Origin: Streptomyces profundus
Lineage (GTDB): Bacteria > Actinomycetota > Actinomycetes > Streptomycetales > Streptomycetaceae
DNA: 64,000 nt
NCBI RefSeq assembly: GCF_020740535.1
Contig: NZ_CP082362.1
Coordinates: forward strand, 4,028,501-4,092,500
Reading direction: 5' to 3'
The notes beneath the pieces are model-generated. The model searched no databases, was not told the DNA's origin, and worked only from the letters and a program-made list of their open reading frames with translations. Shown piece after piece: positions 1 to 64,000 of the stretch. Numbering within the stretch: position 1 is the stretch's first letter; each line of letters opens with the position of its first letter. Position numbers and translations under genes: made by a program.

Positions 1-1
1 C

Positions 2-712
2 GGCCTCGCCTGGCAGGCCGGCGCCGAGTGGTTCGACACCTCCACCGGGGAGTGGAAGGTCAACACCACCGACGAGCACACCGTGCGGATGGCCAGGTTC
101 TGGGACGGGCTGATCGCCGACGGGCTGGTCAACGCCGAGCCGCAGTACGCCGAGAAGCACATCACCGACCTCCAGAACGGCAGGTCGCTGACCATGATCG
201 GCGCCCCCTGGACGGCGGCCAACCTCTCCCGCTTCCTCCCCGAACAGGCCGGCCTCTGGGACGTGGCGCCCATCCCCAACTGGGGCGAGGAGGCCACCGC
301 CGGCAACTTCGGCGGCTCGACCATGGCCCTGCCCAAGGGCTCGCCCAACCCGGACGCGGCCATCGAGTTCGCCCGCTGGGTGTCCACCTCCCCGGACGCG
401 GTGGCCGCCGCGGCGCCGGTCAGCACCGCCTACCCGGCGAACGTCAACCTCCAGGACACCTGGGCCCAGGAGGTCAGCTCGGTCAACGAGTGGGTCGAGG
501 GCATGCGGCTGCCCGACGTCACCTCCCCGGCCGCGCAGGAGATCAACCCCGCCTGGGAGTGGGGCCCCGACATGACGGAGAGCTTCTCCCGACTCGGCGA
601 CGCGGCCAGCTCCCGGGTCGGCAGAGCCGGCGGCCTTGAGGCCGCGCTGCGCGACTGGCAGGACGGCACCGTCGACCAACTGCGGCTACGCGGCTACAAC
701 GCCAGCGACTAG
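2..712 (+). CDS. Sugar ABC transporter substrate-binding protein, 5'-truncated by the window
   Basis: This is the C-terminal 236 residues of an extracellular solute-binding protein (family 1, sugar type); the signal peptide and N-lobe lie before base 1. Visible family features are the GAPWTAANLSRF and MALPKGSPNPDAAIEFARWV stretches typical of the C-lobe, where the returning chain packs against the sugar site, and a tryptophan-rich tail. It would be a membrane-anchored lipoprotein that captures a sugar and delivers it to the two permeases encoded directly downstream. The gap to the first permease is 55 bp, so the genes form one operon. No ATPase gene is in view; streptomycetes often share one ATPase (MsiK) among many sugar importers. 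The sugar cannot be read from this fragment, although the operon's DUF2264 protein suggests a plant or microbial glycan fragment. Confidence 0.85.
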   Translation, partial: GLAWQAGAEWFDTSTGEWKVNTTDEHTVRMARFWDGLIADGLVNAEPQYAEKHITDLQNGRSLTMIGAPWTAANLSRFLPEQAGLWDVAPIPNWGEEATAGNFGGSTMALPKGSPNPDAAIEFARWVSTSPDAVAAAAPVSTAYPANVNLQDTWAQEVSSVNEWVEGMRLPDVTSPAAQEINPAWEWGPDMTESFSRLGDAASSRVGRAGGLEAALRDWQDGTVDQLRLRGYNASD

Positions 713-767
713 CGGCACAGCGACGCGTCCCCCTGCCCCCGATCCGACCTGACTCCTGGGACAGCCC

Positions 768-1708
768 ATGGCCTCACTCACCTCCACCCGATCACCCCGG
801 GTCGGCGGACCACCCCGCCCCAAGCACGGAAGGCGCGGCTCAGGCCCCCTCCTGCTGCTCGCCCCGTTCTTCGTCCTCTTCTTCTTCACCTATGTCGGCC
901 CGATCCTCTACGCCGTCGGCCTGAGCTTCTTCCGGGAGCGCTTCGACGGCATCGGCGGGACGGGCCACGGAAGGTCTTCGCCGGCTTCCACAACTACACG
1001 CGCGCGCTCACCGACACCGAGTTCCTCCAGGGCGTCGGGCGGGTGCTGCTCTACGGCGCGATCTACGTTCCGCTGCTGATCGCGCTGGCCGCGCTCTTCG
1101 CCCTGCTGCTGGACAGCGCCCTCACCGGCTTCCGCAGGACCTTCCAGACGGTGCTCTTCCTCCCGCACATCGTGCCGGGTCTGATCGCCTCCATCGTCTG
1201 GCTGTACCTCTACACCCCGGGCCTGAGCCCGGTGATCGACGGTCTTGAGGTCTTCGGCCTGGAGATCGACTTCCTCAACGGCGCCGCCACCCTCTTCTCC
1301 CTGGTGAACATCGCGGTCTGGAGCAACCTCGGCTTCAACGTGGTGCTGATCTTCGTCGCCCTCCAGGCGATCCCGCGCAGCACCATCGAGGCGGCCAAGC
1401 TGGACGGCGCGAGCGAGGGCCTGATCGCGTTCCGGGTGAAGCTGCCGCAGGTCTTCCCCGCCGTGATGGTGGCGACGCTCTTCACCATGATCGGCTCGCT
1501 CCAGCTCTTCACCGAGCCGTTCATCATCCAGTCCTCGGGCCTGAGCGACGTCAGCTCCACCTGGACGCCCAACATGCTGGCCTACACCGCGGCGTTCCAG
1601 TCCAACGACTACCACTACGCGGCCACCGTCTCCGTGCTGATCGCGCTCCTGGCCGGCGTGCTGTCCTTCACCGTCACCAAGCTCTCCAACAGAAGGGCAC
1701 TGCGATGA
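768..1708 (+). pseudogene. Sugar ABC transporter permease (MalF type), frameshifted
   Basis: The N-terminal half (first membrane segment, LLLLAPFFVLFFFTYVGPIL) reads in one frame from ATG 768 to about base 960. The rest, from FAGFHNYTRALTDTEF onward, reads in another frame to TGA 1708. Joining the frames restores a normal MalF-type permease of about 313 residues with six membrane segments and an intact EAA loop (IEAAKLDGASEGLIAF) that docks the ATPase. One missing G in the short G-run at 962-964 would explain everything, since an extra G gives a continuous GGTGPRKVFAG. This is either a single-base loss in the strain or a homopolymer sequencing error. Both halves look well conserved, which argues for an error or a very recent mutation. 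The stop overlaps the next gene's ATG. Confidence 0.85.
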
Positions 1709-2598
1709 CCGCCCCGGTGAACTCCGTGGGTAGAGCGGGTACCGCGCACACCGACGACCGCGCCTGGTGGATGCGTCGCTCCTTCGCCACGCTGATCTGT
1801 CTCCTGGCCGCGCTGTACACCCTGATGCCGCTGATCTGGCTGCTGTTCGGCGTCACCAAGACCCTGCCCGACCTGTACAGCAGCAACGGCTTCGCGCCGT
1901 CAGCCGGCTTCCACGTCTGGGACAACATCACCGACCTGTTCGCCAGGGACGGCGGACTCTACGGCCGCTGGCTGCTGAACACGGCGATCTACGCCTTCGG
2001 CGGCGCGGCCGTGGCCACCCTGCTGTCCGTGATGGCCGGCTACGCCTTCGACAAGTTCGAGTTCCGTGGCCGGGAGAAGTGGTACGCCCTGGTGATCGCC
2101 GGCGTGCTGATCCCCAACACGGCCATCGTGGTGCCGCTCTACCTGCTGATGTCCGAGATCCGGATGACCGACACCATGTGGGCCGTCCTGATCCCGGTCA
2201 TGGTCAACCCCTTCGGGGTCTACCTGGCGCGCGCCTACTCCTCGGGCGCCATCCCCGGCGAACTGCTGGAGTCCGCCAGGATCGACGGCGCCGGCGAGCT
2301 GCGCACGTTCTTCTCCGTCGGCCTGCGGCTGATGGGGCCCGGCGCGCTCACCATCTTCCTCTTCCAGTTCATCGCCATCTGGAACAACTTCTTCCTGCCG
2401 ATGGTGATGATCACCAACAACGACCTCTTCACCCTGGGCCAGGGCCTCTTCACCTGGAACACCGGCGTGGGCCAGGACCCCGACTACGCCAGGATGGTCG
2501 TGGTCGGCTCCGCGCTGGCGACCATCCCGCTGATCCTGCTGTTCATCCCGCTCCAGCGCCGTTGGCGCGCCGGACTCACCGAAGGTGGCATCAAGTGA
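1705..2598 (+). CDS. Sugar ABC transporter permease (MalG type)
   Basis: This 297-residue inner-membrane permease is the second channel subunit of the sugar importer. It has six hydrophobic segments, the first at about residues 30-50, and an EAA loop ESARIDGAGELRTFFSV near residue 195, the ATPase docking site of the MalG/CUT1 group. The C-terminus PLQRRWRAGLTEGGIK is the usual end of this family. The ATG lies inside the stop of the upstream permease (ATGA), so the two are translationally coupled. The stop in turn overlaps the GTG of the DUF2264 gene. With the frameshifted partner, this importer may be inactive in the strain as sequenced. Confidence 0.92.
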   Translation: MTAPVNSVGRAGTAHTDDRAWWMRRSFATLICLLAALYTLMPLIWLLFGVTKTLPDLYSSNGFAPSAGFHVWDNITDLFARDGGLYGRWLLNTAIYAFGGAAVATLLSVMAGYAFDKFEFRGREKWYALVIAGVLIPNTAIVVPLYLLMSEIRMTDTMWAVLIPVMVNPFGVYLARAYSSGAIPGELLESARIDGAGELRTFFSVGLRLMGPGALTIFLFQFIAIWNNFFLPMVMITNNDLFTLGQGLFTWNTGVGQDPDYARMVVVGSALATIPLILLFIPLQRRWRAGLTEGGIK

Positions 2599-4556
2599 CG
2601 AACGAGCACCAGGACCTGGCGCTCTCCCCGCACACCGGCTGGACCCGCCAGGACTGGCTGGACACCGCCGACCGGATGTTGGCGGCGGTCCGCCCCCACG
2701 CGACGCCGGGCAACTCGCTGATCCACCTGCCGGGACCGCCCAGCCGCTCGGGCAGGCTCAGCGACGGCCTCGAAGGCTACGCCCGCACCTTCCTGCTGGC
2801 CGCCTTCCGCACCGGCGGCGCCAACCTCGACGACCCGCGCTCCGCCGAACTGCTCGCGCCCTACGCCGAGGGACTCGCGGCCGGCACCGACCCACAACAC
2901 CCGCACGCCTGGCCCCGGCCGAGCGAGGTGCGGCAGGCCAGGGTGGAGGCGGCCTCGGTGGCCATCGGGCTGCACGAGACCCGCGCGCTCCTCTGGGACC
3001 GGCTGCCGGCCGACGTCCAGGAACGCACCGTCGACTGGCTCTCCGAACTCGCCGACGCCTGGGTGCCGGAGAACAACTGGGTGTGGTTCCGGGGCTGCGT
3101 CGCCGCCTTCCTGCGCTCCGTGGGCGCGCCCCACCAGGCCAGCGACATCGCGTACGCCATCCACGAGACCGACGGCTGGTACGCGGGTGGCGGCTGGTAC
3201 GCGGACGGCGCCGCCGAACGCGGCCAGTTCCGCAACTTCGACTACTACAACGCCTGGGCGATGCACCTCTACCCGCTCTGGTACTGCCGGATCTCCGGCG
3301 CGGACGCCGAGCCAGGGCTGCTCGACCGCTACCGGGCGCGGCTGCGGACCTTCCTGGACGACGCCCAACACCTGGTCGCCGCCGACGGCGGGCCGCTCTT
3401 CCAGGGCCGCTCGCTCACCTACCGGTTCGCCGCCGCCGCCCCGTTCTGGACCGGCGCGCTCTTCGACGCCAGCCCGCTGCCCCCCGGCCGCACCCGGCGC
3501 GCGGTCAGCGGACTGCTGAGCCACTTCGTCGACCGGGGCGCCACCGAGGAGGACGGCGTCCTCTCCCTCGGCTGGCACCGCCGCTTCGAGCCGATCAGGC
3601 AGATGTACTCGGGGCCCGCCTCGCCCTACTGGGCCAGCAAGGGCCTGGCCGGGCTGATGCTGCCCGCCGACCACCCGGTGTGGACCGCGACGGAGGAGCA
3701 GCTCCCCGCCGAGCGCGGCGACTTCACCCGCGCCATGGCGGCGCCCGGCTGGCTGGTCACCGGCACGAAGGCCGACGGGATCGTCCGCGTCGCCAACCAC
3801 GGCACCGACCACACCCCGCCGGGACGGCCGGGCCGCGACGACCCGTTCTACGCCCGATACGCCTACACCACCCACACCGGGCCCGAGCTGGGCACCACCC
3901 CCTCGCCTGGCGACCGCCTCGACGACCACCAGCGGGACGGCGACGCCCGGCTCGGCACCAGCGTGGACGGCCAGGTCACCGTCGTGGACGCGGACGGCGT
4001 GCCCGCCCACCGCAGCCCCTTCCAACGCCTCGCGCTCACCGACGCGTTCGCCCTCTCGCGCCACCGCGCGCACTGGCCGGACGACCGGGCGGCCGACGAG
4101 GCGGCCGACCGGGACGACTGGCGGCGCGGCCCCTGGCTCACCACCGCGTCCGTGCCGCGTGGCCCCTGGGAGGTGCGGCTGGTCCGGGTCTCCCAACCTC
4201 AGGGCGACGCCCCCGTGCTGGTCGGCGGGCATCCGCTCGCGGACGGCTCCGCACCGGCCGACGACGGCGGCGTGCTGCGCCGCGCGGACGGCCTCACCAG
4301 CGCCGTGGTGCCGCTGCACCCGGCGGACGGCGAGGTCACCGTGCACCGTTCGGAGGGCACCAACGCCTTCGGCCCGCACAGCGCGACCCCGGTCTACCGC
4401 GCCGCCGGGCCGCTGCACGCCGTCGCGGTCTTCCTCGGCGGGACGGAGCCGGCCGGCGGCCTGCCACCGGCGCCTTCGGTCTCCTTCCCCACGGCGGACA
4501 CCGTCACCGTGCACTGGCCGGACGGGGAGCGGACGACCGTGCCGCTGACCGACTGA
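2595..4556 (+). CDS. DUF2264 domain-containing protein in sugar importer operon
   Basis: This 653-residue protein starts at GTG 2595, chosen because it overlaps the permease stop (GTGA) and matches the start of homology. The first ~370 residues form the DUF2264 domain: tryptophan-rich helices such as WVPENNWVWFRGCVAAFLR, DGWYAGGGWYADG and FDYYNAWAMHLYPLWY, which look like an alpha-toroid glycosidase fold. The C-terminal part is richer in beta-strand-like sequence. There is no signal peptide, so it should act in the cytoplasm on sugar brought in by the importer. From general knowledge, DUF2264 proteins cluster with sugar transport, and some relatives have been assigned glycosidase activity on uronic acid glycans; the reaction here is inferred only. 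It is the last gene of the operon, followed by a strong hairpin. Confidence 0.85.
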   Translation: MTNEHQDLALSPHTGWTRQDWLDTADRMLAAVRPHATPGNSLIHLPGPPSRSGRLSDGLEGYARTFLLAAFRTGGANLDDPRSAELLAPYAEGLAAGTDPQHPHAWPRPSEVRQARVEAASVAIGLHETRALLWDRLPADVQERTVDWLSELADAWVPENNWVWFRGCVAAFLRSVGAPHQASDIAYAIHETDGWYAGGGWYADGAAERGQFRNFDYYNAWAMHLYPLWYCRISGADAEPGLLDRYRARLRTFLDDAQHLVAADGGPLFQGRSLTYRFAAAAPFWTGALFDASPLPPGRTRRAVSGLLSHFVDRGATEEDGVLSLGWHRRFEPIRQMYSGPASPYWASKGLAGLMLPADHPVWTATEEQLPAERGDFTRAMAAPGWLVTGTKADGIVRVANHGTDHTPPGRPGRDDPFYARYAYTTHTGPELGTTPSPGDRLDDHQRDGDARLGTSVDGQVTVVDADGVPAHRSPFQRLALTDAFALSRHRAHWPDDRAADEAADRDDWRRGPWLTTASVPRGPWEVRLVRVSQPQGDAPVLVGGHPLADGSAPADDGGVLRRADGLTSAVVPLHPADGEVTVHRSEGTNAFGPHSATPVYRAAGPLHAVAVFLGGTEPAGGLPPAPSVSFPTADTVTVHWPDGERTTVPLTD

Positions 4557-4572
4557 GCCCACTCCCGTCAGA

Positions 4573-4603
4573 TCCCGGCGGTCGGCCACGCCGACCGCCG
4601 GGA
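4573..4603 (+). terminator. Rho-independent-type hairpin after the sugar ABC operon
   Basis: A perfect 14-bp inverted repeat (4573-4586 with 4590-4603) has a 3-nt loop and starts 17 bp after the DUF2264 stop. There is no T-run, as is common in actinomycetes. It separates the importer operon from the phosphotransferase gene. Confidence 0.7.
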
Positions 4604-4651
4604 CCGCGATGCGCGCGCGCCGGGCGGCGTCGACTGGCAGACTCCTCGGCC

Positions 4652-5458
4652 ATGCAGCGCTCCGTTCCCGAAGAAGTGCCCCTGACCGGTGGCAACGTCA
4701 GCGGCGGCGTGGTGCGGATCGGCGACACCGTGCGCCGCCCCGCCGGCCCCTGGACCCCCGCCGTCCACGCCCTCCTCGACCATCTCGCCGACGTCGGCTA
4801 CCCCGCGTCCCCACGGGCGCTCGGCATCGACGAACAGGGCCGCGAGGTGCTCACGTTCGCCCCCGGCGCCACCGTCTGGCCCGAACGGTTCGCGCTGCTC
4901 GACCCGGCGGCCCGGCTGGCGCGCGTCGCGCGCCTGATCCGCGAGTTCCACGACGCGGCGGCCGACTTCACCCCGCCGCCGGACGCGCGCTGGCGGCGGA
5001 TGATCCCACCGGACGGCGAGGAGCAGATCATCCACCACGACCTCGCGCCCTGGAACCTGGTCGTCCCCGAGGGCGCCGAGGACAGCGGCGCCGGCTGGGC
5101 CCTCATCGACTGGGACGGCGCGGGACCCGGCACCAGGCTCTGGGATCTCGCCTACGCCGCCCACGGCTTCCTCCCGCTCTCCGCCAACCCGGCGTTCCGC
5201 CGCGCCGACCAGGACGCGGCCCGCCGGCTGCGGCTCTTCGCCGACGCCTACGGCGCCGCCGAGGCCGAACGCCACGCGCTGGTGCCGCTGCTGGGGGCGC
5301 GCGCCCGCTCCATGCACGACTTCCTGCGCGACCAGTCGGCCCTCGGCGCGCAGCCCTGGACCGACCTGTGGCGGGACGGACACGGCACCACCTGGCGGGA
5401 GGACGCCGACTACGCGGACGCCCGCCAGGACCTCTGGCGCACCGCCCTCCTCTCCTGA
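4652..5458 (+). CDS. Aminoglycoside phosphotransferase-family kinase
   Basis: This 268-residue protein belongs to the APH/choline-kinase-like superfamily. The catalytic loop is IIHHDLAPWNLVV (Brenner motif HxDxxxxN) near residues 127-139, and the metal-binding motif follows as LIDWDGAGPGTRLWDLAY near 151-168. A short ATP-binding beta region at the N-terminus (LTGGNVSGGVVRIGDTVRR) replaces the glycine-rich loop. Proteins of this kind phosphorylate small hydroxylated molecules; resistance to an aminoglycoside is possible but cannot be deduced. ATG 4652 is the first start in the homologous region. The gene stands alone between the operon hairpin and a convergent aminotransferase. Confidence 0.85.
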   Translation: MQRSVPEEVPLTGGNVSGGVVRIGDTVRRPAGPWTPAVHALLDHLADVGYPASPRALGIDEQGREVLTFAPGATVWPERFALLDPAARLARVARLIREFHDAAADFTPPPDARWRRMIPPDGEEQIIHHDLAPWNLVVPEGAEDSGAGWALIDWDGAGPGTRLWDLAYAAHGFLPLSANPAFRRADQDAARRLRLFADAYGAAEAERHALVPLLGARARSMHDFLRDQSALGAQPWTDLWRDGHGTTWREDADYADARQDLWRTALLS

Positions 5459-5537
5459 CGGGCGTTCCATGGCGGTATGGGATGAATCACCAGCACCCGG
5501 TCTGCGGGCCGGGGCGGCGGCGCCGGCGCGGGCCCGG

Positions 5538-6701
5538 TCAGTGGGGCAGCGCCGCGGCGAAGCGATCCCCGAGGCCCCTGAGCCGGTGCACCGGCTCGTT
5601 GGCGAAGACCAGACGCAGATAGCGCTCCCCGCTCGGGCCCCAGCCGTCCATCGGGGTGGCGACCACCTTGCCCCTCCTGAGCAGCCGCTGGGACAACTCC
5701 GCGGGCCGCAACCGCAGCTGCCAGGCGTCGACCAGCAGCGACCAGCCACCACCGGGCCGCACCACCGGGTAGTCCGCGAGCTCGTCGAGCACCGTGTCGC
5801 ACCGCAGCCGCCACTCCCGCGTCATGGCGGCCATCTCCTCCTCGGCGCCGGGCGCGGTCAGCGCCTCGGCCACCGCCCGCTGGGCCAGGCCCACCTGGCA
5901 GACCACGTTGGTCAGCCCCACCAGCCGGATATCGGCCAGGATCGGAGCGGGCCCCACCACCCAGCCCACCCGCCAGCCGATCATCCGCAGCTCCTTGGAG
6001 GCCGACCCCACCGTGATGGTCCGCTCCGCCAACCCCGCGTCGCGCGCCGGGTGTCGCGGCCCGAGCCCGTCGAAACGGACGCGTTCCATCGCCGCGTCGT
6101 AGATCAGCCACGCGTCGTGGCGGTGGCAAGGACCGGCCAGCGCCGCCCAGTGACGCTCGTCGAGCAGCAGGCCGCTGGGCATCGAGGGGCTCATCAGCAA
6201 CACGGCCGCCGTGCGCGGGCCGACCGCCGCGGCCAACTCCTCAGGATCGACCTCCCACCCCTGGTCCGTCGGCCGTGACCGCACGAACCGCGGGACCCCG
6301 CCGGCCAGCCGTACCCGGTTGACCAGCCCCGCGTAGACCGGATCGCAGAGCACCACCTCCTCGCCCGGTTCGACCGTGGCCAGCAGCGAGTTGAGGATGC
6401 CGTTGAGACCACCGGCCACCCCGACGCACTCGCTGGCCGGATCGTAGGAACGGCCCGCGATCCGCCCCACATGCGCGGCGGCGGCCTCCCGCAGCGCCAT
6501 GCCGCCCTGGAACGGCAGATAGCTGTTGGCCGCGTCCTGGTCCACCGCCTGGTGGGTGGCGACCAACGCCGCGTGCGGCGGGCGCAGATCGGTGTCGAGG
6601 TTCTCCAGCCGCAGCAGCTCCGGATCGGCCAGCGCGTCCGCCGCGTCCCCGAGCACATCCACACCGATCCCGGGGATGTCGCGCAGTCTGCTCACGGTCA
6701 T
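5538..6701 (-). CDS. Pyridoxal-phosphate aminotransferase, class I/II
   Basis: This 387-residue fold-type I aminotransferase has the PLP lysine in VGSASKELRMIGWRVGW, the phosphate/ring-stacking region CVGVAGGLNGILNSLL, and the PLP-pyridine aspartate in WLIYDAAMERV. It should be a soluble homodimer that moves an amino group from an amino acid to a 2-oxo acid; the substrate is not evident. ATG 6701 is preferred because a G-rich Shine-Dalgarno sits about 8 nt upstream. A second ATG 14 codons further up has no ribosome site. The gene is convergent with the phosphotransferase and divergent from the glycosyltransferase-like gene at 6988. It is not adjacent to an ergothioneine gene, so there is no reason to call it EgtE. 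Confidence 0.88.
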   Translation of the reverse strand: MTVSRLRDIPGIGVDVLGDAADALADPELLRLENLDTDLRPPHAALVATHQAVDQDAANSYLPFQGGMALREAAAAHVGRIAGRSYDPASECVGVAGGLNGILNSLLATVEPGEEVVLCDPVYAGLVNRVRLAGGVPRFVRSRPTDQGWEVDPEELAAAVGPRTAAVLLMSPSMPSGLLLDERHWAALAGPCHRHDAWLIYDAAMERVRFDGLGPRHPARDAGLAERTITVGSASKELRMIGWRVGWVVGPAPILADIRLVGLTNVVCQVGLAQRAVAEALTAPGAEEEMAAMTREWRLRCDTVLDELADYPVVRPGGGWSLLVDAWQLRLRPAELSQRLLRRGKVVATPMDGWGPSGERYLRLVFANEPVHRLRGLGDRFAAALPH

Positions 6702-6987
6702 CAGGGCCCCCTGCTCGAACGGCGTTGGTGCCGTCCATGACATCACGGGACCAGGCGGCACGGGAGTCGACGTCACGGGCCTGACCACTCGTCCGGCGCC
6801 GGGCACGACCACCCACCGACAGGGGCGTGTTGCGCCGACACCGCACAACGGCGGTTGTCCGCACATCGGCTGACGTCGACTCGGGAGGACCGCCGATGTG
6901 ACGCGCGGGGGTGCTGGTACGCCGGAGGGACGCGCGGCATCCTGGGGGTTGCGGTGAACTGGCGAACGTCCGAGGGGGAGCAGCCGG

Positions 6988-8763
6988 GTGGAGGACGGGG
7001 CGGGTCTGCGGGTGCCGGTCGGGCGGGACGCGCGGCGCTGGGCGACCAGGGCGGACTGCCACCGGGTGCTGCTGGTGGTGCACAACGTGACCTCGGCGAC
7101 CAGGCTGCTCGACGTGCTGCCCCTGATGGCCGACGACCTGCGGGTCCAGATGCTGGCCACCTGCACCGGCTCCTCCCCGTTCCTGGCCGGGATGCCCGAG
7201 CTGCTGTCCTCCCTCGGGCTGCCGGTGCTGCCCTGGGAACAGGCCAAGGCGACCCCGGTGGACCTGGCGATATCGGCCAGCTACGGCGGTCGACTCGACC
7301 TGATCCAGGGCGATCTGGCCGTCCTCTCGCACGGCGTCGGCTACAACAAGCGGCTGGCGACCCCGGAGGGCGGACCATCGGACGCCGCCGCCCCCGTCTT
7401 CGGCCTCTCGCCCGACTGGCTGCTGCACCGGGGACGTCCGTTGGCCACCGCCACGGTGCTGTCCCACCCGGAGCAGCTCGACCGGCTCAGCGCCGCCTGC
7501 CCGGAGGCCGCGCCCACCGCCGTGCTCGCCGGCGACCCCTGCTACGACCGGATCCTGGAGGCGCGCCCCCACCGCGCCAGGTTCCGGCGGGCGTTGGGCG
7601 TGACGCCCGAACAGCGCCTGGTGGTGGTCAGCTCCACCTGGTCGCCGCGCTCCCTCTTCGGCGACGAGCGCACGGACCACGACGAACTGCTGCCCTGGCT
7701 GTTGCGCGGACTCACCACCGAGCTGCCGGCCGACGAGTACCGCACCGCGGCCGTGCTGCACCCCAACATCTGGTACGGCCACGGACCAGGGCAGCTCCGC
7801 GCATGGCTGGACCGGGCACGCCGCGCCGGGCTCACCCTGATCGACCCGCTGGACGGCTGGCGACAGGCGCTGATAGCCGCCGACTGCGTGGTCGGCGACC
7901 ACAGCTCGGTCACCTCCTACGCGGCGGCCATCGGCACCCCGGTGCTGCTCGGGGCCTTCCCGGAAGCCGACCTCGACCCGGACTCGCCCGTGGCCGCACT
8001 CGGCCGGGCGGCGCCGAGGCTGCGTCCGCGCGGCAGCCTCAGGGCCCAGCTCGACCGGGCCATCGACGAGCACCGGCCCGGCAGCTACGCCGAGTTGGCC
8101 GGCCATGTCTCCTCCGCGCCCGGCGAGTCGGCGCCGCTGCTGCGCCGGCTGTTCTACCGGCTGATCGGGCTGCCCGAGCCGGACGACCGCCCCGCCCGAC
8201 TCGACCGGCTGCGGACCCCGTCCTTCGAACCGGCCGAACGCACCGCGCCCGTACGGGCGTTGACCCGCCTGATCAGCGAGGCGCCGCTGGAGATCGCCGT
8301 CACCCGCTACCCGGACACCGACTTCGAGCCCGAGATGGGGGGAGCCCGGACGGCGACGGACGACGCCCACACGGTGGTCCACGAGGACACCCAGGACGCC
8401 AGCCGGCTCGCCCTGGCCGATGTGATCCTCCGCTACGCCGCCGCCGACGACCCGCGCTACGGCCCGCCAGCCACCTGGACGGCGGAGGTCCTCGCGCGGT
8501 ACGGCTCCTGCGCGCTGGCCGCCTATGTCAGCGGCCCGGACCGCTGCACCGTGCGCACCAGGGACGGCGCGCTCTACCAACTGACGGCGGCCCCCGACCC
8601 GGACGGCCACGCCGACCTCTGCGACCCCGCCGTCTACGCGTCGGCCGTCCGCGCCTGGCTCGACCTGGGCCACGCGCCGGCGGGCCGCCGACCCACCCTC
8701 CTCGTCACCACGGGCCCCACCCGCCACCGCGTCACCGTCGAGCCCCTCCCCAAGCTCCCGTAG
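6988..8763 (+). CDS. Large soluble protein with glycosyltransferase-like fold, function unknown
   Basis: This 591-residue protein starts at GTG 6988 behind a GGGGGAG ribosome site. Residues 25-400 alternate strands and helices as in GT-B or CDP-glycerol glycerophosphotransferase-like proteins: LLVVHNVTSATRLLDVLPLM near the N-terminus, then VVVSSTWSPRSLFG, VLHPNIWYGHGPGQLRAWL and CVVGDHSSVTSYAAAIGTPV, whose GDHSSVT resembles the donor-binding GDxSS turn of teichoic-acid polymerases. The last ~180 residues are unlike that family. There is no signal peptide or membrane segment. Homologues are widespread in streptomycetes and usually unnamed. An activity on glycosyl or polyol phosphates is a guess from fold alone. 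Confidence 0.75.
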   Translation: MEDGAGLRVPVGRDARRWATRADCHRVLLVVHNVTSATRLLDVLPLMADDLRVQMLATCTGSSPFLAGMPELLSSLGLPVLPWEQAKATPVDLAISASYGGRLDLIQGDLAVLSHGVGYNKRLATPEGGPSDAAAPVFGLSPDWLLHRGRPLATATVLSHPEQLDRLSAACPEAAPTAVLAGDPCYDRILEARPHRARFRRALGVTPEQRLVVVSSTWSPRSLFGDERTDHDELLPWLLRGLTTELPADEYRTAAVLHPNIWYGHGPGQLRAWLDRARRAGLTLIDPLDGWRQALIAADCVVGDHSSVTSYAAAIGTPVLLGAFPEADLDPDSPVAALGRAAPRLRPRGSLRAQLDRAIDEHRPGSYAELAGHVSSAPGESAPLLRRLFYRLIGLPEPDDRPARLDRLRTPSFEPAERTAPVRALTRLISEAPLEIAVTRYPDTDFEPEMGGARTATDDAHTVVHEDTQDASRLALADVILRYAAADDPRYGPPATWTAEVLARYGSCALAAYVSGPDRCTVRTRDGALYQLTAAPDPDGHADLCDPAVYASAVRAWLDLGHAPAGRRPTLLVTTGPTRHRVTVEPLPKLP

Positions 8764-8777
8764 CGGTGGGGCAACGG

Positions 8778-11168
8778 TCAGTGCGCCGGGGGCAGCTCCG
8801 CGAGGCGCCGGCCGACCCGGGCCAGCGCGTGGCGGTCGGTGGCCCGCTCGTACAACACCTGGGCGGCCAGCAGATCCCCCCGCTCGTCCGCCACCCGCCC
8901 CATCTCCCTGGCCACCCGGGCACGTAGCTCCAACGCGTCGGCCCAGTGGATCCTGGCGCCGTCCCGCTCCATGGCCTCGACCGCCCGATCGAGACAGACC
9001 CGCGCGTCGTGCGGGGCACCGGCCTCCAGATGCGTCTCGCCCAGCGTCATATAGACGCGACCCACGTTGTGGTCGTCCCCCTGGGGCAGCCGGCGCAGCG
9101 CGGCCAGCGCGGCGTTGAGCTGGTCGACCACCTCGGAGTGGGGCCGCAGATGACGCAGGGCGCGCCCGAGGTGGTGTTCGAGCAGCGCGACACCGCGCGG
9201 GACGTCCTCGACGCCGTCCTCCCTCTCCTCGATGCCGAGCAGCAACTCCTTGGCGGCCACGAACCGATCCGCCGCCTCGGCCCACTTCCACTGACTCAAC
9301 GCCAGCAGACCCAGCAGCTCGACGGCCGTGGCCTGGCCGCGCTTGTGGCCCGCGACCCGGTCGGCCTCGACCGCCTTGGCCAGCGCCTCCTCGGCTTCCA
9401 CCACGCTCCCCAACCGTGTCTGACCGAAGCCCAGCTGCGCCAGCATGCGGCCCTCGGCGCGGGGGTCGCCGAAGGAGTCGGCGGCATGGCGCCTCGCGGC
9501 CTCGGCGCCCCTGGCGTGGGTGGTGACCATGCGCGGGTAGTAGCCGAGCCGCAGGTGCAGCGGCCAACTCGCCTCGGCCAGCTGCCAGGTCAGCTCGTCC
9601 AGGCCGTACTCCTCGGCGGCCTCCACGGCGGCCCAGAGCGTCTCTCGTTCGGCGTCCAACTCGCCGAGGGCCAGAGCCGCGTCACCGTCGGGACGGTCGT
9701 CCGGCAGCGCTCGTCCTTTGAACGCCTCGCCCAGCCACCACCGGTCGGGCAGCACCCGGAACGCGCGCTCGGCCGTGTAGCCGAGCACCCAGAGGACCAC
9801 CCGACGCACGGCGGCCACCTGCGCCCCTGGACCGCCCTCCTGCCGCGCCCGGTCGGCGGCGAACTCCCGCACCGAGTCGTGGAAGCGATAGCGTTCCTCG
9901 CCGAACTCCTCCAGCAGGTGGACGGCGGCCAACTCCTCAAGCGCCGCCTGGGCCTCGCCCTCCGTCAGGCCGGCGGCCCTGGCGGCGAGGGGCGGGGTCA
10001 GCGCGGGCCAGGGGTGGAGCGCGGCGGCGCGCATCAGCCGGGCGGCCGGCTCGGACAGCTCGCGGTAGCTCAGCTCGGTGCTCGCCCAGACCGGGTCGGG
10101 CCCGGAACGGTCGCTCATCCCCGCCTCCCTCTCGTCCCGGTGCTCCGGCCGGCGGGCCCTGGCCGCGAACTGCCGCTCCAGCGTCGTCCAGCTGAGTTGT
10201 TCCCGTTCGCGCAGCCGCGAACCGGTGGCCACCAGGGCCAGCGGCATGCCGTCACAGTGCCGGGCCACCGCGCGGGCGGCCGGTTCCGCCAGGGTCTCCT
10301 CCCGCCCGGTGATCCGGGCCAGCAGCAGCTCGGAGTCGGCCTGCGGCAGCTTGTCCAGCCGGATGACGGTGGCCCCCGGATCGCCGGCCAGCCCGCCCAG
10401 GCGGTAGCGGCTGGTGATCAACACCAGGGACTCGGGGGAGGCGGGCAGCAGCGGACGCAACTGCTCCGCCGAGTGCGCGTCGTCGAGGAGGACCAGCAAC
10501 CGCCGACCGTCCACCAGCTCGCGGAAGAGCGCGGCCAACTCGTCCAGCTCGCGGGGGAGAGCACCGACATGGGGATCGAGCCTGCGCACGAAGCCGGTCA
10601 GCACCTCGGCCGGCGTGAGCGCGGTGGCCACCGAGGCGCCGCGCAGCTGTACGTACAACTGCCCGTCGGGGAAACGCGACTTGAGGCTGTGCGCGCAGTG
10701 CAGGGCGGTGGCGCTCTTGCCGATCCCGCCCGGCCCGACCAGGACCGCCACGGTGGGCGTGCCCGGCTTCGCCCGGTCGGGATCAAGCAGCTCGGTGACC
10801 TGATCGAGCACCGAGGTCCGGTCGGTGAAGTGCGCGGTGTAGCCGGGCAGCATCCGGGGCACGGCCAGCGGCGGCCGGGGCGCGGGGGCCAGCGCCCCTG
10901 CCTCGCCGAGCACGGCGGCGAGCTCACGGGAGACCTCCACCGAGCCGCTGGCCAGCCGATGCAGCTCGGCCGCCAGCTGACGGCGCTCGGCTTCGGTGGT
11001 CGGCAGGGTGGGCGGTGGGCCGCCGGCGTCCTCCCGAGCGCGGCCGGCCAGCAGGGACAGGCGTTCCGCCCAGCGCTTCCCCGCCTCACCCGCCGCTCCC
11101 GACAGGGCGGCGGTAAGGCCCGTCTCCACCATCGCGAAAACCGAGCCCATCGTGAACAACGGGTCCAT
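8778..11168 (-). CDS. NB-ARC/TPR STAND-type ATPase
   Basis: This 796-residue protein starts at ATG 11168, next to a GGTGGGG site. After a ~100-residue lead comes an NB-ARC module: Walker A VGPGGIGKS (145-153), Walker B LLVLLDD (about 224-230), sensor-like LVLITSRYRL, and the GMPLALVATGSRL motif that closes the ARC. A winged-helix-like region (HDSVREFAADRARQEG) and about 350 residues of TPR-like helices follow. It resembles AfsR minus the SARP DNA-binding domain, or a STAND immune/signalling protein lacking an obvious effector. The N-terminus starts with a hydrophobic helix (FTMGSVFAMVETGLTAAL) that could hold an oligomerising or membrane-active element. It is divergent from the GNAT gene at 11375. 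Confidence 0.85.
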   Translation of the reverse strand: MDPLFTMGSVFAMVETGLTAALSGAAGEAGKRWAERLSLLAGRAREDAGGPPPTLPTTEAERRQLAAELHRLASGSVEVSRELAAVLGEAGALAPAPRPPLAVPRMLPGYTAHFTDRTSVLDQVTELLDPDRAKPGTPTVAVLVGPGGIGKSATALHCAHSLKSRFPDGQLYVQLRGASVATALTPAEVLTGFVRRLDPHVGALPRELDELAALFRELVDGRRLLVLLDDAHSAEQLRPLLPASPESLVLITSRYRLGGLAGDPGATVIRLDKLPQADSELLLARITGREETLAEPAARAVARHCDGMPLALVATGSRLREREQLSWTTLERQFAARARRPEHRDEREAGMSDRSGPDPVWASTELSYRELSEPAARLMRAAALHPWPALTPPLAARAAGLTEGEAQAALEELAAVHLLEEFGEERYRFHDSVREFAADRARQEGGPGAQVAAVRRVVLWVLGYTAERAFRVLPDRWWLGEAFKGRALPDDRPDGDAALALGELDAERETLWAAVEAAEEYGLDELTWQLAEASWPLHLRLGYYPRMVTTHARGAEAARRHAADSFGDPRAEGRMLAQLGFGQTRLGSVVEAEEALAKAVEADRVAGHKRGQATAVELLGLLALSQWKWAEAADRFVAAKELLLGIEEREDGVEDVPRGVALLEHHLGRALRHLRPHSEVVDQLNAALAALRRLPQGDDHNVGRVYMTLGETHLEAGAPHDARVCLDRAVEAMERDGARIHWADALELRARVAREMGRVADERGDLLAAQVLYERATDRHALARVGRRLAELPPAH

Positions 11169-11374
11169 GGCCCCACCCCCAACTCGCCGCTCCCGGCATG
11201 GTATCGGCAGCCGCGGGTTGACCGGGCGTGACGTGCCAGATCGGTTGAGCAACCGTCAGGCAGGAATCCCGGGCGCGCTCCACTCGTACGAGGCTCCGCT
11301 GTCTCCCTCCTCACCTGCCGGGTCCGCGCCGATATTGGCGCGCCGTCGCTCGCCGCTGATGACACCATCTCGCC

Positions 11375-12169
11375 ATGAACACTGAACCGCCGGTGCCCTC
11401 GCTGGTGTCCCGAGCCCGAGAGGTCTGGCGCGAGCTGGCCGGCGGGCCGGTGGCCTTCCCGGCCGTTCGCGGCGGATTGGACGCCGTGGTCGCCCCGACG
11501 TCCGGGCTGGCCCCCGAGGGGTGGGTCGGCATCGTGGAGTTGGGCGGCTCTGCCATCGCCACGGCACCGGACGAGGAGCAGCGCCAGCGGGTGCTCCACG
11601 CGCTGTCCGTGCTGTCGGGACCCTCCAGCTCGGGCTTCTCGCTCACCGACCCCGACACCGCCCGTTCGGCGCTCCCGGTGCGGGAGGTGCTGGGGCCAGC
11701 CACCCTCGGCTACACCTCCGCCGATGCCTTCCGCCCGGCCCGAGCCGCCGTGGGAATCGGGGAGCTGCCGGCCAGGGACCTGCGCCTGGCCGCGCTGCTG
11801 GAGCGGGTGGGCCCCGACGAGGCGGGCGAGAGCGGGCTGGACGAGATCGACTCGCCGGCGTTCGTCCTCACCGACGGCTCCGAGGTGCTCGCCGTCGCCG
11901 GCTATGTGCACTGGCCCGGGGCCACGGCGCATATCTGCCTCCTCACCGCTCCCGAGCGGCGCGGTCAGGGCCTGGCCCAGCGGGTCGCGTCCGCCGCCGT
12001 GGGCCATGCGTTGGCGCGGGACATGCTGCCCCAGTGGCGCGCCAGGCCGCCGGCCTCCCGAGCGGTGGCCAGCGCGCTGGGATTTCAGGAACTCGGCACG
12101 CAACTCAGCCTGCTGCTCGGCCCCTTCGACCCTCCTGGCCCCCAACCGACGGTTGACCTTGTGGGATAG
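11375..12169 (+). CDS. GNAT-family N-acetyltransferase
   Basis: This 264-residue protein has a GNAT domain in its C-terminal half. The acetyl-CoA pyrophosphate loop is RRGQGLA within ICLLTAPERRGQGLAQRVA, followed by a helix and the GFQELGTQLSLLL end strand. The N-terminal ~110 residues are a less conserved acceptor-side region. It transfers an acetyl group from acetyl-CoA to an unidentified amine. The gene is 10 bp upstream of the GH26 gene on the same strand, so the two are probably cotranscribed. Confidence 0.82.
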   Translation: MNTEPPVPSLVSRAREVWRELAGGPVAFPAVRGGLDAVVAPTSGLAPEGWVGIVELGGSAIATAPDEEQRQRVLHALSVLSGPSSSGFSLTDPDTARSALPVREVLGPATLGYTSADAFRPARAAVGIGELPARDLRLAALLERVGPDEAGESGLDEIDSPAFVLTDGSEVLAVAGYVHWPGATAHICLLTAPERRGQGLAQRVASAAVGHALARDMLPQWRARPPASRAVASALGFQELGTQLSLLLGPFDPPGPQPTVDLVG

Positions 12170-12178
12170 CGTGCGGAT

Positions 12179-13123
12179 ATGTCGCGCGATGCCGTAACGC
12201 CCCAGGCCACGTCCGCAGCCCAGCACCTGCTCGATCTGCTGTATCGGGTCTCCGGAGAGGCCACGCTCTCCGGGCAACACAACCAGCCCGTGCACCGATC
12301 GGCCTGGACGGAGCGGATCACCACGATCGCCGACCGGGTGCCGGCCGTCTGGGGGCAGGAGATCGGCTTCTCCGCCCCCGGCACCCTGGACGGGGTCGAG
12401 CACCGAGCCGCCAACGCCGACGAGGCCATCGCCTGGCATCGGCGCGGAGCCGTGATCACCTACACCTGGCACGCGGTCTGCCCGGCCGACGAGGAGCCGG
12501 TCGCGTTCCAAGGGGGCATCATCCGGGACTTCGACCCCGGCGAGTTCGACGCGGTTCTCGAACCCGGCTCCGACCTTCACATCCGTTGGTGCGCCCAGGT
12601 GGACGAGGCCGCGGCCGTGTTGGCCAGGCTGCGCGACGCCGATGTGCCCGTGCTCTGGCGGCCCTACCACGAGATGAACGGGCCCTGGTTCTGGTGGGGA
12701 GCCCAGCCGGAGCGCCTCGTCGCGCTCTGGCGCCAGCTCTTCGACCGCCTGGTGCGCCATCACGGGCTGCGCAACCTGGTCTGGGCGTGGAGCCCCAACG
12801 CCGCCTATGACAGCGCCGAGCCGTTGGCGCCCTACTACCCGGGCCACGACGTGGTCGACGTGCTGGCCTCGGACACCTACGGGGGCCACTACGAGCGGGA
12901 GCACTACGACAACCTGCTCGCCCTCGCCGAGGGGCGCCCCATCGGCCTCGGAGAGATCGGCGACCTGCCGCCGGCCGACGTCCTGGCCGACCAGCCGTTG
13001 TGGTCCTGGTTCATGGCGTGGCCCGATGTCGTCACCGACCGCAACAGCGACGCGGCGATCCGGGCCCTCTACCACCACCCCCGCGTCGCCAACCTGCCCG
13101 AGCTGTCGAACTGGCGCGGCTGA
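12179..13123 (+). CDS. Glycoside hydrolase family 26 (beta-mannanase-like), apparently cytoplasmic
   Basis: This 314-residue (beta/alpha)8 glycosidase of clan A carries the acid/base glutamate in RPYHEMNGPWFWWG and the nucleophile glutamate in GRPIGLGEIGDLP, both in the expected order and spacing for GH26. Start ATG 12179 is 10 bp after the GNAT stop. There is no signal peptide or carbohydrate-binding module, unlike secreted streptomycete mannanases, so it may act on imported oligosaccharides or be exported by another route. GH26 enzymes retain configuration and usually cut beta-1,4-mannans; some act on xylan or mixed glucan, so substrate is inferred. Confidence 0.88.
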   Translation: MSRDAVTPQATSAAQHLLDLLYRVSGEATLSGQHNQPVHRSAWTERITTIADRVPAVWGQEIGFSAPGTLDGVEHRAANADEAIAWHRRGAVITYTWHAVCPADEEPVAFQGGIIRDFDPGEFDAVLEPGSDLHIRWCAQVDEAAAVLARLRDADVPVLWRPYHEMNGPWFWWGAQPERLVALWRQLFDRLVRHHGLRNLVWAWSPNAAYDSAEPLAPYYPGHDVVDVLASDTYGGHYEREHYDNLLALAEGRPIGLGEIGDLPPADVLADQPLWSWFMAWPDVVTDRNSDAAIRALYHHPRVANLPELSNWRG

Positions 13124-13133
13124 ACCGCCCGTC

Positions 13134-13171
13134 GCGCGGCGGCCGGCCGGCCACCGGGGCAACCGCCGCGC
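13134..13171. terminator. Hairpin between convergent GH26 and DUF4253 genes
   Basis: A perfect 9-bp GC-only inverted repeat (13134-13142 with 13163-13171) with a 20-nt loop lies between the two convergent stops. It could end transcription from both sides. There is no T-run. Confidence 0.4.
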
Positions 13172-13203
13172 CAGCGGGCCGAGCAGTCTCCTGAACCACG
13201 CTC

Positions 13204-14037
13204 TCAGTCCCACCAGAACTCCCAGCAACTCGCCCCGACGAGATCCCGCGCGTAGGCGGCCAGCGTCTGGGAGCCCTCGCGCTGCCAGACGTTGTCCGGG
13301 CAGAAGGCGAAGTGCTCCGCCGCGATCGGCAACGCCTCGTCGAAGGATCGCGCCGGAGCGGCGACGCTCAGATACAGCGTGTCGAAGCCGACCGCCACGA
13401 CCCGTGCCCCGAACCGTCGCTCCCAGTCGCGGAGCACGGCGGCGAACTTGCCCGTGTCGTCGTAGTTCATCGGGCCTGACCAGCCGGCGACCACCAACGC
13501 GTCGGCGCCCGAGCCCGCCGTCTCGACCAACCCCAGCCGCAGCTCGGGCAGTTCCTCCGCCAGGAAGACGGCGCATCCAGCGGCCACCTCGTCCGGGTCC
13601 GCGATCGGCGGGCCGGCCGGCGCCCGGCCGGGCAACGCTCTCCCGAAGGGCGCGACGACGGAGAGGCGTTCCTCCTCGGACATCCCCTCCTCCTCGCCGG
13701 GCAGGGCGTGTTCCCGCCACCAGCCGGCCAGCAGATCGGCCGCGTCATGGCTGTCGGGGGACGACATCTCCGTCGGGAACAACTCTCCTGAGGCCCACGG
13801 CCGGCACTCCTTGTTCTCCGGGGTCTCCGGCTCCAACGGCTCCAACGGCTCCAACAACAGGGGGCGCACCCCCGTCTTCCCATGGGCCGCGTTGAGCCGC
13901 CCCCACAGCGCGCCGGAGACCGGCCCCTCGCTCAACCACAACGGCTGAAGATCCCCCTCGCCCTCGTCCGCCGTGACCAGCCGACCCGGCGGCAACGGGA
14001 TGCCGAGGGCGACGAAGTGATTACTCTCAGTAGTCAT
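13204..14037 (-). CDS. DUF4253 domain-containing protein
   Basis: This 277-residue protein ends in a DUF4253 domain, recognised by LRDWERRFGARVVAVGFDTL, HFAFCPDNVWQ and the closing SCWEFWWD. The N-terminal half is low-complexity in places (three repeats of LEP in LLLEPLEPLEPETPE). There is no signal peptide and no recognised catalytic motif. The family is common in actinomycetes, often as lone genes, and has no established function. It is transcribed away from the MerR-thioredoxin operon, with about 135 bp between the two starts. Confidence 0.82.
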   Translation of the reverse strand: MTTESNHFVALGIPLPPGRLVTADEGEGDLQPLWLSEGPVSGALWGRLNAAHGKTGVRPLLLEPLEPLEPETPENKECRPWASGELFPTEMSSPDSHDAADLLAGWWREHALPGEEEGMSEEERLSVVAPFGRALPGRAPAGPPIADPDEVAAGCAVFLAEELPELRLGLVETAGSGADALVVAGWSGPMNYDDTGKFAAVLRDWERRFGARVVAVGFDTLYLSVAAPARSFDEALPIAAEHFAFCPDNVWQREGSQTLAAYARDLVGASCWEFWWD

Positions 14038-14106
14038 GCGGGTATCCTAAGGGCAGGGTCTGACAGCCCGCAGTCGCGCGGAGCGGGTCGGCCCCAACGG
14101 ACGCTG

Positions 14107-14128
14107 GCGTTGACGCCGACGTCAACGC
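14107..14128 (+). promoter_or_regulatory. Perfect dyad, candidate MerR operator
   Basis: Two 9-bp arms GCGTTGACG and CGTCAACGC, separated by 4 bp, form a perfect inverted repeat 45 bp upstream of the MerR ATG. A TTGACG hexamer within it could be a -35 box, with TCAGGT 19 bp later as a weak -10. The long 19-bp spacer with an operator beside it is typical of MerR-controlled promoters. Confidence 0.5.
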
Positions 14129-14172
14129 TTACGGTCAGGTCGACCGGGGCGAGAAGCCGGAAAGGGGTCCTG

Positions 14173-14592
14173 ATGCGCATCGGAGAACTGGCCGAGTTGG
14201 CCGGGACGAGCACGCGCACCCTGCGCTACTACGAGGCGCGCGGCCTGCTGACCGCGCACCGCGACCGGAACGGACACCGCACCTACGGTCCCGAGGACGT
14301 TCGCCTGCTGCGTCAGATCCGGGTGCTTCAGTCCTTCGGCTTTGGCCTGGAGGAGACGCGGCCCTTCGTCGAATGCCTCCGCGCGGGCAACCCCTCCGGC
14401 GACACCTGCCCGGCCTCCCTCGCCGTCTACCGCGCCAAGCTCGCCGAGTTGGACGCGGTCATAGCCGAGCTGATCGAGGTCAGAGCGGCCGTCGGCGAAC
14501 GCCTCAGCCTCGCCGAGGCCGCCGCTACCCCCGCACCCGGCTGCGCCTTCGCCCCCACCCCACCCGTCGATCCCATGAGGAGTCCGCCATGA
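14173..14592 (+). CDS. MerR-family transcriptional regulator
   Basis: This 139-residue regulator has the N-terminal winged helix MRIGELAELAGTSTRTLRYY, the second wing RNGHRTYGPEDVRLLRQI, then a dimerisation helix. The effector end holds three cysteines (in VECLRAG, DTCPASL and PGCAF), which could sense thiol oxidation or a metal. ATG 14173 follows an AAAGGGG ribosome site. It overlaps the thioredoxin start (ATGA), so regulator and thioredoxin are cotranslated. The dyad at 14107-14128 is the likely autoregulatory site. The pairing suggests a redox-responsive switch that controls its own thioredoxin; the signal is not known. Confidence 0.9.
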   Translation: MRIGELAELAGTSTRTLRYYEARGLLTAHRDRNGHRTYGPEDVRLLRQIRVLQSFGFGLEETRPFVECLRAGNPSGDTCPASLAVYRAKLAELDAVIAELIEVRAAVGERLSLAEAAATPAPGCAFAPTPPVDPMRSPP

Positions 14593-14954
14593 CCGAAGCC
14601 CCCGTCACCCTGGTCACCCCGACCAGCGACGCCGCCTTCGCCGAGGATGTCCTCGGCGCACCGCTCCCCGTGCTGGTCGACTTCACCGCCGACCGGTGCC
14701 CACCCTGCCGAATGATCGCCCCGGTACTGGAGTCGCTCGCCGCAGATCTGCGGGACGAACTGCGCATCGTCACCCTCGACGTCGACCACAACCCCCGCAC
14801 CACAGCCCGCTACGGCGTGCTCTCCACCCCCACCCTGATGCTCTTCCGCGCCGGCGAACCCCTCAATTCCCTCGTCGGCGCCCGTCCCAAGGCCCGCCTC
14901 CACGCCGAACTCGCCGACCACCTACCCGGTGAGGAGCGCCCCCGACGGTGGTGA
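14589..14954 (+). CDS. Thioredoxin-family protein with CPPC active site
   Basis: This 121-residue cytoplasmic thioredoxin fold has active site DRCPPCRMIAPVLESLA near residues 33-50, the YGVLSTPTLMLF strand with its cis-proline, and a short basic tail. The canonical thioredoxin motif is WCGPC. Here the Trp and Gly are replaced by Arg and Pro, which would change redox potential or partner choice. The start overlaps the MerR stop (ATGA). It probably reduces disulfides of a limited set of proteins under the control of the MerR partner. Confidence 0.9.
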   Translation: MTEAPVTLVTPTSDAAFAEDVLGAPLPVLVDFTADRCPPCRMIAPVLESLAADLRDELRIVTLDVDHNPRTTARYGVLSTPTLMLFRAGEPLNSLVGARPKARLHAELADHLPGEERPRRW

Positions 14955-14994
14955 ACCCCCCTGTCCTTCACACCCGTGTGGCTACCGCTGCCGG

Positions 14995-15345
14995 ATGGAG
15001 ACGACGGATGGCCTTTCCGGCGCGGTCCTGGTGGAGCGGGCGGCGCCACCGTCCTCCGGGCCGCCGCCGGTCTCGCGAACGCCGAAGGCCCACACCCGGT
15101 CAAGCACCCAGCACGCGGGTCACCGACGTCCCGGGACAACACACCGAGCCGGTGGCACACGGCTGCCGCGCGGCCGGCGCGTGGACGCCCCGGAGCTCGC
15201 CGCCCGCCCCGGGCCGGACGACCTCTGGTCGACAGTCGGCGATCTGCCCCGCCCGGAAACGACCGTCGTGATCCTGAGCAACGCCGAGGAGACCCGCGTC
15301 GAGGACCTGCCGCGCCGGCTCATACCGGCGGCGCACGACGGCTGA
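14995..15345 (+). pseudogene. Remnant of a beta-lactamase-family serine hydrolase
   Basis: Pieces of one protein appear in three frames. METTDGLSGAVLVER opens one frame. GGATVLRAAAGLANAEG continues in the next, PVAHGCRAAGAW in a third, and LWSTVGDL to LSNAEETRVEDLPRRLI returns to the first. These match, in order, the N-terminal and C-terminal regions of penicillin-binding-like serine hydrolases, which usually have 350-450 residues. The SxxK and YxN catalytic region is gone, so a large internal deletion and at least two frameshifts have occurred. This is a decayed gene, not a sequencing error. An unbroken 138-codon frame spans part of it but is unlikely to be functional. Confidence 0.65.
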
Positions 15346-15357
15346 CCCCCGGCAGGG

Positions 15358-15918
15358 TCAGGGTTCGAGGGCCTCCAGCCGCCGGACCATGGCGGCGATC
15401 CGGCGGTCGCGGAGCCCGGGCTCGGCCGTCATGATCCGCAGCAGCAGGGCGTACCGTTCGCCGGCGGTCAGCGCCGCGAACCGGGCCGCCGCGACCGGCG
15501 ACGCCGCGAGCGCGACGACGACGTCCTCGGGCACGTCGGCGGTCGCCGAGCCCGGGTAGGCGCGGTCCCAGCGCCCATCGAGCCGTGCCCGCTCGATCTC
15601 CGCCCGGCCCCGTGGCCGCACGCGCCCCTGACCGATCAGTGCCTCGACCCGTCCGACGTTGCGCCGCGACCAGATGGACCCTCCCCGCCTGGGCGTGAAC
15701 CGCTGGAGAAACGTCGCCGCGTCCCGCCTCCTCCGCTGGCCGTCGATCCACCCGCTGCACAGCGCCTCGTCGAGCGCCTGAGCATAGGTCAGGGACGTCG
15801 GCGACACCGTCCGCGACTTCGCCAGCACGAGCCAGACACCGTTCGAGGCCTCCTCGTTCACATCGAGCCAGGCCCGCCACGCCGACACGTCCACGACCAG
15901 CAGCGACCGGTCATCCAC
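15358..15918 (-). CDS. YdeI/OmpD-associated family protein
   Basis: This 186-residue protein matches the YdeI/OmdA-like family: WRAWLDVNEEASNGVWLVLAK at the N-terminus, then LTYAQALDEALCSGWIDGQ, then FTPRRGGSIWSRRNVGRVEAL, and a C-terminal helical region. Some enteric members are linked with resistance to antimicrobial peptides, but no enzymatic activity is established. The ATG overlaps the 3' end of the WYL regulator gene by 8 bp, so it is translationally coupled and probably controlled by that regulator. Confidence 0.88.
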   Translation of the reverse strand: MDDRSLLVVDVSAWRAWLDVNEEASNGVWLVLAKSRTVSPTSLTYAQALDEALCSGWIDGQRRRRDAATFLQRFTPRRGGSIWSRRNVGRVEALIGQGRVRPRGRAEIERARLDGRWDRAYPGSATADVPEDVVVALAASPVAAARFAALTAGERYALLLRIMTAEPGLRDRRIAAMVRRLEALEP

Positions 15919-16936
15919 CGGAGACCTCCTCGTCGAGCCCGCCGCCAGGGGAGTCGGGTGGCCGGGGGGCGAGATCCGCGAAGCGTCGCGAGAGCAGATC
16001 GAACGCGTCGGCCAGCTCGCGTGGTGCCACCTCGGAGACGGGGGCGTCGAAGCGGCCGAACGAGGCGGCCAGCGCCACCCACGACCAGGAACCGGCGGTG
16101 AGCCGGCACCGGTCGGGGCCGAGCTCCTCGACCATCCCGTCGGGAACGAACGGGATCACCTCCCGGGCCGGCAGACGCAGCACGACCGAGCCCGTACAAG
16201 GCCACTCGCTCCCACCAGCCGAGCCCCTGAAACGCCCGGAGAGGAAGTCGCGGACCTCCCCACCGGGCACGGTGCGCGGCCTGAAACGGGGCCCCGTCGG
16301 AATCCGCGGGGTCAGCCGGTCGAGCCGGTACACCCGCCAGTCGTCGACGTCGAGGTCCCAGCCGACGAGGTACCAACTCCCGTTCCCGAACACGACATGG
16401 TGAGGTTCGACGCGCCGCGGCGACGGACCGCTGTCCGGGGCGCGCCCGACCGGAACGTAGTCGAACCGCACCACCTCGGACGCCCTCACCGCCGCGCTCA
16501 CGGCCAAGAGCACGGCGGGGTCGGCCACCGCCCCGGTGCCGGCGGGCAGCGTCGTGAACGTCATGGCGTCCATCCGGTGGCGCAGCCGGGAGGGCAGCAC
16601 CTGCCGGATGGTCGTCAGCGCCCACAGGGCGGCCTCGCCGTCCGCCGCGCCCGACGCCGCGGCGGCCCGGAGAGCGATCGCGAGGGTGACGGCCTGGTCA
16701 TCGTCGAACAACAGCGGTGGCAGCTCCGAACCCGCGTCGAGCCGATAACCGCCGTCCGGCCCCTTGACCGCGGTGATCCGGTAACCGAGTTCGCGCAGCC
16801 GGTCGATATCGCGGCGCAGCGTGCGGTCGCTGATCTCCAGCCGCTCGGACAGCACCTGGCCGGGCCAGTCACGCCGGGTCTGCAACAACGACAGCAGCTT
16901 CAACATCCGCGACGGCATTCCCACCATGGCGCTCAT
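15911..16936 (-). CDS. HTH/WYL-domain transcriptional regulator
   Basis: This ~341-residue protein has an N-terminal HTH_11 winged helix (MLKLLSLLQTRRDWPGQVL, then ISDRTLRRDIDRLRELGY), then a WYL domain with RVEPHHVVFGNGSWYLVGWD near the middle, and a C-terminal WCX extension. WYL domains bind ligands or nucleic acid and tune DNA binding. Several in-frame starts exist (16957, 16936, 16927, 16918) and none has a clear Shine-Dalgarno; ATG 16936 is a compromise. It is divergent from the VOC gene (17050), with a short shared promoter region, so control of both that gene and ydeI is likely. Confidence 0.85.
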   Translation of the reverse strand: MSAMVGMPSRMLKLLSLLQTRRDWPGQVLSERLEISDRTLRRDIDRLRELGYRITAVKGPDGGYRLDAGSELPPLLFDDDQAVTLAIALRAAAASGAADGEAALWALTTIRQVLPSRLRHRMDAMTFTTLPAGTGAVADPAVLLAVSAAVRASEVVRFDYVPVGRAPDSGPSPRRVEPHHVVFGNGSWYLVGWDLDVDDWRVYRLDRLTPRIPTGPRFRPRTVPGGEVRDFLSGRFRGSAGGSEWPCTGSVVLRLPAREVIPFVPDGMVEELGPDRCRLTAGSWSWVALAASFGRFDAPVSEVAPRELADAFDLLSRRFADLAPRPPDSPGGGLDEEVSGG

Positions 16937-17049
16937 TCTGCGCCAAGAAGCGGACATTATCTGACCGGTACCGCTGTGAGGCTGACACCGCAGCCGGGAA
17001 ACCGCACCGGCTCGGTCAACCTCAGTCAACAGCACCAGGAGCCATCGAC

Positions 17050-17472
17050 ATGACCGTCGACGTCACACCCCACCTGAACTTCCGTGGCAACGCCCGCGCG
17101 GCGCTGGAGTTCTACCGCACCGTGTTCGGCGGCGAGCTGACCATCGCCAGCTATGCCGACCTGGGCAACCCCGACCCCGCCACCGCCGACCACGTCACCT
17201 TCGGGCAGCTCACCGCCGCCAACGGCTTCCGCGTCATGGCCTACGACGTCTACCCCCACCTGCCCTGGGACCAGGGACGGGACCCGTTCTTCGTCTCCGT
17301 CCGAGGCACCGATCCCGCCGAACTCCAGGACTACTGGGACAGGCTCGCCGTCGGAGCGGACATCAAGCAACCCATCGGCCCCGCACCGTGGGCCACGCTC
17401 TACGGCCAGCTCACCGACCGCTTCGGCATCACCTGGGTGCTGGACACCCCCACCAGCCACCCCACCCCCTGA
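17050..17472 (+). CDS. VOC-family (PhnB/glyoxalase-like) protein
   Basis: This 140-residue protein has two betaalphabetabetabeta modules: HLNFRGNARAALEFYRTVFG at the N-terminus and FGITWVLDTPT at the C-terminus. This is the PhnB-like branch of the vicinal oxygen chelate superfamily. Members bind a metal or small hydrophobic ligand; the activity here is unknown. The gene is divergent from the WYL regulator and ends just before a very strong hairpin. Regulators of this class often control the neighbouring VOC or DoxX-type gene, so it is probably the regulator's target. Confidence 0.88.
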   Translation: MTVDVTPHLNFRGNARAALEFYRTVFGGELTIASYADLGNPDPATADHVTFGQLTAANGFRVMAYDVYPHLPWDQGRDPFFVSVRGTDPAELQDYWDRLAVGADIKQPIGPAPWATLYGQLTDRFGITWVLDTPTSHPTP

Positions 17473-17501
17473 GCACCCCTCACCGAACCCACCGCCCACG
17501 C

Positions 17502-17538
17502 CAAAGCCCCCGCCGACACGAAGTCGGCGGGGGCTTTG
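17502..17538. terminator. Strong bidirectional terminator
   Basis: A perfect 16-bp stem (17502-17517 with 17523-17538) with a 5-nt loop has an A-run on its left edge and a T-run on its right. It ends the VOC gene on the plus strand and could also end the tRNA-Ala transcript on the minus strand. Confidence 0.88.
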
Positions 17539-17578
17539 ACTGTCCGTTCCACCTGGTCCTGGGAACGGCGCTTGTCTG

Positions 17579-17652
17579 TGGACCTGAGGGGATTTGAACC
17601 CCTGACCCCCTCGTTGCGAACGAGATGCGCTACCAGGCTGCGCTACAGGCCC
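17579..17652 (-). tRNA. tRNA-Ala (anticodon CGC)
   Basis: This 74-nt cloverleaf has acceptor strand GGGCCTG pairing with CAGGTCC. That gives the G3-U70 wobble that alanyl-tRNA synthetase recognises. The anticodon loop is TTCGCAA, and the T-arm contains GGTTCAAATCC. The discriminator is A, and CCA is not encoded. It reads the alanine codon GCG. Confidence 0.96.
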
Positions 17653-17713
17653 GTGTTGACGCCGAAACTCTAGCACTTCGGGGCGGGTGCTCCGAAATCC
17701 TGGCGTCGGGCCG

Positions 17714-18625
17714 CTACTCGCCCGCCGCGCGGGGGTGGTCGTCGTCGGCGAACTGGTCGAAGAGGGGGGTGCGCTGCGGGCCGCGGGACTCCGAGCGGGG
17801 GGCCGGCGGCGGCTGCGGGGTGCCGGCCGTGGCGGACCGGGCGGCGCTCCAGGTGTCGGGGGACTCCAGGTCCACGCCGCGCGAGGTGCGCGGGGCGACC
17901 GGGGCCTTGACGTAGGTGGGCAGCGGCACGGGCGCCGGGTCCCAGCTCTGGGGCTCGTCCTCGGGCGCCGGGCTGCGGCGGCGCTGCTGGTCGACCCACT
18001 CCGCGTGGTCCGTCTGCTCGACCACCGCCCGCGCCGGCTTCTCGGGGATGACGGCGGCGCTGGCCTGGGTGCGTTCCCGCAGCCGGCGCGCCGCCTCCTC
18101 CGCGCGGCGCCGGTCCACCGCGACCGCGTAGCGGCGCCGCTCCTGCTTGCGCAGATGGACCACGTAGGCGACGAGGAGGAGCGCGGGGATCGCGGGCAGC
18201 CAGAGGTAGCCGGCGCTGCTGGAGACGGCGAAGATGCCGGTCAGCGTGAAGGCCAGAAAGAGCACCATCGTGGTGCGACGACGGCGCGCGAGAACTCTCG
18301 CGCGCGGGTCGCCCGGCGCCTGGGGCGCCGCCTTGGGCGTGGCGGCGGGGCGCGCCATGGTGACGGGCTCGGCGAAGGCCCGGAGGTCGGCTGACCCCTC
18401 CGGGGCGGCGGTCTCGTCGGGCTCGGCCGAGCCGGTCTCCGGCATGTCCCCCTGCTCGGCCGGTGCGGGCGCGCGCTTACCGCGCGTCAGCAGCCGGATA
18501 GCGGTGCTGAAGCGCTCCGTCGGACGGGAGTCGTTCAACTCGTCCTGCCGGCGGAGCCACATCGGCACGAGGTACGCGGCCCAGGCCCCGACGATCATTG
18601 CGAAGATGAGGCCACTGCTGCTCAC
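17714..18625 (-). CDS. glpR: Gephyrin-like molybdotransferase receptor GlpR
   Basis: This ~303-residue membrane protein has an N-terminal membrane helix (GLIFAMIVGAWAAYLVPMWL) followed by the family signature RRQDELNDSRPTERFSTAIRL. A central pair of membrane helices lies around FLAFTLTGIFAVSSSAGYLW and PAIPALLLVAYVVHL, and the tail is long, charged and proline-rich. From knowledge of Corynebacterium, GlpR is the membrane receptor for the gephyrin-like protein Glp and links it to divisome and polar growth. Its presence in the same gene group as a Glp/MoeA paralogue (20483-21775) supports the name. GTG 18625 matches the conserved MSSSGL start; an ATG at 18658 is possible. Confidence 0.82.
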   Translation of the reverse strand: MSSSGLIFAMIVGAWAAYLVPMWLRRQDELNDSRPTERFSTAIRLLTRGKRAPAPAEQGDMPETGSAEPDETAAPEGSADLRAFAEPVTMARPAATPKAAPQAPGDPRARVLARRRRTTMVLFLAFTLTGIFAVSSSAGYLWLPAIPALLLVAYVVHLRKQERRRYAVAVDRRRAEEAARRLRERTQASAAVIPEKPARAVVEQTDHAEWVDQQRRRSPAPEDEPQSWDPAPVPLPTYVKAPVAPRTSRGVDLESPDTWSAARSATAGTPQPPPAPRSESRGPQRTPLFDQFADDDHPRAAGE

Positions 18626-18811
18626 GGTCACACCGTAGAGGGGATGGCGGGCGTCCATCTGCCAAATAGAGCGGTGTGTCGCACGATCAGGCGGTCATCC
18701 CAGGGCTTTCTTCGGATTGTTATGAAGTCGGCCTCGCGTTCGGCTATCCGAGGGGGTGTGGATGAGCCCAGGTCGGGGCCTTGGGCAGACAAAGAATTCG
18801 AACACGCTTTC

Positions 18812-19501
18812 CTATTTTTGGGGTGTGCCCTGGCTGGGATCCTCGTGGATGCCCTCGTGAGGGCCCTCGCGCCCCTCATTCCGGTCGCTCCGCTGCCCGT
18901 CGGCGCGCTGCCACCGGGACAGCAGGCCGTGCGGAACGTCCTCCACCGTCAATGCGTAGATCAGATGGTCGCGCCACGCCCCGTCGATATGCAGATAGCG
19001 TGGTCGCACGCCTTCTTCACGAAATCCCAGTTTCTCCACCACGCGTCGGCTCGGTCCGTTCTCCGGGCGAATGCAGATCTCCACTCGATGGAGACCCATG
19101 GAGAGGAAACAGTGGTCGACCGCGAGCGCCACCGCCGTCGGCATCACGCCCCGGCCGGCGACCGACCGGTCGACCCAGTAACCGATGTGTGCCGAGCACA
19201 TCGAGCCCCAGGTGATGCCGGCCACGGTCAACTGCCCGGCGAGCCGCCCCTGGTAGGTGACGACGAACGGCAGCATGCGCCCGGACTGGGCCTCGCCACG
19301 CAGATGCCGCACCATCTGCCGGAACGTCGGCCGGCGCGGCACCAGATGCCCGTGCGGCGGGGGCGGGATGGTGGCCTCCCAGGGCCGCAACCAGTCGCGG
19401 TTGCGTTGGTTGACCTCGCGCCAGGCGCGGTGGTCCCGCTGTCTGATGGGTCGCAGCCCGGTGTCGCCCGCGACCAGCTCAACGCTCCAGGAGGCGCTCA
19501 C
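18812..19501 (-). CDS. RimJ/RimL-type GNAT N-acetyltransferase
   Basis: This 229-residue protein is a GNAT of the ribosomal-protein acetyltransferase type. GLRPIRQRDHRAW lies at the N-terminus, the acetyl-CoA region is HIGYWVDRSVAGRGVMPTAV (VAGRGV is the pyrophosphate loop), and MGLHRVEICIRPENGPSRRV with EKLGFREEGV completes the domain. A polar tail of about 30 residues is poorly conserved. The GTG overlaps the mogA stop (GTGA). It sits between molybdenum cofactor genes and glpR in one operon, an arrangement often seen in streptomycetes; its target protein is not known. Confidence 0.88.
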   Translation of the reverse strand: MSASWSVELVAGDTGLRPIRQRDHRAWREVNQRNRDWLRPWEATIPPPPHGHLVPRRPTFRQMVRHLRGEAQSGRMLPFVVTYQGRLAGQLTVAGITWGSMCSAHIGYWVDRSVAGRGVMPTAVALAVDHCFLSMGLHRVEICIRPENGPSRRVVEKLGFREEGVRPRYLHIDGAWRDHLIYALTVEDVPHGLLSRWQRADGQRSDRNEGREGPHEGIHEDPSQGTPQK

Positions 19502-19983
19502 CGTCGGTGGTCGCCGCCCCGGAGCTGGTCGACCGCGTGCCGCAGCAGCGGCCCCAGCACCGCGAGACCGTCCCTGACACCGCCGGTCGAGCCCGGCAGG
19601 TTGACGATCAACGTGTGCCCGGCGACCCCGGCCAGACCACGGGAGAGGGCCGCCGTCGGGACCTTCTCCCGGCCGGCCGCGCGGATCGCCTCCGCGATGC
19701 CCGGCACCTCGTAGTCCAGGAGCCGGCGCGTCGACTCCGGGGTGGCGTCGGTGGGGGAGAGGCCGGTGCCGCCGGTGGTGAGCACCACGTCATAGCCCGC
19801 GTCCACCGCTTCGCGCAGCGCCCGCTCGACCGGTTCGCCGTCCGGGACCACCTGTGGCCCTTCGGTGGCGAAGCCGAGCTCGGTCAGCGCCTCGACCAGC
19901 AGCGGGCCGCCGGCGTCCGCGTAGACCCCGGCGGCGGCGCGGTTGGACGCGGTGATGGCCAACGCCCGATAGCCGTCACTCAT
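19498..19983 (-). CDS. MogA/MoaB-family molybdenum cofactor protein
   Basis: This 161-residue protein of the MoCF-binding fold carries the two fingerprints of the family: LTTGGTGLSPTDATPE (TGGTG) and VNLPGSTGGV. The family adenylylates molybdopterin before molybdate insertion. The ATG overlaps the moaC stop (ATGA) and its own stop overlaps the acetyltransferase GTG. The order moaC-mogA directly after the gephyrin-like gene shows a dedicated cofactor operon, although moaA, moaE and moaD are not here. Confidence 0.92.
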   Translation of the reverse strand: MSDGYRALAITASNRAAAGVYADAGGPLLVEALTELGFATEGPQVVPDGEPVERALREAVDAGYDVVLTTGGTGLSPTDATPESTRRLLDYEVPGIAEAIRAAGREKVPTAALSRGLAGVAGHTLIVNLPGSTGGVRDGLAVLGPLLRHAVDQLRGGDHRR

Positions 19984-20459
19984 CGCTCCCGGCTCCAGTT
20001 CCCCGACGCGCCCCCGGTCTTCTCCTCGACCCTGACGTCGGTGATGGTGGCCGCCTTGTCCACGGCCTTGACCATGTCCACCAGCGTCAGCGCGGCGACG
20101 CTCACCGCCGTAAGCGCCTCCATCTCCACCCCGGTGCGGTCCGTGGTGCGCACCTGGGCGGCGATCTCGACGGCGTCGTCGGCGACCGTCAGATCGACCG
20201 TCACGCCCGAGACCGCCAGCGGATGGCAGAGCGGAATCAGCTCGGGGGTGCGCTTCGCGCCCATGATGCCGGCGATCCTGGCGGTCGCCAGGGCATCGCC
20301 CTTGGGCATCCCGGCGCCACGCAGCAGCGTGACGACCTGCGGGGCGACCAGCACGCGGCCGGTGGCCCTGGCGGTGCGGATGGTCGTGTCCTTCTCGCTG
20401 ACATCGACCATCCGAGCCGCCCCGGTGTCGTCGAGGTGGCTGAGACGAGGGCTGTTCAT
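19980..20459 (-). CDS. moaC: Cyclic pyranopterin monophosphate synthase MoaC
   Basis: This 159-residue enzyme completes the first step of molybdenum cofactor synthesis, converting the MoaA product (3',8-cyclo-GTP) to cPMP. Signature segments are ARMVDVSEKDTTIRTA, KGDALATARIAGIMGAKRT, PLCHPLAVSGVTVDL and VDMVKAVDKAATI, the last containing catalytic lysine residues. It is a soluble hexamer in known cases. Length matches the family. It starts at ATG 20459, 23 bp after the glp stop. Confidence 0.96.
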   Translation of the reverse strand: MNSPRLSHLDDTGAARMVDVSEKDTTIRTARATGRVLVAPQVVTLLRGAGMPKGDALATARIAGIMGAKRTPELIPLCHPLAVSGVTVDLTVADDAVEIAAQVRTTDRTGVEMEALTAVSVAALTLVDMVKAVDKAATITDVRVEEKTGGASGNWSRER

Positions 20460-20482
20460 GACGGCTTACCGTACCGCTCCCA

Positions 20483-21775
20483 CTACCCCAGGAGCACCAC
20501 CGAGAACTCGCCTCCGGGCGTGGCCTCGGTAACGCCCTCCGGGATCTCGATGAGGGCGTTGGCGCGTGACAGCGCGGCGATCAGGTGGGATCCCGAGGCG
20601 CCCACCGGCCGGATCGTGCCGGTCGCGGCGCCGGGGGCGGGGGGCGTGTAGTGGCCGCGGAGGAACTGCCGCCGGCCGTCGGGGGACTTCAGGGCCCCGT
20701 CGGCGACCAGCTCGGCCGGGACGCGCGGGCGGTGCAGCGCGTCGGCCGGGTGTCCGGCCATCGCGCGCAGCGCGGGGCGCACGAAGAGTTCGAAGGAGAC
20801 GAAGGCGCTCACCGGGTTGCCGGGCAGGGCGAACAGCGGCGAACGGGCTCGGCCGACCAGGCCGAACCCCTGGGGCTTGCCCGGCTGCATGGCGAGCCGG
20901 CGGAACTCCACCGAGCCCTGCTCGGGGGGCAGCTCGGACAGCGCCTCCTTGACCACGTCATAGGCGCCGACGCTCACCCCGCCGCTGGTGACCACCAGAT
21001 CGGCGCTGGCCAGCTGGTCGTCGAGGGTGGCGCGCAGCGTCCCGGGGTCGTCCGCGACGGCCGCGACCCGGTAGGCGACCGCGCCCGCCTCGTGGGCGGC
21101 GGCGGCGAGCATGAAGCCGTTGGAGTCGTGGATCTGTCCGGGGCCCAACGAAACCCCGGGCGGCACCAGTTCGCTGCCGGTGGAGAGCACCACCACGCGC
21201 GGGCGCGGGCGCACCGGCACGGTGGCCCGGCCGATCGCGGCGAGCAGCCCGAGCTGGGACGCGCCGAGCACTGTGCCCGCGGTGAGCGCGATCGCGCCGG
21301 CCGCCGCGTCGCTGCCCGCCTCCCGCACGAACTGGCCGAGCGCGGCGGGGCGGTGCACCCGCACCTGGTCGCCCGAAGGACCCGTCATGTCGACGGCGGG
21401 ACCGCCGCCGCTGCCGCCATCCGTCCACTCCACCGGGACGACCGCCTGCGCGCCCGGCGGCAGCTGGGCCCCGGTCATGATCCGTACCGCCTCGCCCGGG
21501 CGCACGGCCGGCAACTCCTCCGCCCCGGCGGCGACCTCGCCGACCAGGGCGAGCGAGGCGGGGAACGCCTCCGTCGCGCCCTCGACATCGGCGACGCGCA
21601 CCGCGTAGCCGTCCATCGAGCTGTTGGCGAACGGCGGCAGGGCGGCCCCCACGGTGACGTCCTCGGTGAGCACGCAGCCCTGGGCGTCCAGCAGCTGAAG
21701 CTCGATGGGGTCCAGGGGGCGGACGGCGCGCAGCACGTCGTCCAGGTGCTCGTCGACGGACCAGGTGTCAGTCAA
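20483..21775 (-). CDS. glp: Gephyrin-like molybdotransferase Glp (MoeA family)
   Basis: This ~430-residue protein has MoeA domains: PPFANSSMDGYAVR in the N-terminal part, RIMTGAQLPPGAQAVVPVEW, then the MogA-like domain with TSGGVSVGAYDVVKE and FALPGNPVSAFVSFEL, and a C-terminal beta-barrel. MoeA inserts molybdenum into adenylylated molybdopterin; the Glp branch also works with GlpR at the cell division site in corynebacteria. Which role dominates here is inferred from the GlpR gene nearby. The start is TTG 21775, giving the conserved DTWSVDEHL beginning, with GAGGAG upstream, and it overlaps the end of galU by 8 bp. Confidence 0.9.
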   Translation of the reverse strand: MTDTWSVDEHLDDVLRAVRPLDPIELQLLDAQGCVLTEDVTVGAALPPFANSSMDGYAVRVADVEGATEAFPASLALVGEVAAGAEELPAVRPGEAVRIMTGAQLPPGAQAVVPVEWTDGGSGGGPAVDMTGPSGDQVRVHRPAALGQFVREAGSDAAAGAIALTAGTVLGASQLGLLAAIGRATVPVRPRPRVVVLSTGSELVPPGVSLGPGQIHDSNGFMLAAAAHEAGAVAYRVAAVADDPGTLRATLDDQLASADLVVTSGGVSVGAYDVVKEALSELPPEQGSVEFRRLAMQPGKPQGFGLVGRARSPLFALPGNPVSAFVSFELFVRPALRAMAGHPADALHRPRVPAELVADGALKSPDGRRQFLRGHYTPPAPGAATGTIRPVGASGSHLIAALSRANALIEIPEGVTEATPGGEFSVVLLG

Positions 21776-22679
21776 GGCGGGGCATCTCCTCGTCGACGTA
21801 GGAACGCAGCCAGGAGCGGAACTCCGGGCCCAGGTCGGGGCGTTCACAGGCCAGTCGGACGATGGCCCGCAGATAGTCGGCGCGGTCGCCCGTGTCGTAG
21901 CGGCGCCCCTTGAACGCCACGCCGTGCACGGGGCCGCCGAGGGTCGGATCGGCCGCCATGGCCTGGAGGGCGTCGGTGACCTGGATCTCGCCGCCGCGCC
22001 CTGGCTCCGTCTTGGTCAGCACGTCGAACACCGCGGGGTCCAGGACATAGCGGCCGATGACGGCGTAACTGCTCGGGGCCTCCGCCCGGCTGGGCTTCTC
22101 GACCAGGCCGGTCACGCGCAGCACCCCGTCGGCCGCCGGCTCGACGGCGGCGCATCCGTAGAGGTGGATCTGCTCGGGCTCGACCTCCATCAGCGCCACC
22201 ACACTGCCGCCGTGCCGCTCGCGGACCTCGATCATCCGGGTCAGCAGCGGATCGCGCGGATCGATCAGGTCGTCGCCGAGCAGCACCGCGAACGGCTGGT
22301 CGCCGACGTGGGGTTCGGCGCAGAGGATGGCGTGGCCGAGGCCCCTCGGATCGCCCTGGCGGACGTAGTGCATGGTGGCGAGCGCGGTGGACTGCTGGAC
22401 CCGGGAGAGGCGTTCGGTGTCCCCCTTGCGGCGGAGCGCGTCCTCCAGCTCGTAGTTGCGGTCGAAGTGGTCTTCCAGCGCTCGTTTGTTGCGTCCGGTG
22501 ACCATCAGGACGTCGGTCAGTCCGGCCGCTGTCGCCTCCTCCACCACATACTGGATCGCCGGCTGATCGACGACCGGCAGCATTTCCTTGGGTGTGGCCT
22601 TGGTCGCGGGCAGAAACCGTGTGCCGAGACCAGCGGCGGGAATGACAGCCTTACTGATCCGAGGGCGCGCTGACGTCAT
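21768..22679 (-). CDS. galU: UTP-glucose-1-phosphate uridylyltransferase GalU
   Basis: This 303-residue nucleotidyltransferase makes UDP-glucose from UTP and glucose-1-phosphate for cell-envelope glycans and trehalose. The nucleotide-binding loop is VIPAAGLGTRFLPATKATPK at the N-terminus, followed by LPVVDQPAIQYVVEEA and FAVLLGDDLID, the metal-binding aspartates. ATG 22679 fits the family start; a GTG six codons upstream is possible. It is the promoter-proximal gene of the galU-glp-moaC-mogA-rimJ group and is divergent from the folate gene at 22883. Confidence 0.95.
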   Translation of the reverse strand: MTSARPRISKAVIPAAGLGTRFLPATKATPKEMLPVVDQPAIQYVVEEATAAGLTDVLMVTGRNKRALEDHFDRNYELEDALRRKGDTERLSRVQQSTALATMHYVRQGDPRGLGHAILCAEPHVGDQPFAVLLGDDLIDPRDPLLTRMIEVRERHGGSVVALMEVEPEQIHLYGCAAVEPAADGVLRVTGLVEKPSRAEAPSSYAVIGRYVLDPAVFDVLTKTEPGRGGEIQVTDALQAMAADPTLGGPVHGVAFKGRRYDTGDRADYLRAIVRLACERPDLGPEFRSWLRSYVDEEMPRLD

Positions 22680-22882
22680 GCCGATCACTTTATCCACCCG
22701 GTCCGTGCGTTACTGCCACAAGCCGCTGCGGCGCCGTGTTGTGAACGGTTCTGACTCATGGGTTGCGCGCGGGTTACCGGCTGGCTACTGCTTGGGGCGA
22801 CGGAAGGGATGGTTGTGAAAGAAAAGATGCGCGATATTCACGCGGTGGATCGCGAGCGGGGCAGCGCGGTGGGGGCGGGCCG

Positions 22883-23488
22883 ATGGCGTTGACGGAGGCG
22901 ACGCGGCTGAAGCGCGCGGTGCGACGTGACCTGCTGGCCGTGCGTGCCGCGCTCGCCGACGACGAGGTGGCACAGGCCGCGGAGGCGCTGGCGGCCGGGG
23001 CGCTCGGGCTGACCGAGCTGGCCGACGCCGGCACGGTGGCCGCCTATGTCTCGGTGGGGCGCGAGCCGGGCACCCGACCGCTGTTGAACGCGCTGCGCGA
23101 GCGCGGCGTCCGGGTGCTGCTACCGGTGCTGTTGCCCGACAACGATCTGGACTGGGCGGAGTTCGACGGCCCCGGGCGATTGGTCGAGGCGGAGCACGCG
23201 GGGCGGGTGCGGCTCTTCGAGCCGGCCGGCCGCCGTCTCGGTCGCGCGGCTGTGACCTGGGCGGACACGATCCTGCTGCCCGGTCTCGCGGTCGACGCGC
23301 ACGGCGTGCGGATGGGCCGGGGCGGCGGCAGCTACGACCGCGTGCTGGCCCGGGTCGAGGGATCGGAGGCGGATCCCGCGCTGGTCGCCCTGGTGTACGG
23401 GCACGAGATGGTCGACGCGCTGCCGAGCGAACCGCATGACCGACCGGTGCACGCCGCGCTCACCCCGGAGGGCGTGCACCGGTTCTGA
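22883..23488 (+). CDS. 5-formyltetrahydrofolate cyclo-ligase
   Basis: This 201-residue enzyme converts 5-formyl-THF to 5,10-methenyl-THF using ATP, recovering a storage form of folate. Motifs are RLKRAVRRDLLAVRAAL (the N-terminal KxxxR region), VAAYVSVGREPGTRPLL and the ATP/Mg signature GVRMGRGGGSYDRVLAR. ATG 22883 follows a G-rich stretch and begins at the family's usual position. It is divergent from galU, with about 200 bp between the two starts. Confidence 0.93.
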   Translation: MALTEATRLKRAVRRDLLAVRAALADDEVAQAAEALAAGALGLTELADAGTVAAYVSVGREPGTRPLLNALRERGVRVLLPVLLPDNDLDWAEFDGPGRLVEAEHAGRVRLFEPAGRRLGRAAVTWADTILLPGLAVDAHGVRMGRGGGSYDRVLARVEGSEADPALVALVYGHEMVDALPSEPHDRPVHAALTPEGVHRF

Positions 23489-23512
23489 TCGTGATCGTCG
23501 CTCTCGTGCCCG

Positions 23513-26218
23513 CTATTCGCCGCTGCTTGTTCCGGACGGCGTCAGAGTGAGCGTGTTGGTCGACCGTTCCATGACCGCTTCCGGACTGCTGGGCCAGTTC
23601 AGATACTCGCCACGGGACCAGAGGTCGGTCTGGTCGGTGTAGTTGTCGTGGTAGGCGTGGCCGGAGGCGCCGGTGAGGTTGATCCACAGCGAGTCGTCGA
23701 ACGCGTCCAGGCTGATGATCATCCGCATGGAGGGTACCCAGGTGATGTCATAGCCGCCGGCCGCGTTCCACCCGCTGGCGTCCACCGCGTCGGCGCCGCC
23801 AGCGAGGTTCCACGGGCCGCGGTTCAGCAGCCACTGCACGGGGCCGGGGCCCTCGGTGCCGAGCGTCTGGTTGTTGAGCATCAGCCGGTGCAGACGGCCC
23901 CAGTTCCAGGTGTCGATGTCCTTGCCCAGCTTGGCGGTCAGCTCGTAGCGCGCGTCGCGCATGGCCCGGGCGAGCAGCTCGTCGCGGTTCTCCGCGCCGG
24001 CGGCCTGGCTGGTCGCCGGCGTGCTCCACCAGTCGCTCTCCGGGTCCTCCAGCAGGTTCCGCACCACCTCGAACCAGCGGTCGCCCCCGTCCGGTTGGGC
24101 GTTCTCCGGGGACCGCTCGCCGCACTCCTCGATCAGCCGCTCGCCGCCGTCCAGGTCTTCGAGGGGTTCGGAGTCGTCGGCCGGTGAGACCCACAGGCAC
24201 TGGTCCTCGACGCGCAGCTCCTTGGGCAGCTTGTTGCCGATGGACAGCTGTAGCAGGTTCCGCCAGACCGCGTTGTAGTAGGCGGCGCCCGGGGAGTCCG
24301 CGTCCTGGCTGAAGTCCCAGCCCACGAGCAGCTCCTGGGCGTCGCGCACATACGGGTCGGAGATCTCGATCTCCAGCAGGTACGGCACCAGGACCTTGGC
24401 CATCTCGTTGCTGTTGTCCAGCTGGATCGCCTGCATGTCGCCCATCGAGATCTTGCCGCCGTCCTCGATGGTGGCCTGGATCAGATCCTCGATCCGCTGG
24501 CTGCGGGTGCCGTAGCTCCAGTCGTCGGTGAGGTGGTAGCGGTACTCCGCCGGGGCGATCACGGACTGGTTGGCGGTGACGATGTAGCCCCGCTCCGGGT
24601 TGAACTCCCAGGGGAGTTCCTCGGGGGCGATGTAGTCGACCCAGTCGTAGGAGGAGTCCCAGCCGGGGGAAGGGTAGCGGCCGTCGCCGGCGCCCCTGAT
24701 CGGGATCAGCCCGGGGGCCTGGTAGCCGATGTTGCCCTCGGTGTCGGCGTAGACGAGGTTCTGCGACGGCACCGCGAAGTCCTGCGCGGCGGCCCTGAAG
24801 TCGTCCCAGTCCGTCGCGGTGTTCAGGCCGAAGACCGCGTCCATGGTGTTGGTCGGCTCCAACGCCGTCCAGTTGAGCGAGATCGCGTAGCCGCTGCCCC
24901 GGTCGGGCGCGCCGGCGTCCACGGGAGCGCTGCCGCCGAGGGCCTCCAACTCCTCGTGCCGGTCGGAGACGATGGGGCCGTTGACCGTCGAACGAACGGT
25001 GATCTCCCGGGTCTCCCCGCCGGCCACCCGAATCTCCTCCTTCCGGGTGTCATAGGCGACCTGCTCACCGTCGCGCAGATAGTTGCCGTGGTCGAGCTTC
25101 TCCAGCCGGAGATCGGTCACATCCGCGCCGAGATTGGTCAGGCCCCAGGCGATGTCCTGGTTATGGCCGATTATCACGCCGGGCATTCCCGAGAAGGTGA
25201 AGCCGGAGACGTCGTAGGGGCACTCGGCCGAGACCTCGACGCAGTGCAGACCCATCTGGTACCAGACGCCGGGCAGCGACGGCGCCAGATGCGGGTCGTT
25301 GGCCAGCAGCGGCGCCCCGGTGGTGGTGTAGTCGCCGTGCACCACCCAGGAGTTGGAGCCGATACCACTGCCGCTCGGGCCCAGCAGCGCCGGCATCTCA
25401 TCCAGCGTCTCGGCGAGCGAGGAGAGCTGCGTCGACACCCCGTCGGCTGCCCCGGCCGCGTCGTCGGGCAGGGCGTCGACGGGGTAGATGTCCCCGTTCT
25501 CCCCGCCGTTCTCGGTCACGATCGGTCGGTTCCGGTCGTACGGATAGTCCGGATACAGCTCCTCGACCTGCTCGGGAGTGAGCCGCTCGGTCAGAAACGC
25601 TCGGTCGATCTCGTCTTCCATGTTGCCGCGGAGGTCCCAGGCCATCGCCTTGAGCCAGGCCACCGAGTCGACCGGCTGCCATTCCTCCGGGCGGTAGTCG
25701 TTGACCAGGTCGAGGGCGGCGTACTCGACGGAGATCTCCTCCACGCTGTGCTCCGCCAGATAGGCGTTGACACCCTCCGAGTAGGCGACCAGGAAGTCCT
25801 TGGTCTCATCCGAAAGTTCGTTGTCGAATTCCTCCTGCGCGACCCGGTGCCAACCAAGCGTTCGTAGAAACGCATCGGTCTCAACCTGGTCCTCGCCGAA
25901 CATCTCCGAAAGTCGCCCCGCGGTCATATGGCGACGTACATCCATCTCCCAGAAACGGTCCTGGGCGTGCACATACCCCTGGGCGCGGAACAGGTCCTCC
26001 GACGTCTCTCCGTACAGCTGCGGAATACCGTTGGCATCACGCTCCACGGAGACGGGCGCGGAAAGGCCGTCGATGGCGATCTCTCCCGAGACCTGGGGGA
26101 AGGACGCGCGTACGGTGGAGACACTCCAGTAGGCGCCGTAGCCGAGACCGGCCATGAGCAGCACGACGAGCGCGATCACGATCAGACGACCGCGTCGCCT
26201 GGGCTTCTTGGCGGGCAT
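23513..26218 (-). CDS. Penicillin acylase-family Ntn hydrolase, membrane-anchored precursor
   Basis: This 901-residue precursor has a basic tail and a membrane/signal segment (LIVIALVVLLMAGLGYGAYW) at residues 13-32, then an alpha-subunit region (GIPQLYGETSEDLFRAQGYVHAQDRFWEMD). The self-cleavage site is the glycine-serine in SGSGIGSNSWVVHG near residue 290, whose serine becomes the N-terminal nucleophile of the beta chain. The remaining ~600 residues are beta chain with LLANDPHLAPSLPGVWYQMG. Family members hydrolyse N-acyl groups from beta-lactams or acyl-homoserine lactones; substrate here is unknown. There is no lipobox, so export by Sec and either anchoring or release is expected. Confidence 0.92.
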   Translation of the reverse strand: MPAKKPRRRGRLIVIALVVLLMAGLGYGAYWSVSTVRASFPQVSGEIAIDGLSAPVSVERDANGIPQLYGETSEDLFRAQGYVHAQDRFWEMDVRRHMTAGRLSEMFGEDQVETDAFLRTLGWHRVAQEEFDNELSDETKDFLVAYSEGVNAYLAEHSVEEISVEYAALDLVNDYRPEEWQPVDSVAWLKAMAWDLRGNMEDEIDRAFLTERLTPEQVEELYPDYPYDRNRPIVTENGGENGDIYPVDALPDDAAGAADGVSTQLSSLAETLDEMPALLGPSGSGIGSNSWVVHGDYTTTGAPLLANDPHLAPSLPGVWYQMGLHCVEVSAECPYDVSGFTFSGMPGVIIGHNQDIAWGLTNLGADVTDLRLEKLDHGNYLRDGEQVAYDTRKEEIRVAGGETREITVRSTVNGPIVSDRHEELEALGGSAPVDAGAPDRGSGYAISLNWTALEPTNTMDAVFGLNTATDWDDFRAAAQDFAVPSQNLVYADTEGNIGYQAPGLIPIRGAGDGRYPSPGWDSSYDWVDYIAPEELPWEFNPERGYIVTANQSVIAPAEYRYHLTDDWSYGTRSQRIEDLIQATIEDGGKISMGDMQAIQLDNSNEMAKVLVPYLLEIEISDPYVRDAQELLVGWDFSQDADSPGAAYYNAVWRNLLQLSIGNKLPKELRVEDQCLWVSPADDSEPLEDLDGGERLIEECGERSPENAQPDGGDRWFEVVRNLLEDPESDWWSTPATSQAAGAENRDELLARAMRDARYELTAKLGKDIDTWNWGRLHRLMLNNQTLGTEGPGPVQWLLNRGPWNLAGGADAVDASGWNAAGGYDITWVPSMRMIISLDAFDDSLWINLTGASGHAYHDNYTDQTDLWSRGEYLNWPSSPEAVMERSTNTLTLTPSGTSSGE

Positions 26219-26600
26219 CTCTGTCCTTCACAGGGCAGCTGAGGCGGGTGGGAGCAACCATAGACATACGGCCACTGGGGTGAGCCTACGGGGAGTGGGA
26301 GGCCCGGGACGCCGCGCTCCCATGCCGGGCGAAGTGCGGCGAAAGCGTCCCAACCGCCGTGCCATGGGGCTCTGTCGGAGCCTCCGCCACCCGCGCGGGG
26401 CCCGGCGTGCCGGGCGCGGCCAGGGGCGCCCCGCGCCGCTTCCGGCGTGCGCCCCGGCGCGCGGAGGGCGGCGTGCCGGGCGCGCTCCGTCCGGGCGGTG
26501 TGGGCGACCCCGGAGGGGGCGGCGGTGGACTTCCGGCGGTGGAATGTTGCACGATGGGTCGTCGTTAGCACTCCACAGTGCAGAGTGCCAGGAGGAAGAC
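26219..26600. other. 382-bp intergenic region between penicillin acylase and fmdB
   Basis: This gap sits between two divergent genes and has no convincing gene. It is very GC-rich with short GCGC-type repeats. The only clear signal is the CIRCE-like inverted repeat and ribosome site at its right end. Confidence 0.6.
26565..26591 (+). promoter_or_regulatory. CIRCE-like inverted repeat (candidate HrcA operator)
   Basis: The left arm TTAGCACTC is a perfect match to the CIRCE half-site. After exactly 9 bp comes GAGTGCCAG, which matches 7 of 9 positions of the other half. It overlaps the AGGAGG ribosome site of fmdB, so it lies in the 5' leader. CIRCE is the operator of the heat-shock repressor HrcA. 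Confidence 0.6.
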
Positions 26601-26972
26601 GTGCCGACCTATCAGTACCAGTGCACCGCGTGCGACGAGGGTCTTGAGGTGGTGCAGAAGTTCACCGATGACGCCCTGACCGAGTGCCCCAGTTGTCAGG
26701 GGCGCCTCAAGAAGGTCTACTCGGCGGTCGGCATCGTCTTCAAGGGCTCCGGCTTCTACCGTAATGACAGCCGGAGCACCTCGTCCAGCAGCAGCCCGGC
26801 CTCGGGCGGGGCCAAGGGCGGCGAGAAGGCCGCGGCCTCGTCCGGCGAGTCCTCGAAGTCCGGCTCGGACTCCTCGTCCTCGGCCGGGTCGGCCACGACG
26901 GGCGGCGCCGGGCTCACCGGCGGCTCGTCGAGCAAGAGCAAGAGCACGGGCACCGCGGCGTCCGCCGCATGA
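26601..26972 (+). CDS. FmdB-family zinc ribbon protein
   Basis: This 123-residue protein has an N-terminal zinc ribbon of about 55 residues with two CxxC pairs (CTAC and CPSC) in the order expected for FmdB/RPL36-like regulators, and the closing motif FKGSGFYRND. The C-terminal ~65 residues are a low-complexity Ser/Gly/Lys tail. GTG 26601 has a perfect AGGAGG upstream. It overlaps mtnP (ATGA), so the two are coexpressed. The function of FmdB proteins is unsettled; they may be nucleic-acid-binding. Confidence 0.9.
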   Translation: MPTYQYQCTACDEGLEVVQKFTDDALTECPSCQGRLKKVYSAVGIVFKGSGFYRNDSRSTSSSSSPASGGAKGGEKAAASSGESSKSGSDSSSSAGSATTGGAGLTGGSSSKSKSTGTAASAA

Positions 26973-27844
26973 GCCCTGCCGGCACGGGCGCGACCGGCTC
27001 CGCCGGCGCTGAGTCCGTCGAGGCCGCCGAGATCGGCGTCATCGGCGGGTCCGGTTTCTACTCGTTCCTGGACGACGTGACCGAGATCACAGTCGATACG
27101 CCCTATGGCGCGCCCAGCGACTCCCTCTTCCTGGGCGAGGTCGCCGGCCGCCGGGTGGCGTTCCTGCCGCGTCACGGCCGGGGCCACCACCTGCCCCCGG
27201 CCCGCATCAACTACCGGGCCAACCTCTGGGCCCTCAGATCCGTGGGCGCGCGCCAGGTGCTCGGTCCGTGCGCGGTGGGCGGCCTGCGGCCCGAGTACGG
27301 CCCCGGCACACTGCTGGTGCCCGACCAGCTCGTGGACCGCACCAAGACCCGGGTGGGCACGTTCTACGACGGCGAGACGCGCTCGGACGGGCAGCGGTCC
27401 AACGTGGTCCATGTCTCGCTGGCCGATCCCTACTGCCCGGCCGGCCGCCGGGTGGCCCTGGGGGCCGCGCGGGGACGGGACTGGGACGCGGTGGACGGCG
27501 GCACCATGTGCGTGATCGAGGGGCCGCGCTTCTCCACCCGGGCCGAGTCCCGCTGGCACGCGGCCCAGGGCTGGTCGGTGGTCGGGATGACGGGCCACCC
27601 CGAGGCGATCCTCGCTCGCGAACTTGAGCTGTGCTACACCTCGTTGGCCCTGGTCACCGACCTCGACGCGGGTGCGGAGGCCGGCGAGGGCGTCTCGCAC
27701 GCGGAGGTGCTCGAAGTCTTCGGCCGCAACGTCGGGCGTCTGCGGGACGTGCTCTTCGACGTGGTGAGCGGACTGCCGAAGGAGCGCGACTGCCTCTGCG
27801 CCACGGGGCTGTCGGGCCAGGACCCGGGCATCACGCTGCCCTAG
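26969..27844 (+). CDS. mtnP: S-methyl-5'-thioadenosine phosphorylase
   Basis: This 291-residue enzyme of the purine nucleoside phosphorylase family II splits methylthioadenosine into adenine and methylthioribose-1-phosphate in methionine salvage. Motifs in order are IGVIGGSGFYSFL (phosphate loop), FLPRHGRGHHLPPARINYRA, GGTMCVIEGPRFSTRAE and VGMTGHPEAILARELELCY. The GMTGHPE motif departs from the MTTxPE/MTSxPE of classical MTA phosphorylases, so a wider or different nucleoside substrate is possible. The ATG overlaps the fmdB stop. The first ~20 residues are a variable extension. Confidence 0.9.
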   Translation: MSPAGTGATGSAGAESVEAAEIGVIGGSGFYSFLDDVTEITVDTPYGAPSDSLFLGEVAGRRVAFLPRHGRGHHLPPARINYRANLWALRSVGARQVLGPCAVGGLRPEYGPGTLLVPDQLVDRTKTRVGTFYDGETRSDGQRSNVVHVSLADPYCPAGRRVALGAARGRDWDAVDGGTMCVIEGPRFSTRAESRWHAAQGWSVVGMTGHPEAILARELELCYTSLALVTDLDAGAEAGEGVSHAEVLEVFGRNVGRLRDVLFDVVSGLPKERDCLCATGLSGQDPGITLP

Positions 27845-27852
27845 GGGGGCCG

Positions 27853-27897
27853 GGCGGCACAGCGGGTCGGGAGCCCGGGCCATTGTGCTGGGCCGCC
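27853..27897 (+). terminator. Imperfect hairpin after mtnP
   Basis: An 11-bp stem with one mismatch (27853-27863 with 27887-27897) encloses a further GC-rich inverted segment, starting 9 bp after the mtnP stop. There is no T-run. It is a plausible terminator of the fmdB-mtnP operon. Confidence 0.4.
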
Positions 27898-28022
27898 GTC
27901 CCGCGCGTGGGCGCCCTCTGGCGCACCTCGCCGAGGACGGAACCGGCGTGGGTGAATTCCCTGCGGAGTGGCGGCTGTTCAGTCCGTGCACGGGCGACGT
28001 GTCACTCGTTCGGGTGATGGGC

Positions 28023-28049
28023 TTTTCCACAGGTCAGAGGTTGTCCACA
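28023..28049 (+). promoter_or_regulatory. Two DnaA-box-like 9-mers
   Basis: TTGTCCACA at 28041-28049 equals the streptomycete DnaA box consensus, and TTTTCCACA at 28023-28031 is a one-mismatch copy in the same orientation 18 bp upstream. They lie 41-67 bp before the SAF-domain gene start, far from any visible origin. Confidence 0.5.
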
Positions 28050-28089
28050 GGCTTCGGCGGGATTCTCACGCGGCGGGCAGAGTGGCGCC

Positions 28090-28863
28090 ATGAGCCCCTA
28101 TCCGGACGCCGCCGAGGCGGCCCTCAGAACGCCCGGCCTTCCCGCCGAGCCGCCCGATCCCATCCGTCGCGCCCGTCGGGGCCGCGCCCCCGACCAACGC
28201 GCGTCCGCCGCCTGGGCGGCGGTGGGCCACGGCTCCCGGGGTGGGCCGGCGGCGCCTTCCGCTGCGGGCGCCCGCGCGCCGCAGTGCGGCGTGGTGCCGT
28301 CCTTCGCCCCCATTCGCCCGCGTGGCTCCCGCCGCCCGCTGTGGTGGCTGCTGCGCCGCCGGCGGCCGGTGGCCGGGGTGCTCGCGCTGCTGGCGGCGCT
28401 GGTGTCGCTGCTGCTGCCCCATGCCGGGGCCGAGCCGGCGAGCCCACCGGACCCGCTGGTCAGCGGCGGTTCGCCGGCCGCCCAGGAGGCGGACGATGAG
28501 CCTCAGGCTGCCGCCGCGGAGCCGAGGCAACTCTCGTTGACGCTGCCGATCGCGGATCCGGCCTCGGTTCGCTCGCTCACGCCCGGGGATCGAGTCGACG
28601 TGTTCGCCACCGCGCCTTCGGGCGGGGGAGCGGAGGGGGGCTCGTCCGGTGTCCCCGAGGCCAGGCTGGTCGCCAGCGGCGCCAGGGTGGCCGAGGTGCC
28701 GGAGCCCCCCGGCGGGGCGGCGGAGGAGCGCGGCACGGCGCTCTCCTCGGGCGTCGAGCCGGATGGCCTCGGGGCACGGCTGGTGCTCTCCGTCGCCCCC
28801 GACACGGCGGCCGAGCTGGCGGGCGCGGCGGCCGGTTCGACGCTGGCGGTCGCGCGATGGTGA
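28090..28863 (+). CDS. SAF-domain (RcpC/CpaB-like) membrane protein
   Basis: This 257-residue protein has a long charged N-terminus (about 80 residues), a single membrane segment (PVAGVLALLAALVSLLLP, about 98-115) and an extracytoplasmic C-terminus resembling the CpaB/RcpC SAF region: LTLPIADPASVRSLTPGDRVD, ARLVASGARVAEVPEP and LVLSVAPDTAAELAGAAAG. In CpaB, this domain helps assemble Flp-type pili. No pilus genes are near, so a role in pili is uncertain. The gene precedes mscL on the same strand with a 132-bp gap. Confidence 0.72.
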   Translation: MSPYPDAAEAALRTPGLPAEPPDPIRRARRGRAPDQRASAAWAAVGHGSRGGPAAPSAAGARAPQCGVVPSFAPIRPRGSRRPLWWLLRRRRPVAGVLALLAALVSLLLPHAGAEPASPPDPLVSGGSPAAQEADDEPQAAAAEPRQLSLTLPIADPASVRSLTPGDRVDVFATAPSGGGAEGGSSGVPEARLVASGARVAEVPEPPGGAAEERGTALSSGVEPDGLGARLVLSVAPDTAAELAGAAAGSTLAVARW

Positions 28864-28995
28864 GCGCCCGCCGGGGGCGATGTCCGGATTGGACAGCCTC
28901 CCGCGGCATGTTGCACGGTGACCCGCACGGAATCCCGGGGCCCCGGGGCGCGCGCGGTGCGCGGTGGCCGAGTGGGGCGGAAGAGAGGCGAAACG

Positions 28996-29595
28996 GTGAG
29001 CGAGGAAGAGCGGGGCGGCAAGCGGGCCCTCACGGAGGCGAGGGGGGTGCTGGCCGGCTTCCGCGAGTTCCTGATGCGTGGGAACGTGGTGGATCTGGCG
29101 GTGGCCGTGGTCATCGGGGCCGCGTTCACCAACATCGTGAACTCGGTGGTCGAGGGGGTGATCAACCCCATGGTGGGTGCCTTCGGCACCCAGGATCTCA
29201 ACGAGTACCAGTCCTGCCTGCGCGGGCTCTGCGAGGAGGACGCCAACGGCGTGATGCAGGGCATCCCGATCCGCTGGGGCTCGGTGATCAGCGCCTCGCT
29301 CACCTTCGTGATCACGGCGGCGGTGGTCTACTTCCTGATGATCCTGCCGATGACCCGCTATCTGGCGCGGCGCAAGGCCAAGCAGCCGGTGGAGCCGGTG
29401 GCGAAGACCGATCTGGATCTGCTGGCCGAGATCAGGGACGAGCTGGTGGCGCTGCGGGCCGCCAGCGCCCCCGCCGCCGATGGCTCGGGTGGCGCCGGCG
29501 GCACCGCCACGGTCGGCGCCCAGCGTCCGGCGCCGGAGGACGCCCCCGGCGGCGGGGCGGATCCCACCGCGACGGGCGGGGATCGCCAGAGCTGA
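28996..29595 (+). CDS. mscL: Large-conductance mechanosensitive channel MscL
   Basis: This 199-residue protein has the pore-lining first membrane helix FREFLMRGNVVDLAVAVVIG and FTNIVNSVVEGVINPM. A periplasmic loop contains two cysteines (SCLRGLCEED), and the second membrane helix is TFVITAAVVYFLMILPM. MscL homopentamers open under membrane tension and release solutes during osmotic downshock. GTG 28996 has AGAGAGG upstream. The usual length is about 130-150 residues; here a Gly/Ala/Pro tail of some 50 residues follows the cytoplasmic helix bundle. The cysteine pair in the loop is unusual compared with E. coli MscL. Confidence 0.93.
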   Translation: MSEEERGGKRALTEARGVLAGFREFLMRGNVVDLAVAVVIGAAFTNIVNSVVEGVINPMVGAFGTQDLNEYQSCLRGLCEEDANGVMQGIPIRWGSVISASLTFVITAAVVYFLMILPMTRYLARRKAKQPVEPVAKTDLDLLAEIRDELVALRAASAPAADGSGGAGGTATVGAQRPAPEDAPGGGADPTATGGDRQS

Positions 29596-29618
29596 GGCCG
29601 TCGGCCACGGCAGGCGGC

Positions 29619-30287
29619 TCAGATGTGGTGCGGTGGCCGCTCGTTGATCAGGCGCAGCAGGTTGCCCTCGGAGGCTTCCTGCGTGGGGTCCTCGCCCCAG
29701 CCGTGGTCGCCGTCGTCCGAGGAACGGCTCGACAGCGGGTCCTCGAAGACCAGCCTTTCGGTGCCCGAGGTGCCACTCGCCGGTGGGATGTCCGCGCTCA
29801 TACGGTCAGGATACGGCCGGGGCGGCAGCGTCCGAGGCGCCAGGTCCTCGTGCCACCAGCGGTCCCGCCCGGGCTCCCAGGGCACAGGCCGCGCCAGCTG
29901 CCTGACCACCAGCACGGTTTCCACCAGCGGGCAGCGGGCGAGGGTGCGGTCCAGGTTCGCCTTGACGCTGTGCACCCGGCCGTCGAGGTCACAGGCGTCA
30001 GCGCAGATCACCACACGGGCCCCGCTGCTGTTGAGGCGGCCCCGAACGAAGTCCCGGTTGTCCCCGAGGGGCAGGGTGAGCCGCTGAGCGCCGATCTTCA
30101 GACAGGCCAGGGTGATCACCACCGACTCCAGGCACATGGGCAGTTGCACGGCCACCGGATCCTGGGCACGGACCCCGTGGCTCAGCAGGGCGGCGCTGGC
30201 CTGGTCTCCCATACGCAGCAGCTGGCCGTGGGTGAGCACGTCGGCCGGACCGGACCAGCGCCCCCCACCATGTTGATCTCCCGACAT
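29619..30287 (-). CDS. Truncated AMP-binding (acyl-CoA synthetase-like) protein
   Basis: This 222-residue protein resembles only the N-terminal portion of acetyl-CoA synthetase-type adenylating enzymes: VLTHGQLLRMGDQASAALLS, DPVAVQLPMCLESVVITLAC and GARVVICADACDLDGR. The adenylate-forming core with the YTSGTTG and YGxTE motifs and the C-terminal lysine domain are absent. It cannot carry out adenylation as such. The reading frame is clean, and the end LLRLINERPPHHI does not look random, so it is likely a conserved short family rather than a recent truncation. ATG 30287 has GTGAGG upstream. Confidence 0.65.
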   Translation of the reverse strand: MSGDQHGGGRWSGPADVLTHGQLLRMGDQASAALLSHGVRAQDPVAVQLPMCLESVVITLACLKIGAQRLTLPLGDNRDFVRGRLNSSGARVVICADACDLDGRVHSVKANLDRTLARCPLVETVLVVRQLARPVPWEPGRDRWWHEDLAPRTLPPRPYPDRMSADIPPASGTSGTERLVFEDPLSSRSSDDGDHGWGEDPTQEASEGNLLRLINERPPHHI

Positions 30288-30312
30288 GTGCCCAGCCTCA
30301 CCGGTGTCGGTA

Positions 30313-30329
30313 GACGTTCGATAAACGTC
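30313..30329 (-). promoter_or_regulatory. Short inverted repeat upstream of the AMP-binding-like gene
   Basis: GACGTT and AACGTC form a perfect 6-bp dyad with a 5-bp spacer, 26 bp before the start codon. A TATCGA hexamer on the minus strand overlaps it and could be a -10. This is a possible operator. Confidence 0.3.
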
Positions 30330-30545
30330 CTCTGTACGGGGTGGCGGCCTGCCGCACTGCGCTTCGCGGGATGGTCGATGACCACCGACGGCCCCGGAAC
30401 GTCGGCGCCCGTCCGGGGCCACGAGCCCTCTCATCGCCTGGTTCCGGCCCCCCGGCCGGCTACGTGGCCCGCCTCATGGCGCGGCCCCACGGCCGCTGGT
30501 CGGTCGTGGGGCCGGCGCCCCGGCGGGTGCCGGGCGGGCTGTGTG

Positions 30546-32075
30546 TCAGTGCACGAGCACCGGAGCCGGCTGCTCCCCGGCCTCCTCGCCCTCGGCGCCG
30601 CTGCGCCCGCCGCCGCGCTCCGCGTTGATCAGCAGGAACGCGATCACCGCCCCCGTCGCGATGATGCCGAAGCCCCACCAGATGGCCACGCTGTAGCCGT
30701 GCACCTCGGACGCGAGACGCAGTTGCAGCTGGGCGTCGTCCGTGGTGGCGTCCTGCAGGCGCGCGGCCAGATAGCCGCTGGTGGCGCTCGCGGCGATGGT
30801 GTTCAGCAGCGCGGTGCCGACGGCCCCACCGATCTGCTGCGCGGTGTTGACCATCGCCGAGGCGACTCCCGCGTCGGTGGGCCGCACCCCGGAGGTGGCC
30901 AGGCTCATCCCCGCCATGAAGGCCGTGCCCATGCCGAGGCCGAGCAGCACCTGCCCCGGCATGATCACCGTGGCGTAGGAGGAGTCCAGCTCCAGCTGGG
31001 TCAGCCAGAGCATGCCCAGCGAGGCCACGAGCAGGCCGGGCCCCATCAGATAGCGCGGCGCCACCAGGGGGGTCAGCCGGGGAGCTATCTGCGTGGATCC
31101 GATGATCATGCCGACGACCATCGGCAGGAACGCGACGCCGGTCTGGACGGGCGAGTACTCGCGAATGATCTGGAGGTACAGGGTCAGGAACAGGAAGAGC
31201 CCGAACATCGCGATCACGGCGAGGGCGAACGCCAGATAGGTGCCGCCCCGGTTGCGGTCGGTGAGCACGCGCAGCGGCAGCAGGGGGTGTTCGACCCGGC
31301 TCTCCACCACCACGAAGGCGATCAACAGCACCGCGGAGGCCACGAAGCTCGCGATCACCCAGGTCTCGCTCCAACCCTGGTGCTCGGCCCGGCTGAACCC
31401 GTAGACCAGCGCGACCAGGCCGAGTGTCGCCAACAGCACACCGGGCACGTCCAGCGGGGAGCGGTTGCGCGCCTCGTCCGGTTCGCGGATCACGAGGACG
31501 GCGCCGATCACGGCGACCACGGCGAAGGGCACGTTCACATAGAAGGTCCAGCGCCAGTCCAGGTACTCGGTGAGCACGCCGCCGAGCAGCAGGCCCACGG
31601 CGGCGCCGGCGCCCGCGATGGCACCGAAGACGCCGAACGCCTTGGCGCGTTCCTTGACGTCGGTGAACATCACGGTGAGCAGGGCGAGCGCCGCGGGAGC
31701 GAGCAGGGCGCCGAAGACGCCCTGGAGGGCCCGCGCGCCGAACATCATCAGCTGGTTCTGCGCCGCTCCTCCGAGCGCTGAGGCGAAGGCGAAGCCGACC
31801 AGGCCCAGGATGAAGGTGCGCTGCCGGCCCCAGATGTCGGAGATGCGTCCGCCGAAGAGCAGCAGACCACCAAAGGCCAGGGCATAGGCGGTGATCACCC
31901 ACTGGCGGTCACCCGCCGAGATGCCGAGGTCCTCCTGGGCGGTGGGAAGGGCGATGTTCACGATCGTGCCGTCGAGCACGACCATCAGTTGAGCCAACGC
32001 GATGAAGAACAGAGCCTGCCAGCGCCTGGGGTTGGCGCCGACCGGCGTCGGGCTCACGGTGGTGTCGGGTGGCAT
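30546..32075 (-). CDS. MFS drug exporter, DHA2 (EmrB/QacA) family
   Basis: This 509-residue inner-membrane protein has about 14 hydrophobic helices. Motif D1 lies in LMVVLDGTIVNIALPTAQ, motif A is RISDIWGRQRTF between helices 2 and 3, and the antiporter motif C region is GPGxxGPxxG-like (AGAGAAVGLLLGGVL). It uses the proton gradient to expel hydrophobic or cationic drugs. It lies 155 bp downstream of a TetR-family regulator gene on the same strand, the usual arrangement for a substrate-inducible exporter. The substrate cannot be read from sequence. Confidence 0.93.
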   Translation of the reverse strand: MPPDTTVSPTPVGANPRRWQALFFIALAQLMVVLDGTIVNIALPTAQEDLGISAGDRQWVITAYALAFGGLLLFGGRISDIWGRQRTFILGLVGFAFASALGGAAQNQLMMFGARALQGVFGALLAPAALALLTVMFTDVKERAKAFGVFGAIAGAGAAVGLLLGGVLTEYLDWRWTFYVNVPFAVVAVIGAVLVIREPDEARNRSPLDVPGVLLATLGLVALVYGFSRAEHQGWSETWVIASFVASAVLLIAFVVVESRVEHPLLPLRVLTDRNRGGTYLAFALAVIAMFGLFLFLTLYLQIIREYSPVQTGVAFLPMVVGMIIGSTQIAPRLTPLVAPRYLMGPGLLVASLGMLWLTQLELDSSYATVIMPGQVLLGLGMGTAFMAGMSLATSGVRPTDAGVASAMVNTAQQIGGAVGTALLNTIAASATSGYLAARLQDATTDDAQLQLRLASEVHGYSVAIWWGFGIIATGAVIAFLLINAERGGGRSGAEGEEAGEQPAPVLVH

Positions 32076-32230
32076 GGGCGTTCTACCTCATAAGGGAGAT
32101 AAGGGGCGACGATGGGGGAGGGTGAGCCCCCGGTCGGGCATGCGGCCCGATCGGCGCTCAGCGGAGGCGCTGATCTGATGGACCCGGCGTGGCGCGGAAA
32201 CTCAGCGCTGAGTCGCCGGCCCGGGGGAGT

Positions 32231-32887
32231 TCAGCGGATCTCGTCTTTGAGATCCGCCAATCGCAGGGCGCCTCCCGCGAGTTCGCTGCGTGGAGGAGTC
32301 CGCAGGCCGTCCAGGAAGATCTGGAGGTGCCGTCTGGACAGGTCGACGTCGTTGGAGCATGGGCTGCCCGGCACGGACAGCGTGAGCCGGCTGATGGCGA
32401 TCAGAAGGTCTCCCGCGCCCACGTCGGAACGCAGCTGGCCCGAAGCGTGCGCGGCGGCCAGCAGTTGCTCGGTGATGTGGAGGGCCCGGTTCCGGCTGGC
32501 GGCCAGCTCCGAGTTCTCTCCCTCGGCGCCGACGCCGAGCAGGTGGCAGAGGCCGCCGACGCGTTCCTCGGCCGAGTCGAGGATGAGGCGGCTCAGCGCC
32601 TCGAAAGGGTCGCGCTCGGCCTCCAGTGCCTGTCTGGCGCGCTCGGTGATCCGGTCGCTGACATAGATCAGCATCTGGAGCAGCAGAGACTGCCGGTCGG
32701 GAAAGTGCCGGTACAGCGTGGCATTTCCTACTCCGGCCCGTCGAGCGATTTCGTCGAGGGCGACCTCGGGCCCGTGTTCCACCACGGCCTCGCGCGCCGC
32801 GCCCAGGATGCGCTCCCGGTTGCGCGCGGCGTCGGCACGCAGCGGAGTGCGCGCTCCGCACCGCGCGGGCGTCGTGGGCTGGCTCAT
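32231..32887 (-). CDS. TetR-family transcriptional regulator
   Basis: This 218-residue repressor has an N-terminal TetR helix-turn-helix: RILGAAREAVVEHGPEVAL, then DEIARRAGVGNATLYRHFPDR, the recognition helix. The C-terminal ~150 residues are an all-helical ligand-binding and dimer domain (TetR_C_33-like). It precedes the exporter gene and most likely represses both. The upstream region contains near-identical repeats (32929-32979) that are good operator candidates. Confidence 0.92.
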   Translation of the reverse strand: MSQPTTPARCGARTPLRADAARNRERILGAAREAVVEHGPEVALDEIARRAGVGNATLYRHFPDRQSLLLQMLIYVSDRITERARQALEAERDPFEALSRLILDSAEERVGGLCHLLGVGAEGENSELAASRNRALHITEQLLAAAHASGQLRSDVGAGDLLIAISRLTLSVPGSPCSNDVDLSRRHLQIFLDGLRTPPRSELAGGALRLADLKDEIR

Positions 32888-32928
32888 GAGGGATCCCTCG
32901 CAGCGTGAGAACTCAACAACCGGGGAAA

Positions 32929-32979
32929 GACTCCCCGCTTGATCGGACTCAGGCTTAAACGGGCAGGGACTCCCCGCTT
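32929..32979 (-). promoter_or_regulatory. Direct repeats upstream of tetR
   Basis: The 12-mer GACTCCCCGCTT occurs at 32929-32940 and again at 32968-32979, 39 bp apart. A partly matching GACTCAGGCTT lies between (32946-32956). GGGGA and TCCCC also flank the first copy as a short dyad. They sit 42-92 bp before the TetR start and are candidate operator sites. Confidence 0.45.
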
Positions 32980-33042
32980 ATTTCGGTATGAAGTGTGGGC
33001 ACCGTCACATCCGGCGCCGCACCCGGACGCGCGGGCAGAACT

Positions 33043-33071
33043 CGGCCCCGGCACCTGGGGCGCCGGGGCCG
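33043..33071 (-). terminator. Hairpin after hrdD
   Basis: A perfect 10-bp GC stem (33043-33052 with 33062-33071) with a 9-nt loop lies 65 bp downstream of the hrdD stop on the minus strand. It separates hrdD from the tetR promoter. Confidence 0.55.
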
Positions 33072-33135
33072 TTGAGTGGTGATGTCAGGACTGGCTGTGT
33101 TCCGTCGCCGGCGACGGCCGGGACGACAGGGCGGC

Positions 33136-34146
33136 TCAGGCCGCCGCGTCGAAGCCGGAGTCGCTCGCCATCTTCTTCAGTTCGAGCAGCGCGTGCTTCT
33201 CGATCTGCCGGATGCGCTCCCTGGTCAGGCCGTGCTGCCTGCCCACCTCCGTGAGCGTGCGCTCGCGCCCGTCCTCGATGCCGTAGCGCGCCCTGATGAT
33301 GGCCGCGGTGCGCTGGTCGAGCCGCCCGATGAGGTCCTCAAGGCCCTCGCGGCGCATCATCACCAGCACCGACTGCTCGGGCGAGGCTGCCGAGGTGTCC
33401 TCCAGCAGATCCCCGAACTGGGTCTCGCCCTCGTCGTCCACCGCCATGTTCAGGCTGACCGGGTCACGCGCCCAGTCCAGTACGTCCTGCACGCGCTCCG
33501 GCGTGGAGCCCAGCTCGGCCGATACCTCGGCCGGCTCCGGCTCGCGACCGTGCTCGCGGTTGAACTCCCGCTGCACACGGCGGATCCGGCCCAACTCCTC
33601 GACCAGATGCACCGGCAGCCGGATGGTGCGCGACTGGTCGGCTATCGATCGGGTGATGGCCTGCCTGATCCACCAGGTGGCGTAGGTGGAGAACTTGAAG
33701 CCCTTGGTGTAGTCGAACTTCTCCACGGCCCGCACAAGACCGGCGTTGCCCTCCTGGATGAGGTCGAGCAACGGCAGCCCACTGCGCGGGTACCGGCGCG
33801 CCACGGCGACCACCAGACGCAGGTTGGAACGGATGAAGCTGTCCTTGGCGCGGTCGCCCTCGGCGGCCAGCGCTGCCAGCTCGTCCCGCGAGGCCGAGCC
33901 GGAGGGCCCTTCGGCCGCCGGCTCCTCCTGCTCGTTGAGCAGGCGCTCCGCGTAGAGCCCCGCCTCGATGGCGAGGGACAGCTCGACCTCCTGAGCCGCG
34001 TCGAGCAGCGGAGTGCGGGCTATCTCGTCGAGATACATTCCGACCAGGTCGCGCTCCGTGGCATCGCTGCTCGCGCTCGACCGGACACTGCCCGTCGCGA
34101 CACTGTCATCGGTGTCCTGACGCCGGGCGACGGCACGGGTTGCCAT
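33136..34146 (-). CDS. hrdD: Sigma-70 family RNA polymerase sigma factor HrdD
   Basis: This 336-residue group 2 sigma factor has region 1.2 (DLVGMYLDEIARTPLL), region 2 (RLVVAVARRYPRSGLPLLDL, then KFSTYATWWIRQAITRSIAD), region 3 (VHLVEELGRIRRVQREF) and region 4 with the -35-reading helix (TLTEVGRQHGLTRERIRQIE). It lacks the long N-terminus of the principal factor HrdB. The MATRAVARRQ beginning matches my recollection of HrdD, and the sigma-R-type promoter upstream fits, because hrdD is a known sigma-R target in Streptomyces coelicolor. ATG 34146 has GGGAG 5 nt before it. HrdA or HrdC cannot be excluded without alignment. Confidence 0.85.
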   Translation of the reverse strand: MATRAVARRQDTDDSVATGSVRSSASSDATERDLVGMYLDEIARTPLLDAAQEVELSLAIEAGLYAERLLNEQEEPAAEGPSGSASRDELAALAAEGDRAKDSFIRSNLRLVVAVARRYPRSGLPLLDLIQEGNAGLVRAVEKFDYTKGFKFSTYATWWIRQAITRSIADQSRTIRLPVHLVEELGRIRRVQREFNREHGREPEPAEVSAELGSTPERVQDVLDWARDPVSLNMAVDDEGETQFGDLLEDTSAASPEQSVLVMMRREGLEDLIGRLDQRTAAIIRARYGIEDGRERTLTEVGRQHGLTRERIRQIEKHALLELKKMASDSGFDAAA

Positions 34147-34250
34147 ACGTGCTCCCTTGCGAATTGATCAATGGTGATCTGGGCGATCACACGAGGTCCT
34201 CCTCGGACCGGACCGGGACGCCCCCTTGCCTCCCGAGCCCGTAACGATCT

Positions 34251-34277
34251 AACGACGGGAATCCGGACAGAATTCCC
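34251..34277 (-). promoter_or_regulatory. Sigma-R-type promoter of hrdD
   Basis: On the minus strand, GGGAAT (34272-34277) is followed by exactly 18 bp and then GTT (34251-34253), a full match to the sigma-R consensus GGAAT-N18-GTT used by the thiol-stress sigma factor. The transcription start would fall near 34244, giving a leader of about 100 nt. Confidence 0.68.
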
Positions 34278-34614
34278 AACCGGTGCATCTTTTTCTCTGC
34301 GATGGAGTACCCTGCCCGGCCACAGATGCCGGCGGTGCCGGATCGGACCGTGTGCGTCATCCCCTCCACACCCCTGAAGACGAACAGAAGCAAGCGATAG
34401 TTGCGTTCGGGTACCCCGGGCTGTGCGGCGCCATGCCCCTTGCCTCGGGGCCCCGAGGTTCGTCCCACGAGGTCTCCCTCCCCTCAACGAACGCGCGCGC
34501 TCCCCCCTTCCCCGTTCGGCGTCCTCTCTGCCGACTCACCCGTTCGGCCGTAAGGGGTGCGCGGGTGCGGCGTTCTCCCCGCATGGGTAGGTTGCGGACG
34601 GCACGCGCCGCTTC

Positions 34615-34651
34615 CGCCGCGACGGCCGGTCTCCCACCGGCCGTCGCGGCG
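34615..34651 (+). promoter_or_regulatory. Perfect 16-bp hairpin in the SEDS gene leader
   Basis: Arms at 34615-34630 and 34636-34651 pair perfectly with a 5-nt loop. They end 52 bp before the SEDS start. No plus-strand gene lies upstream, so a terminator for another gene is not expected. It may be an attenuator or mRNA-stabilising structure. Confidence 0.45.
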
Positions 34652-34703
34652 TGTGTGGAAGGCCACAGCGGCGGGTGCGGACGACACGGGGGATGGGGAC
34701 GGG

Positions 34704-36185
34704 ATGGGCAGAGACAGCGCGGGGGCCCCGCGCTCCCGCCGGAGGGGGTGGGGGCATCCGGCCGAGTCGCCCGGCGTGCGCGCCTGGACGGCGCGCCGTC
34801 GCAACCTCGAACTCACCCTGGTGATCTTCGCGATCGCGATCATCGCGGCCGGCCACACCATCGTCGGCCTGACGGTGCTGGGCCGCCCGCCGTCCGGGCT
34901 CCTCGCCCACACCGTGGGCCTGGGCGCGCTGGCGTTGGCCGCGCATCTGGTGGTGCGCAGGTTCGCGCGCTTCGCCGACCCGCTGATCCTGCCCATCACC
35001 GTGCTGCTCACCGGGCTCGGCCTGGTGCTGATCGACCGGCTGGACCACGCCTACGCCGCGCACCTCCCGGAGACCGACTACCAGTCCGTCCCGGTCGCGC
35101 CGGACCAGGTGGCCTGGACGGTGGTGGGCGTCGGCCTGCTGACCGGCACGCTGGTGGTGCTGCGCCACCACCGCGCGTTGCAGCGGTACACCTATCTCGG
35201 CATGACCGTGGCCATGGCGCTCCTGATGGCGCCCGCCCTCTTCGGCGCCGACATCTACGGTGCCAAGCGGTGGATCATCGTGGGGTCGCTCTCCGTCCAG
35301 CCGGGCGAGTTCGTCAAGGTCATGATCGTTGTCTTCTTCGCGAGCTATCTGATGGCGAACCGGGACGCGCTGGCGCTGGCCGGACGCCGGGTGCTCGGCC
35401 TGGATCTGCCGCGCGGACGCAACGCCGGGCCGGTGCTGCTGGTGTGGGCCGTCAGCCTGGTGGTGCTCTTCTACGAACGCGACCTCGGCACGTCGTTGAT
35501 CTTCTTCGGGGTCTTCGTGGTGATGCTCTACATCGCGACCGGGCGCACCGGATGGCTGGTGTTCGGCGGGTTGTTGGCCGCGTTGGGGACGGCGGTGGTC
35601 TCGGCCACCCAGGAGCATGTCAAGGGGCGCATCCGCATCTGGCTGGACCCGATGGTCGCGTTTCTGCCCAAGGAGGAGCAGCCCGCTGGCTTCGTGTCCG
35701 ACCAGGCCGCCCAGGCGTTGTTCAGTTTCGGTGCCGGCGAGCTCACCGGCACGGGTCTCGGACAGGGACACACCTATCTGGTCGGCTTCGCGGGGCGCAG
35801 CGACTTCATCCTGACCGCCGTGGGCGAGGAACTCGGGCTGCTGGGCGTGACCCTGGTGCTGCTGCTCTACGCACTGCTGATCCAACGCGGTTTCAGCGCC
35901 GGCCTCGCGACCCCCGATCCGTTCGGGAAGCTGCTGGCGGCCGGGCTGGCATCGGTGATAGCGCTCCAGGTCTTCGTGGTGGTGGGCGGCGTGATCGGGC
36001 TGATCCCGCTGACCGGCAAGGCACTGCCGTTCCTGGCCCAGGGCGGATCGTCGACGGTGGCCAACTGGCTGCTGGTGGCCCTGTTGATCCGGGTCAGCGA
36101 CCGGGCCGGGCGGGCGGCCACCGAACCGGCGGGCAACGCCACCATCCTCACCCCCGCCATCGTGGCGCGCCCCGATCCGCTGTAG
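34704..36185 (+). CDS. FtsW/RodA/SpoVE (SEDS) peptidoglycan glycosyltransferase
   Basis: This ~493-residue membrane protein has about 12 hydrophobic segments after a ~35-residue basic N-terminus. SEDS motifs include GAKRWIIVGSLSVQPGEFVK, the extracellular loop with DPMVAFLPKEEQPAGF, GAGELTGTGLGQGH, and SDFILTAVGEELGLLG with the acidic residues needed for polymerase function. SEDS proteins extend peptidoglycan glycan strands with a partner class B PBP; no PBP gene is adjacent here. Streptomycetes have several paralogues for division, growth and sporulation, so the specific role is not readable. ATG 34704 is chosen over far-upstream starts by homology. Confidence 0.9.
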   Translation: MGRDSAGAPRSRRRGWGHPAESPGVRAWTARRRNLELTLVIFAIAIIAAGHTIVGLTVLGRPPSGLLAHTVGLGALALAAHLVVRRFARFADPLILPITVLLTGLGLVLIDRLDHAYAAHLPETDYQSVPVAPDQVAWTVVGVGLLTGTLVVLRHHRALQRYTYLGMTVAMALLMAPALFGADIYGAKRWIIVGSLSVQPGEFVKVMIVVFFASYLMANRDALALAGRRVLGLDLPRGRNAGPVLLVWAVSLVVLFYERDLGTSLIFFGVFVVMLYIATGRTGWLVFGGLLAALGTAVVSATQEHVKGRIRIWLDPMVAFLPKEEQPAGFVSDQAAQALFSFGAGELTGTGLGQGHTYLVGFAGRSDFILTAVGEELGLLGVTLVLLLYALLIQRGFSAGLATPDPFGKLLAAGLASVIALQVFVVVGGVIGLIPLTGKALPFLAQGGSSTVANWLLVALLIRVSDRAGRAATEPAGNATILTPAIVARPDPL

Positions 36186-36297
36186 CGCGCGCACGGGGGC
36201 GCTCAGCTCGACCGAAAGGCGCCCCTGGGAACGGGTTTCCCCGTCACAACTCCCGTTTTCAGGGCTGAAATCGGCCAATGTGGGGCAGCTATGCACG

Positions 36298-37485
36298 ATG
36301 AACCTTCTCGACGACGCCAGAGCCCTGAACGACGAACTCGTCCAACTCCGCCGGCGGTTGCACGCGATCCCCGAGATCGGGCTCCAGCTGCCCCGCACCC
36401 AGGAGGCCGTGTTGGCCGCGCTGGACGGGCTGCCCATCGAGGTCGACACCGGGCGGGGCCTGACCTCGGTCACCGGGGTGCTGCGCGGCGCCCGCCCCGG
36501 GCCCACCGTGCTGCTGCGCGGCGACATGGACGCCCTTCCGGTCGCCGAGCGCACCGGGTTGCCGTTCGCCGCCGAGGCCGAGCGGATGCACGCGTGCGGC
36601 CACGACCTGCACACCACCATGCTGGCCGGCGCCGCCCGGCTGCTGGCCGCCCACAGGGATCAACTGGCTGGAAACGTGCTGTTGATGTTTCAGCCGGGCG
36701 AGGAGGGATACAACGGCGCCGGTCAGATGCTCGACGAGGGCGTGCTCGACGCCACGGGCGAGCGCCCGGTCGCCGCCTACGCGCTCCATGTGCTCTCGCA
36801 CACCTGGCCGGCTGGCGTCTTCACCGCCAGGGGCGGTCCCGCCATGGCGGCCTCCAGCGTCCTCGACGTGACGGTGCGCGGTGCCGGCGGCCATGGCTCG
36901 GCGCCCTACCGCGCCAAGGATCCGATCCCCGCCGCCTGCGAGATGGTCACCGCACTCCAGACGTGGATCAGCCGTAGTTTCGACGTCTTCGACCCGGTGG
37001 TGCTCACGGTCGGCAGTTTCCACTCGGGAACGGCCACCAACATCATTCCCGACACGGCGACCTTCGCCGCGACGGTGCGCACCTTCTCCCGCGAAGCCAG
37101 GTCCAGGATCGGCGAGGGCGTGGTGGCCGTCTGCGAGGGCGTCGCCGCCGCCCACGGGCTGGAGGTGGATGCCCGCTTCGTCGAGCAGTACCCGGTGACG
37201 GTCAACGACGTGGCGGAGACCGCGTTCGCCGCCGACGCCGTCCGCGAGGCGCTCGGCGAGGAGCGGTTCGCGCCCATGGAGAACCCGCTGACCGGCGCGG
37301 AGGACTTCTCCCGGGTGATCGACGAGGTGCCGGGCGCGATGGTCTTCCTCGGTGCCACGCCCGAGGGCGTCGACCCCGAGGCCGCGCCGGCCAACCACTC
37401 GCCGCTGGCCGCCTTCGACGAGTCGGTGCTGGCCGACGGCGCCGCCCTCTACGCGGAGCTGGCGGTGCGCCGACTGGCCGTATAG
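36298..37485 (+). CDS. M20-family metallopeptidase/amidohydrolase
   Basis: This ~395-residue zinc hydrolase of the M20D branch (HipO/IAA-amino-acid hydrolase-like) has catalytic segments LLRGDMDALPVAERTG, MHACGHDLHTTMLAGAAR (Cys and His metal ligands), FQPGEEGYNGAGQML (metal-binding and general-base glutamates) and the closing GAEDFSRV. A lid domain (GGHGSAPYRAKDP) is inserted as usual. It hydrolyses N-acyl amino acids or related amides in the cytoplasm; the substrate is unknown. It lies 85 bp upstream of egtA on the same strand, and no link to ergothioneine is established. Confidence 0.92.
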   Translation: MNLLDDARALNDELVQLRRRLHAIPEIGLQLPRTQEAVLAALDGLPIEVDTGRGLTSVTGVLRGARPGPTVLLRGDMDALPVAERTGLPFAAEAERMHACGHDLHTTMLAGAARLLAAHRDQLAGNVLLMFQPGEEGYNGAGQMLDEGVLDATGERPVAAYALHVLSHTWPAGVFTARGGPAMAASSVLDVTVRGAGGHGSAPYRAKDPIPAACEMVTALQTWISRSFDVFDPVVLTVGSFHSGTATNIIPDTATFAATVRTFSREARSRIGEGVVAVCEGVAAAHGLEVDARFVEQYPVTVNDVAETAFAADAVREALGEERFAPMENPLTGAEDFSRVIDEVPGAMVFLGATPEGVDPEAAPANHSPLAAFDESVLADGAALYAELAVRRLAV

Positions 37486-37570
37486 CGCCCGGCGGGTCGT
37501 GCCCGGCCGTCCTACCGTGATTCCACTGCCCGGACAAAGGGGGCGGATGGGATAGAGGAGGGCGGCCGGG

Positions 37571-39160
37571 ATGGCGTCGGAAGTGTCTCGCCCAGCAACG
37601 GCCCCGTCGGGTCCTTGGGGCCCGACGGGCTCATCGCGCCCCGGGGCGGCCACCCCGCGCGCGCACGCGGGCGCGCGCCACCCCGACGCGCCCTCCGACG
37701 CGCCGCCCCTGAGCGAGCGGGACGCCGAGGAACACGTCGCCCGCACCTGTGTCTCCACCGGTGCCCCCACCCGGACCGGGGTGGAGTTGGAGTGGCTGGT
37801 GCGCCGGGTCGACGATCCAGCCGCCGCGGTGCCCGCCGAGGCGGTGCGGGCCGCGCTCGCCCCGCTCCACGACACCGCTCCGCGAGGCGACGACCCGCCG
37901 TGCGACGCCGTGCTGCCCGGCGGCGGACGGCTCACCCGCGAACCTGGCGGGCAGGTCGAGATCAGCAGCGCCCCGGGGGACTCGCTGGTCGCGTGCGTCC
38001 GGGCGACCCGGACCGATCTGGCGCGGCTGCGCGACGCGCTGGCCGCTGCCGGCCTGGAGGCCGTCGGCCTCGGCCTTGACCCCTACCGCGATCCGCCCCG
38101 GGTGCTGCACCACCCGCGCTACCAGGCGATGGAGAGCTTCTTCGACCGGCAGACCCCGGGCGGTCGGCTGATCATGCGGGCCACCGCCTCGGTGCAGATC
38201 AGCGTGGACGCCGGTGACGACTCCCGGGGCCCGACCGGCTATCGCGCCCGCTGGGCGCTGACCCATCGCCTCGGCCCGGTGCTGATCGCCGCCTTCGCCA
38301 ACTCCCCCGTCTGGCGGGGCCGCCCCACCGGCTGGCGCTCCACCCGGCAGGCCCTGTGGAGCCGCCTGGATCCCGGCCGCACCCGGCCGTTCACCCCCGA
38401 CGCCCAGGCCACCACCGCCCCCGAGGCCGCCCCCGACGGTGAGGATCCCCGCGCCGCCTGGGCCCGTTACGCCCTGGACGCGTCGCTGCTGTGCGTGCGC
38501 CGGGGGGCGCCCGCAGGATGGTACGCGCCCCCCAATCACTCCTTCCGCTCCTGGCTGCGCGGGCCGACCGCAGACCGGCGCGCGCCCACCCTGGCCGATC
38601 TCGACTACCACCTGAGCACCCTCTTCCCACCAGTGCGCCCCCGTGGCTGGTGGGAACTGCGGATGATCGACGCCCAACCCGGGGATGACTGGGTCGTGCC
38701 GTTGGCGGTGACCAGCGTGCTGCTGGACGATCCGCTCGCCGCCGACGCCGCTCGGCGCGCGACCGAGCCGCTCACCCGGGGCCATGGGGCCCATGCGATG
38801 CCCTCCTTCGACCTCTGGCTGCGCGCCGCCCGGCACGGGCCGGCCGACCCGGAGCTTGGCCCGGCCGTCCGCGCCTGCTTCGCCGCCGCCGACGCCGCGC
38901 TGGCCCGCCTGCCCGACGCCGGCGAACTCCGGGACGCCGTCGCCGCGTTCGCCAACCGCTACGTGGAGCACGGCCGTTGCCCGGCGGACGATCAGCTGGA
39001 CGCGCTGGGAACACCCCTCGGCCCTCCGCCTCGGCGGGCCAGGAGGCCCGGCCGCCCGCCACCGGCACCCCCCGACCCGGCGACCGGACCCGATCGACGA
39101 GACCGGACACAACGGCCGGCCCACCCCCCTCGCGCGGCAGCCAAGGAGACACCCGAATGA
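37571..39160 (+). CDS. egtA: Ergothioneine glutamate-cysteine ligase EgtA
   Basis: This 529-residue ATP-dependent ligase supplies gamma-glutamylcysteine for ergothioneine. The N-terminal ~45 residues are a variable, Pro/Ala-rich lead. GCS2-type features follow: VELEWLVRRVDDP, GGRLTREPGGQVEISSAPGD (substrate-binding glutamates), RYQAMESFF and IMRATASVQISVDAGDD. The C-terminus is a low-complexity Pro/Arg tail. It is first in an egtA-egtB-egtC-egtD run and overlaps egtB (ATGA). Enzymes of this family act in the cytoplasm. Confidence 0.92.
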   Translation: MASEVSRPATAPSGPWGPTGSSRPGAATPRAHAGARHPDAPSDAPPLSERDAEEHVARTCVSTGAPTRTGVELEWLVRRVDDPAAAVPAEAVRAALAPLHDTAPRGDDPPCDAVLPGGGRLTREPGGQVEISSAPGDSLVACVRATRTDLARLRDALAAAGLEAVGLGLDPYRDPPRVLHHPRYQAMESFFDRQTPGGRLIMRATASVQISVDAGDDSRGPTGYRARWALTHRLGPVLIAAFANSPVWRGRPTGWRSTRQALWSRLDPGRTRPFTPDAQATTAPEAAPDGEDPRAAWARYALDASLLCVRRGAPAGWYAPPNHSFRSWLRGPTADRRAPTLADLDYHLSTLFPPVRPRGWWELRMIDAQPGDDWVVPLAVTSVLLDDPLAADAARRATEPLTRGHGAHAMPSFDLWLRAARHGPADPELGPAVRACFAAADAALARLPDAGELRDAVAAFANRYVEHGRCPADDQLDALGTPLGPPPRRARRPGRPPPAPPDPATGPDRRDRTQRPAHPPRAAAKETPE

Positions 39161-40560
39161 CCGAGACCCCCGTCGCGCCCACGCCCCCCAAGCGCCGGGT
39201 CACCGCCCCCAGCGCACTCGACGCGCTCGACATCGCGTCCGCCCCTGACGGGCGCGGCCCCCTGGACCCGAGCGAGTTGGCCGCCGCGCTGGAGACCGCC
39301 CGCCGGCGCACCCACGAACTCACCGACTGCCTGCCCGCGGAGGAACTCACCGTCCGGCACTCGCCCCTGATGTCCCCGTTCGTCTGGGACCTGGCGCATA
39401 TCGCCAACCAGGAGGAGCTCTGGCTGCTCCGCCGGGCCGGCGGACGGGCGCCGCTCCGCGCCGACCTCGACGATCTCTACGACGCCTTCCGACACCCCAG
39501 GGCCGACCGCCCGAACCTGCCCCTGCTGTCACCGGCCGACGCCCGCCGGTACGCGGCCGAGGTCCGCGCCCAGGCGCTGGAGGTACTGGGCGGGCTGACC
39601 GGCGACACCGAGGGGGCCTTCCTCTTCGCCATGATCGCCCAACACGAGCAGCAGCACGACGAGACCATGCTGGCCACCCACCAGCTGCGCCGAGGGCGCG
39701 CGGCGCTCTATGCGCCGCCACCCGCGCGCCCCCGCCCCGAGCATCGACTTCCGGCCGAAGTCCTGGTGCCCGCAGGCCCGTTCACCATGGGCGTCGACCC
39801 GGCCGACGACCCCTGGGCGCTGGACAACGAGGGTCCGGCGCACCGCGTCTTCGTCCCCGCCTTCTGGCTGGACACCACGCCCGTCAGCAACGCCGCCTAC
39901 CAGGAGTTCATCGCCGACGGCGGCTACCACCAGCCTCGTTGGTGGCACCCCGAGGGCTGGCTCCACCGAAGGCAGGCCAACCTGACGGGGCCCGCGTTCT
40001 GGCACCGCGACCTCGACGGGGAGTGGCTGCGCCACCGGTTCGGGCGCACCGAACCCGTGCCGCCCGACGAGCCGGTGCTGCACGTCAGCTGGTACGAGGC
40101 CGACGCCTACGCCCGCTGGGCAGGGCGGCGGCTGCCCACCGAGGCCGAGTGGGAGAAGGCCGCCAGACACCACCCCGCCACCGGCCGCTCCCGCCGCTAC
40201 CCCTGGGGCGCGGCGGCCCCCGAGGCACGGCATGCCAACCTCGGCCAGCGCCACCTCCGCCCCGCGCCCGTCGGCGCCTACCCGGACGGGGCCGCGCCCT
40301 GCGGGGCACGCCAACTCCTCGGTGACGTCTGGGAGTGGACCGCCACCGAGTTCACCGGCTACCCCGACTTCGCCGCCCATCCGTACCGGGAGTACAGCGA
40401 GGCGTTCTTCGGCGCCGGCTACCAGGTGCTGCGCGGCGGCTCGTTCGGCACCGACCCGATCGCCTGCCGAGGCACCTTCCGCAACTGGGACCTCCCCATC
40501 CGCCGCCAGATCTTCGCCGGCTTCCGGACCTGCCGCGACGCGGGCACGGGCGTCGGCTGA
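39157..40560 (+). CDS. egtB: Ergothioneine non-heme iron sulfoxide synthase EgtB
   Basis: This 467-residue enzyme joins gamma-glutamylcysteine to hercynine with O2 at a mononuclear iron site. The N-terminal DinB-like helical domain contains VWDLAHIANQEELWLLRR and the histidine pair in AQHEQQHDETMLATH that, with the upstream His, bind iron. The C-terminal FGE-sulfatase-like domain contains TNPVSNAAYQEF-type sequence (TPVSNAAYQEFI), HVSWYEADAYARWAGRRLPT and FGTDPIACRGTFRNWDLP. ATG 39157 overlaps the egtA stop; its stop is shared with the egtC start (TGATG). Confidence 0.95.
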   Translation: MTETPVAPTPPKRRVTAPSALDALDIASAPDGRGPLDPSELAAALETARRRTHELTDCLPAEELTVRHSPLMSPFVWDLAHIANQEELWLLRRAGGRAPLRADLDDLYDAFRHPRADRPNLPLLSPADARRYAAEVRAQALEVLGGLTGDTEGAFLFAMIAQHEQQHDETMLATHQLRRGRAALYAPPPARPRPEHRLPAEVLVPAGPFTMGVDPADDPWALDNEGPAHRVFVPAFWLDTTPVSNAAYQEFIADGGYHQPRWWHPEGWLHRRQANLTGPAFWHRDLDGEWLRHRFGRTEPVPPDEPVLHVSWYEADAYARWAGRRLPTEAEWEKAARHHPATGRSRRYPWGAAAPEARHANLGQRHLRPAPVGAYPDGAAPCGARQLLGDVWEWTATEFTGYPDFAAHPYREYSEAFFGAGYQVLRGGSFGTDPIACRGTFRNWDLPIRRQIFAGFRTCRDAGTGVG

Positions 40561-41309
40561 TGTGCCGCCACCTCGCCTACCTCGGGCCACCCCTCTCCCT
40601 GGCCGAACTGCTCACCACCCCTCCGCACAGCCTCTACGAACAGTCCTGGGCACCGAAGTGCCAGGTGGGAGGCACGGTCAACGCCGATGGCTTCGGCGTC
40701 GGTTGGTACCCACCGGACGACGGGGCGGGCCCCGTGCGCTACCGCCGCGCCGTCCCCATCTGGGCCGACGAGAACCTTCCCGGGCTCGCCGCACTGCTGC
40801 ACAGCGGCGCGGTGCTGGCCTCGGTGCGCTCCACCACACCGGGCGGCAGCAACCACGAGACGGCCGTGGCCCCCTTCGCCCTGGGACGCTGGCTGTTCAG
40901 CCTCAACGGACGCGTCGACCGCTGGGAGCAACTCCCCACCGACCTCGGCGAGCCGTTGACCCTCGCCGAACTGCTCAGCATCGAGGCGCACGTCGACGCG
41001 GCGTTGCTCTGGCTGATGGCGGCCCGACGGCTGGTGGCCGGCCAGCCGGCCCCCGAGGCGCTGGCCGAACTCGTGGCCGGCGTCCTCGCCGCCCGCCCCG
41101 ACGCCCGCCTCAACCTGCTCCTCACGGACGGCAGCACCGTCGTCGCCACCCGCCACGGCGACAGCCTCTGGTACCGGAGCGAGGACGAGCGGCTGATCGT
41201 CGCCTCGGAGCCGGTGCCGGAACAGCCGGGCTGGCGCGAGGTGCCCGAACACTCCCTGCTCCGCGCCAGCCGCACCTCCGTCGATCTCCAAGCCCTGCCC
41301 CGACTCTAG
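40560..41309 (+). CDS. egtC: Ergothioneine gamma-glutamyl hydrolase EgtC
   Basis: This 249-residue glutamine amidotransferase-type Ntn hydrolase starts MCRHLAYLG, so Cys2 becomes the N-terminal nucleophile. NADGFGVGWYPPDDG and ASVRSTTPGGSNHETAVAPF are the class II amidotransferase motifs. It removes glutamate from hercynyl-gamma-glutamylcysteine sulfoxide. The ATG overlaps the egtB stop, so the two are cotranslated. Confidence 0.95.
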   Translation: MCRHLAYLGPPLSLAELLTTPPHSLYEQSWAPKCQVGGTVNADGFGVGWYPPDDGAGPVRYRRAVPIWADENLPGLAALLHSGAVLASVRSTTPGGSNHETAVAPFALGRWLFSLNGRVDRWEQLPTDLGEPLTLAELLSIEAHVDAALLWLMAARRLVAGQPAPEALAELVAGVLAARPDARLNLLLTDGSTVVATRHGDSLWYRSEDERLIVASEPVPEQPGWREVPEHSLLRASRTSVDLQALPRL

Positions 41310-41397
41310 GCCCCGCCACTGACAGCCGCCGCGGCCCCCGCGCCCCCGCCGGCCGGGTTCCGCGAGACGGCCGGCCCGGAACCGCGAAAGGAACCCC

Positions 41398-42384
41398 ATG
41401 ACCAGCAGCGTCACCGTGCACGACACCCTGCCGGAGGACCACTTCGCCGAGCGCCTGCACGCCGATGTGCGCGCCGGCCTCACCGCCACCCCCAAATCCC
41501 TGCCGCCCAAGTGGTTCTACGACGCCAGGGGCAGCGAACTCTTCACCCGCATCACCCGGCTGCCCGAGTACTACCTCACCCGCGCCGAACGGCAGATCCT
41601 CCGCGCCCACGCCCCGGACATAGCGACGCACACCAGAGCGCGGACCCTGGTCGAACTCGGCTCGGGCTCGTCCGAGAAGACCCGCGTGCTGCTCGACGCC
41701 CTCACGGCCGGCGGCACCCTGCGCGCCTACGCCCCCATCGACGTCTCGCGCACCGCCCTGACCGAGGCGGCCGAATCGATCCTGGCCGCCTACCCGGGTT
41801 TGGAAGTCGACGCCACCGTTGCCGACTTCGATCAGGAACTGCCCATACCCGACGGCCCAGGACCACGTCTGGTCGCCTTTCTCGGCTCCACGATCGGAAA
41901 CTTCGACACGGCGGAGCGAGCCACCTTCCTCAGCCGCCTCAGCGCCGCGCTCACTCCCAACGACGCGATCCTGATCGGCGCCGACCTGGTCAAGTCGCCC
42001 ACCACCCTGACCCGCGCCTACGACGACGCGCAGGGTGTCACCGCGGAGTTCAACAAGAACCTGCTGCGCGTCCTCAACCGCGAACTGGACGCCGACTTCG
42101 ACGCCAGCGCCTTCGACCATGTGGCGAGGTGGGACGAGCGCGCCGAACGGATCGAGATGTCCCTCAAAGCCCGCCACGGGCACACGGTCAAGATCCCGGC
42201 GCTCGACCTCGAAGTGGGCTTCAGCCAGGGCGAACTCCTGCGCACCGAACTCTCCACCAAGTTCCGCCGCCCCCGCCTCGCGGCCGACCTCGGCCGATCC
42301 GCCCTCACCCCGACCCACTGGTGGACCGACCCCCAGAACCGCTTCACCGTCCTCCTGGCCCGCCCCACCGAACGAACCCGCTAG
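41398..42384 (+). CDS. egtD: L-histidine N-alpha-trimethyltransferase EgtD
   Basis: This 328-residue SAM-dependent enzyme makes hercynine from histidine. Key segments are PPKWFYDARGSELFTRITRL and PEYYLTRAERQILR near the N-terminus, VELGSGSSEKTRVLLDAL (SAM loop), and FLGSTIGNFDTAERATFL. It ends the egt operon, 89 bp after egtC and just before a tRNA gene. A PLP lyase EgtE is not adjacent; in many actinomycetes it is encoded elsewhere. Confidence 0.96.
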   Translation: MTSSVTVHDTLPEDHFAERLHADVRAGLTATPKSLPPKWFYDARGSELFTRITRLPEYYLTRAERQILRAHAPDIATHTRARTLVELGSGSSEKTRVLLDALTAGGTLRAYAPIDVSRTALTEAAESILAAYPGLEVDATVADFDQELPIPDGPGPRLVAFLGSTIGNFDTAERATFLSRLSAALTPNDAILIGADLVKSPTTLTRAYDDAQGVTAEFNKNLLRVLNRELDADFDASAFDHVARWDERAERIEMSLKARHGHTVKIPALDLEVGFSQGELLRTELSTKFRRPRLAADLGRSALTPTHWWTDPQNRFTVLLARPTERTR

Positions 42385-42403
42385 ACTGGCCCGCGCTACC
42401 TCA

Positions 42404-42476
42404 GCCTCCGTAGCTCAGGGGATAGAGCACCGCTCTCCTAAAGCGGGTGTCGCAGGTTCGAATCCTGCCGGGGGCA
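42404..42476 (+). tRNA. tRNA-Arg (anticodon CCT), integration site
   Basis: This 73-nt cloverleaf has acceptor strand GCCTCCG pairing with CGGGGGC, D-arm GCTCAGGGGATAGAGC, anticodon loop CTCCTAA and T-arm GCAGGTTCGAATCCTGC. The discriminator is A, and CCA is not encoded. It reads AGG. An integrase gene follows 46 bp downstream in convergent orientation, so the tRNA 3' end is the likely attachment site of the mobile element. Confidence 0.96.
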
Positions 42477-42522
42477 CCGCTCGTCAGGTCGCTGACCTGG
42501 GGTTTCCTCCCAGCGAAGCGCT

Positions 42523-44169
42523 CTATTCGGCCTCGGACTCCCCGTCCGGGGCCGTTTGCGTGCGCGGTGCGTGAGCGGACGGGGAGTTGATCTTCCGAAT
42601 ATCTCCCGACGGATCGGCATCACCCGGCACGGGCTCCCCCGCGTTGTCGGGTTCGGGCTCTTCTTCCGTCGGGGCGTGGGCGCGCGGTACGAGCCGGGCC
42701 GCTGCCTCGGCGATCGCCAGGTCCGCTTCGGGGAGCAGGCTCGTGTACGTATCGGCCGTGATGGTGATCGAGGAGTGGCCGAGCATCTCCTGGATGTCCT
42801 TCAGGTCGGCTCCGGCGGCATGGGCCAGCGTCGCGGCGCCGTGGCGCAGATCGTGGAGCCGGACCGGCGGGAGGCTGATCTCCTCGTACAGCTCGACGAA
42901 CCGCCGGGTGACGTTGGCGGGGTGGAGCAACGCGCCGTTCTCCCGGGTGAAGACGCGGCCGGTCTCCACCCAGGCGCTCTCCCACTCCTTACGGTCCTTG
43001 TCCTGCTGGGCTCGATGCCGCCCCAGGACTCGGACCGTGTCGGAGTCCAAGGCGATGGTCCGCGCTCCGGCATCCGTTTTGGGGTCGTCCTCGTACACCT
43101 CCCAGCCGTCCACGACGAGTTGCTTGGCGACGGTGATGAGACCGGCGTCCAGGTTGGTGTCGGTCCACTTCTGCCCGCACGCCTCGCCCCGCCGCAGCCC
43201 ACGGAACGCGATCAGGTGGAACAGCGCGTACAGCCGGTCCTCCGCGATGTGGTCGAGGAAGAGGCCGATCTGTTCCGGCGTCCAGACCATCACCGGCGAG
43301 GGCTTCTCGCCGGTGCGTTTCCAGTGCAGGATGCGCTCGTCCGTCCACACCAGAGCCTTGGGCCGCTTACCCGCCTCCAACTCGACGTGGGCCGCCGGAT
43401 TGAAGGTGATCAACTGCTGGGCGATCGCGGCGTTCAACGCGGCTCGGAGGGTGGAGCGGACGCGCTGACGTGTGGCCGGGCCGACGATGCGGCGGTAGGG
43501 CTCCATCTCGGCGATCGCCGCCTTCAGTGCCTTGCGGCGGGCGCGGTGCTCGCGCCCCTTCCACGGGATCTGGGCAAGGTCTTCGAACGCACTGCGGCGG
43601 GCCGCGTTGCCCTCCGCGATCTCGACGTTGGCCTCGGCTATGGCGCCGAACATCTCCGACAGATGGGCAACGCGGAGCCGGTCCAGCCGTAGGTGCCCGA
43701 TGCGCGGCTTGAGGTGCACCCGGATGTTGCTCTCGTCGCGGCTGATGGCGGTCTGTCGGCCCTTCTTGCCCGCCAGCCACATGTCCAGCCACTCACCGAC
43801 CGCGAGTCGGCTGGTCAGGTCCAGGCCGTGGCTGAGACGCCTGCGGGTGGCCTCGATCTCCGGCAACGGCGACTTCTCGTCGGCCACCGTCTCCAGCAAC
43901 TCGGCTATCTGGGCCAAGCCGTCGGTGTCATCCGCTTCGGCGAGGCCGAGGAGCGCGCGGACGTGGTCGAGGTCGGCCTGGGCTGCCTTCAGGGACTCGT
44001 AGCCCGCGCGACTGAAGGATCGGCGGGTGCCGTCCTCGTGAGGTGGCAACTCCTGACGTATGGAGTAGGAGCCGTGCTTGCGGCCGGCGAGCTTGGGGCA
44101 CTTCTTGCCGAGCGGTTTGCCGCTCTCGGGGTCGCGGCAGTAGCAGCGGCGGTGGGTTGATCCCTTCAA
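42523..44169 (-). CDS. Site-specific tyrosine integrase
   Basis: This 548-residue recombinase has an N-terminal arm-binding domain with a small CxC/CPK-type zinc-like patch (RCYCRDPESGKPLGKKCPKL), a SAM-like core-binding domain (residues ~120-290) and a C-terminal catalytic domain. The catalytic residues fit the family: Arg in AFRGLRRGEA (about 326), His and Arg in LHDLRHGAATL (439, 442), His in LGHSSITIT (465) and the nucleophilic Tyr in TADTYTSLL (475). It inserts and excises the element at the adjacent tRNA-Arg. Its ATG overlaps the HTH gene stop, so regulator and integrase are cotranslated. Confidence 0.95.
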   Translation of the reverse strand: MKGSTHRRCYCRDPESGKPLGKKCPKLAGRKHGSYSIRQELPPHEDGTRRSFSRAGYESLKAAQADLDHVRALLGLAEADDTDGLAQIAELLETVADEKSPLPEIEATRRRLSHGLDLTSRLAVGEWLDMWLAGKKGRQTAISRDESNIRVHLKPRIGHLRLDRLRVAHLSEMFGAIAEANVEIAEGNAARRSAFEDLAQIPWKGREHRARRKALKAAIAEMEPYRRIVGPATRQRVRSTLRAALNAAIAQQLITFNPAAHVELEAGKRPKALVWTDERILHWKRTGEKPSPVMVWTPEQIGLFLDHIAEDRLYALFHLIAFRGLRRGEACGQKWTDTNLDAGLITVAKQLVVDGWEVYEDDPKTDAGARTIALDSDTVRVLGRHRAQQDKDRKEWESAWVETGRVFTRENGALLHPANVTRRFVELYEEISLPPVRLHDLRHGAATLAHAAGADLKDIQEMLGHSSITITADTYTSLLPEADLAIAEAAARLVPRAHAPTEEEPEPDNAGEPVPGDADPSGDIRKINSPSAHAPRTQTAPDGESEAE

Positions 44170-44840
44170 TGGCGTTCCTCCGAGGCTGTGTCGGATGCGG
44201 GGGAGTCGATGTCGTCGAGCGCGGGAGGCAGACTGGGCGGGGTGGCACCCTCCTCGCGGAGTTCACGACGCAGGACGCGGAGCGAATCCCTGGCAGAGGT
44301 GGCCTGATCGGCGTATGCGGCCCGCCTGCGCTCGGCCTCGTCCTGCTGGACGCGGCCGGTGGCGGCCTTGGCCGCGAACCGGGCCTGTTCCTCTTCTTCG
44401 AGAGCGGCCAGGGCGGTGCGGACGAGGCTGGCGTGGAGTGCGAAGTCGGGGATGAGGCCCGCGTCGTACAGGCCCACCTCCTCGTCGCCCGTGAAGCGCC
44501 GTAGGGCATCCCAGGTCGGCACGAGCTCCTGGAACGGGAGTTCCTGGGTCTGTTCGACAAAGCCGACAGGGAAGATCAGGCAGACCGGGTACGTCTCCAG
44601 GGCTGCGGCCAGCACCATGACGTCCACGAGCGGGAGGTTGGCCCGGCGTCCGGACTCCAGGTTGGCGATCACGTTGCGCGGGATGGGATGCCCCAACTGC
44701 TCGCACCGGTCCGCCAGGTCCTGTGCGCTCCACCCCAACTCCTTTCTCCGCCGCCGGACTTCGCCGGCCACATTGGCCTTGATCCGATCCGCCCACTCCG
44801 GGACGTCCTCCTCATCAGGATGCACACCGTGTTGTGTCAT
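44166..44840 (-). CDS. HTH (XRE-like) regulator of the element
   Basis: This 224-residue protein has an XRE-type helix-turn-helix near residues 25-90: VRRRRKELGWSAQDLADRCE, then IPRNVIANLESGRRANLPLV. A long acidic helical C-terminus of unknown role follows. It is the first gene of the regulator-integrase operon. Its ATG (44838-44840) lies within a perfect dyad, and a TAATGT hexamer ends 6 bp upstream of it, so the mRNA may be leaderless and self-repressed. Confidence 0.85.
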   Translation of the reverse strand: MTQHGVHPDEEDVPEWADRIKANVAGEVRRRRKELGWSAQDLADRCEQLGHPIPRNVIANLESGRRANLPLVDVMVLAAALETYPVCLIFPVGFVEQTQELPFQELVPTWDALRRFTGDEEVGLYDAGLIPDFALHASLVRTALAALEEEEQARFAAKAATGRVQQDEAERRRAAYADQATSARDSLRVLRRELREEGATPPSLPPALDDIDSPASDTASEERH

Positions 44841-44849
44841 GCAGACACA
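44833..44849 (-). promoter_or_regulatory. Dyad overlapping the HTH gene start
   Basis: TGTGTC and GACACA form a perfect inverted repeat with 5-bp spacer directly over the HTH regulator start codon. On the minus strand, TAATGT is a -10-like hexamer 6 bp before ATG. This is a likely operator between the regulator-integrase operon and the divergent excisionase-like gene. Confidence 0.5.
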
Positions 44850-44935
44850 TTAGCTTCGCCATTCTGGGTGTTGGACGCCTGGAGCCGGATGTGGTGGTCA
44901 CGTTCGCCGAGGGCTGCATGGAGAGGGTGCGCGGC

Positions 44936-45166
44936 ATGAGTGAAGGCGCGATGGGTGTTCGTCCAAAGGGGATGAGCCGGGAGGAGCTTCTGGCGCTTCC
45001 CGTCTCGGTCGACCTGGAAACAGGCAACCGCGCCCTGGGGCTTGGGCGGAGCAAGGGATACGAGCTGGCGAAGCGCGGCGAGTGCCCGTGCAAGGTGCTG
45101 CGGCTCGGCAACGCCTACCGGGTCGTGACGGCTGACCTGTTGGATCTGCTCGGGTTGGTGGCGTGA
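44936..45166 (+). CDS. Excisionase-like small DNA-binding protein
   Basis: This 76-residue protein has a MerR/Xis-type winged helix-turn-helix: LGLGRSKGYELAKRGECPC (the recognition region) followed by KVLRLGNAYRVVTADLLDLL. ATG 44936 is preceded by GAGAGGG at a good distance. It is divergent from the HTH-integrase operon. A small protein of this kind commonly directs excision in actinomycete integrative elements; here that is inferred from fold and position. Upstream in-frame ATGs at 44834 and 44918 would lengthen it. Confidence 0.72.
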   Translation: MSEGAMGVRPKGMSREELLALPVSVDLETGNRALGLGRSKGYELAKRGECPCKVLRLGNAYRVVTADLLDLLGLVA

Positions 45167-45352
45167 ACGGTTGCCGGCGGTCGGCCGCCTGTGTCGTGTT
45201 GACGCAGAAACGTTGGACTGTTGGCGGAGGTGGACGTACTGTCCCTGCTCCCCGGCCATAGCGGCGCGCCTCCGGTGCCTGCCAGCCCAGAGGCCCCGGG
45301 GCCCATTCCGCCCCCTCCCGGCGAACAACCAGCGCAGCAAGAGGAGCCGCCA

Positions 45353-46566
45353 GTGCACCCCGAGACCCCCAAGCTCGATCCCGCGCCCGACACTACCGCC
45401 CCGCCACCGGTCACGGAGCCGGACAGCCCCGACCGTCAGGAGCCCATCGCACCGGACCCGGACCCGACCTGCGGCTCGGCTCTGCTGGACGAACTGCGCA
45501 CGCGCATAGCCGAGTTCGTGATCCCGCCCTCAGAGGAAGCGCTGGACGCCGTCACGCTGTGGGTGGCCGCCACGCATCTTCAACCCGCGTGGCAGCACGC
45601 GCCGCGTCTCGCGGTCGTCGGGCCGGCGAAGCGGTGCGGCAAGTCGCGGCTGCTGGACGTGCTGACCGAGACCGTCCACGAGCCGATGCTCACCATCAAC
45701 ACCACGCCGGCAGCGGTCTTCCGCTCCATCACCGAGGAGCCGCCGACCCTGTTGGTGGACGAGGCGGACACGATCTTCGGCACCCCGAAGCAGGCGGAAA
45801 AGAACGAGGAGATGCGCGGCCTGCTTAACGCCGGTCACCAGCGCAACCGTTATGTCACCCGCGTCGTCGGAAACGAGCACACGCCGCACCGGTTCGCCAC
45901 CTTCGCCATGGCGGCCCTCGCGGGCATCGGGGACCTGCCCGACACGATCATGGACCGGTCCGTGGTCATCCGGATGCGCCGCCGGGCTGAGGGCGAGCAC
46001 GTCAAGCCCTTCCGGTCCCGCCGTGACACGCCAGCTCTCCACGACCTGCGTGACCGCCTCGCGGCCTGGGCCAGGCCGCTTCTCGATGAAGCAGCCGGCC
46101 TGGAGCCGGAGATGCCGGTCGAGGACCGTGCCGCCGACACCTGGGAGCCGCTGGTCATCGTCGCCGATCTCGCCGCCGGAGCCTGGCCCCGCCTCGCACG
46201 AGCGTCCTGCGCGCGGATGGTCACCGACGAGACCCAGGCCGAGGAGGAGCACCCCAGCGAAGCGCGGATACTGGCCGACATCCGGCGGGTCTTCGTCGCC
46301 CAGCGCGAGGTCGACAGCCTCTCCACGGACGAGATCCTCCACCACCTGCGCCAGGACCCGGAAAGCCGGAGTGGGGACGAAGCGGGCTGAGCCCCCGCAG
46401 CCTGGCCGCGATGCTCCGCACCTTCGGCGTCAGGTCCGGCAACGTCCGCCTTGCCGACGGCACTCAGCGCAAGGGCTACACGCGTAACAAGTTCCTGGAC
46501 GCCTGGCGCCGCTACTGCCCGACCGTCCACCCGGTCGATGCCGAGCCCACCGGGAGTGAGAGCTGA
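45353..46566 (+). pseudogene. DUF3631 ATPase/primase-like protein, frameshifted
   Basis: This DUF3631 protein has a Walker-like loop AVVGPAKRCGKSRLLDVL, the DEAD-like LLVDEADTIFG and MDRSVVIRMRRR. The main frame stops early at 46390. The conserved C-terminus (LSPRSLAAMLRTFGVRSGN, then KGYTRNKFLDAWRRY) continues in the next frame to TGA 46566. One missing C around 46366-46367 would join them as ESPEWGRSGL. GTG 45353 is taken as start because GAGGAG lies 6 bp upstream; an in-frame TTG at 45221 would add a Pro-rich lead of 44 residues. DUF3631 proteins occur on prophages and integrative elements and resemble helicase/primase parts. As sequenced the C-terminus is lost. Confidence 0.75.
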
Positions 46567-46986
46567 GCCCTCGCACACCTCGCCCACCTTGGCTGCCGTC
46601 CCTACCGTCCCTGCCGTAACGCCGCAGGTCAGACGACAGGTAGGCAGGACGCCAACCGTGCCCGGGACGGCAGCACGACCACGACCACCATGGTGGCTCG
46701 CTGGGACGCCGCCCGTATCCGTCTTATGCCGTCCCTGGCGTCCCCGCCGTATCGCCGCAGGTCGCAGCCCTACGGCGGGGGACGGAAGACGGCCCCGATC
46801 CGTCCCCGGCCGCCGCACCGATTATTTGGACCGTCCCTGTTGCCGTCCCCGTCCTGACCTGCGCCTGCAACGGCTGGGACGGCAGAGACGGACCACGCAC
46901 CAGGTAGGAGTACCCCACTTGACCACCTTCGCTAGCCTCTCCGCCGCTGTCGCCTCCAGGACCAACGCTGCCAGGAGTGGCGGCCG
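46567..46986. other. 420-bp non-coding block of mobile element, repeat-rich
   Basis: No supported gene lies here. It carries two long direct repeats and many CCGTCCC/GGGACGG heptamers in both orientations. It precedes the SpdB-like and mob genes, so a transfer origin, replication origin or regulatory array is possible. Confidence 0.55.
46594..46763. repeat. Pair of 37-bp direct repeats (33/37 identical)
   Basis: 46594-46630 and 46727-46763 differ at only four positions. Both begin TGCCGTCCCT and end CGCCGCAGGTC. The spacing is 133 bp between starts. Shorter CCGTCCC-type motifs continue to about 46890, partly inverted. Confidence 0.75.
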
Positions 46987-47871
46987 ATGACGGAGCAGAC
47001 CGCTGAGCGCTACACGCTCGTCGCTGCGGCAACCGTCATCGTGGCGCTCACCGCCGGCGCGTTCTGGCTCTCGTACGCGCATCTCGCCGAGGTGGCCGGA
47101 CAACACGGCCTCGAACACTCCCCGGTCCGCCAGTGGGCCTGGCCGGCGACCCTGGACGCGTTCATCGTCGCCGGCGAGCTGCTCATGCTCCGCGCCGGCC
47201 TGCGGCGGGTGACCGACGGATGGGCCATCGCCCTCACGGCCACCGGCTCGATCGGCTCCATCGCGCTCAACGTGGCAGGAGTCAGCAGCACGGGCAACGC
47301 CGACGCGGTGCCGCTGCTCGACTACGTGGTCGCCGCGGTCCCCCCGACCGCCGCGCTGCTTGCCTTCGGGGTTCTGATGCGGCAGATCCACCAACTCGTC
47401 GCCGAACCCACCTCGGCCACCGACTGCCACAACTGCGTCGGCCACCGCCACAACGACACGGATGGCGCTCAGCCCGCAGCCCTCGACGGAGACGATCAGG
47501 GGCAGTCGGAGTTGCCCGTGCGTCACGTGGCACGAGCCGGCGGCCACCTGCCGAAGCAGAGGCAGCCCTCTGCGCAGTCGGCATCCCAGAAGCCCCGCAC
47601 GGTCTCCGACGAACTCCTCGCCCTCGCCCGTACCGCTCCATTGGGGCGCGGAGGCCGTGCCTCGCGCCGCCACATCGAGGCGGCCATCCGAGCCAAGGAA
47701 CTCCCCATCAGCAGGGCCGACGCGGAAACGCTCAAGGACATCCTGCAAGCCGAACTGGACGCGAACGCCCTCCGACCGTCGGCCCGCTCCGGCCAGGCCA
47801 GCCCCGCCGGCCGTCAGACCGAGGTCACCCCGCATCACGAACGCGCCACCGGAGAACCGCCCCATGCCTGA
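46987..47871 (+). CDS. DUF2637 (SpdB-like) membrane protein
   Basis: This 294-residue protein has about four membrane helices in its first ~145 residues (YTLVAAATVIVALTAGAFWL, then WPATLDAFIVAGELLMLRAG, then GWAIALTATGSIGSIALNVA, then VAAVPPTAALLAFGVLMRQI) and a hydrophilic C-terminus. DUF2637 proteins are linked to the spread functions of actinomycete plasmids and integrative elements, i.e. movement of plasmid between hyphal compartments after transfer. The stop overlaps the mobC-like gene by 8 bp. Confidence 0.88.
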   Translation: MTEQTAERYTLVAAATVIVALTAGAFWLSYAHLAEVAGQHGLEHSPVRQWAWPATLDAFIVAGELLMLRAGLRRVTDGWAIALTATGSIGSIALNVAGVSSTGNADAVPLLDYVVAAVPPTAALLAFGVLMRQIHQLVAEPTSATDCHNCVGHRHNDTDGAQPAALDGDDQGQSELPVRHVARAGGHLPKQRQPSAQSASQKPRTVSDELLALARTAPLGRGGRASRRHIEAAIRAKELPISRADAETLKDILQAELDANALRPSARSGQASPAGRQTEVTPHHERATGEPPHA

Positions 47872-48484
47872 TGCCCACCACGAACTTCCCGCTGCCCAGG
47901 AGGAGACACCCGCGCCCACCGAGCCAGCAAGGTATCCCGCTGGACCGTCCAAGGACGGCAGCGACAGGGAACCCTCCGCCCCAGGGGTGGCGGAGGGACC
48001 CGGGCACCAGGGGGTGCCCGAGCAGGAGCCGCTCGTCCGCGCCGCCGAGGTCGCCGCACTGCACCGGGTCGCCCGACGTCGCCGTCGCGACCCGAACGGC
48101 CAGCGCAAGCAACGCGTCGATGCCCGCTACAGCGTTGACGAGAAGGCCGACATCCTCCGTAAGGCCCGAGCGCTCAACATCGCCGGAGCCCACTACGTCG
48201 GAGCCGTCGTCATGGCCCACGTCCACGGTGACCTCACCTTGCCAGGCCAACGCACCGAGATCGACGACTACATCGACGAGCTGACTGCCCTCCGTGGCGA
48301 AGTCACGAGGATCGGCCACAACATCAACCAGATCGCCAGGAAGCTCAACGCAGGTGGTCAACCGCACCACGGGGACTCCGAACTCCTGGCCCAGGTCGAG
48401 AACACCCTGACCATGGTTGGCGCCACAGTCAGCCACATCGCCGCCGCCACCAACCAGGCCGTCGCCAAGAGGCCGCCCCGGTGA
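47864..48484 (+). CDS. MobC-like relaxosome accessory protein
   Basis: This 206-residue protein has a disordered acidic N-terminus of about 75 residues and a C-terminal MobC-like region: RKQRVDARYSVDEKADILRK, then AHYVGAVVMAHVHG, then LRGEVTRIGHNINQIARKLN. In mobilizable plasmids, MobC helps open the DNA at oriT and recruits the relaxase. ATG 47864 has GGAGAA upstream and overlaps the SpdB-like gene. Its stop overlaps the relaxase GTG (GTGA), which strongly supports a joint role. Confidence 0.88.
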   Translation: MPDAHHELPAAQEETPAPTEPARYPAGPSKDGSDREPSAPGVAEGPGHQGVPEQEPLVRAAEVAALHRVARRRRRDPNGQRKQRVDARYSVDEKADILRKARALNIAGAHYVGAVVMAHVHGDLTLPGQRTEIDDYIDELTALRGEVTRIGHNINQIARKLNAGGQPHHGDSELLAQVENTLTMVGATVSHIAAATNQAVAKRPPR

Positions 48485-50121
48485 TCGCGAAGATCAGCGG
48501 TGGCAAGGACACGGGCGGACTGATCCGCTACCTGTTCGACACGAAGAAGGCCAAGGACCACACCGACCCGCACCTCGTCGCCTCCTGGGACGGCTACGCT
48601 CCCGATCCCGGCCGCACGGACGATGCCGACACCACACGCAAGCTGCTCATGGCCGACCTCGACCTGTACGTGAAGCAGGCTCGGCGGCTCGGCTCCGCCC
48701 CTGAGAAGCACGTCTGGCACTGCTCGATCCGTGCGTCTCCTCAGGACCGAATCCTCAGCGACGAAGAGTGGGCGGACATCGCCCGCCGCGTCGTCGCCGC
48801 TACCGGAATCGCGCCTGACGGCGACCGGGACGGCTGCCGGTGGGTCGCCGTACGCCACGCTCCCGATCACATCCATATCGCCGCCACCAAGGTCCGGCGA
48901 GATCTCCGCACCGCCCGACACTGGAACGACTACCTCAACGCCGACCGCGAACTCGCCGCCATCGAGGAGGAACACGACCTGCGCCGCGTCGTGCGCGGGG
49001 ACCGCACCGCCGCGAAGCGGCCTACCCGTGCCGAGCAGGAAAAGGCCCACCGTGCCGGACAGAAGACGACCGCTCGCGAACACCTGCGAACCACCGTCCG
49101 TACCGTGGTAGCGGCGGCCTCCAGCATCGAGGAGTTCGTCCACCTGCTGAGCCACCTCGACGATGTGCTCGTGGACGTCGTGTACTTCCCCTCCGGCGAC
49201 GTACGGGGCTACAAGGTGGCCAGCCAGGACTCCACCACCGCCGACGAACAACCGGTGTGGTTCTCCGGCTCCGCACTCGCCCCAGACCTGTCCTTCCCCA
49301 AGATCCGGGCGCGCCTGGAGAACATCGCCCCGAAGCCCACCGCCCAGCCGGGCCAGCACGAGACCGACCCGTGGCACCGGGCCGCCGCCACGATGGAACG
49401 CATCCCGCACCACCTCCACCAGGCCGATGACGAAGCCGCTCAGGGCCACATCGCCGCCTTCGGTGAGACGCTCGACCTGCTTCCCCTCCTTGCTCCCAAG
49501 GCCCTCCAGCCCCAACTCCGCGAAGCGGCGATCGCCTTCGAGCGAGCCACCCGCTCCCGCGTCCACGCACGGCACCACCACGGCCGCGCCCTCCGCGCAG
49601 CCGTACGGACGATGCTCCGCGAGCCGGCCTCCGGGGACGGAGCCGGGCTGGCGATGCTCCTCGACGTCGCGATCCTCCTCGTCGTCGCCGCAGCCCGCTG
49701 GCACCAGCTCCGCCGCCACGACCAGCAAGTCGCCGCCGCCCACCGGACCCTGGTCCACCTCCAGGCGGCCTACGACCAAGCCGCGGCCTCACCCCTGGCG
49801 GCCCTTGCGCAGCGCCGGCCGTCCCCGCTGACCGTGGACAGGACCACGCGCCATCTACGTCAAGCCTTGCCCGCGCACATGGAACAGGTGCTCCGGGACC
49901 CGGCCTTCGACGCGCTTACCGCCGCCCTCGCCGAAGCCGAGGCCGTGGGCCACAACGTGGACCAACTTCTCCACCGGGCCGTTGATCAGCGCGCCCTGGA
50001 TGACGCCCGCCACCCGGCACGTGTGCTGATCTGGCGTGTACGGAGGCTCAGCGCAGCGCGGATGCAGAACGGTCCGGCGGCCTTTCCTGCCGCACAACCA
50101 TCGAACGCTCGTCGGCGCTGA
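48481..50121 (+). CDS. Relaxase/mobilization nuclease (MobA/VirD2-like)
   Basis: This 546-residue relaxase nicks the transfer origin and stays bound to the 5' end of the strand. The N-terminal ~160 residues form the nuclease: MIAKISGGKDTGGLIRYLFD, HVWHCSIRASPQDR, and the histidine cluster in RWVAVRHAPDHIHIAATKV that binds the metal. A candidate catalytic tyrosine lies in RYLFD. The rest is helical, with one hydrophobic stretch (GLAMLLDVAILLVVAAARW, about residues 385-405) that may contact the transfer apparatus. It overlaps the mobC gene. No coupling protein is encoded in view. Confidence 0.92.
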   Translation: MIAKISGGKDTGGLIRYLFDTKKAKDHTDPHLVASWDGYAPDPGRTDDADTTRKLLMADLDLYVKQARRLGSAPEKHVWHCSIRASPQDRILSDEEWADIARRVVAATGIAPDGDRDGCRWVAVRHAPDHIHIAATKVRRDLRTARHWNDYLNADRELAAIEEEHDLRRVVRGDRTAAKRPTRAEQEKAHRAGQKTTAREHLRTTVRTVVAAASSIEEFVHLLSHLDDVLVDVVYFPSGDVRGYKVASQDSTTADEQPVWFSGSALAPDLSFPKIRARLENIAPKPTAQPGQHETDPWHRAAATMERIPHHLHQADDEAAQGHIAAFGETLDLLPLLAPKALQPQLREAAIAFERATRSRVHARHHHGRALRAAVRTMLREPASGDGAGLAMLLDVAILLVVAAARWHQLRRHDQQVAAAHRTLVHLQAAYDQAAASPLAALAQRRPSPLTVDRTTRHLRQALPAHMEQVLRDPAFDALTAALAEAEAVGHNVDQLLHRAVDQRALDDARHPARVLIWRVRRLSAARMQNGPAAFPAAQPSNARRR

Positions 50122-50141
50122 CCACTGTCCCCTGGGGGCCA

Positions 50142-51251
50142 TCAGGCGTCGGAAGAACGTGCCAGGCTCCCCCGGATCACAAGATCGCTGGCGTTCAGGG
50201 CCGCCGTCAGGTCCCCTCGCAGCTCATCCGAGAGGACCCCTGAGCCGAGGGAGCAGGCACGAACCAGCGCACGGCAGTCCGCTGCCTGCACTTCTGCGGC
50301 GAGCGCGGTGAACAGTGGGTGCGCCAGAGTCTCGCGTGCCGCGTAACCGTCCTGGGCCTCCACCGTCCTGCGGTGCAGGTCCGCGACAACGCGGCGTGCG
50401 ACGGGCGAGGCGGCGGAGTCGATCAGGTCGAGGACCGTGAGGCCGAGTCGGATGGTGAAGACGGTGATCCCGGGTTCGGCCTGCCGCTCAAGAAAGGCGG
50501 CTACCAGCTCGTCCAGTTCCCGGTCGACCACCTGCCCGGCGGCGCGGCGGCACAGGACCGTCAGGCAGGCTGTGAGGTCCTGCTCCCATTGGTCGCCGGG
50601 CAGCGTGTCGGCGAGGAGAGCAGCCGCCGCTTCCGTTTCGCCCGCGACGAGTGCCGCAAGTACGGCGACCTGACGTCCGTCGAGCATCCGTTGCCCCACT
50701 CCGTGGTGAGCCTCGATGTGCGCCAGGGCCTCGTTCCATCGGCCCTCGGTGGTGAGGCTGCGGGTGCCGTCGGCAAGGAGCACGCGCCACAACCACGCCC
50801 GGACCTCCTGGCGTTCCTCGTCGGTCGCGGCGAGATCCGCCGGGACCGCGATGCCTTCGAAGCTGGCAGCTCTGCCCGCTTCGACCGCCGCATAGAGGGC
50901 AAGCAGGCGTCGATGGCCCTCATCCGCGCGGCCAGCTCGGATCTGAAGGCGGGCGAGGTTGACGACAGGTTCGAGACCACGGATCGCGCTCATGCCCGGC
51001 AGGGGGCAGGCGTGTAGGTAGGCGGCAGCGTGCTGGTGGCACATCTCGCGCGCCACGTCAGGAAGGCCGAGGTCGGAGGCGACGAGCGCCGCCTGGTTGT
51101 AGACGGCCGAGGCAAGCCCCTGGTCGCCCTGCCGTGCCGCGCTGTCGGCGAGTTCGACAAGGCTCCGCACACGTTCCCGCAAGGGCAGGCACGCGGGGCG
51201 GAAGCGGGCGACGAGCGGGAAGCGCCGAGCTATGCGGCCGTGCGGGGCCAT
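50142..51251 (-). CDS. Repeat-type helical protein of the lanthipeptide locus, unknown role
   Basis: This 369-residue soluble protein is made of helical TPR-like pairs (RERVRSLVELADSAARQGDQ, then ASAVYNQAALVASDLGLPDV, then REMCHQHAAAYLHACPLPGM, and so on). No enzyme motif is visible. Similar proteins are often encoded next to lanthipeptide dehydratase/FxLD methyltransferase genes in streptomycetes. ATG 51251 follows GGGGGAA. It is the last gene of the lan operon, 68 bp after the methyltransferase. It may be a scaffold or regulator; this is inference from position. Confidence 0.75.
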   Translation of the reverse strand: MAPHGRIARRFPLVARFRPACLPLRERVRSLVELADSAARQGDQGLASAVYNQAALVASDLGLPDVAREMCHQHAAAYLHACPLPGMSAIRGLEPVVNLARLQIRAGRADEGHRRLLALYAAVEAGRAASFEGIAVPADLAATDEERQEVRAWLWRVLLADGTRSLTTEGRWNEALAHIEAHHGVGQRMLDGRQVAVLAALVAGETEAAAALLADTLPGDQWEQDLTACLTVLCRRAAGQVVDRELDELVAAFLERQAEPGITVFTIRLGLTVLDLIDSAASPVARRVVADLHRRTVEAQDGYAARETLAHPLFTALAAEVQAADCRALVRACSLGSGVLSDELRGDLTAALNASDLVIRGSLARSSDA

Positions 51252-51319
51252 GGATTCCCCCGGGGTGCGAGTGCGGGCTTGCTGCGGCGACGGTGCCCGC
51301 CGCCGCAGCTGAGGGGGAG

Positions 51320-53401
51320 TCACTGCCAGTCGACGACGATCCGGTTCAGAGGGGTGTCGAGGGCGAAGAGGCCGGGGCGTTGTTCGATCGCCGGGGCGTC
51401 CAGGGCCTGGATCTCGAATGCGGCCTCTCGGCTGCGGAACTCCCGGTCCCAGGTGCGGATGGCGTCGGCCACCCTCGCGGCCAACGCGTCGCTGCCGGGG
51501 CCGTGACCGATGACGCCGAACTCCCATAGCTTGTCGCCCTCGGGCGTCCTCCTCTCCGACGGACGCCTGGCCAGGTAGGTCAGGGCGCCCTTGTCGACGG
51601 CGGCGGTCGAGGAGGGATAGGGGTCTTCGGTGAGCAGGCCACCCTTGGCGGTCGGCGGGAACAGCATCCGGATCAGACCGGAAGGAAGGGAACAGGTGAC
51701 GAACAGCTCCATCCACTCCGGCGACTCCATGGCGCGGACCGTCATCCCGGTCCACTCCTCAACGCGCGGCTGGTCCAGGACTCCGGCAAGAGCGTCAGCG
51801 TCCAGGCTGAGCCCGGCGGGAGCATGGAGCCGGACGGTGCCGTCGTCGCTGAGCGGGACAACGCGGCGGTCGTCGTCGGCGATGCCGCGCCGGAGTGGCA
51901 TAAAGGTGTTCATCTCGCTGCCGAGGGAGAGCCAGCGGCCGTCGCGCGGCTCGTAGGCGATGGAGCGGCACACCGTGCCCTTGAGTCGCTGGGGAACGAG
52001 CAGCCGGCCGCCGGGCGCGAGTTGTTCCAACCAGGCGTGCGGCACGCCGTGGGCGCCCACCGTGGCGATGATCCGGTCGTATGGCGCCCCTTCGGCGTAG
52101 CCGAGGGCGCCGTCGCGGGTCACGGCCGTGACGTTGGTGATCCCGGCGGCGGCGAGGTGTTCTCGGGCGCCTTCCACCAGGTCATCGTCGACGTCGAGGG
52201 TGGTCACCCGCCCGCCCGCGCCGACCAGATGGGCGAGCAGACCGGCGTTGTAGCCGGTGCCGGCGCCGAGTTCGAGGATGTGCTTGCCGGGCTGTGCGTC
52301 GAGCTGGTCCAGCATGAGGGCGACGACGCCCGGCTGGGAGGCGCAGGAGATGGAGGTGCCGTCGGTGTCGTACTTGATGTGCACCGGCGCGTTGGCGTAC
52401 GCGTCTTCGAGCGAGGCGTCAGGCACGAAGAGGTGGCGGGGCACGCTCCGCAACGCGTCCTCGACGGCGGGAGTGCGGGCGTGTCCGTCCGCCCGGAGCT
52501 GGTCGACCAGGGCGTTGCGGAGGCGCTCGGCGTCCGCCGTGGGTGTGGCGATCGTGTCGGTGTTCACCGGGCCGACGCTAGCGGCGCTGGATGTCGCCTC
52601 GGTGCGCGACGCGGTGGGCTCACTCGTTCCCATGACTACCTCTCGTGCGGTGTTGAACAGGGTGCTCTGGTCGTCCCGGAGGAGACCAGCGCGGTTGGCG
52701 TGGAAGATCAGATGGTGGGCGAGGACGGCGCGCAGGCCCCGGGTGAGCACGCCTCCACTGGCGAGGTCGGCGAGCGTGGCCCCGGTGCTTTCGAAGGCGG
52801 TCACCCATTCGGCGTGGCCATGGAGCGGACCATCCGGTCGGCAGAGGCTGCAGGCGTCGGCGGACATGAGCTTCCGCACGGCCGGGACCAGTTCGGCCCG
52901 GCGCTCGGGCGGTAGGGGATGGGTGGCCGGCCGAAGGGCGGCAGCCTTGGCCCACACGTCGCCCTGCTCGAACCAGTCGAGCCCGGCGCCGCGCATCATG
53001 GCGCTCGCCAGCAGGACGACGGTCTCCCGTCGGCCCAGGCGTTCCGGCCCTGGCTGATAGGTGAGCAGATGGCGGGAGTCGTGGTGGAACAGCGCGTGGG
53101 CCACGTCCATGCCGTCCGGGCCGCCGAACGCCGCGACCTCGGGCTCGTAGACCTGAGGCCGGCAGGACACGGCCGAGCCGTCGCGGACGAGATCACCCAG
53201 CAGCACTTCGATCATGGGCGAGGGCTTGCCGGCGCGGTAACGCAGCGGCCAGGGCTGCTTGTTCATGAACCACCACCCGGTGAGCTGCCCCTCCGCCTCG
53301 GCGTCTATCAGGGAGGGACCGATCCGTCCGACGACGGCGCGCCGGGCGGTCTCGCGGTCGCGAAAGGTGATGTTGTGCTGCTGCCAGCGATCGGGAGGCA
53401 T
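51320..53401 (-). CDS. FxLD-system methyltransferase fused to a SpaB_C-like elimination domain
   Basis: This 693-residue two-domain protein has residues 1 to ~258 matching the thiopeptide-type bacteriocin biosynthesis (SpaB_C, glutamate-elimination) domain: VYEPEVAAFGGPDGMDVAHAL with HHDSRHLL, and WVTAFESTGATLADL. Residues ~285-500 form a protein-L-isoaspartate methyltransferase-like domain with SQPGVVALMLDQL and the SAM loop ILELGAGTGYNAGLLA (375-390). A ~190-residue unique tail follows. PIMT-type methyltransferases in class I lanthipeptide loci methylate an Asp so that it rearranges through succinimide to isoaspartate. The fusion places a possible elimination activity beside this step. ATG 53401 has GAAGGA upstream, 24 bp after lanC. 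Confidence 0.88.
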   Translation of the reverse strand: MPPDRWQQHNITFRDRETARRAVVGRIGPSLIDAEAEGQLTGWWFMNKQPWPLRYRAGKPSPMIEVLLGDLVRDGSAVSCRPQVYEPEVAAFGGPDGMDVAHALFHHDSRHLLTYQPGPERLGRRETVVLLASAMMRGAGLDWFEQGDVWAKAAALRPATHPLPPERRAELVPAVRKLMSADACSLCRPDGPLHGHAEWVTAFESTGATLADLASGGVLTRGLRAVLAHHLIFHANRAGLLRDDQSTLFNTAREVVMGTSEPTASRTEATSSAASVGPVNTDTIATPTADAERLRNALVDQLRADGHARTPAVEDALRSVPRHLFVPDASLEDAYANAPVHIKYDTDGTSISCASQPGVVALMLDQLDAQPGKHILELGAGTGYNAGLLAHLVGAGGRVTTLDVDDDLVEGAREHLAAAGITNVTAVTRDGALGYAEGAPYDRIIATVGAHGVPHAWLEQLAPGGRLLVPQRLKGTVCRSIAYEPRDGRWLSLGSEMNTFMPLRRGIADDDRRVVPLSDDGTVRLHAPAGLSLDADALAGVLDQPRVEEWTGMTVRAMESPEWMELFVTCSLPSGLIRMLFPPTAKGGLLTEDPYPSSTAAVDKGALTYLARRPSERRTPEGDKLWEFGVIGHGPGSDALAARVADAIRTWDREFRSREAAFEIQALDAPAIEQRPGLFALDTPLNRIVVDWQ

Positions 53402-53425
53402 GGGCGTCCTTCGGTTGGTGGTGGA

Positions 53426-54688
53426 TCAGGCGATGAGCAGGCAGGCGTCCCAGGCCGACCCGGGTGGTGTGGCGGTGGCGGGCGCGAGCAGCGCCAGGGC
53501 TATGCCGGCCGCGCCGCCGAGGAACCCGGGGTCCTGCTTCTTGTCTTGAACGAGCACGCCGGCCATGAGCTCGGGGTCCGTGCCCGGTGGGGTGGCCGCA
53601 GCCAAGGGGACTCGCAACGCGGCGCGGAGCCGGCCAACCGTCGTGGAGTGTGCGTCTTCAGCGACCCGAGCGGCGACATGGGCGAGGCCGGCGAAACCGT
53701 GACACAGGCCGCTGTCGGTCATGGCCCTCAGTTGGTCGGGATCGGCGAGGGCGGCCACGAGCGCGTTCTCCGCGTCGATCTGGCGGTTCGTTTCGCCGAG
53801 GGCGAGAGCCGCGAGTTGTTGGGCGCGGGCGAGGCCGGCGGTGCCGTAGCACCAGGAAGGCCGCCGAGGCTGGTACGGGAGAAGGCGACCGTTGCGCAGT
53901 TCTTCCCGGGTGACCCAGTACGGCCAGGCCGGTGCGCCGCCTGAGTTTCCCCGCCAGCGGTCCAGCCAGGCCAGGATGGTGCGCAGCGCCGCATGGTGGC
54001 CGTCGACGAGGGTTCCGTTCCGGGCAGCGAGTGCGAGGAGCGCCAGCACGCCGCCGATGCCGTGCGCCATGCCGGTGTTGGCGTGCCCGCCGGGAAAACG
54101 GTCGTCCGGCCTGCCGGAAGGACCCGTCCGCGTCCACCAGCCCGGCAGGCGTTCCCCGTCGTGAGTGATCGGCTCGGTGAGGCGCACGCAGTAGTCGAGA
54201 ACGGCACGTGCGGTCGGACCACCGGGGTCCCGGCGCAGAAGGTGGGCGCCGTATCCGGTCAGTCCCCGGATGGCGTCGAACTCGGCGAGTTGTGGCAGGC
54301 GTCCGGCGTCGATGCGACGGTGCGCGATGTCGAGATGGTGCCTGACGTCCACGACGATCTGCCGGTCCATCGTGTCCAGGGCGCGTCGGTAGGAGCCGGG
54401 AAGGTGATCGGCGGCGCAGACCAGGGCATGGGCGAAGGCGGGCATCCCGTAGAAGGGATGGCTGTGCGGGCCGCTGGTGAGCGGTTGGTCGGAGGCCGCA
54501 GCGAGCCAGTCGTGGGCGCGCTGCCACGGCGCCACACCGCGCACGGCTCGTTCGATGTGCAGGAGTGCGATGCCGGGCGGGCCGTAGGCGAGGTGCTGCC
54601 GGTGTTCCCGGCGGGCCGGAACCGTACTGGGGCCGGCGAGCTGGTGAGCAACGGCGTCGACCAAGGCGAACGCGGGATGGGCGGTCAC
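53426..54688 (-). CDS. Lanthipeptide cyclase LanC
   Basis: This 420-residue zinc enzyme adds cysteine thiols to dehydrated Ser/Thr to form lanthionine rings. The zinc ligands are Cys280 in WCYGTAGLARA and Cys329-His330 in GLCHGFAGLAHV. GMAHGIGGVLALLALAARNG is the conserved alpha-toroid motif, and GFLGGAAGIALALLA closes the ring. GTG 54688 has GGGAGG 6 bp upstream and overlaps the lanB stop (GTGA). This start gives the conserved family length. Confidence 0.93.
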   Translation of the reverse strand: MTAHPAFALVDAVAHQLAGPSTVPARREHRQHLAYGPPGIALLHIERAVRGVAPWQRAHDWLAAASDQPLTSGPHSHPFYGMPAFAHALVCAADHLPGSYRRALDTMDRQIVVDVRHHLDIAHRRIDAGRLPQLAEFDAIRGLTGYGAHLLRRDPGGPTARAVLDYCVRLTEPITHDGERLPGWWTRTGPSGRPDDRFPGGHANTGMAHGIGGVLALLALAARNGTLVDGHHAALRTILAWLDRWRGNSGGAPAWPYWVTREELRNGRLLPYQPRRPSWCYGTAGLARAQQLAALALGETNRQIDAENALVAALADPDQLRAMTDSGLCHGFAGLAHVAARVAEDAHSTTVGRLRAALRVPLAAATPPGTDPELMAGVLVQDKKQDPGFLGGAAGIALALLAPATATPPGSAWDACLLIA

Positions 54689-57600
54689 GTCGGCCTCCCG
54701 GTGGTGCGTGCGGTCCAGGCCAGCGCGGCGGCACGCGCGAGGTAGCGGCACACCTCTTCCTCGGGGAAGTTCACCGCGACGTGGCGGACGAAGTGGACGT
54801 GCAGCAGGGAGGTGAGGACATCATCGAGCGCGATGCCCTCGGTGTCCGGGCCGGGAAGGTGTGTCCGGTATGCGGCGAGCGCCACGTCCCGCCCGGCCCA
54901 CCCCGACACGACGACGCTTCCGCCCGGCACATCGCGGAGCGCCGCCCAGTCGTCCGACGGGTTGGCGAGCCGTACGGCTTCGGCGAACTCCGCCCGCGCA
55001 ACGCGCACGGGAGCCGCCGGCGGGATGTGGTCGATCAGCCATCGCGTTCCGGCCTCGACACCACCGAGGAACGCGGAGGCGATGGCGACGGTATGGGCAG
55101 CCACCAGCGCGCGCTGGCCGAGACGTCGCGGCTCGGCGAGCTGGGCCAGGACAGCGCGCGAGTCCGCCCGGAACACCTCCTCGGCCGCCTCCCAGGCGTC
55201 GCCGGAACCCCAACGGCCCATCTCGCGATAGGAGGTGAGGTAGCGCAGATCGGCCAGCAGGCCGGCGCCACGTAGCCCGTCGGCCCAGGCGCTCACCGTT
55301 CGGGCCGTGTCGGCGAAGGCTCCCGGCTCGCGGAGACTGATGCGAACGCGGAGATGCTGAGCCGGGTCTCGGAAGCGGATGAACCACCATGGCGGGTCAC
55401 CGAGTTGTTCGAGAAGACGGGGAACGTGCCGGGCGAGCAGCGCGTCCTGCCGCCGAGGATCGCCGTAGAGGGCGGCCAGAAGTACCGAGGAGCCGGCGGG
55501 AGTCTGCACCTGAGCTGCGGAGAGGTTCCGCGCCGAGGTGGGGGCAGGCAGCCGCGGCCATGCCGGCGGGCGTGTCGCCCTGAGCGGCACCACGACCTCG
55601 TGGGCTCGCCCGCCGCACCAACCGTAAGCCTCCGGCTCCGGAGCTTCGACGAGCACGGCGAGTCCCGAACGGTTGAGGTGCTGGCGCAGCAGCGTCCGGT
55701 GGCCCGCCTCGTCCAGGTCGAGGAACAGACGCCGGTCGCCCTCGACGAGGTGGACGCGGCGGGGCAGCCGCCGCCGAGCCTGCACGTCGCTGAGCGCCGC
55801 TTCCCACTCCGACCGCAGGCAGTCACGGTCCGGCAACTCGGCTGCCTCCAGCCGCCAGCGCGCCGGAGACAGCACCGTCCGCCCATGCCGCAGGCGCGGA
55901 AGGTAGGGCATCGCCGCGGCGGCGCCCCAGTCGAACACGGTGACCTGCGCGCACTGAGCCCGAGACAGCTCGCTGAGGAAGCGCGCCAACGGTGGGGTGT
56001 GCGTGTGCGGGTTCAGCGCGTTCATCCCGATGGCTTCGACGCGGTGGCCTCGCTCCGGGGCGGCCAGGTACATGCGGCGGCCGTCGCACCCCACCGCCAA
56101 GTCATCCGGAGTGAGGACCGCGTCTTCCGGGGCGCGGTGCTCCTGGAGGCTGATCACGGTTGGCAGGACCTGCGGGGCGCGGGTGACATGTGCGGTCTCG
56201 GCGTTCAGTGGGGGGAAGGACAGCTGCGCGGGCACGGTGCCACCATCCGCGACCGGGAGGTCCGACAGCTCCGCAGCCAACGCCTCTCGGTCGTCCGGAG
56301 CCAGCATGCCGAGGAACCGGCCCGTGGACACGCCAACACCGCGAGAAACACTCACCACCTCCAACCGAAACCGCCCCTGCCGCAAGGCGTCCAGGCTGGC
56401 CGCGTGCACCCGGACCCCGACCTCCAAGTGGGGCGGCAGCCGAGGCTCGTCGGGGCCGACGTCCAGGGCCGCGATCACCTCGTCGGTGAGGACCACCTCG
56501 TCCCGTCCGTCGAGGGCGGCGGCCTGCGCCAAGCGCACGAGGACGTCATCCCGCGCGGAGATCCGGGGGCGCCGCGCGCCGGCCGGAGTCCCCGGGTAGC
56601 CGTCGGGATAGCCGGTACCGCTGTCCGCCACGACTTCGGCGAGCGGCACCAGCGTGCCGATCCCGTACCGCTCGTAGAACCGCTGGTGGTACTCGTTCCA
56701 CGCGGCGGTCCCGTAAGGCCGAGCGCTCACTCGGGTCAGGACAAGGGCGGCGCGCTCGATCTCCCTGGCCACCTCGTCCGGCACGACGATCCGCGCGTCC
56801 ACCCGCAGGTCCAGTGCCAAGGGATGACGGCGCAGACCGGGAACGAGGTCCCGCATCCGCTCCGCTGCCCGTTCCCGACCGCCGGGCGAGCCGCACGTGT
56901 CCAGGGCCTCCCGGACACCGTGCAGTTCGGCGACCTGGACCACGTCTCCCGCGCTCACCGCGTCGAGTTGCCCGAGCAGATATCCGAGCGCATCGGTCTC
57001 GGTGCTCGGCGCGTGCAGGCTGGTGATCAACACCCGCCTTCGAATCAGCTCTCGTAGCAGCCCCCTCGCCCTCTCCGGCCCGGCCTCGGGGAACTCCGCC
57101 CGGAGTGCGTCCCGCAGCGCACCAAACCGGATCGGTGCGTGAGCAGCGGCGAGGACCGCACGCACCGGTTGGGTCAGGGCCAGCGACGCCTCGACAGCAC
57201 GAGGCCGGTCGTCCTGGGCATCGGACTGGAAGGGGACGATGAGCCGGTCGTCACGGCTGGTCACGGCGCTGTTGACGACAACGGGCAGGCGTTCCAGAAG
57301 CTCCGGACACGACTCCAGCCGCTCGACCACGGCAGCCAACCACTCGGCCCCCGCACGGGCGACGACCACGTGCTCCTCGCCCCAGTCCGCACGCGCCCGC
57401 GGACCGAACTTCGCGGTCGCCACGCCGGCGAACAGGCCGAAGGGCGTTGGCCGATGCTGGGCCCGCAACAGGTAGCGGGCCACGGACAGGGCCGCACGCC
57501 GGACATCCCGCTGGGGAGGACGCTCGGTCATACACAGGGTGTGGACCCGGTCTGCCAGCACCGGGCTGGAGTGCCGCAGCGCCTCCGCCAAGTCCCGGTC

Positions 57601-57756
57601 CGCCCAGACCGCGCGCAGCCACGTCGCTTGAGCGGACACCGCGCCGGGTGAACGTTCGTCGAGGTCGGGGCATGGCGGCACCGGTTGCGAAGGCCGGGCC
57701 ACAGCGCGCACGAGGGCGGTGGCGCCGGCTCGGAACGGTGCGGGCGGAGCAGCCAT
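54685..57756 (-). CDS. Lanthipeptide dehydratase LanB, full length
   Basis: This 1023-residue class I dehydratase has an N-terminal glutamylation domain (ARYLLRAQHRPTPFGLFAGV, YGTAAWNEYHQRFYERYGIG), a middle region, and a C-terminal elimination (SpaB_C) domain from about residue 760: LLAALYGDPRRQDALLARHV, WWFIRFRDPAQHLRVRISLR, YLTSYREMGRWGSGDAWEAA. It uses glutamyl-tRNA to glutamylate Ser/Thr and then eliminates glutamate to dehydroamino acids. ATG 57756 is 5 nt after GGAGGT; TTG one codon upstream is too close. The gene sits 87 bp after the precursor gene. Confidence 0.95.
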   Translation of the reverse strand: MAAPPAPFRAGATALVRAVARPSQPVPPCPDLDERSPGAVSAQATWLRAVWADRDLAEALRHSSPVLADRVHTLCMTERPPQRDVRRAALSVARYLLRAQHRPTPFGLFAGVATAKFGPRARADWGEEHVVVARAGAEWLAAVVERLESCPELLERLPVVVNSAVTSRDDRLIVPFQSDAQDDRPRAVEASLALTQPVRAVLAAAHAPIRFGALRDALRAEFPEAGPERARGLLRELIRRRVLITSLHAPSTETDALGYLLGQLDAVSAGDVVQVAELHGVREALDTCGSPGGRERAAERMRDLVPGLRRHPLALDLRVDARIVVPDEVAREIERAALVLTRVSARPYGTAAWNEYHQRFYERYGIGTLVPLAEVVADSGTGYPDGYPGTPAGARRPRISARDDVLVRLAQAAALDGRDEVVLTDEVIAALDVGPDEPRLPPHLEVGVRVHAASLDALRQGRFRLEVVSVSRGVGVSTGRFLGMLAPDDREALAAELSDLPVADGGTVPAQLSFPPLNAETAHVTRAPQVLPTVISLQEHRAPEDAVLTPDDLAVGCDGRRMYLAAPERGHRVEAIGMNALNPHTHTPPLARFLSELSRAQCAQVTVFDWGAAAAMPYLPRLRHGRTVLSPARWRLEAAELPDRDCLRSEWEAALSDVQARRRLPRRVHLVEGDRRLFLDLDEAGHRTLLRQHLNRSGLAVLVEAPEPEAYGWCGGRAHEVVVPLRATRPPAWPRLPAPTSARNLSAAQVQTPAGSSVLLAALYGDPRRQDALLARHVPRLLEQLGDPPWWFIRFRDPAQHLRVRISLREPGAFADTARTVSAWADGLRGAGLLADLRYLTSYREMGRWGSGDAWEAAEEVFRADSRAVLAQLAEPRRLGQRALVAAHTVAIASAFLGGVEAGTRWLIDHIPPAAPVRVARAEFAEAVRLANPSDDWAALRDVPGGSVVVSGWAGRDVALAAYRTHLPGPDTEGIALDDVLTSLLHVHFVRHVAVNFPEEEVCRYLARAAALAWTARTTGRPT

Positions 57757-57843
57757 CAATGACCTCCGTAGGTGACGGGACGGGCAGCCGGTGCCGCCGC
57801 GTTCGGACGCGGCGGCACCAGACCCGCAGGAACGCGGTACCGG

Positions 57844-58023
57844 TCAGGCGACGTTGGTGGTGCAGGCGCCGCAGGTGGACCCGCAGTTGTCGTCGGTCAG
57901 GTTGACGAGGCCAGCCGGGTCGGAAATCTCGACGAGAGAAACGTCCAGGTCGAAACCGTCCGACACCGCCGGGTCCTGCGGGCGCACCTCGCTGCTGCTG
58001 GGAACTGCGGTGATGAGAGACAT
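57844..58023 (-). CDS. FxLD-family class I lanthipeptide precursor (LanA)
   Basis: This 59-residue peptide has the leader recognition motif FDLD at residues 24-27, which defines the FxLD family, then a core near residues 41-59 with three cysteines (47, 51, 54), threonines 43, 50, 55 and 56, and Ser49. Three thioether rings are possible. Asp44-Asp45-Asn46 before the first Cys is the likely target of the partner methyltransferase (isoaspartate). ATG 58023 has GAGGAG 7 bp upstream. The peptide ends CTTNVA. It starts the operon and is followed by lanB. Confidence 0.92.
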   Translation of the reverse strand: MSLITAVPSSSEVRPQDPAVSDGFDLDVSLVEISDPAGLVNLTDDNCGSTCGACTTNVA

Positions 58024-58212
58024 GCCAAACTCCTCGTTGTTGTGCCGTTGTTGTTGGGCGGTCACGCCCACCAGGTGCCGCCCGGGGCCCTTGCTCCGTG
58101 GACGACTCCTGGCCGCCCGACGCGGGGGCGCCGCACAGGAAGTCCTCGCGGCTCTCCGCCCCGCGCCGGGAAGATCTGGCGCCAGCTGCTGGCGGTGCCG
58201 TGGCCGGGGCGC

Positions 58213-58659
58213 TCACTCGGCCCCCTCGGTGCGCAGTTCCGCCCAGACCTCTTTGCCCCACGGGCACCTCTCCGTGCCCCTGATCTCGCAGCCCCAGCCG
58301 TCGGCGACGGCTTCGATGAGGAACAGCCCTCGCCCCGACTCGTCGCTCTCGCCTGCGCAGCCGAGCTCCGGTAGACGCGACGGCTCCTCGTCCACGACTC
58401 CGACACGCACCCGCGTCGCGCTCGGTCGTCCGAGGACCACATGTATCTCGACGCACGAGGTGTGCCGGGCGGCGTTCGCGATCAGCTCCGTGACGACCAG
58501 CGCTGCTTGGTCAGCGAGGTCGTCCAGGTGCCACACCCCGAGTACGCCTCGGACGAGCTCGCGGCCGATCTCGGCGGTGGACGGTTCGCAGGGGAGGGTC
58601 TGGCTGTACGTGGGGTGGCCGACGGAGACGGCCTCAGTTGGCGTTCTCAGACTCGTCAT
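58213..58659 (-). CDS. HATPase_c ATP-binding protein (anti-sigma-factor-like)
   Basis: This 148-residue GHKL ATPase-fold protein resembles RsbW/SpoIIAB-type regulatory kinases. The N-box is VVTELIANAARHTS, the G1-like motif VGVVDEEPSRLPEL, and the G2-like SGRGLFLIEAVADGWG. Streptomycetes have many such small proteins near HTH regulators, where they may act as serine kinases or ligand-binding partners. The gene is divergent from the HTH/TPR gene at 58885 and lies 190 bp upstream of the lanthipeptide precursor. ATG 58659 is a reasonable start; GTG 58698 is possible. It has no neighbouring anti-anti-sigma gene. Confidence 0.82.
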   Translation of the reverse strand: MTSLRTPTEAVSVGHPTYSQTLPCEPSTAEIGRELVRGVLGVWHLDDLADQAALVVTELIANAARHTSCVEIHVVLGRPSATRVRVGVVDEEPSRLPELGCAGESDESGRGLFLIEAVADGWGCEIRGTERCPWGKEVWAELRTEGAE

Positions 58660-58884
58660 GGGGATGGAGCCTTCGTGTGGTCTCGGCGCTCGGCCCACCC
58701 CGATGCGGAACTTCAGGGCCGGGCCGAGCCGTCAACAGCCGCTGCGAGCGGCCGACACCAAGACAACTCCCCCTCATCGGCAAGTGATTAGGGCGATCGA
58801 CTCCTTACCGAGCGGCACGGCCTAGGGTGATTTGACCTTCCCTTTACCTCGCTCTTGAGGGCGTGGGAGAGCTACCGTGCGGGC

Positions 58885-60165
58885 ATGGACACCACGCGCA
58901 ACACGGTCCTTGAGGCGTGGATGGCCGAACACGGGTACAGCTCCAACAGCCTTGCCGACGCGGTGAACAGCGCCATGGAGAGACTGACCGGGCGACCCGG
59001 TGGTCTCGACGGCTCATCGGTCCGCGCCTGGAAGGCCGGCCGGGTCACCTGGCCGAAGTCGGTCACCCGCAAGGCACTTGAGGATGTCAGCGGCCTGCCC
59101 GCCGTCGCCTTAGGGTTCGTGCCACGGAGCCGGCCTCCGACCGCCCCGGCCGCATCGCAGCAGGAGGACCTCGACATGAAGCGCCGCAGCCTTGTCGGTG
59201 GCATCGCGGCTGCCGCCGCCGCGGCAGCCGCGCCCGGGACCGCGTCGCGCCGCATCGGCATGAGCGACGTCAACCGCCTGAACCAGCGCTTCGCCGAGAT
59301 CATCGCCAGCGACCACCGGCACGGTGGACAACTCGGCATCGAGCAGCGGGCCGCCGCGCTCGCCGACGAGGCGCTCAACCTCCAGAACGCGGGGAGCGCC
59401 ACCCAACGCGTGCGCAGCAGCATCTACGCCTCTGCGGCGGCCTTCCGTTCCTCGGCGATGTGGGCCGCCATCGACGGCCGGCGCTACGACATCGCCAAGG
59501 GACACATGCGCGAGGCCCAAGCCCTCGCCGAGATGTCCGGCGACCAGGCGATCAAGTTCCGCATCTGGAGCCACGCGGGCACCATGTACCGGCACATGGG
59601 CCGCCCAGCCGACGCCATCGCCGCCAATGACGTGGCCCGCAACCTCCACCTCACCCGTCGCGATCCCCTGTTCGCCTCCCTCGGCCTGGCCCGCCAGGGC
59701 GCCATCCACGGCACGGCGCAGGACCGCACCGGCGCCCGCCGGGCTTTCGGGCAGGCCCAGGAAGCCATGCTGCGCGCCGATCCAGCCGACCACCGGCCGG
59801 TGTGGTTGCTCGCCTTCTACGACCAGGCGGAGTTGGACTCCCTGGCCCTCTGCGCGCATCTGGCGCTCGGCGACTACCCGGTCGCCGAGTACCACGCGCA
59901 CCGCTGCCTGTCGGCCCTCCGGCCGCACATGGTCCGCTCCCGGGCCATCGCCACCACCCGGCTCGCCCATGCCCAACTCGCCCAGGGCGACGCGGACGCC
60001 GCCACGGAGACCGCGATGAACGTTCCCTCCGATGCCGCTACCCGGCACGCCCGAGTGTCGCGGATGCTCCAGGAGTTCGGGGCCGCGCTCCGGGCCACGG
60101 CGCCCGGCAGTACCACCGCGCGGACCTGGACCGAGCACGCCGCCACCTGGAGGATGGCCGCATGA
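58885..60165 (+). CDS. HTH/TPR-type transcriptional regulator
   Basis: This 426-residue protein has an N-terminal XRE-like helix-turn-helix (LADAVNSAMERLTGRPGG, SSVRAWKAGRVTWPKSVTRK) and a long TPR-like C-terminal domain (IEQRAAALADEALNLQNAGS, YDIAKGHMREAQALAEMSG and later repeats). An internal MKRRSLVGG followed by an alanine run at residue 98 resembles a Tat signal and also has a good AGGAGG upstream. These proteins are often named transcriptional regulators next to lanthipeptide or differentiation genes. It overlaps the GNAT gene (ATGA) and is divergent from the HATPase gene. Confidence 0.8.
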   Translation: MDTTRNTVLEAWMAEHGYSSNSLADAVNSAMERLTGRPGGLDGSSVRAWKAGRVTWPKSVTRKALEDVSGLPAVALGFVPRSRPPTAPAASQQEDLDMKRRSLVGGIAAAAAAAAAPGTASRRIGMSDVNRLNQRFAEIIASDHRHGGQLGIEQRAAALADEALNLQNAGSATQRVRSSIYASAAAFRSSAMWAAIDGRRYDIAKGHMREAQALAEMSGDQAIKFRIWSHAGTMYRHMGRPADAIAANDVARNLHLTRRDPLFASLGLARQGAIHGTAQDRTGARRAFGQAQEAMLRADPADHRPVWLLAFYDQAELDSLALCAHLALGDYPVAEYHAHRCLSALRPHMVRSRAIATTRLAHAQLAQGDADAATETAMNVPSDAATRHARVSRMLQEFGAALRATAPGSTTARTWTEHAATWRMAA

Positions 60166-60701
60166 CCACGGCACCCGCCATCGAACTGCGCACCTTCACC
60201 ACGCTCGACCCCGTCCGCGGGGACCTTCTCAACGTGTACGCCGAGGTGCGCGCGCCTCTGCTCCACCTGCCGAACTACGCGGTCACGGCGTTCGGTGAAC
60301 GCCTCGACCGGCACGGCATCGAGCCGGGCTTCACGGCCGTCCTCGCCTACGCGGACGGCCAACCGGTCGGCTACGCCTACGCCAACACCATCGAACACGG
60401 CGACCGCTACTGGCAGCGCACCAACCCGACGCCGCCGGCGAAGTACACCGAACACCCAGCCGTGGCCCTGAAGGAGATCGGCGTCAGCCCCTCCTGGCGC
60501 AAAACCGGCACCGCCCGCGGCATCCACGACACTCTTCTCGCCATCCGCGACGAGCCGTACGTCACGCTCATGGTCAACCCGGCGGCGGGGGAAGGAAAGG
60601 TCCACCAGCACTACCGGTCGTGGGGCTACGAGGACATCGGCCAGAGCCAGCCGTCACCGGCCTCGCCGGTCCTGTTGGTGATGGTCCGCAACGTCCCCTG
60701 A
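60162..60701 (+). CDS. GNAT-family N-acetyltransferase
   Basis: This 179-residue protein has a GNAT core with FTAVLAYADGQPVGYAYANT, LKEIGVSPSWRKTGTARGIH (motif A) and LMVNPAAGEGKVHQHYRSWG. The pyrophosphate loop is RKTGTARG, which deviates from the usual Q/RxxGxG/A by having Thr-Ala. The ATG overlaps the regulator stop, suggesting a functional link. The acceptor is unknown; self-protection or modification of the peptide are both unsupported options. Confidence 0.8.
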   Translation: MTTAPAIELRTFTTLDPVRGDLLNVYAEVRAPLLHLPNYAVTAFGERLDRHGIEPGFTAVLAYADGQPVGYAYANTIEHGDRYWQRTNPTPPAKYTEHPAVALKEIGVSPSWRKTGTARGIHDTLLAIRDEPYVTLMVNPAAGEGKVHQHYRSWGYEDIGQSQPSPASPVLLVMVRNVP

Positions 60702-60821
60702 CGACCTTGCGATCTCAGCAATCAGTTGTTGGTCCCAAGGGGCGGTCTCCCGATCAACCCCGTGGCGCAGCTCCACTGCCGACGATCTTGCGGAGGCACC
60801 GCTTGTGCCCGTGGGCTGCGC

Positions 60822-60833
60822 TAGCCTGCATCC
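60822..60833 (+). promoter_or_regulatory. -10 element for a leaderless hsdM mRNA
   Basis: TAGCCT at 60822-60827 fits the actinomycete -10 consensus TANNNT and ends 6 bp before the hsdM GTG. The transcript would start at or next to the start codon. No Shine-Dalgarno is seen. Confidence 0.5.
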
Positions 60834-62354
60834 GTGATTACAGGTGAGCTGAAGAGCAAGATCGATCGATTGTGGGACGCCTTCTGGTCAGGGGGTATCT
60901 CGAATCCGCTGGAGGTCATCGAACAGATCACCTACCTGATGTTCATCCGGCGCCTCGACATCCTGGAACAGGCCAAGGAGAACAAGGCCAACCGCACTGG
61001 GCGGCCGGTCGAGAACCCGATCTACGCGGATGACACTCAAGTCCTGCGCTGGTCAGCGTTCATCAACGAGTCCCCCGAGAACATGCTCACCCGGGTACGT
61101 GACGGTGTCTTCCCCTGGCTGAGCACCCTGGGTGGCGAGGGGTCCACCTACGCGCACCACATGAAGGACGCGCGGTTCACCATCACGACCTCAAACCTGC
61201 TCACCAAGGCCGTCGACATGATCAACGGCATCGACATGGGCGACAGGGACACCAAGGGCGATCTGTACGAGTACATGCTCGGCAAGATCGCCACGGCGGG
61301 GCAGAACGGCCAGTTCCGCACGCCCCGACACATCATCCAACTGATGGTGGAGATGATGGCCCCACAACCGGGTGACGAGATCTGCGACCCGGCGTGCGGC
61401 ACCGCAGGCTTCCTCGTGGCTTCCGCAGAGTATGTGGAGCGCACGCACCGCGAGGCGTTGTACGAGCCAGCCCAGCGCCAGCACTTCAACGAAAGCATGT
61501 TCCACGGCTTCGACTTCGACAGCACCATGCTCCGTATCGGCAGCATGAATATGCTGTTGCACTCGGTCGAGAACCCCGACATCCGCTACCGCGACTCGCT
61601 CGCCCAGAGCGCGGCGGGTGAGGTTGACCGGTACTCCCTCATCCTCGCCAACCCCCCCTTCGCAGGGAGCCTCGACTATGACGCGACGGCGTCCGATCTG
61701 CAGAAGGTCGTGAAGACCAAGAAGACCGAGCTGCTCTTCCTCGCTCTCTTTCTGCGCCTACTCAAGCCGGGTGGCCGGGCCGCAGTCATTGTCCCGGACG
61801 GAGTACTGTTTGGATCCAGCAAGGCACACAAAGAACTGCGGAAGATCCTTGTCGATGACCATAAGCTGGACGCCGTAGTAAAGCTTCCCAGTGGCGTCTT
61901 CAAACCTTATGCGGGAGTCTCTACAGCGATTCTATTTTTCACCAAGACCAATAGCGGAGGAACAGATAACGTCTGGTTCTACGAAGTCACGGCAGACGGT
62001 TGGAGTCTCGACGATAGGCGAAATCCGCTACTCCCGGAAGACAAGATCGGGCCGCTCATCGGCGATGCTACGCTGAGCGATGAAGAACACAACAAAAACA
62101 ACCTTCCCGACGTGCTGTCCCGTTGGCGGCGCCGCAATGGCAGCGAGCAGGAGCGGCCCCGGACTGAGCAGAGCTTCTCTGTCTCCAAGGAGGAAATCTC
62201 TGCACAGAACTATGACCTGAGCCTGAATCGGTACAAGGAAATCACCCACGAGGAGATCGCACATCGAGAACCAAGCGAGATTATGGATGAACTCGAACGG
62301 ATCGAGGCGGATATCCAACAAGGCATGAGCGAGCTGAAGGGGATGCTGAGATGA
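60834..62354 (+). CDS. hsdM: Type I restriction-modification adenine methyltransferase subunit HsdM
   Basis: This 506-residue N6-adenine methyltransferase has a helical N-terminus (VIEQITYLMFIRRLDILEQA), an AdoMet-binding motif CDPACGTAGFLVAS, the catalytic LILANPPFAGS (NPPF) and a C-terminal region with SRWRRRNG. It methylates host DNA at the site set by HsdS and is also required for cleavage. GTG 60834 seems leaderless. It overlaps hsdS (ATGA). GC content falls within this gene toward its 3' end. Confidence 0.95.
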   Translation: MITGELKSKIDRLWDAFWSGGISNPLEVIEQITYLMFIRRLDILEQAKENKANRTGRPVENPIYADDTQVLRWSAFINESPENMLTRVRDGVFPWLSTLGGEGSTYAHHMKDARFTITTSNLLTKAVDMINGIDMGDRDTKGDLYEYMLGKIATAGQNGQFRTPRHIIQLMVEMMAPQPGDEICDPACGTAGFLVASAEYVERTHREALYEPAQRQHFNESMFHGFDFDSTMLRIGSMNMLLHSVENPDIRYRDSLAQSAAGEVDRYSLILANPPFAGSLDYDATASDLQKVVKTKKTELLFLALFLRLLKPGGRAAVIVPDGVLFGSSKAHKELRKILVDDHKLDAVVKLPSGVFKPYAGVSTAILFFTKTNSGGTDNVWFYEVTADGWSLDDRRNPLLPEDKIGPLIGDATLSDEEHNKNNLPDVLSRWRRRNGSEQERPRTEQSFSVSKEEISAQNYDLSLNRYKEITHEEIAHREPSEIMDELERIEADIQQGMSELKGMLR

Positions 62355-63586
62355 GCGCACTCACTCGACGAGTGCTTGCCAATGTGGTCACAGATGTGAA
62401 ATCTGGTTTCGCTTGCGGAGAGGAGGATCCCAACGGCATCTTCCAAGTCCGCATGAACAACATTGCCAGGTCCGGGAAGCTGGACCTTACCAAAAAGCGC
62501 TACGTGCCAGCCAGCCAAAAGCAGGTCGAAAAAACCCTACTTGGCCCAGGCGACATCCTCTTCAATGCAACAAACAGCCCAGACCTCGTAGGGAAGACCC
62601 TTCTTTTTTCTGGGCTCGATGAGCCCACGGTTTTCAGTAACCACTTTCTGCGACTGCGCACGGACGAAGAGCAGGTCACTCCAGCATACCTGGCTCATTT
62701 GCTCCAAGCCCAGTTTCAGCGCGGGGTATTCAAGTCGATGTGCCGCCAGTGGGTGAATCAGGCCACGGTGAGTCGCGATTCCTTGCTCCGTATGGACCTT
62801 CCAGTACCGCCAATCACAGAACAGCACGAGATTGTCTCTGTGCTCGATCACGTGGACGCGTTGCGCATCAAACGACAAAATACCCTTTCCCTTCTCGACG
62901 ATCTCGCTGAATCTATCTTCGCCGACACATTTGGCAACGTAGCAACGAACGATCGCCATTGGAACAGCGCCCGAAGCTTGGGCGAGGTGGCATTCGTCGG
63001 ATCTGGAATCACGAAAGGTCGCAAGGTACCCAACCTTCCGCTACGGAAAATTCCATACATGGCGGTTGTCAATGTCCAAGAGCGACACCTTGATCTTTCT
63101 GTAATCAAGGAGATCGATGCCACAGAGGATGAGATCAATCGCTACCGCCTCTTGGGGAACGACCTACTACTCACAGAGGGCGGGGACCCAGACAAACTGG
63201 GGCGAGGAACGCTATGGCGCAATGAATTGCCAGAATGCATCCATCAGAATCACATTTTCCGCGTTCGGGTCCGCGACGGATCAGGAGTTGATCCGGTATT
63301 CCTGAATTGGCTGATTGCATCAGCCCGTGGACGTCGTTATTTTTTGCGTTCCGCAAAGCAGACAACAGGGATCGCCTCCATTAATGCGACGCAGTTGAAG
63401 AATTTCCCGCTACTCACTCCGCCCATCGAAGTGCAGCAGGAATTCTCGGCTCGCATGGGCAGGCTCGAGTCGTGGAAATCGTTGCTTACCAAGCATCTTG
63501 TTGAACTTGATGCGCTATTTTCCTCTCTGCAGCATCGCGCCTTCTATGGTGAGTGGAGGGAAACTATCTCCTCCATGGTTGGTTAA
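62351..63586 (+). CDS. hsdS: Type I restriction-modification specificity subunit HsdS
   Basis: This 411-residue protein has two target recognition domains, each followed by a conserved helical spacer: ITEQHEIVSVLDHVDALRIK after the first, PPIEVQQEFSARMGRLESWK after the second. The TRDs read the two halves of the DNA target; the target cannot be predicted from sequence alone. GC in this gene is markedly lower than elsewhere, which suggests recent exchange. The ATG overlaps the hsdM stop. No disrupted or second hsdS copy is nearby. Confidence 0.93.
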   Translation: MSALTRRVLANVVTDVKSGFACGEEDPNGIFQVRMNNIARSGKLDLTKKRYVPASQKQVEKTLLGPGDILFNATNSPDLVGKTLLFSGLDEPTVFSNHFLRLRTDEEQVTPAYLAHLLQAQFQRGVFKSMCRQWVNQATVSRDSLLRMDLPVPPITEQHEIVSVLDHVDALRIKRQNTLSLLDDLAESIFADTFGNVATNDRHWNSARSLGEVAFVGSGITKGRKVPNLPLRKIPYMAVVNVQERHLDLSVIKEIDATEDEINRYRLLGNDLLLTEGGDPDKLGRGTLWRNELPECIHQNHIFRVRVRDGSGVDPVFLNWLIASARGRRYFLRSAKQTTGIASINATQLKNFPLLTPPIEVQQEFSARMGRLESWKSLLTKHLVELDALFSSLQHRAFYGEWRETISSMVG

Positions 63587-63622
63587 TCACTGTGATGGCT
63601 CACATGCCGAATCGCCCGACCT

Positions 63623-63644
63623 CTTTCGTTCGCATCAACGAAAG
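63623..63644 (+). promoter_or_regulatory. Hairpin masking the hsdR ribosome site
   Basis: CTTTCGTT and AACGAAAG pair perfectly over 8 bp with a 6-nt loop. The second arm contains most of the GAAAGG Shine-Dalgarno of hsdR, so folding could block translation. Alternatively it could be a protein-binding site. Confidence 0.5.
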
Positions 63645-63653
63645 GTTATTACC

Positions 63654-64000
63654 GTGAGCAACTTTGGGTTCCTCCAGGCGGAGTGGCCTGACCTGTACCG
63701 TGAGGTGGCGCATGCAGAGCGGCTGACATACGCGGACCCGAGGGCATCCGCGTTCTACGCGCGCCGGGTGCTGGAACTCACGGTGGCGTGGTTGTTCGAA
63801 GCCGACGACACGCTTAGGCTGCCTTATCGACGTGATCTAGCAGCCCAGATTGCCGAACCGACGCTAGTGCGGGTTGCTGGCCCTGCTGTTCGGGCGAAGA
63901 TGGATGTGATTCGCCGGCAAGGCAATATCGCTGTGCACCGCAAGACACCCATCACGCCCCAGGACGCGGTGCGCACACTCACCGAGCTATTCCACGTTCT
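63654..64000 (+). CDS. hsdR: Type I restriction endonuclease subunit HsdR, 3'-truncated by the window
   Basis: GTG 63654 has GAAAGG 8 bp upstream and begins an open frame that runs to the window end. It encodes NFGFLQAEWPDLYREVAHAE, FYARRVLELTVAWLFEAD, AKMDVIRRQGNIAVHRK and TPQDAVRTLTELF, which match the N-terminal DUF4145-type domain of HsdR proteins. The nuclease and helicase domains would lie beyond base 64000. It completes a hsdM-hsdS-hsdR operon. Confidence 0.8.
   Translation, partial: MSNFGFLQAEWPDLYREVAHAERLTYADPRASAFYARRVLELTVAWLFEADDTLRLPYRRDLAAQIAEPTLVRVAGPAVRAKMDVIRRQGNIAVHRKTPITPQDAVRTLTELFHV

Follow-up and report, generated by a model that had tools for sequence, protein, structure and literature searches.

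The window, a 64,000-nt stretch of Streptomyces profundus (NZ_CP082362.1, positions 4,028,501 to 4,092,500; GCF_020740535.1), contains on its minus strand genes for a LanA precursor, a full-length LanB, a LanC and a fusion of a glutamyl lyase with a PIMT methyltransferase, and their sequences confirm the assignment to the coi-type FxLD class I lanthipeptide clusters. LanA (57844..58023, 59 aa) matches the TIGR04363 profile 'FxLD family lanthipeptide' with 47.4 bits (cut-off 30), a profile matched in none of 14 control genomes. LanB (54685..57756), aligned to MibB, 9g04 and NisB, includes both Lant_dehydr_N and Lant_dehydr_C, with a glutamylation domain (PF04738, 708 bits) and an anti-type glutamyl lyase (PF14028, 114 bits), and LanC (53426..54688) matches LANC_like (PF05147, 124 bits), its WCYG and CHG motifs aligning with those of NisC; all three families are above their gathering scores, as is proper to class I. 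The start of LanB is presumably ATG 57756 rather than TTG 57759, and that of LanC GTG 54688, overlapping the LanB stop, rather than the listed GTG 54751. A scan for promoter and terminator consensus sequences around LanA gave no match. The initial annotation had proposed for 50142..58023 an FxLD class I cluster comprising a dedicated precursor, LanB, LanC and a PIMT-type methyltransferase, and the curated cut-offs bear out this gene content; within that extent, positions 50142-51251 encode a separate, all-helical TPR-like protein, and both the second glutamyl-lyase domain, joined to the methyltransferase, and the setting of the cluster, namely the TPR-like protein, the adjoining regulators and the integrated mobilizable element that carries it, had been overlooked. 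The rarity then attributed to the system was overrated: FxLD precursor matches occur in 114 of the 392 genomes of the genus, and the chemistry of the S. coelicolor coi cluster is already published (PMC9486935).

The fusion (51320..53401, minus strand) is CoiSA-like, with a syn-type glutamyl lyase (TIGR03891, PF14028; residues 6-256) N-terminal, in the same protein, to a PIMT-type O-methyltransferase (TIGR04364, PF01135; residues 291-692), in which the PCMT match stops at residue 471 of 693, leaving a long C-terminal extension. With TIGR04364 ('methyltransferase, FxLD system'; cut-off 320) it reaches 443.6 bits, and the general PIMTs found with this profile in 14 of 14 control genomes all remain below the cut-off. 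The reference for these comparisons is the coi cluster of Streptomyces coelicolor A3(2), with CoiA1, CoiB, CoiC and CoiSA (PMC9486935, PMC9011353), whose sequences are represented here by coi-type loci (L148, L154, L156, L213-L216) recognised by residue spacing and K46 numbering. Lys48 of the fusion falls in the alignment column of residue 46 in the coi-type proteins from L154 and L156, K46 being shown as important in CoiSA (PMC9486935), and the alignment also reveals E88 and, within E88-V-A-A91, an Ala at the position of NisB Arg826. The columns of CoiSA R51 and R53 hold P52 and R54, so that the double Arg is absent; since the CoiSA variants R51A and R53A retained activity (PMC9486935), these two residues are not treated as defining the coi type. 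An Olv-like product, in which the extra lyase domain would be a scaffold or inactive and LanB would carry out every elimination to yield ordinary LL/DL rings, would agree with the completeness of LanB, own lyase domain included, and with the Pro at the CoiSA R51 equivalent, but is unlikely, given that the Lys, the Glu and the missing Arg826 equivalent of the fusion fit a syn-lyase signature and that CoiB alone stalled after one dehydration (PMC9486935).

In LanA, the FDLD leader motif (residues 24-27), the three Cys (47, 51 and 54) and the terminal CTTNVA were found as first described, and the core extends from about T43 (TDDNCGSTCGACTTNVA). The Asp-Asp-Asn, previously placed just before the first ring, lies instead inside the predicted ring A (T-x-D-x-C, here T43-D44-D45-N46-C47) by comparison with CoiA1. 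The two systems have in common the full LanB, the LanC, the lyase-methyltransferase fusion with its catalytic Lys, the lack of a protease gene, the numbering of T43, C47, T50 and C51 and the C-terminal Cys-x-Thr-Asn-Val-Ala. The cluster in the window differs from coi in having a single recognised LanA gene, in being element-borne, in a LanB that shares no more than about 46-48% identity with those of the coi-type loci L213-L216, in T55 in place of Ala, and in the distance from C51 to the last Cys: the coi spacing T43/C47/T50/C51/C55/T57 is not matched, the window having C54 and T56, one residue shorter, and the cluster is therefore described as a variant of the coi type and not as identical to it.

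All chemical steps and the ring stereochemistry proposed here derive from the work on CoiA1 and OlvA; what was computed directly is the gene content, together with the domains, the key residues, the ends of the element and the recurrence. LanB would transfer glutamate from Glu-tRNA to Ser/Thr residues of LanA and, with its own anti-lyase, generate (Z)-Dhb at T43 and T50, while the lyase domain of the fusion would eliminate glutamate at T56, probably in syn, to give (E)-Dhb. LanC would then close the three methyllanthionine rings predicted by analogy, T43-C47, T50-C54 and C51-T56, the last of which is probably of the rare D-allo-L form; a coi-type product would contain LL, DL and D-allo-L MeLan. 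The PIMT domain would subsequently methylate D45, the likely aspartimide/isoAsp site within ring A, to form an aspartimide opening mostly to isoAsp. The shorter spacing between the last two Cys means that ring B, ring C or their stereochemistry could differ from CoiA1, and T55 could instead be the ring or dehydration residue. Removal of the leader and export would be host functions; the lack of a transporter or leader peptidase claimed initially is upheld, with no such family, and no dedicated exporter or leader protease, in Pfam scans of the ORFs taken as element genes, which covered the small ORFs in part.

The variation among relatives is in agreement with this scheme. Across 70 distinct precursors, collected with a search pattern that preset T43, D44, C47, G48, T50 and C51 and required C[GT]AC, residue 49 is S, T or E (53, 13 and 4), residue 55 is T or V (68 and 2) and residue 56 is T or S (69 and 1), which is the pattern expected if residues 43, 50 and 56 make the rings. 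D45 is kept in all 70 and followed by N or G (58 and 12), and two relatives in which D44 is changed (L122, L126) retain it. A conserved Asp in a TxDx/TxDGC core and a PIMT with a long C-terminal extension, both present here, are the marks of aspartimide/isoAsp RiPPs. The core is 97.5% conserved across clusters versus 82% for LanB, with a partly biased recruitment: core conservation is inflated in the 64 named loci because these were recruited by short precursor stretches, and two of these stretches overlap the core in part. In an independent check based on LanB recruitment, 11 loci at 74-80% LanB identity were obtained, the precursor was present in 10 of them, and all 10 precursors contained TDDNCGxTCGACxTNVA.

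The cluster is located in a 25,022-bp (25.0 kb) element inserted in a tRNA-Arg (CCT; 42404..42478, plus strand) and bounded by 44-bp direct repeats, one at 42435-42478 and the other at 67457, outside the window; integrase and flanking repeats at a tRNA identify it as an integrative element. From the tRNA inwards, it encodes a phage-type tyrosine integrase (42523..44169, minus; PF00589, 62.4 bits), an adjoining helix-turn-helix protein (44166..44840, minus; PF01381, 23.9 bits, cut-off 23), two backbone proteins with DUF3631 (45221..46390, plus; PF12307, 168.8 bits) and DUF2637 (46987..47871, plus; PF10935, 45.6 bits), the latter labelled SpdB here, a MobC (47462..48484, plus; PF05713, 26.7 bits at residues 280-319) whose true start is probably downstream of the listed ORF start, and a MobA/VirD2-like relaxase (48481..50121, plus; PF03432, 32.8 bits) convergent with the TPR-like gene. 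Beyond the cluster, type I restriction-modification genes are carried as further cargo on the plus strand: HsdM (60834..62354; PF02384, 212 bits), HsdS (62351..63586; PF01420, 58.7 bits) and the first part of HsdR (63498..64000), whose frame runs to about 67112 beyond the window (PF04851, PF08463 and PF04313; L010:1498-5112). The Pfam scan of the larger element ORFs gave no T4SS or TraB family alongside PF03432 and MobC, and spread of the element would depend on the integrase and relaxase, with transfer machinery supplied from elsewhere. The Rfam scan of 42000-64000 matched the tRNA alone. In the right flank of the element, another accreted element seems to begin.

Related clusters were compared for signs of a similar setting. 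Of 63 distinct clusters with the core type of the window, 31 have a relaxase or a fragment of one in the stretch examined, versus 1 of 34 other FxLD clusters, these counts being left from 103 distinct clusters after 6 with too little room or too few genes were dropped, and the second group including six near relatives or unclassified cores with no relaxase (L056, L057, L113, L122, L123, L126); the survey was non-random, with 20 loci and 38 later ones hand-picked from the listed FxLD matches of the genus. Relaxases of at least 500 aa occur in 24 of the 31, and the 31 include fragments or split genes (L048, L049, L070, L073, L096, L099, L100) and one relaxase upstream of the cassette (L110). Both element ends were located in six of nine relatives examined, at tRNA-Arg or tRNA-Lys, and neither in the other three. 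An ordinary chromosomal biosynthetic cluster that adjoins a mobile element by chance would account for the 32 of 63 clusters with no relaxase in the stretch examined and for the commonness of the broader FxLD family in the genus; it is nevertheless very improbable, as the same gene order recurs between repeats in six unrelated genomes and at two kinds of tRNA, while 15 control genomes yield only 9 relaxase matches in all, and for the window itself it is rejected on the position of the cluster between the integrase end and the repeat. Cassettes whose LanBs are up to about 90% identical occur together with two types of relaxase that share about 40% identity; LanB and relaxase distances are weakly correlated (rho 0.35, reached by 1 of 999 permutations), so that free exchange between backbones cannot be claimed. 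The genome of S. violaceoruber NRRL S-981, searched for the S. coelicolor coi cluster, has a single FxLD locus, of the window's type. The preferred reading, in which a tRNA-Arg-integrated mobilizable element carries a class I lanthipeptide cassette of the coi type as cargo and the proposed ring and Asp chemistry applies, is given a probability of about 0.8.

The genes that accompany the cassette bear on its possible role. The TPR-like protein (50142..51251, minus strand, 369 aa) has no Pfam or NCBIfam match, is predicted as all-helical with a pLDDT of 93.0, has counterparts in 79 related loci and is possibly the counterpart of CoiH. Compared with the RRNPP type (Rap/NprR), its structure matches are generic helical-repeat folds, and its designation as a proven peptide receptor was dropped. 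On the other side of LanA, an RsbA/anti-sigma-like HATPase_c protein (58213..58698, minus) adjoins the cluster in most close relatives, followed by a divergently oriented NsdA-family TPR-like regulatory protein (58885..60165, plus; NF053720, 271.3 bits, cut-off 75) with a mean identity of 90% over 49 clusters. It is conceivable, if distinctly unlikely, that the lanthipeptide is an element-encoded signal whose near-invariant modified core is sensed by the 369-aa protein or by the NsdA-family regulator, so that element transfer or host differentiation would respond to population density or to the presence of recipients. The Rap-Phr pairs of ICEBs1 and pLS20 provide a model for such signal reading; in contrast to these, the pheromone would here be ring-closed post-translationally and bear isoAsp. 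A plain antibiotic cargo helping the host of the element against its neighbours is a tentative but appreciably stronger candidate, although still the less probable side: type I restriction-modification genes are co-carried, and IMEs are known to bear genes for lantibiotics and microcins and often restriction-modification genes as well (PMC5704250), whereas the Pfam scan of the element ORFs revealed no recognisable gene for immunity or transport, and a near-invariant core would be unusual for an arms-race antibiotic. The near-identity of the product part in dozens of species hints at one specific job, and the lanthipeptide might, as a guess, be cargo that serves fitness or signalling through a single conserved target.

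Several known systems share parts of this arrangement, as far as the accessible portions of the sources go. The olv system of Streptomyces olivaceus (OlvA/OlvSA; PMC13001092) likewise has class I rings, and there too a PIMT-type methyltransferase modifies an Asp of the core once LanB and LanC have acted, but OlvSA has no fused lyase and OlvA has an additional Lan ring. Families I 1-4 of class I in Walker et al. 2020 (PMC7268733) also combine a PF01135 methyltransferase with actinobacterial precursors whose core Asp is conserved, and elimination domain-PIMT fusions are noted there, in a family-level survey to none of whose numbered families the window core was matched. IMEs and accretion at Streptomyces tRNA-Arg (PMC9513070, PMC5704250) resemble the element in the window in integrase, direct repeats, relaxase and tandem accretion and, as far as its larger ORFs go, in having no recognised type IV secretion or TraB gene; lantibiotic (Tn6104), microcin or restriction-modification cargo is on record in those two sources, and an FxLD/coi cassette as recurrent cargo was not found in the text available from them. 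Class I lanthipeptides are relatively overrepresented on predicted actinobacterial plasmids (PMC9903846), and class II clusters are co-located with genetic-exchange and defence genes (PMC12715929), according to the parts accessible. In a full-text search of the open-licence literature no mobile-element FxLD/coi cassette was recognised. The biosynthesis is already known, and within the text so covered no description was found of the subfamily that is carried on elements and has one residue fewer between its last two Cys.

Class I lanthipeptide clusters of the coi and olv types rank among the most frequent in actinobacteria, and neither a native product nor a function is known for them (PMC9486935). 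With its near-fixed core, its conserved regulator and its carriage on mobilizable elements, the present subfamily would narrow the search for function to element transfer, maintenance or host differentiation and would open it to assays by excision and transfer, and its shortened Cys spacing may serve as a natural test of the tolerance of the syn-lyase and the cyclase to ring size.

The FxLD lanthipeptide cassette of the window, which spans 4,028,501-4,092,500 of a single 7.65 Mb contig, lies on the minus strand and runs in transcription order from LanA (57844-58023) through LanB (down to 54685), LanC (down to 53426) and a 693-aa lyase-methyltransferase fusion protein (51320-53401) to a TPR-like 369-aa protein (50142-51251). 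Curated models assign LanA to TIGR04363 (47.4 bits, cut-off 30) and the fusion protein to TIGR04364 (443.6, cut-off 320), the latter with an N-terminal thiopep_ocin/Lant_dehydr_C domain, and a profile search of the genome returned one match to TIGR04363 and one to TIGR04364 over cut-off. In alignment, LanB keeps the motifs corresponding to the Arg pair and Glu-x-x-Arg of NisB, with one His aligning with that of 9g04, residues taken to be catalytic; in LanC the zinc-ligand motifs WCYG and CHG are retained in the alignment with NisC. FxLD precursors are common: a match (E <= 0.001) occurs in 114 of the 392 same-genus genomes searched, 111 of them over the cut-off. Named precursor relatives are mostly Streptomyces. 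For the fusion protein, scoring of 7993 candidates gave 2401 relatives, and among the matches listed the 119 others are 82-85% identical and contain both domains.

The cassette is carried by an element integrated at tRNA-Arg(CCT) (42404-42478), directly followed by an integrase gene, and a 44-base direct repeat of 42435-42478 at position 67457, counted on from the window start, delimits a first element of 25,022 bp. The repeated stretch, the 3' half of the tRNA, recurs at 80099 (68 bp) and, on the same count, at 87157 (45 bp), a tandem accretion; PMC9513070 describes accretion at a tRNA-Arg in Streptomyces. Genes for HTH, DUF3631, DUF2637, MobC and relaxase proteins lie between the integrase and the cassette, and those for an HATPase protein, an NsdA-family regulator (271 bits against a cut-off of 75), hsdM, hsdS and hsdR beyond it; exporter, peptidase, TraB and type IV secretion families were absent among the element ORFs scanned. 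By the definition quoted in PMC9513070, the whole would class as an integrative and mobilizable element. The sequence past the last copy, in the continuation beyond the window (L010, L011; to about 87200), again resembles an integrase end, and a further element may come next. At the last att copy (L011:5133-5200) a tRNA-Phe (aaa) is predicted by ARAGORN, as in genomes G290 and G363; these calls are probably att remnants of tRNA-Arg rather than real tRNA-Phe genes. Type I restriction-modification genes, or weak matches to them, recur as co-cargo near the cassette (60834-64000, G290, and loci L070, L085, L087, L091, L099, L104 and L125).

Cassettes with a near-fixed core are recurrent cargo of tRNA-integrated, putatively mobilizable elements. 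Of nine relatives that were extended, six had cassette and integrase between direct repeats, at tRNA-Arg(CCT) in G290 (27.7 kb) and G363 (31.5 kb) and at tRNA-Lys(TTT) in G189 (30.3 kb), G104 (25.9 kb), G317 (29.4 kb) and G382 (27.2 kb); in G252, G033 and G020 the tRNA repeat was not found within the stretch examined. Among distinct clusters with at least 1.5 kb available beyond the cassette, a relaxase or fragment was present, within the stretch examined, in 31 of 63 with this core type, against one of 34 other FxLD clusters (L168), a difference for which the Fisher p of 7e-7 is only a guide because related sequences are not independent. The relaxase profile was built from relaxases elsewhere in control genomes, where they are sparse (9 matches in 15 genomes). 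The 32 clusters without relaxase include three adjoining tRNA-Arg(CCT) (L072, L081, L104) and two with an integrase match (L095, L103), as expected of worn elements. The closest cassette found, L073 of Streptomyces radicis (LanB 92.6%, fusion protein 90.8%, TPR-like protein 85.9%, NsdA-family regulator 97%), also adjoins tRNA-Arg(CCT) and has only a relaxase fragment. No description of an FxLD or coi-type cassette as such recurrent, near-fixed-core cargo was found in the papers returned by full-text searches; there is precedent for lantibiotics on single IMEs, such as Tn6104 (PMC5704250), and for plasmid-borne class I lanthipeptides in actinobacteria (PMC9903846).

The intact relaxases of 25 clusters form two types, with L168 as an outlier; the type found in the window has nine members, and its relaxase shares only 39-41% identity with the second type. 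Yet six of the nine (L074, L076, L080, L084, L085, L094) have LanBs with a median identity of 90-91% to second-type LanBs, matching the similarity among members of one type, so at least one swap, either of the cassette or of the adjoining backbone, has taken place. The three other members, the window together with L069 and L093, reach 77-81% identity to second-type LanBs. A correlation of LanB distance with relaxase distance (rho 0.35, 1 of 999 permutations) counts against free exchange.

The biosynthesis is of a known kind, this new member being predicted to form a shortened C-terminal ring pair. What marks out the S. coelicolor coi cluster is a PIMT-type methyltransferase to which a second glutamyl lyase is fused (PMC9486935, PMC9011353); in that cluster CoiB forms (Z)-Dhb at T43 and T50, (E)-Dhb at T57 is most likely made by the CoiSA lyase, and CoiC closes the rings T43-C47 (LL), T50-C55 (DL) and C51-T57 (D-allo-L) (PMC9486935). 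The window LanA shares the numbering of T43, C47, T50 and C51 with CoiA1, whereas its last Cys and Thr are C54 and T56, one residue fewer; the longer form occurs in the coi-type precursors of L148, L154, L156 and L213-L216, e.g., LTDDGCGSTCSSPCATNVA. Two recognisable precursor genes precede LanB in each of the coi-type clusters L213, L215 and L216. In the alignment, Lys46 of the coi-type proteins L154 and L156, at the published catalytic position, corresponds to K48 of the window fusion protein, CoiSA R53 to R54 and E89 to E88, whereas CoiSA R51 is replaced by Pro52 and the NisB Arg826 position by Ala91.

In a set of 70 distinct shorter-type precursors, residue 46 is N/G (58/12), residue 49 S/T/E (53/13/4), residue 55 T/V (68/2) and residue 56 T/S (69/1), and D45, left free in a search pattern that preset T43, D44, C47, G48, T50 and C51, is present in all 70; two further relatives replace D44 and keep D45 (L122 TNDNC, L126 TGDNC), and one group, with LanB at 66-67%, has TDDGCGSSCGACVTFTD, with Ser at 50. 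The residues allowed at 49, 55 and 56 and the constancy of D45 point to T56 as the probable third ring residue, with S49 and T55 probably acting as spectators, and to D45, within the predicted ring A, as the probable methylated Asp. According to PMC13001092, once cyclization has occurred the PIMT homologue OlvSA methylates one Asp of the core, and the aspartimide formed in this way opens to 70-80% isoAsp.

Across 49 clusters, mean pairwise identity is 97.5% for the core (43-59) and 96.0% for LanA residues 24-42, both values inflated because loci were partly recruited via core or leader stretches, and 73.6% for leader residues 1-23, 82.1% for LanB, 78.3% for LanC, 85.3% for the fusion protein, 81.0% for the TPR-like protein, 73.8% for the HATPase and 90.3% for the NsdA-family regulator. 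The regulator genes of L061 and L100 share a divergent C-terminal middle segment absent from the others, which suggests recombination within the gene. A check with LanB-recruited loci agrees with the high core conservation, with precursors in 10 of 11 loci, all ten reading TDDNCGxTCGACxTNVA. Where residues are identical, their codons also agree more often in the core (0.90) than in LanB (0.70), so that DNA-level constraint or recent spread may contribute to core conservation. The fixed core argues for some single specific target.
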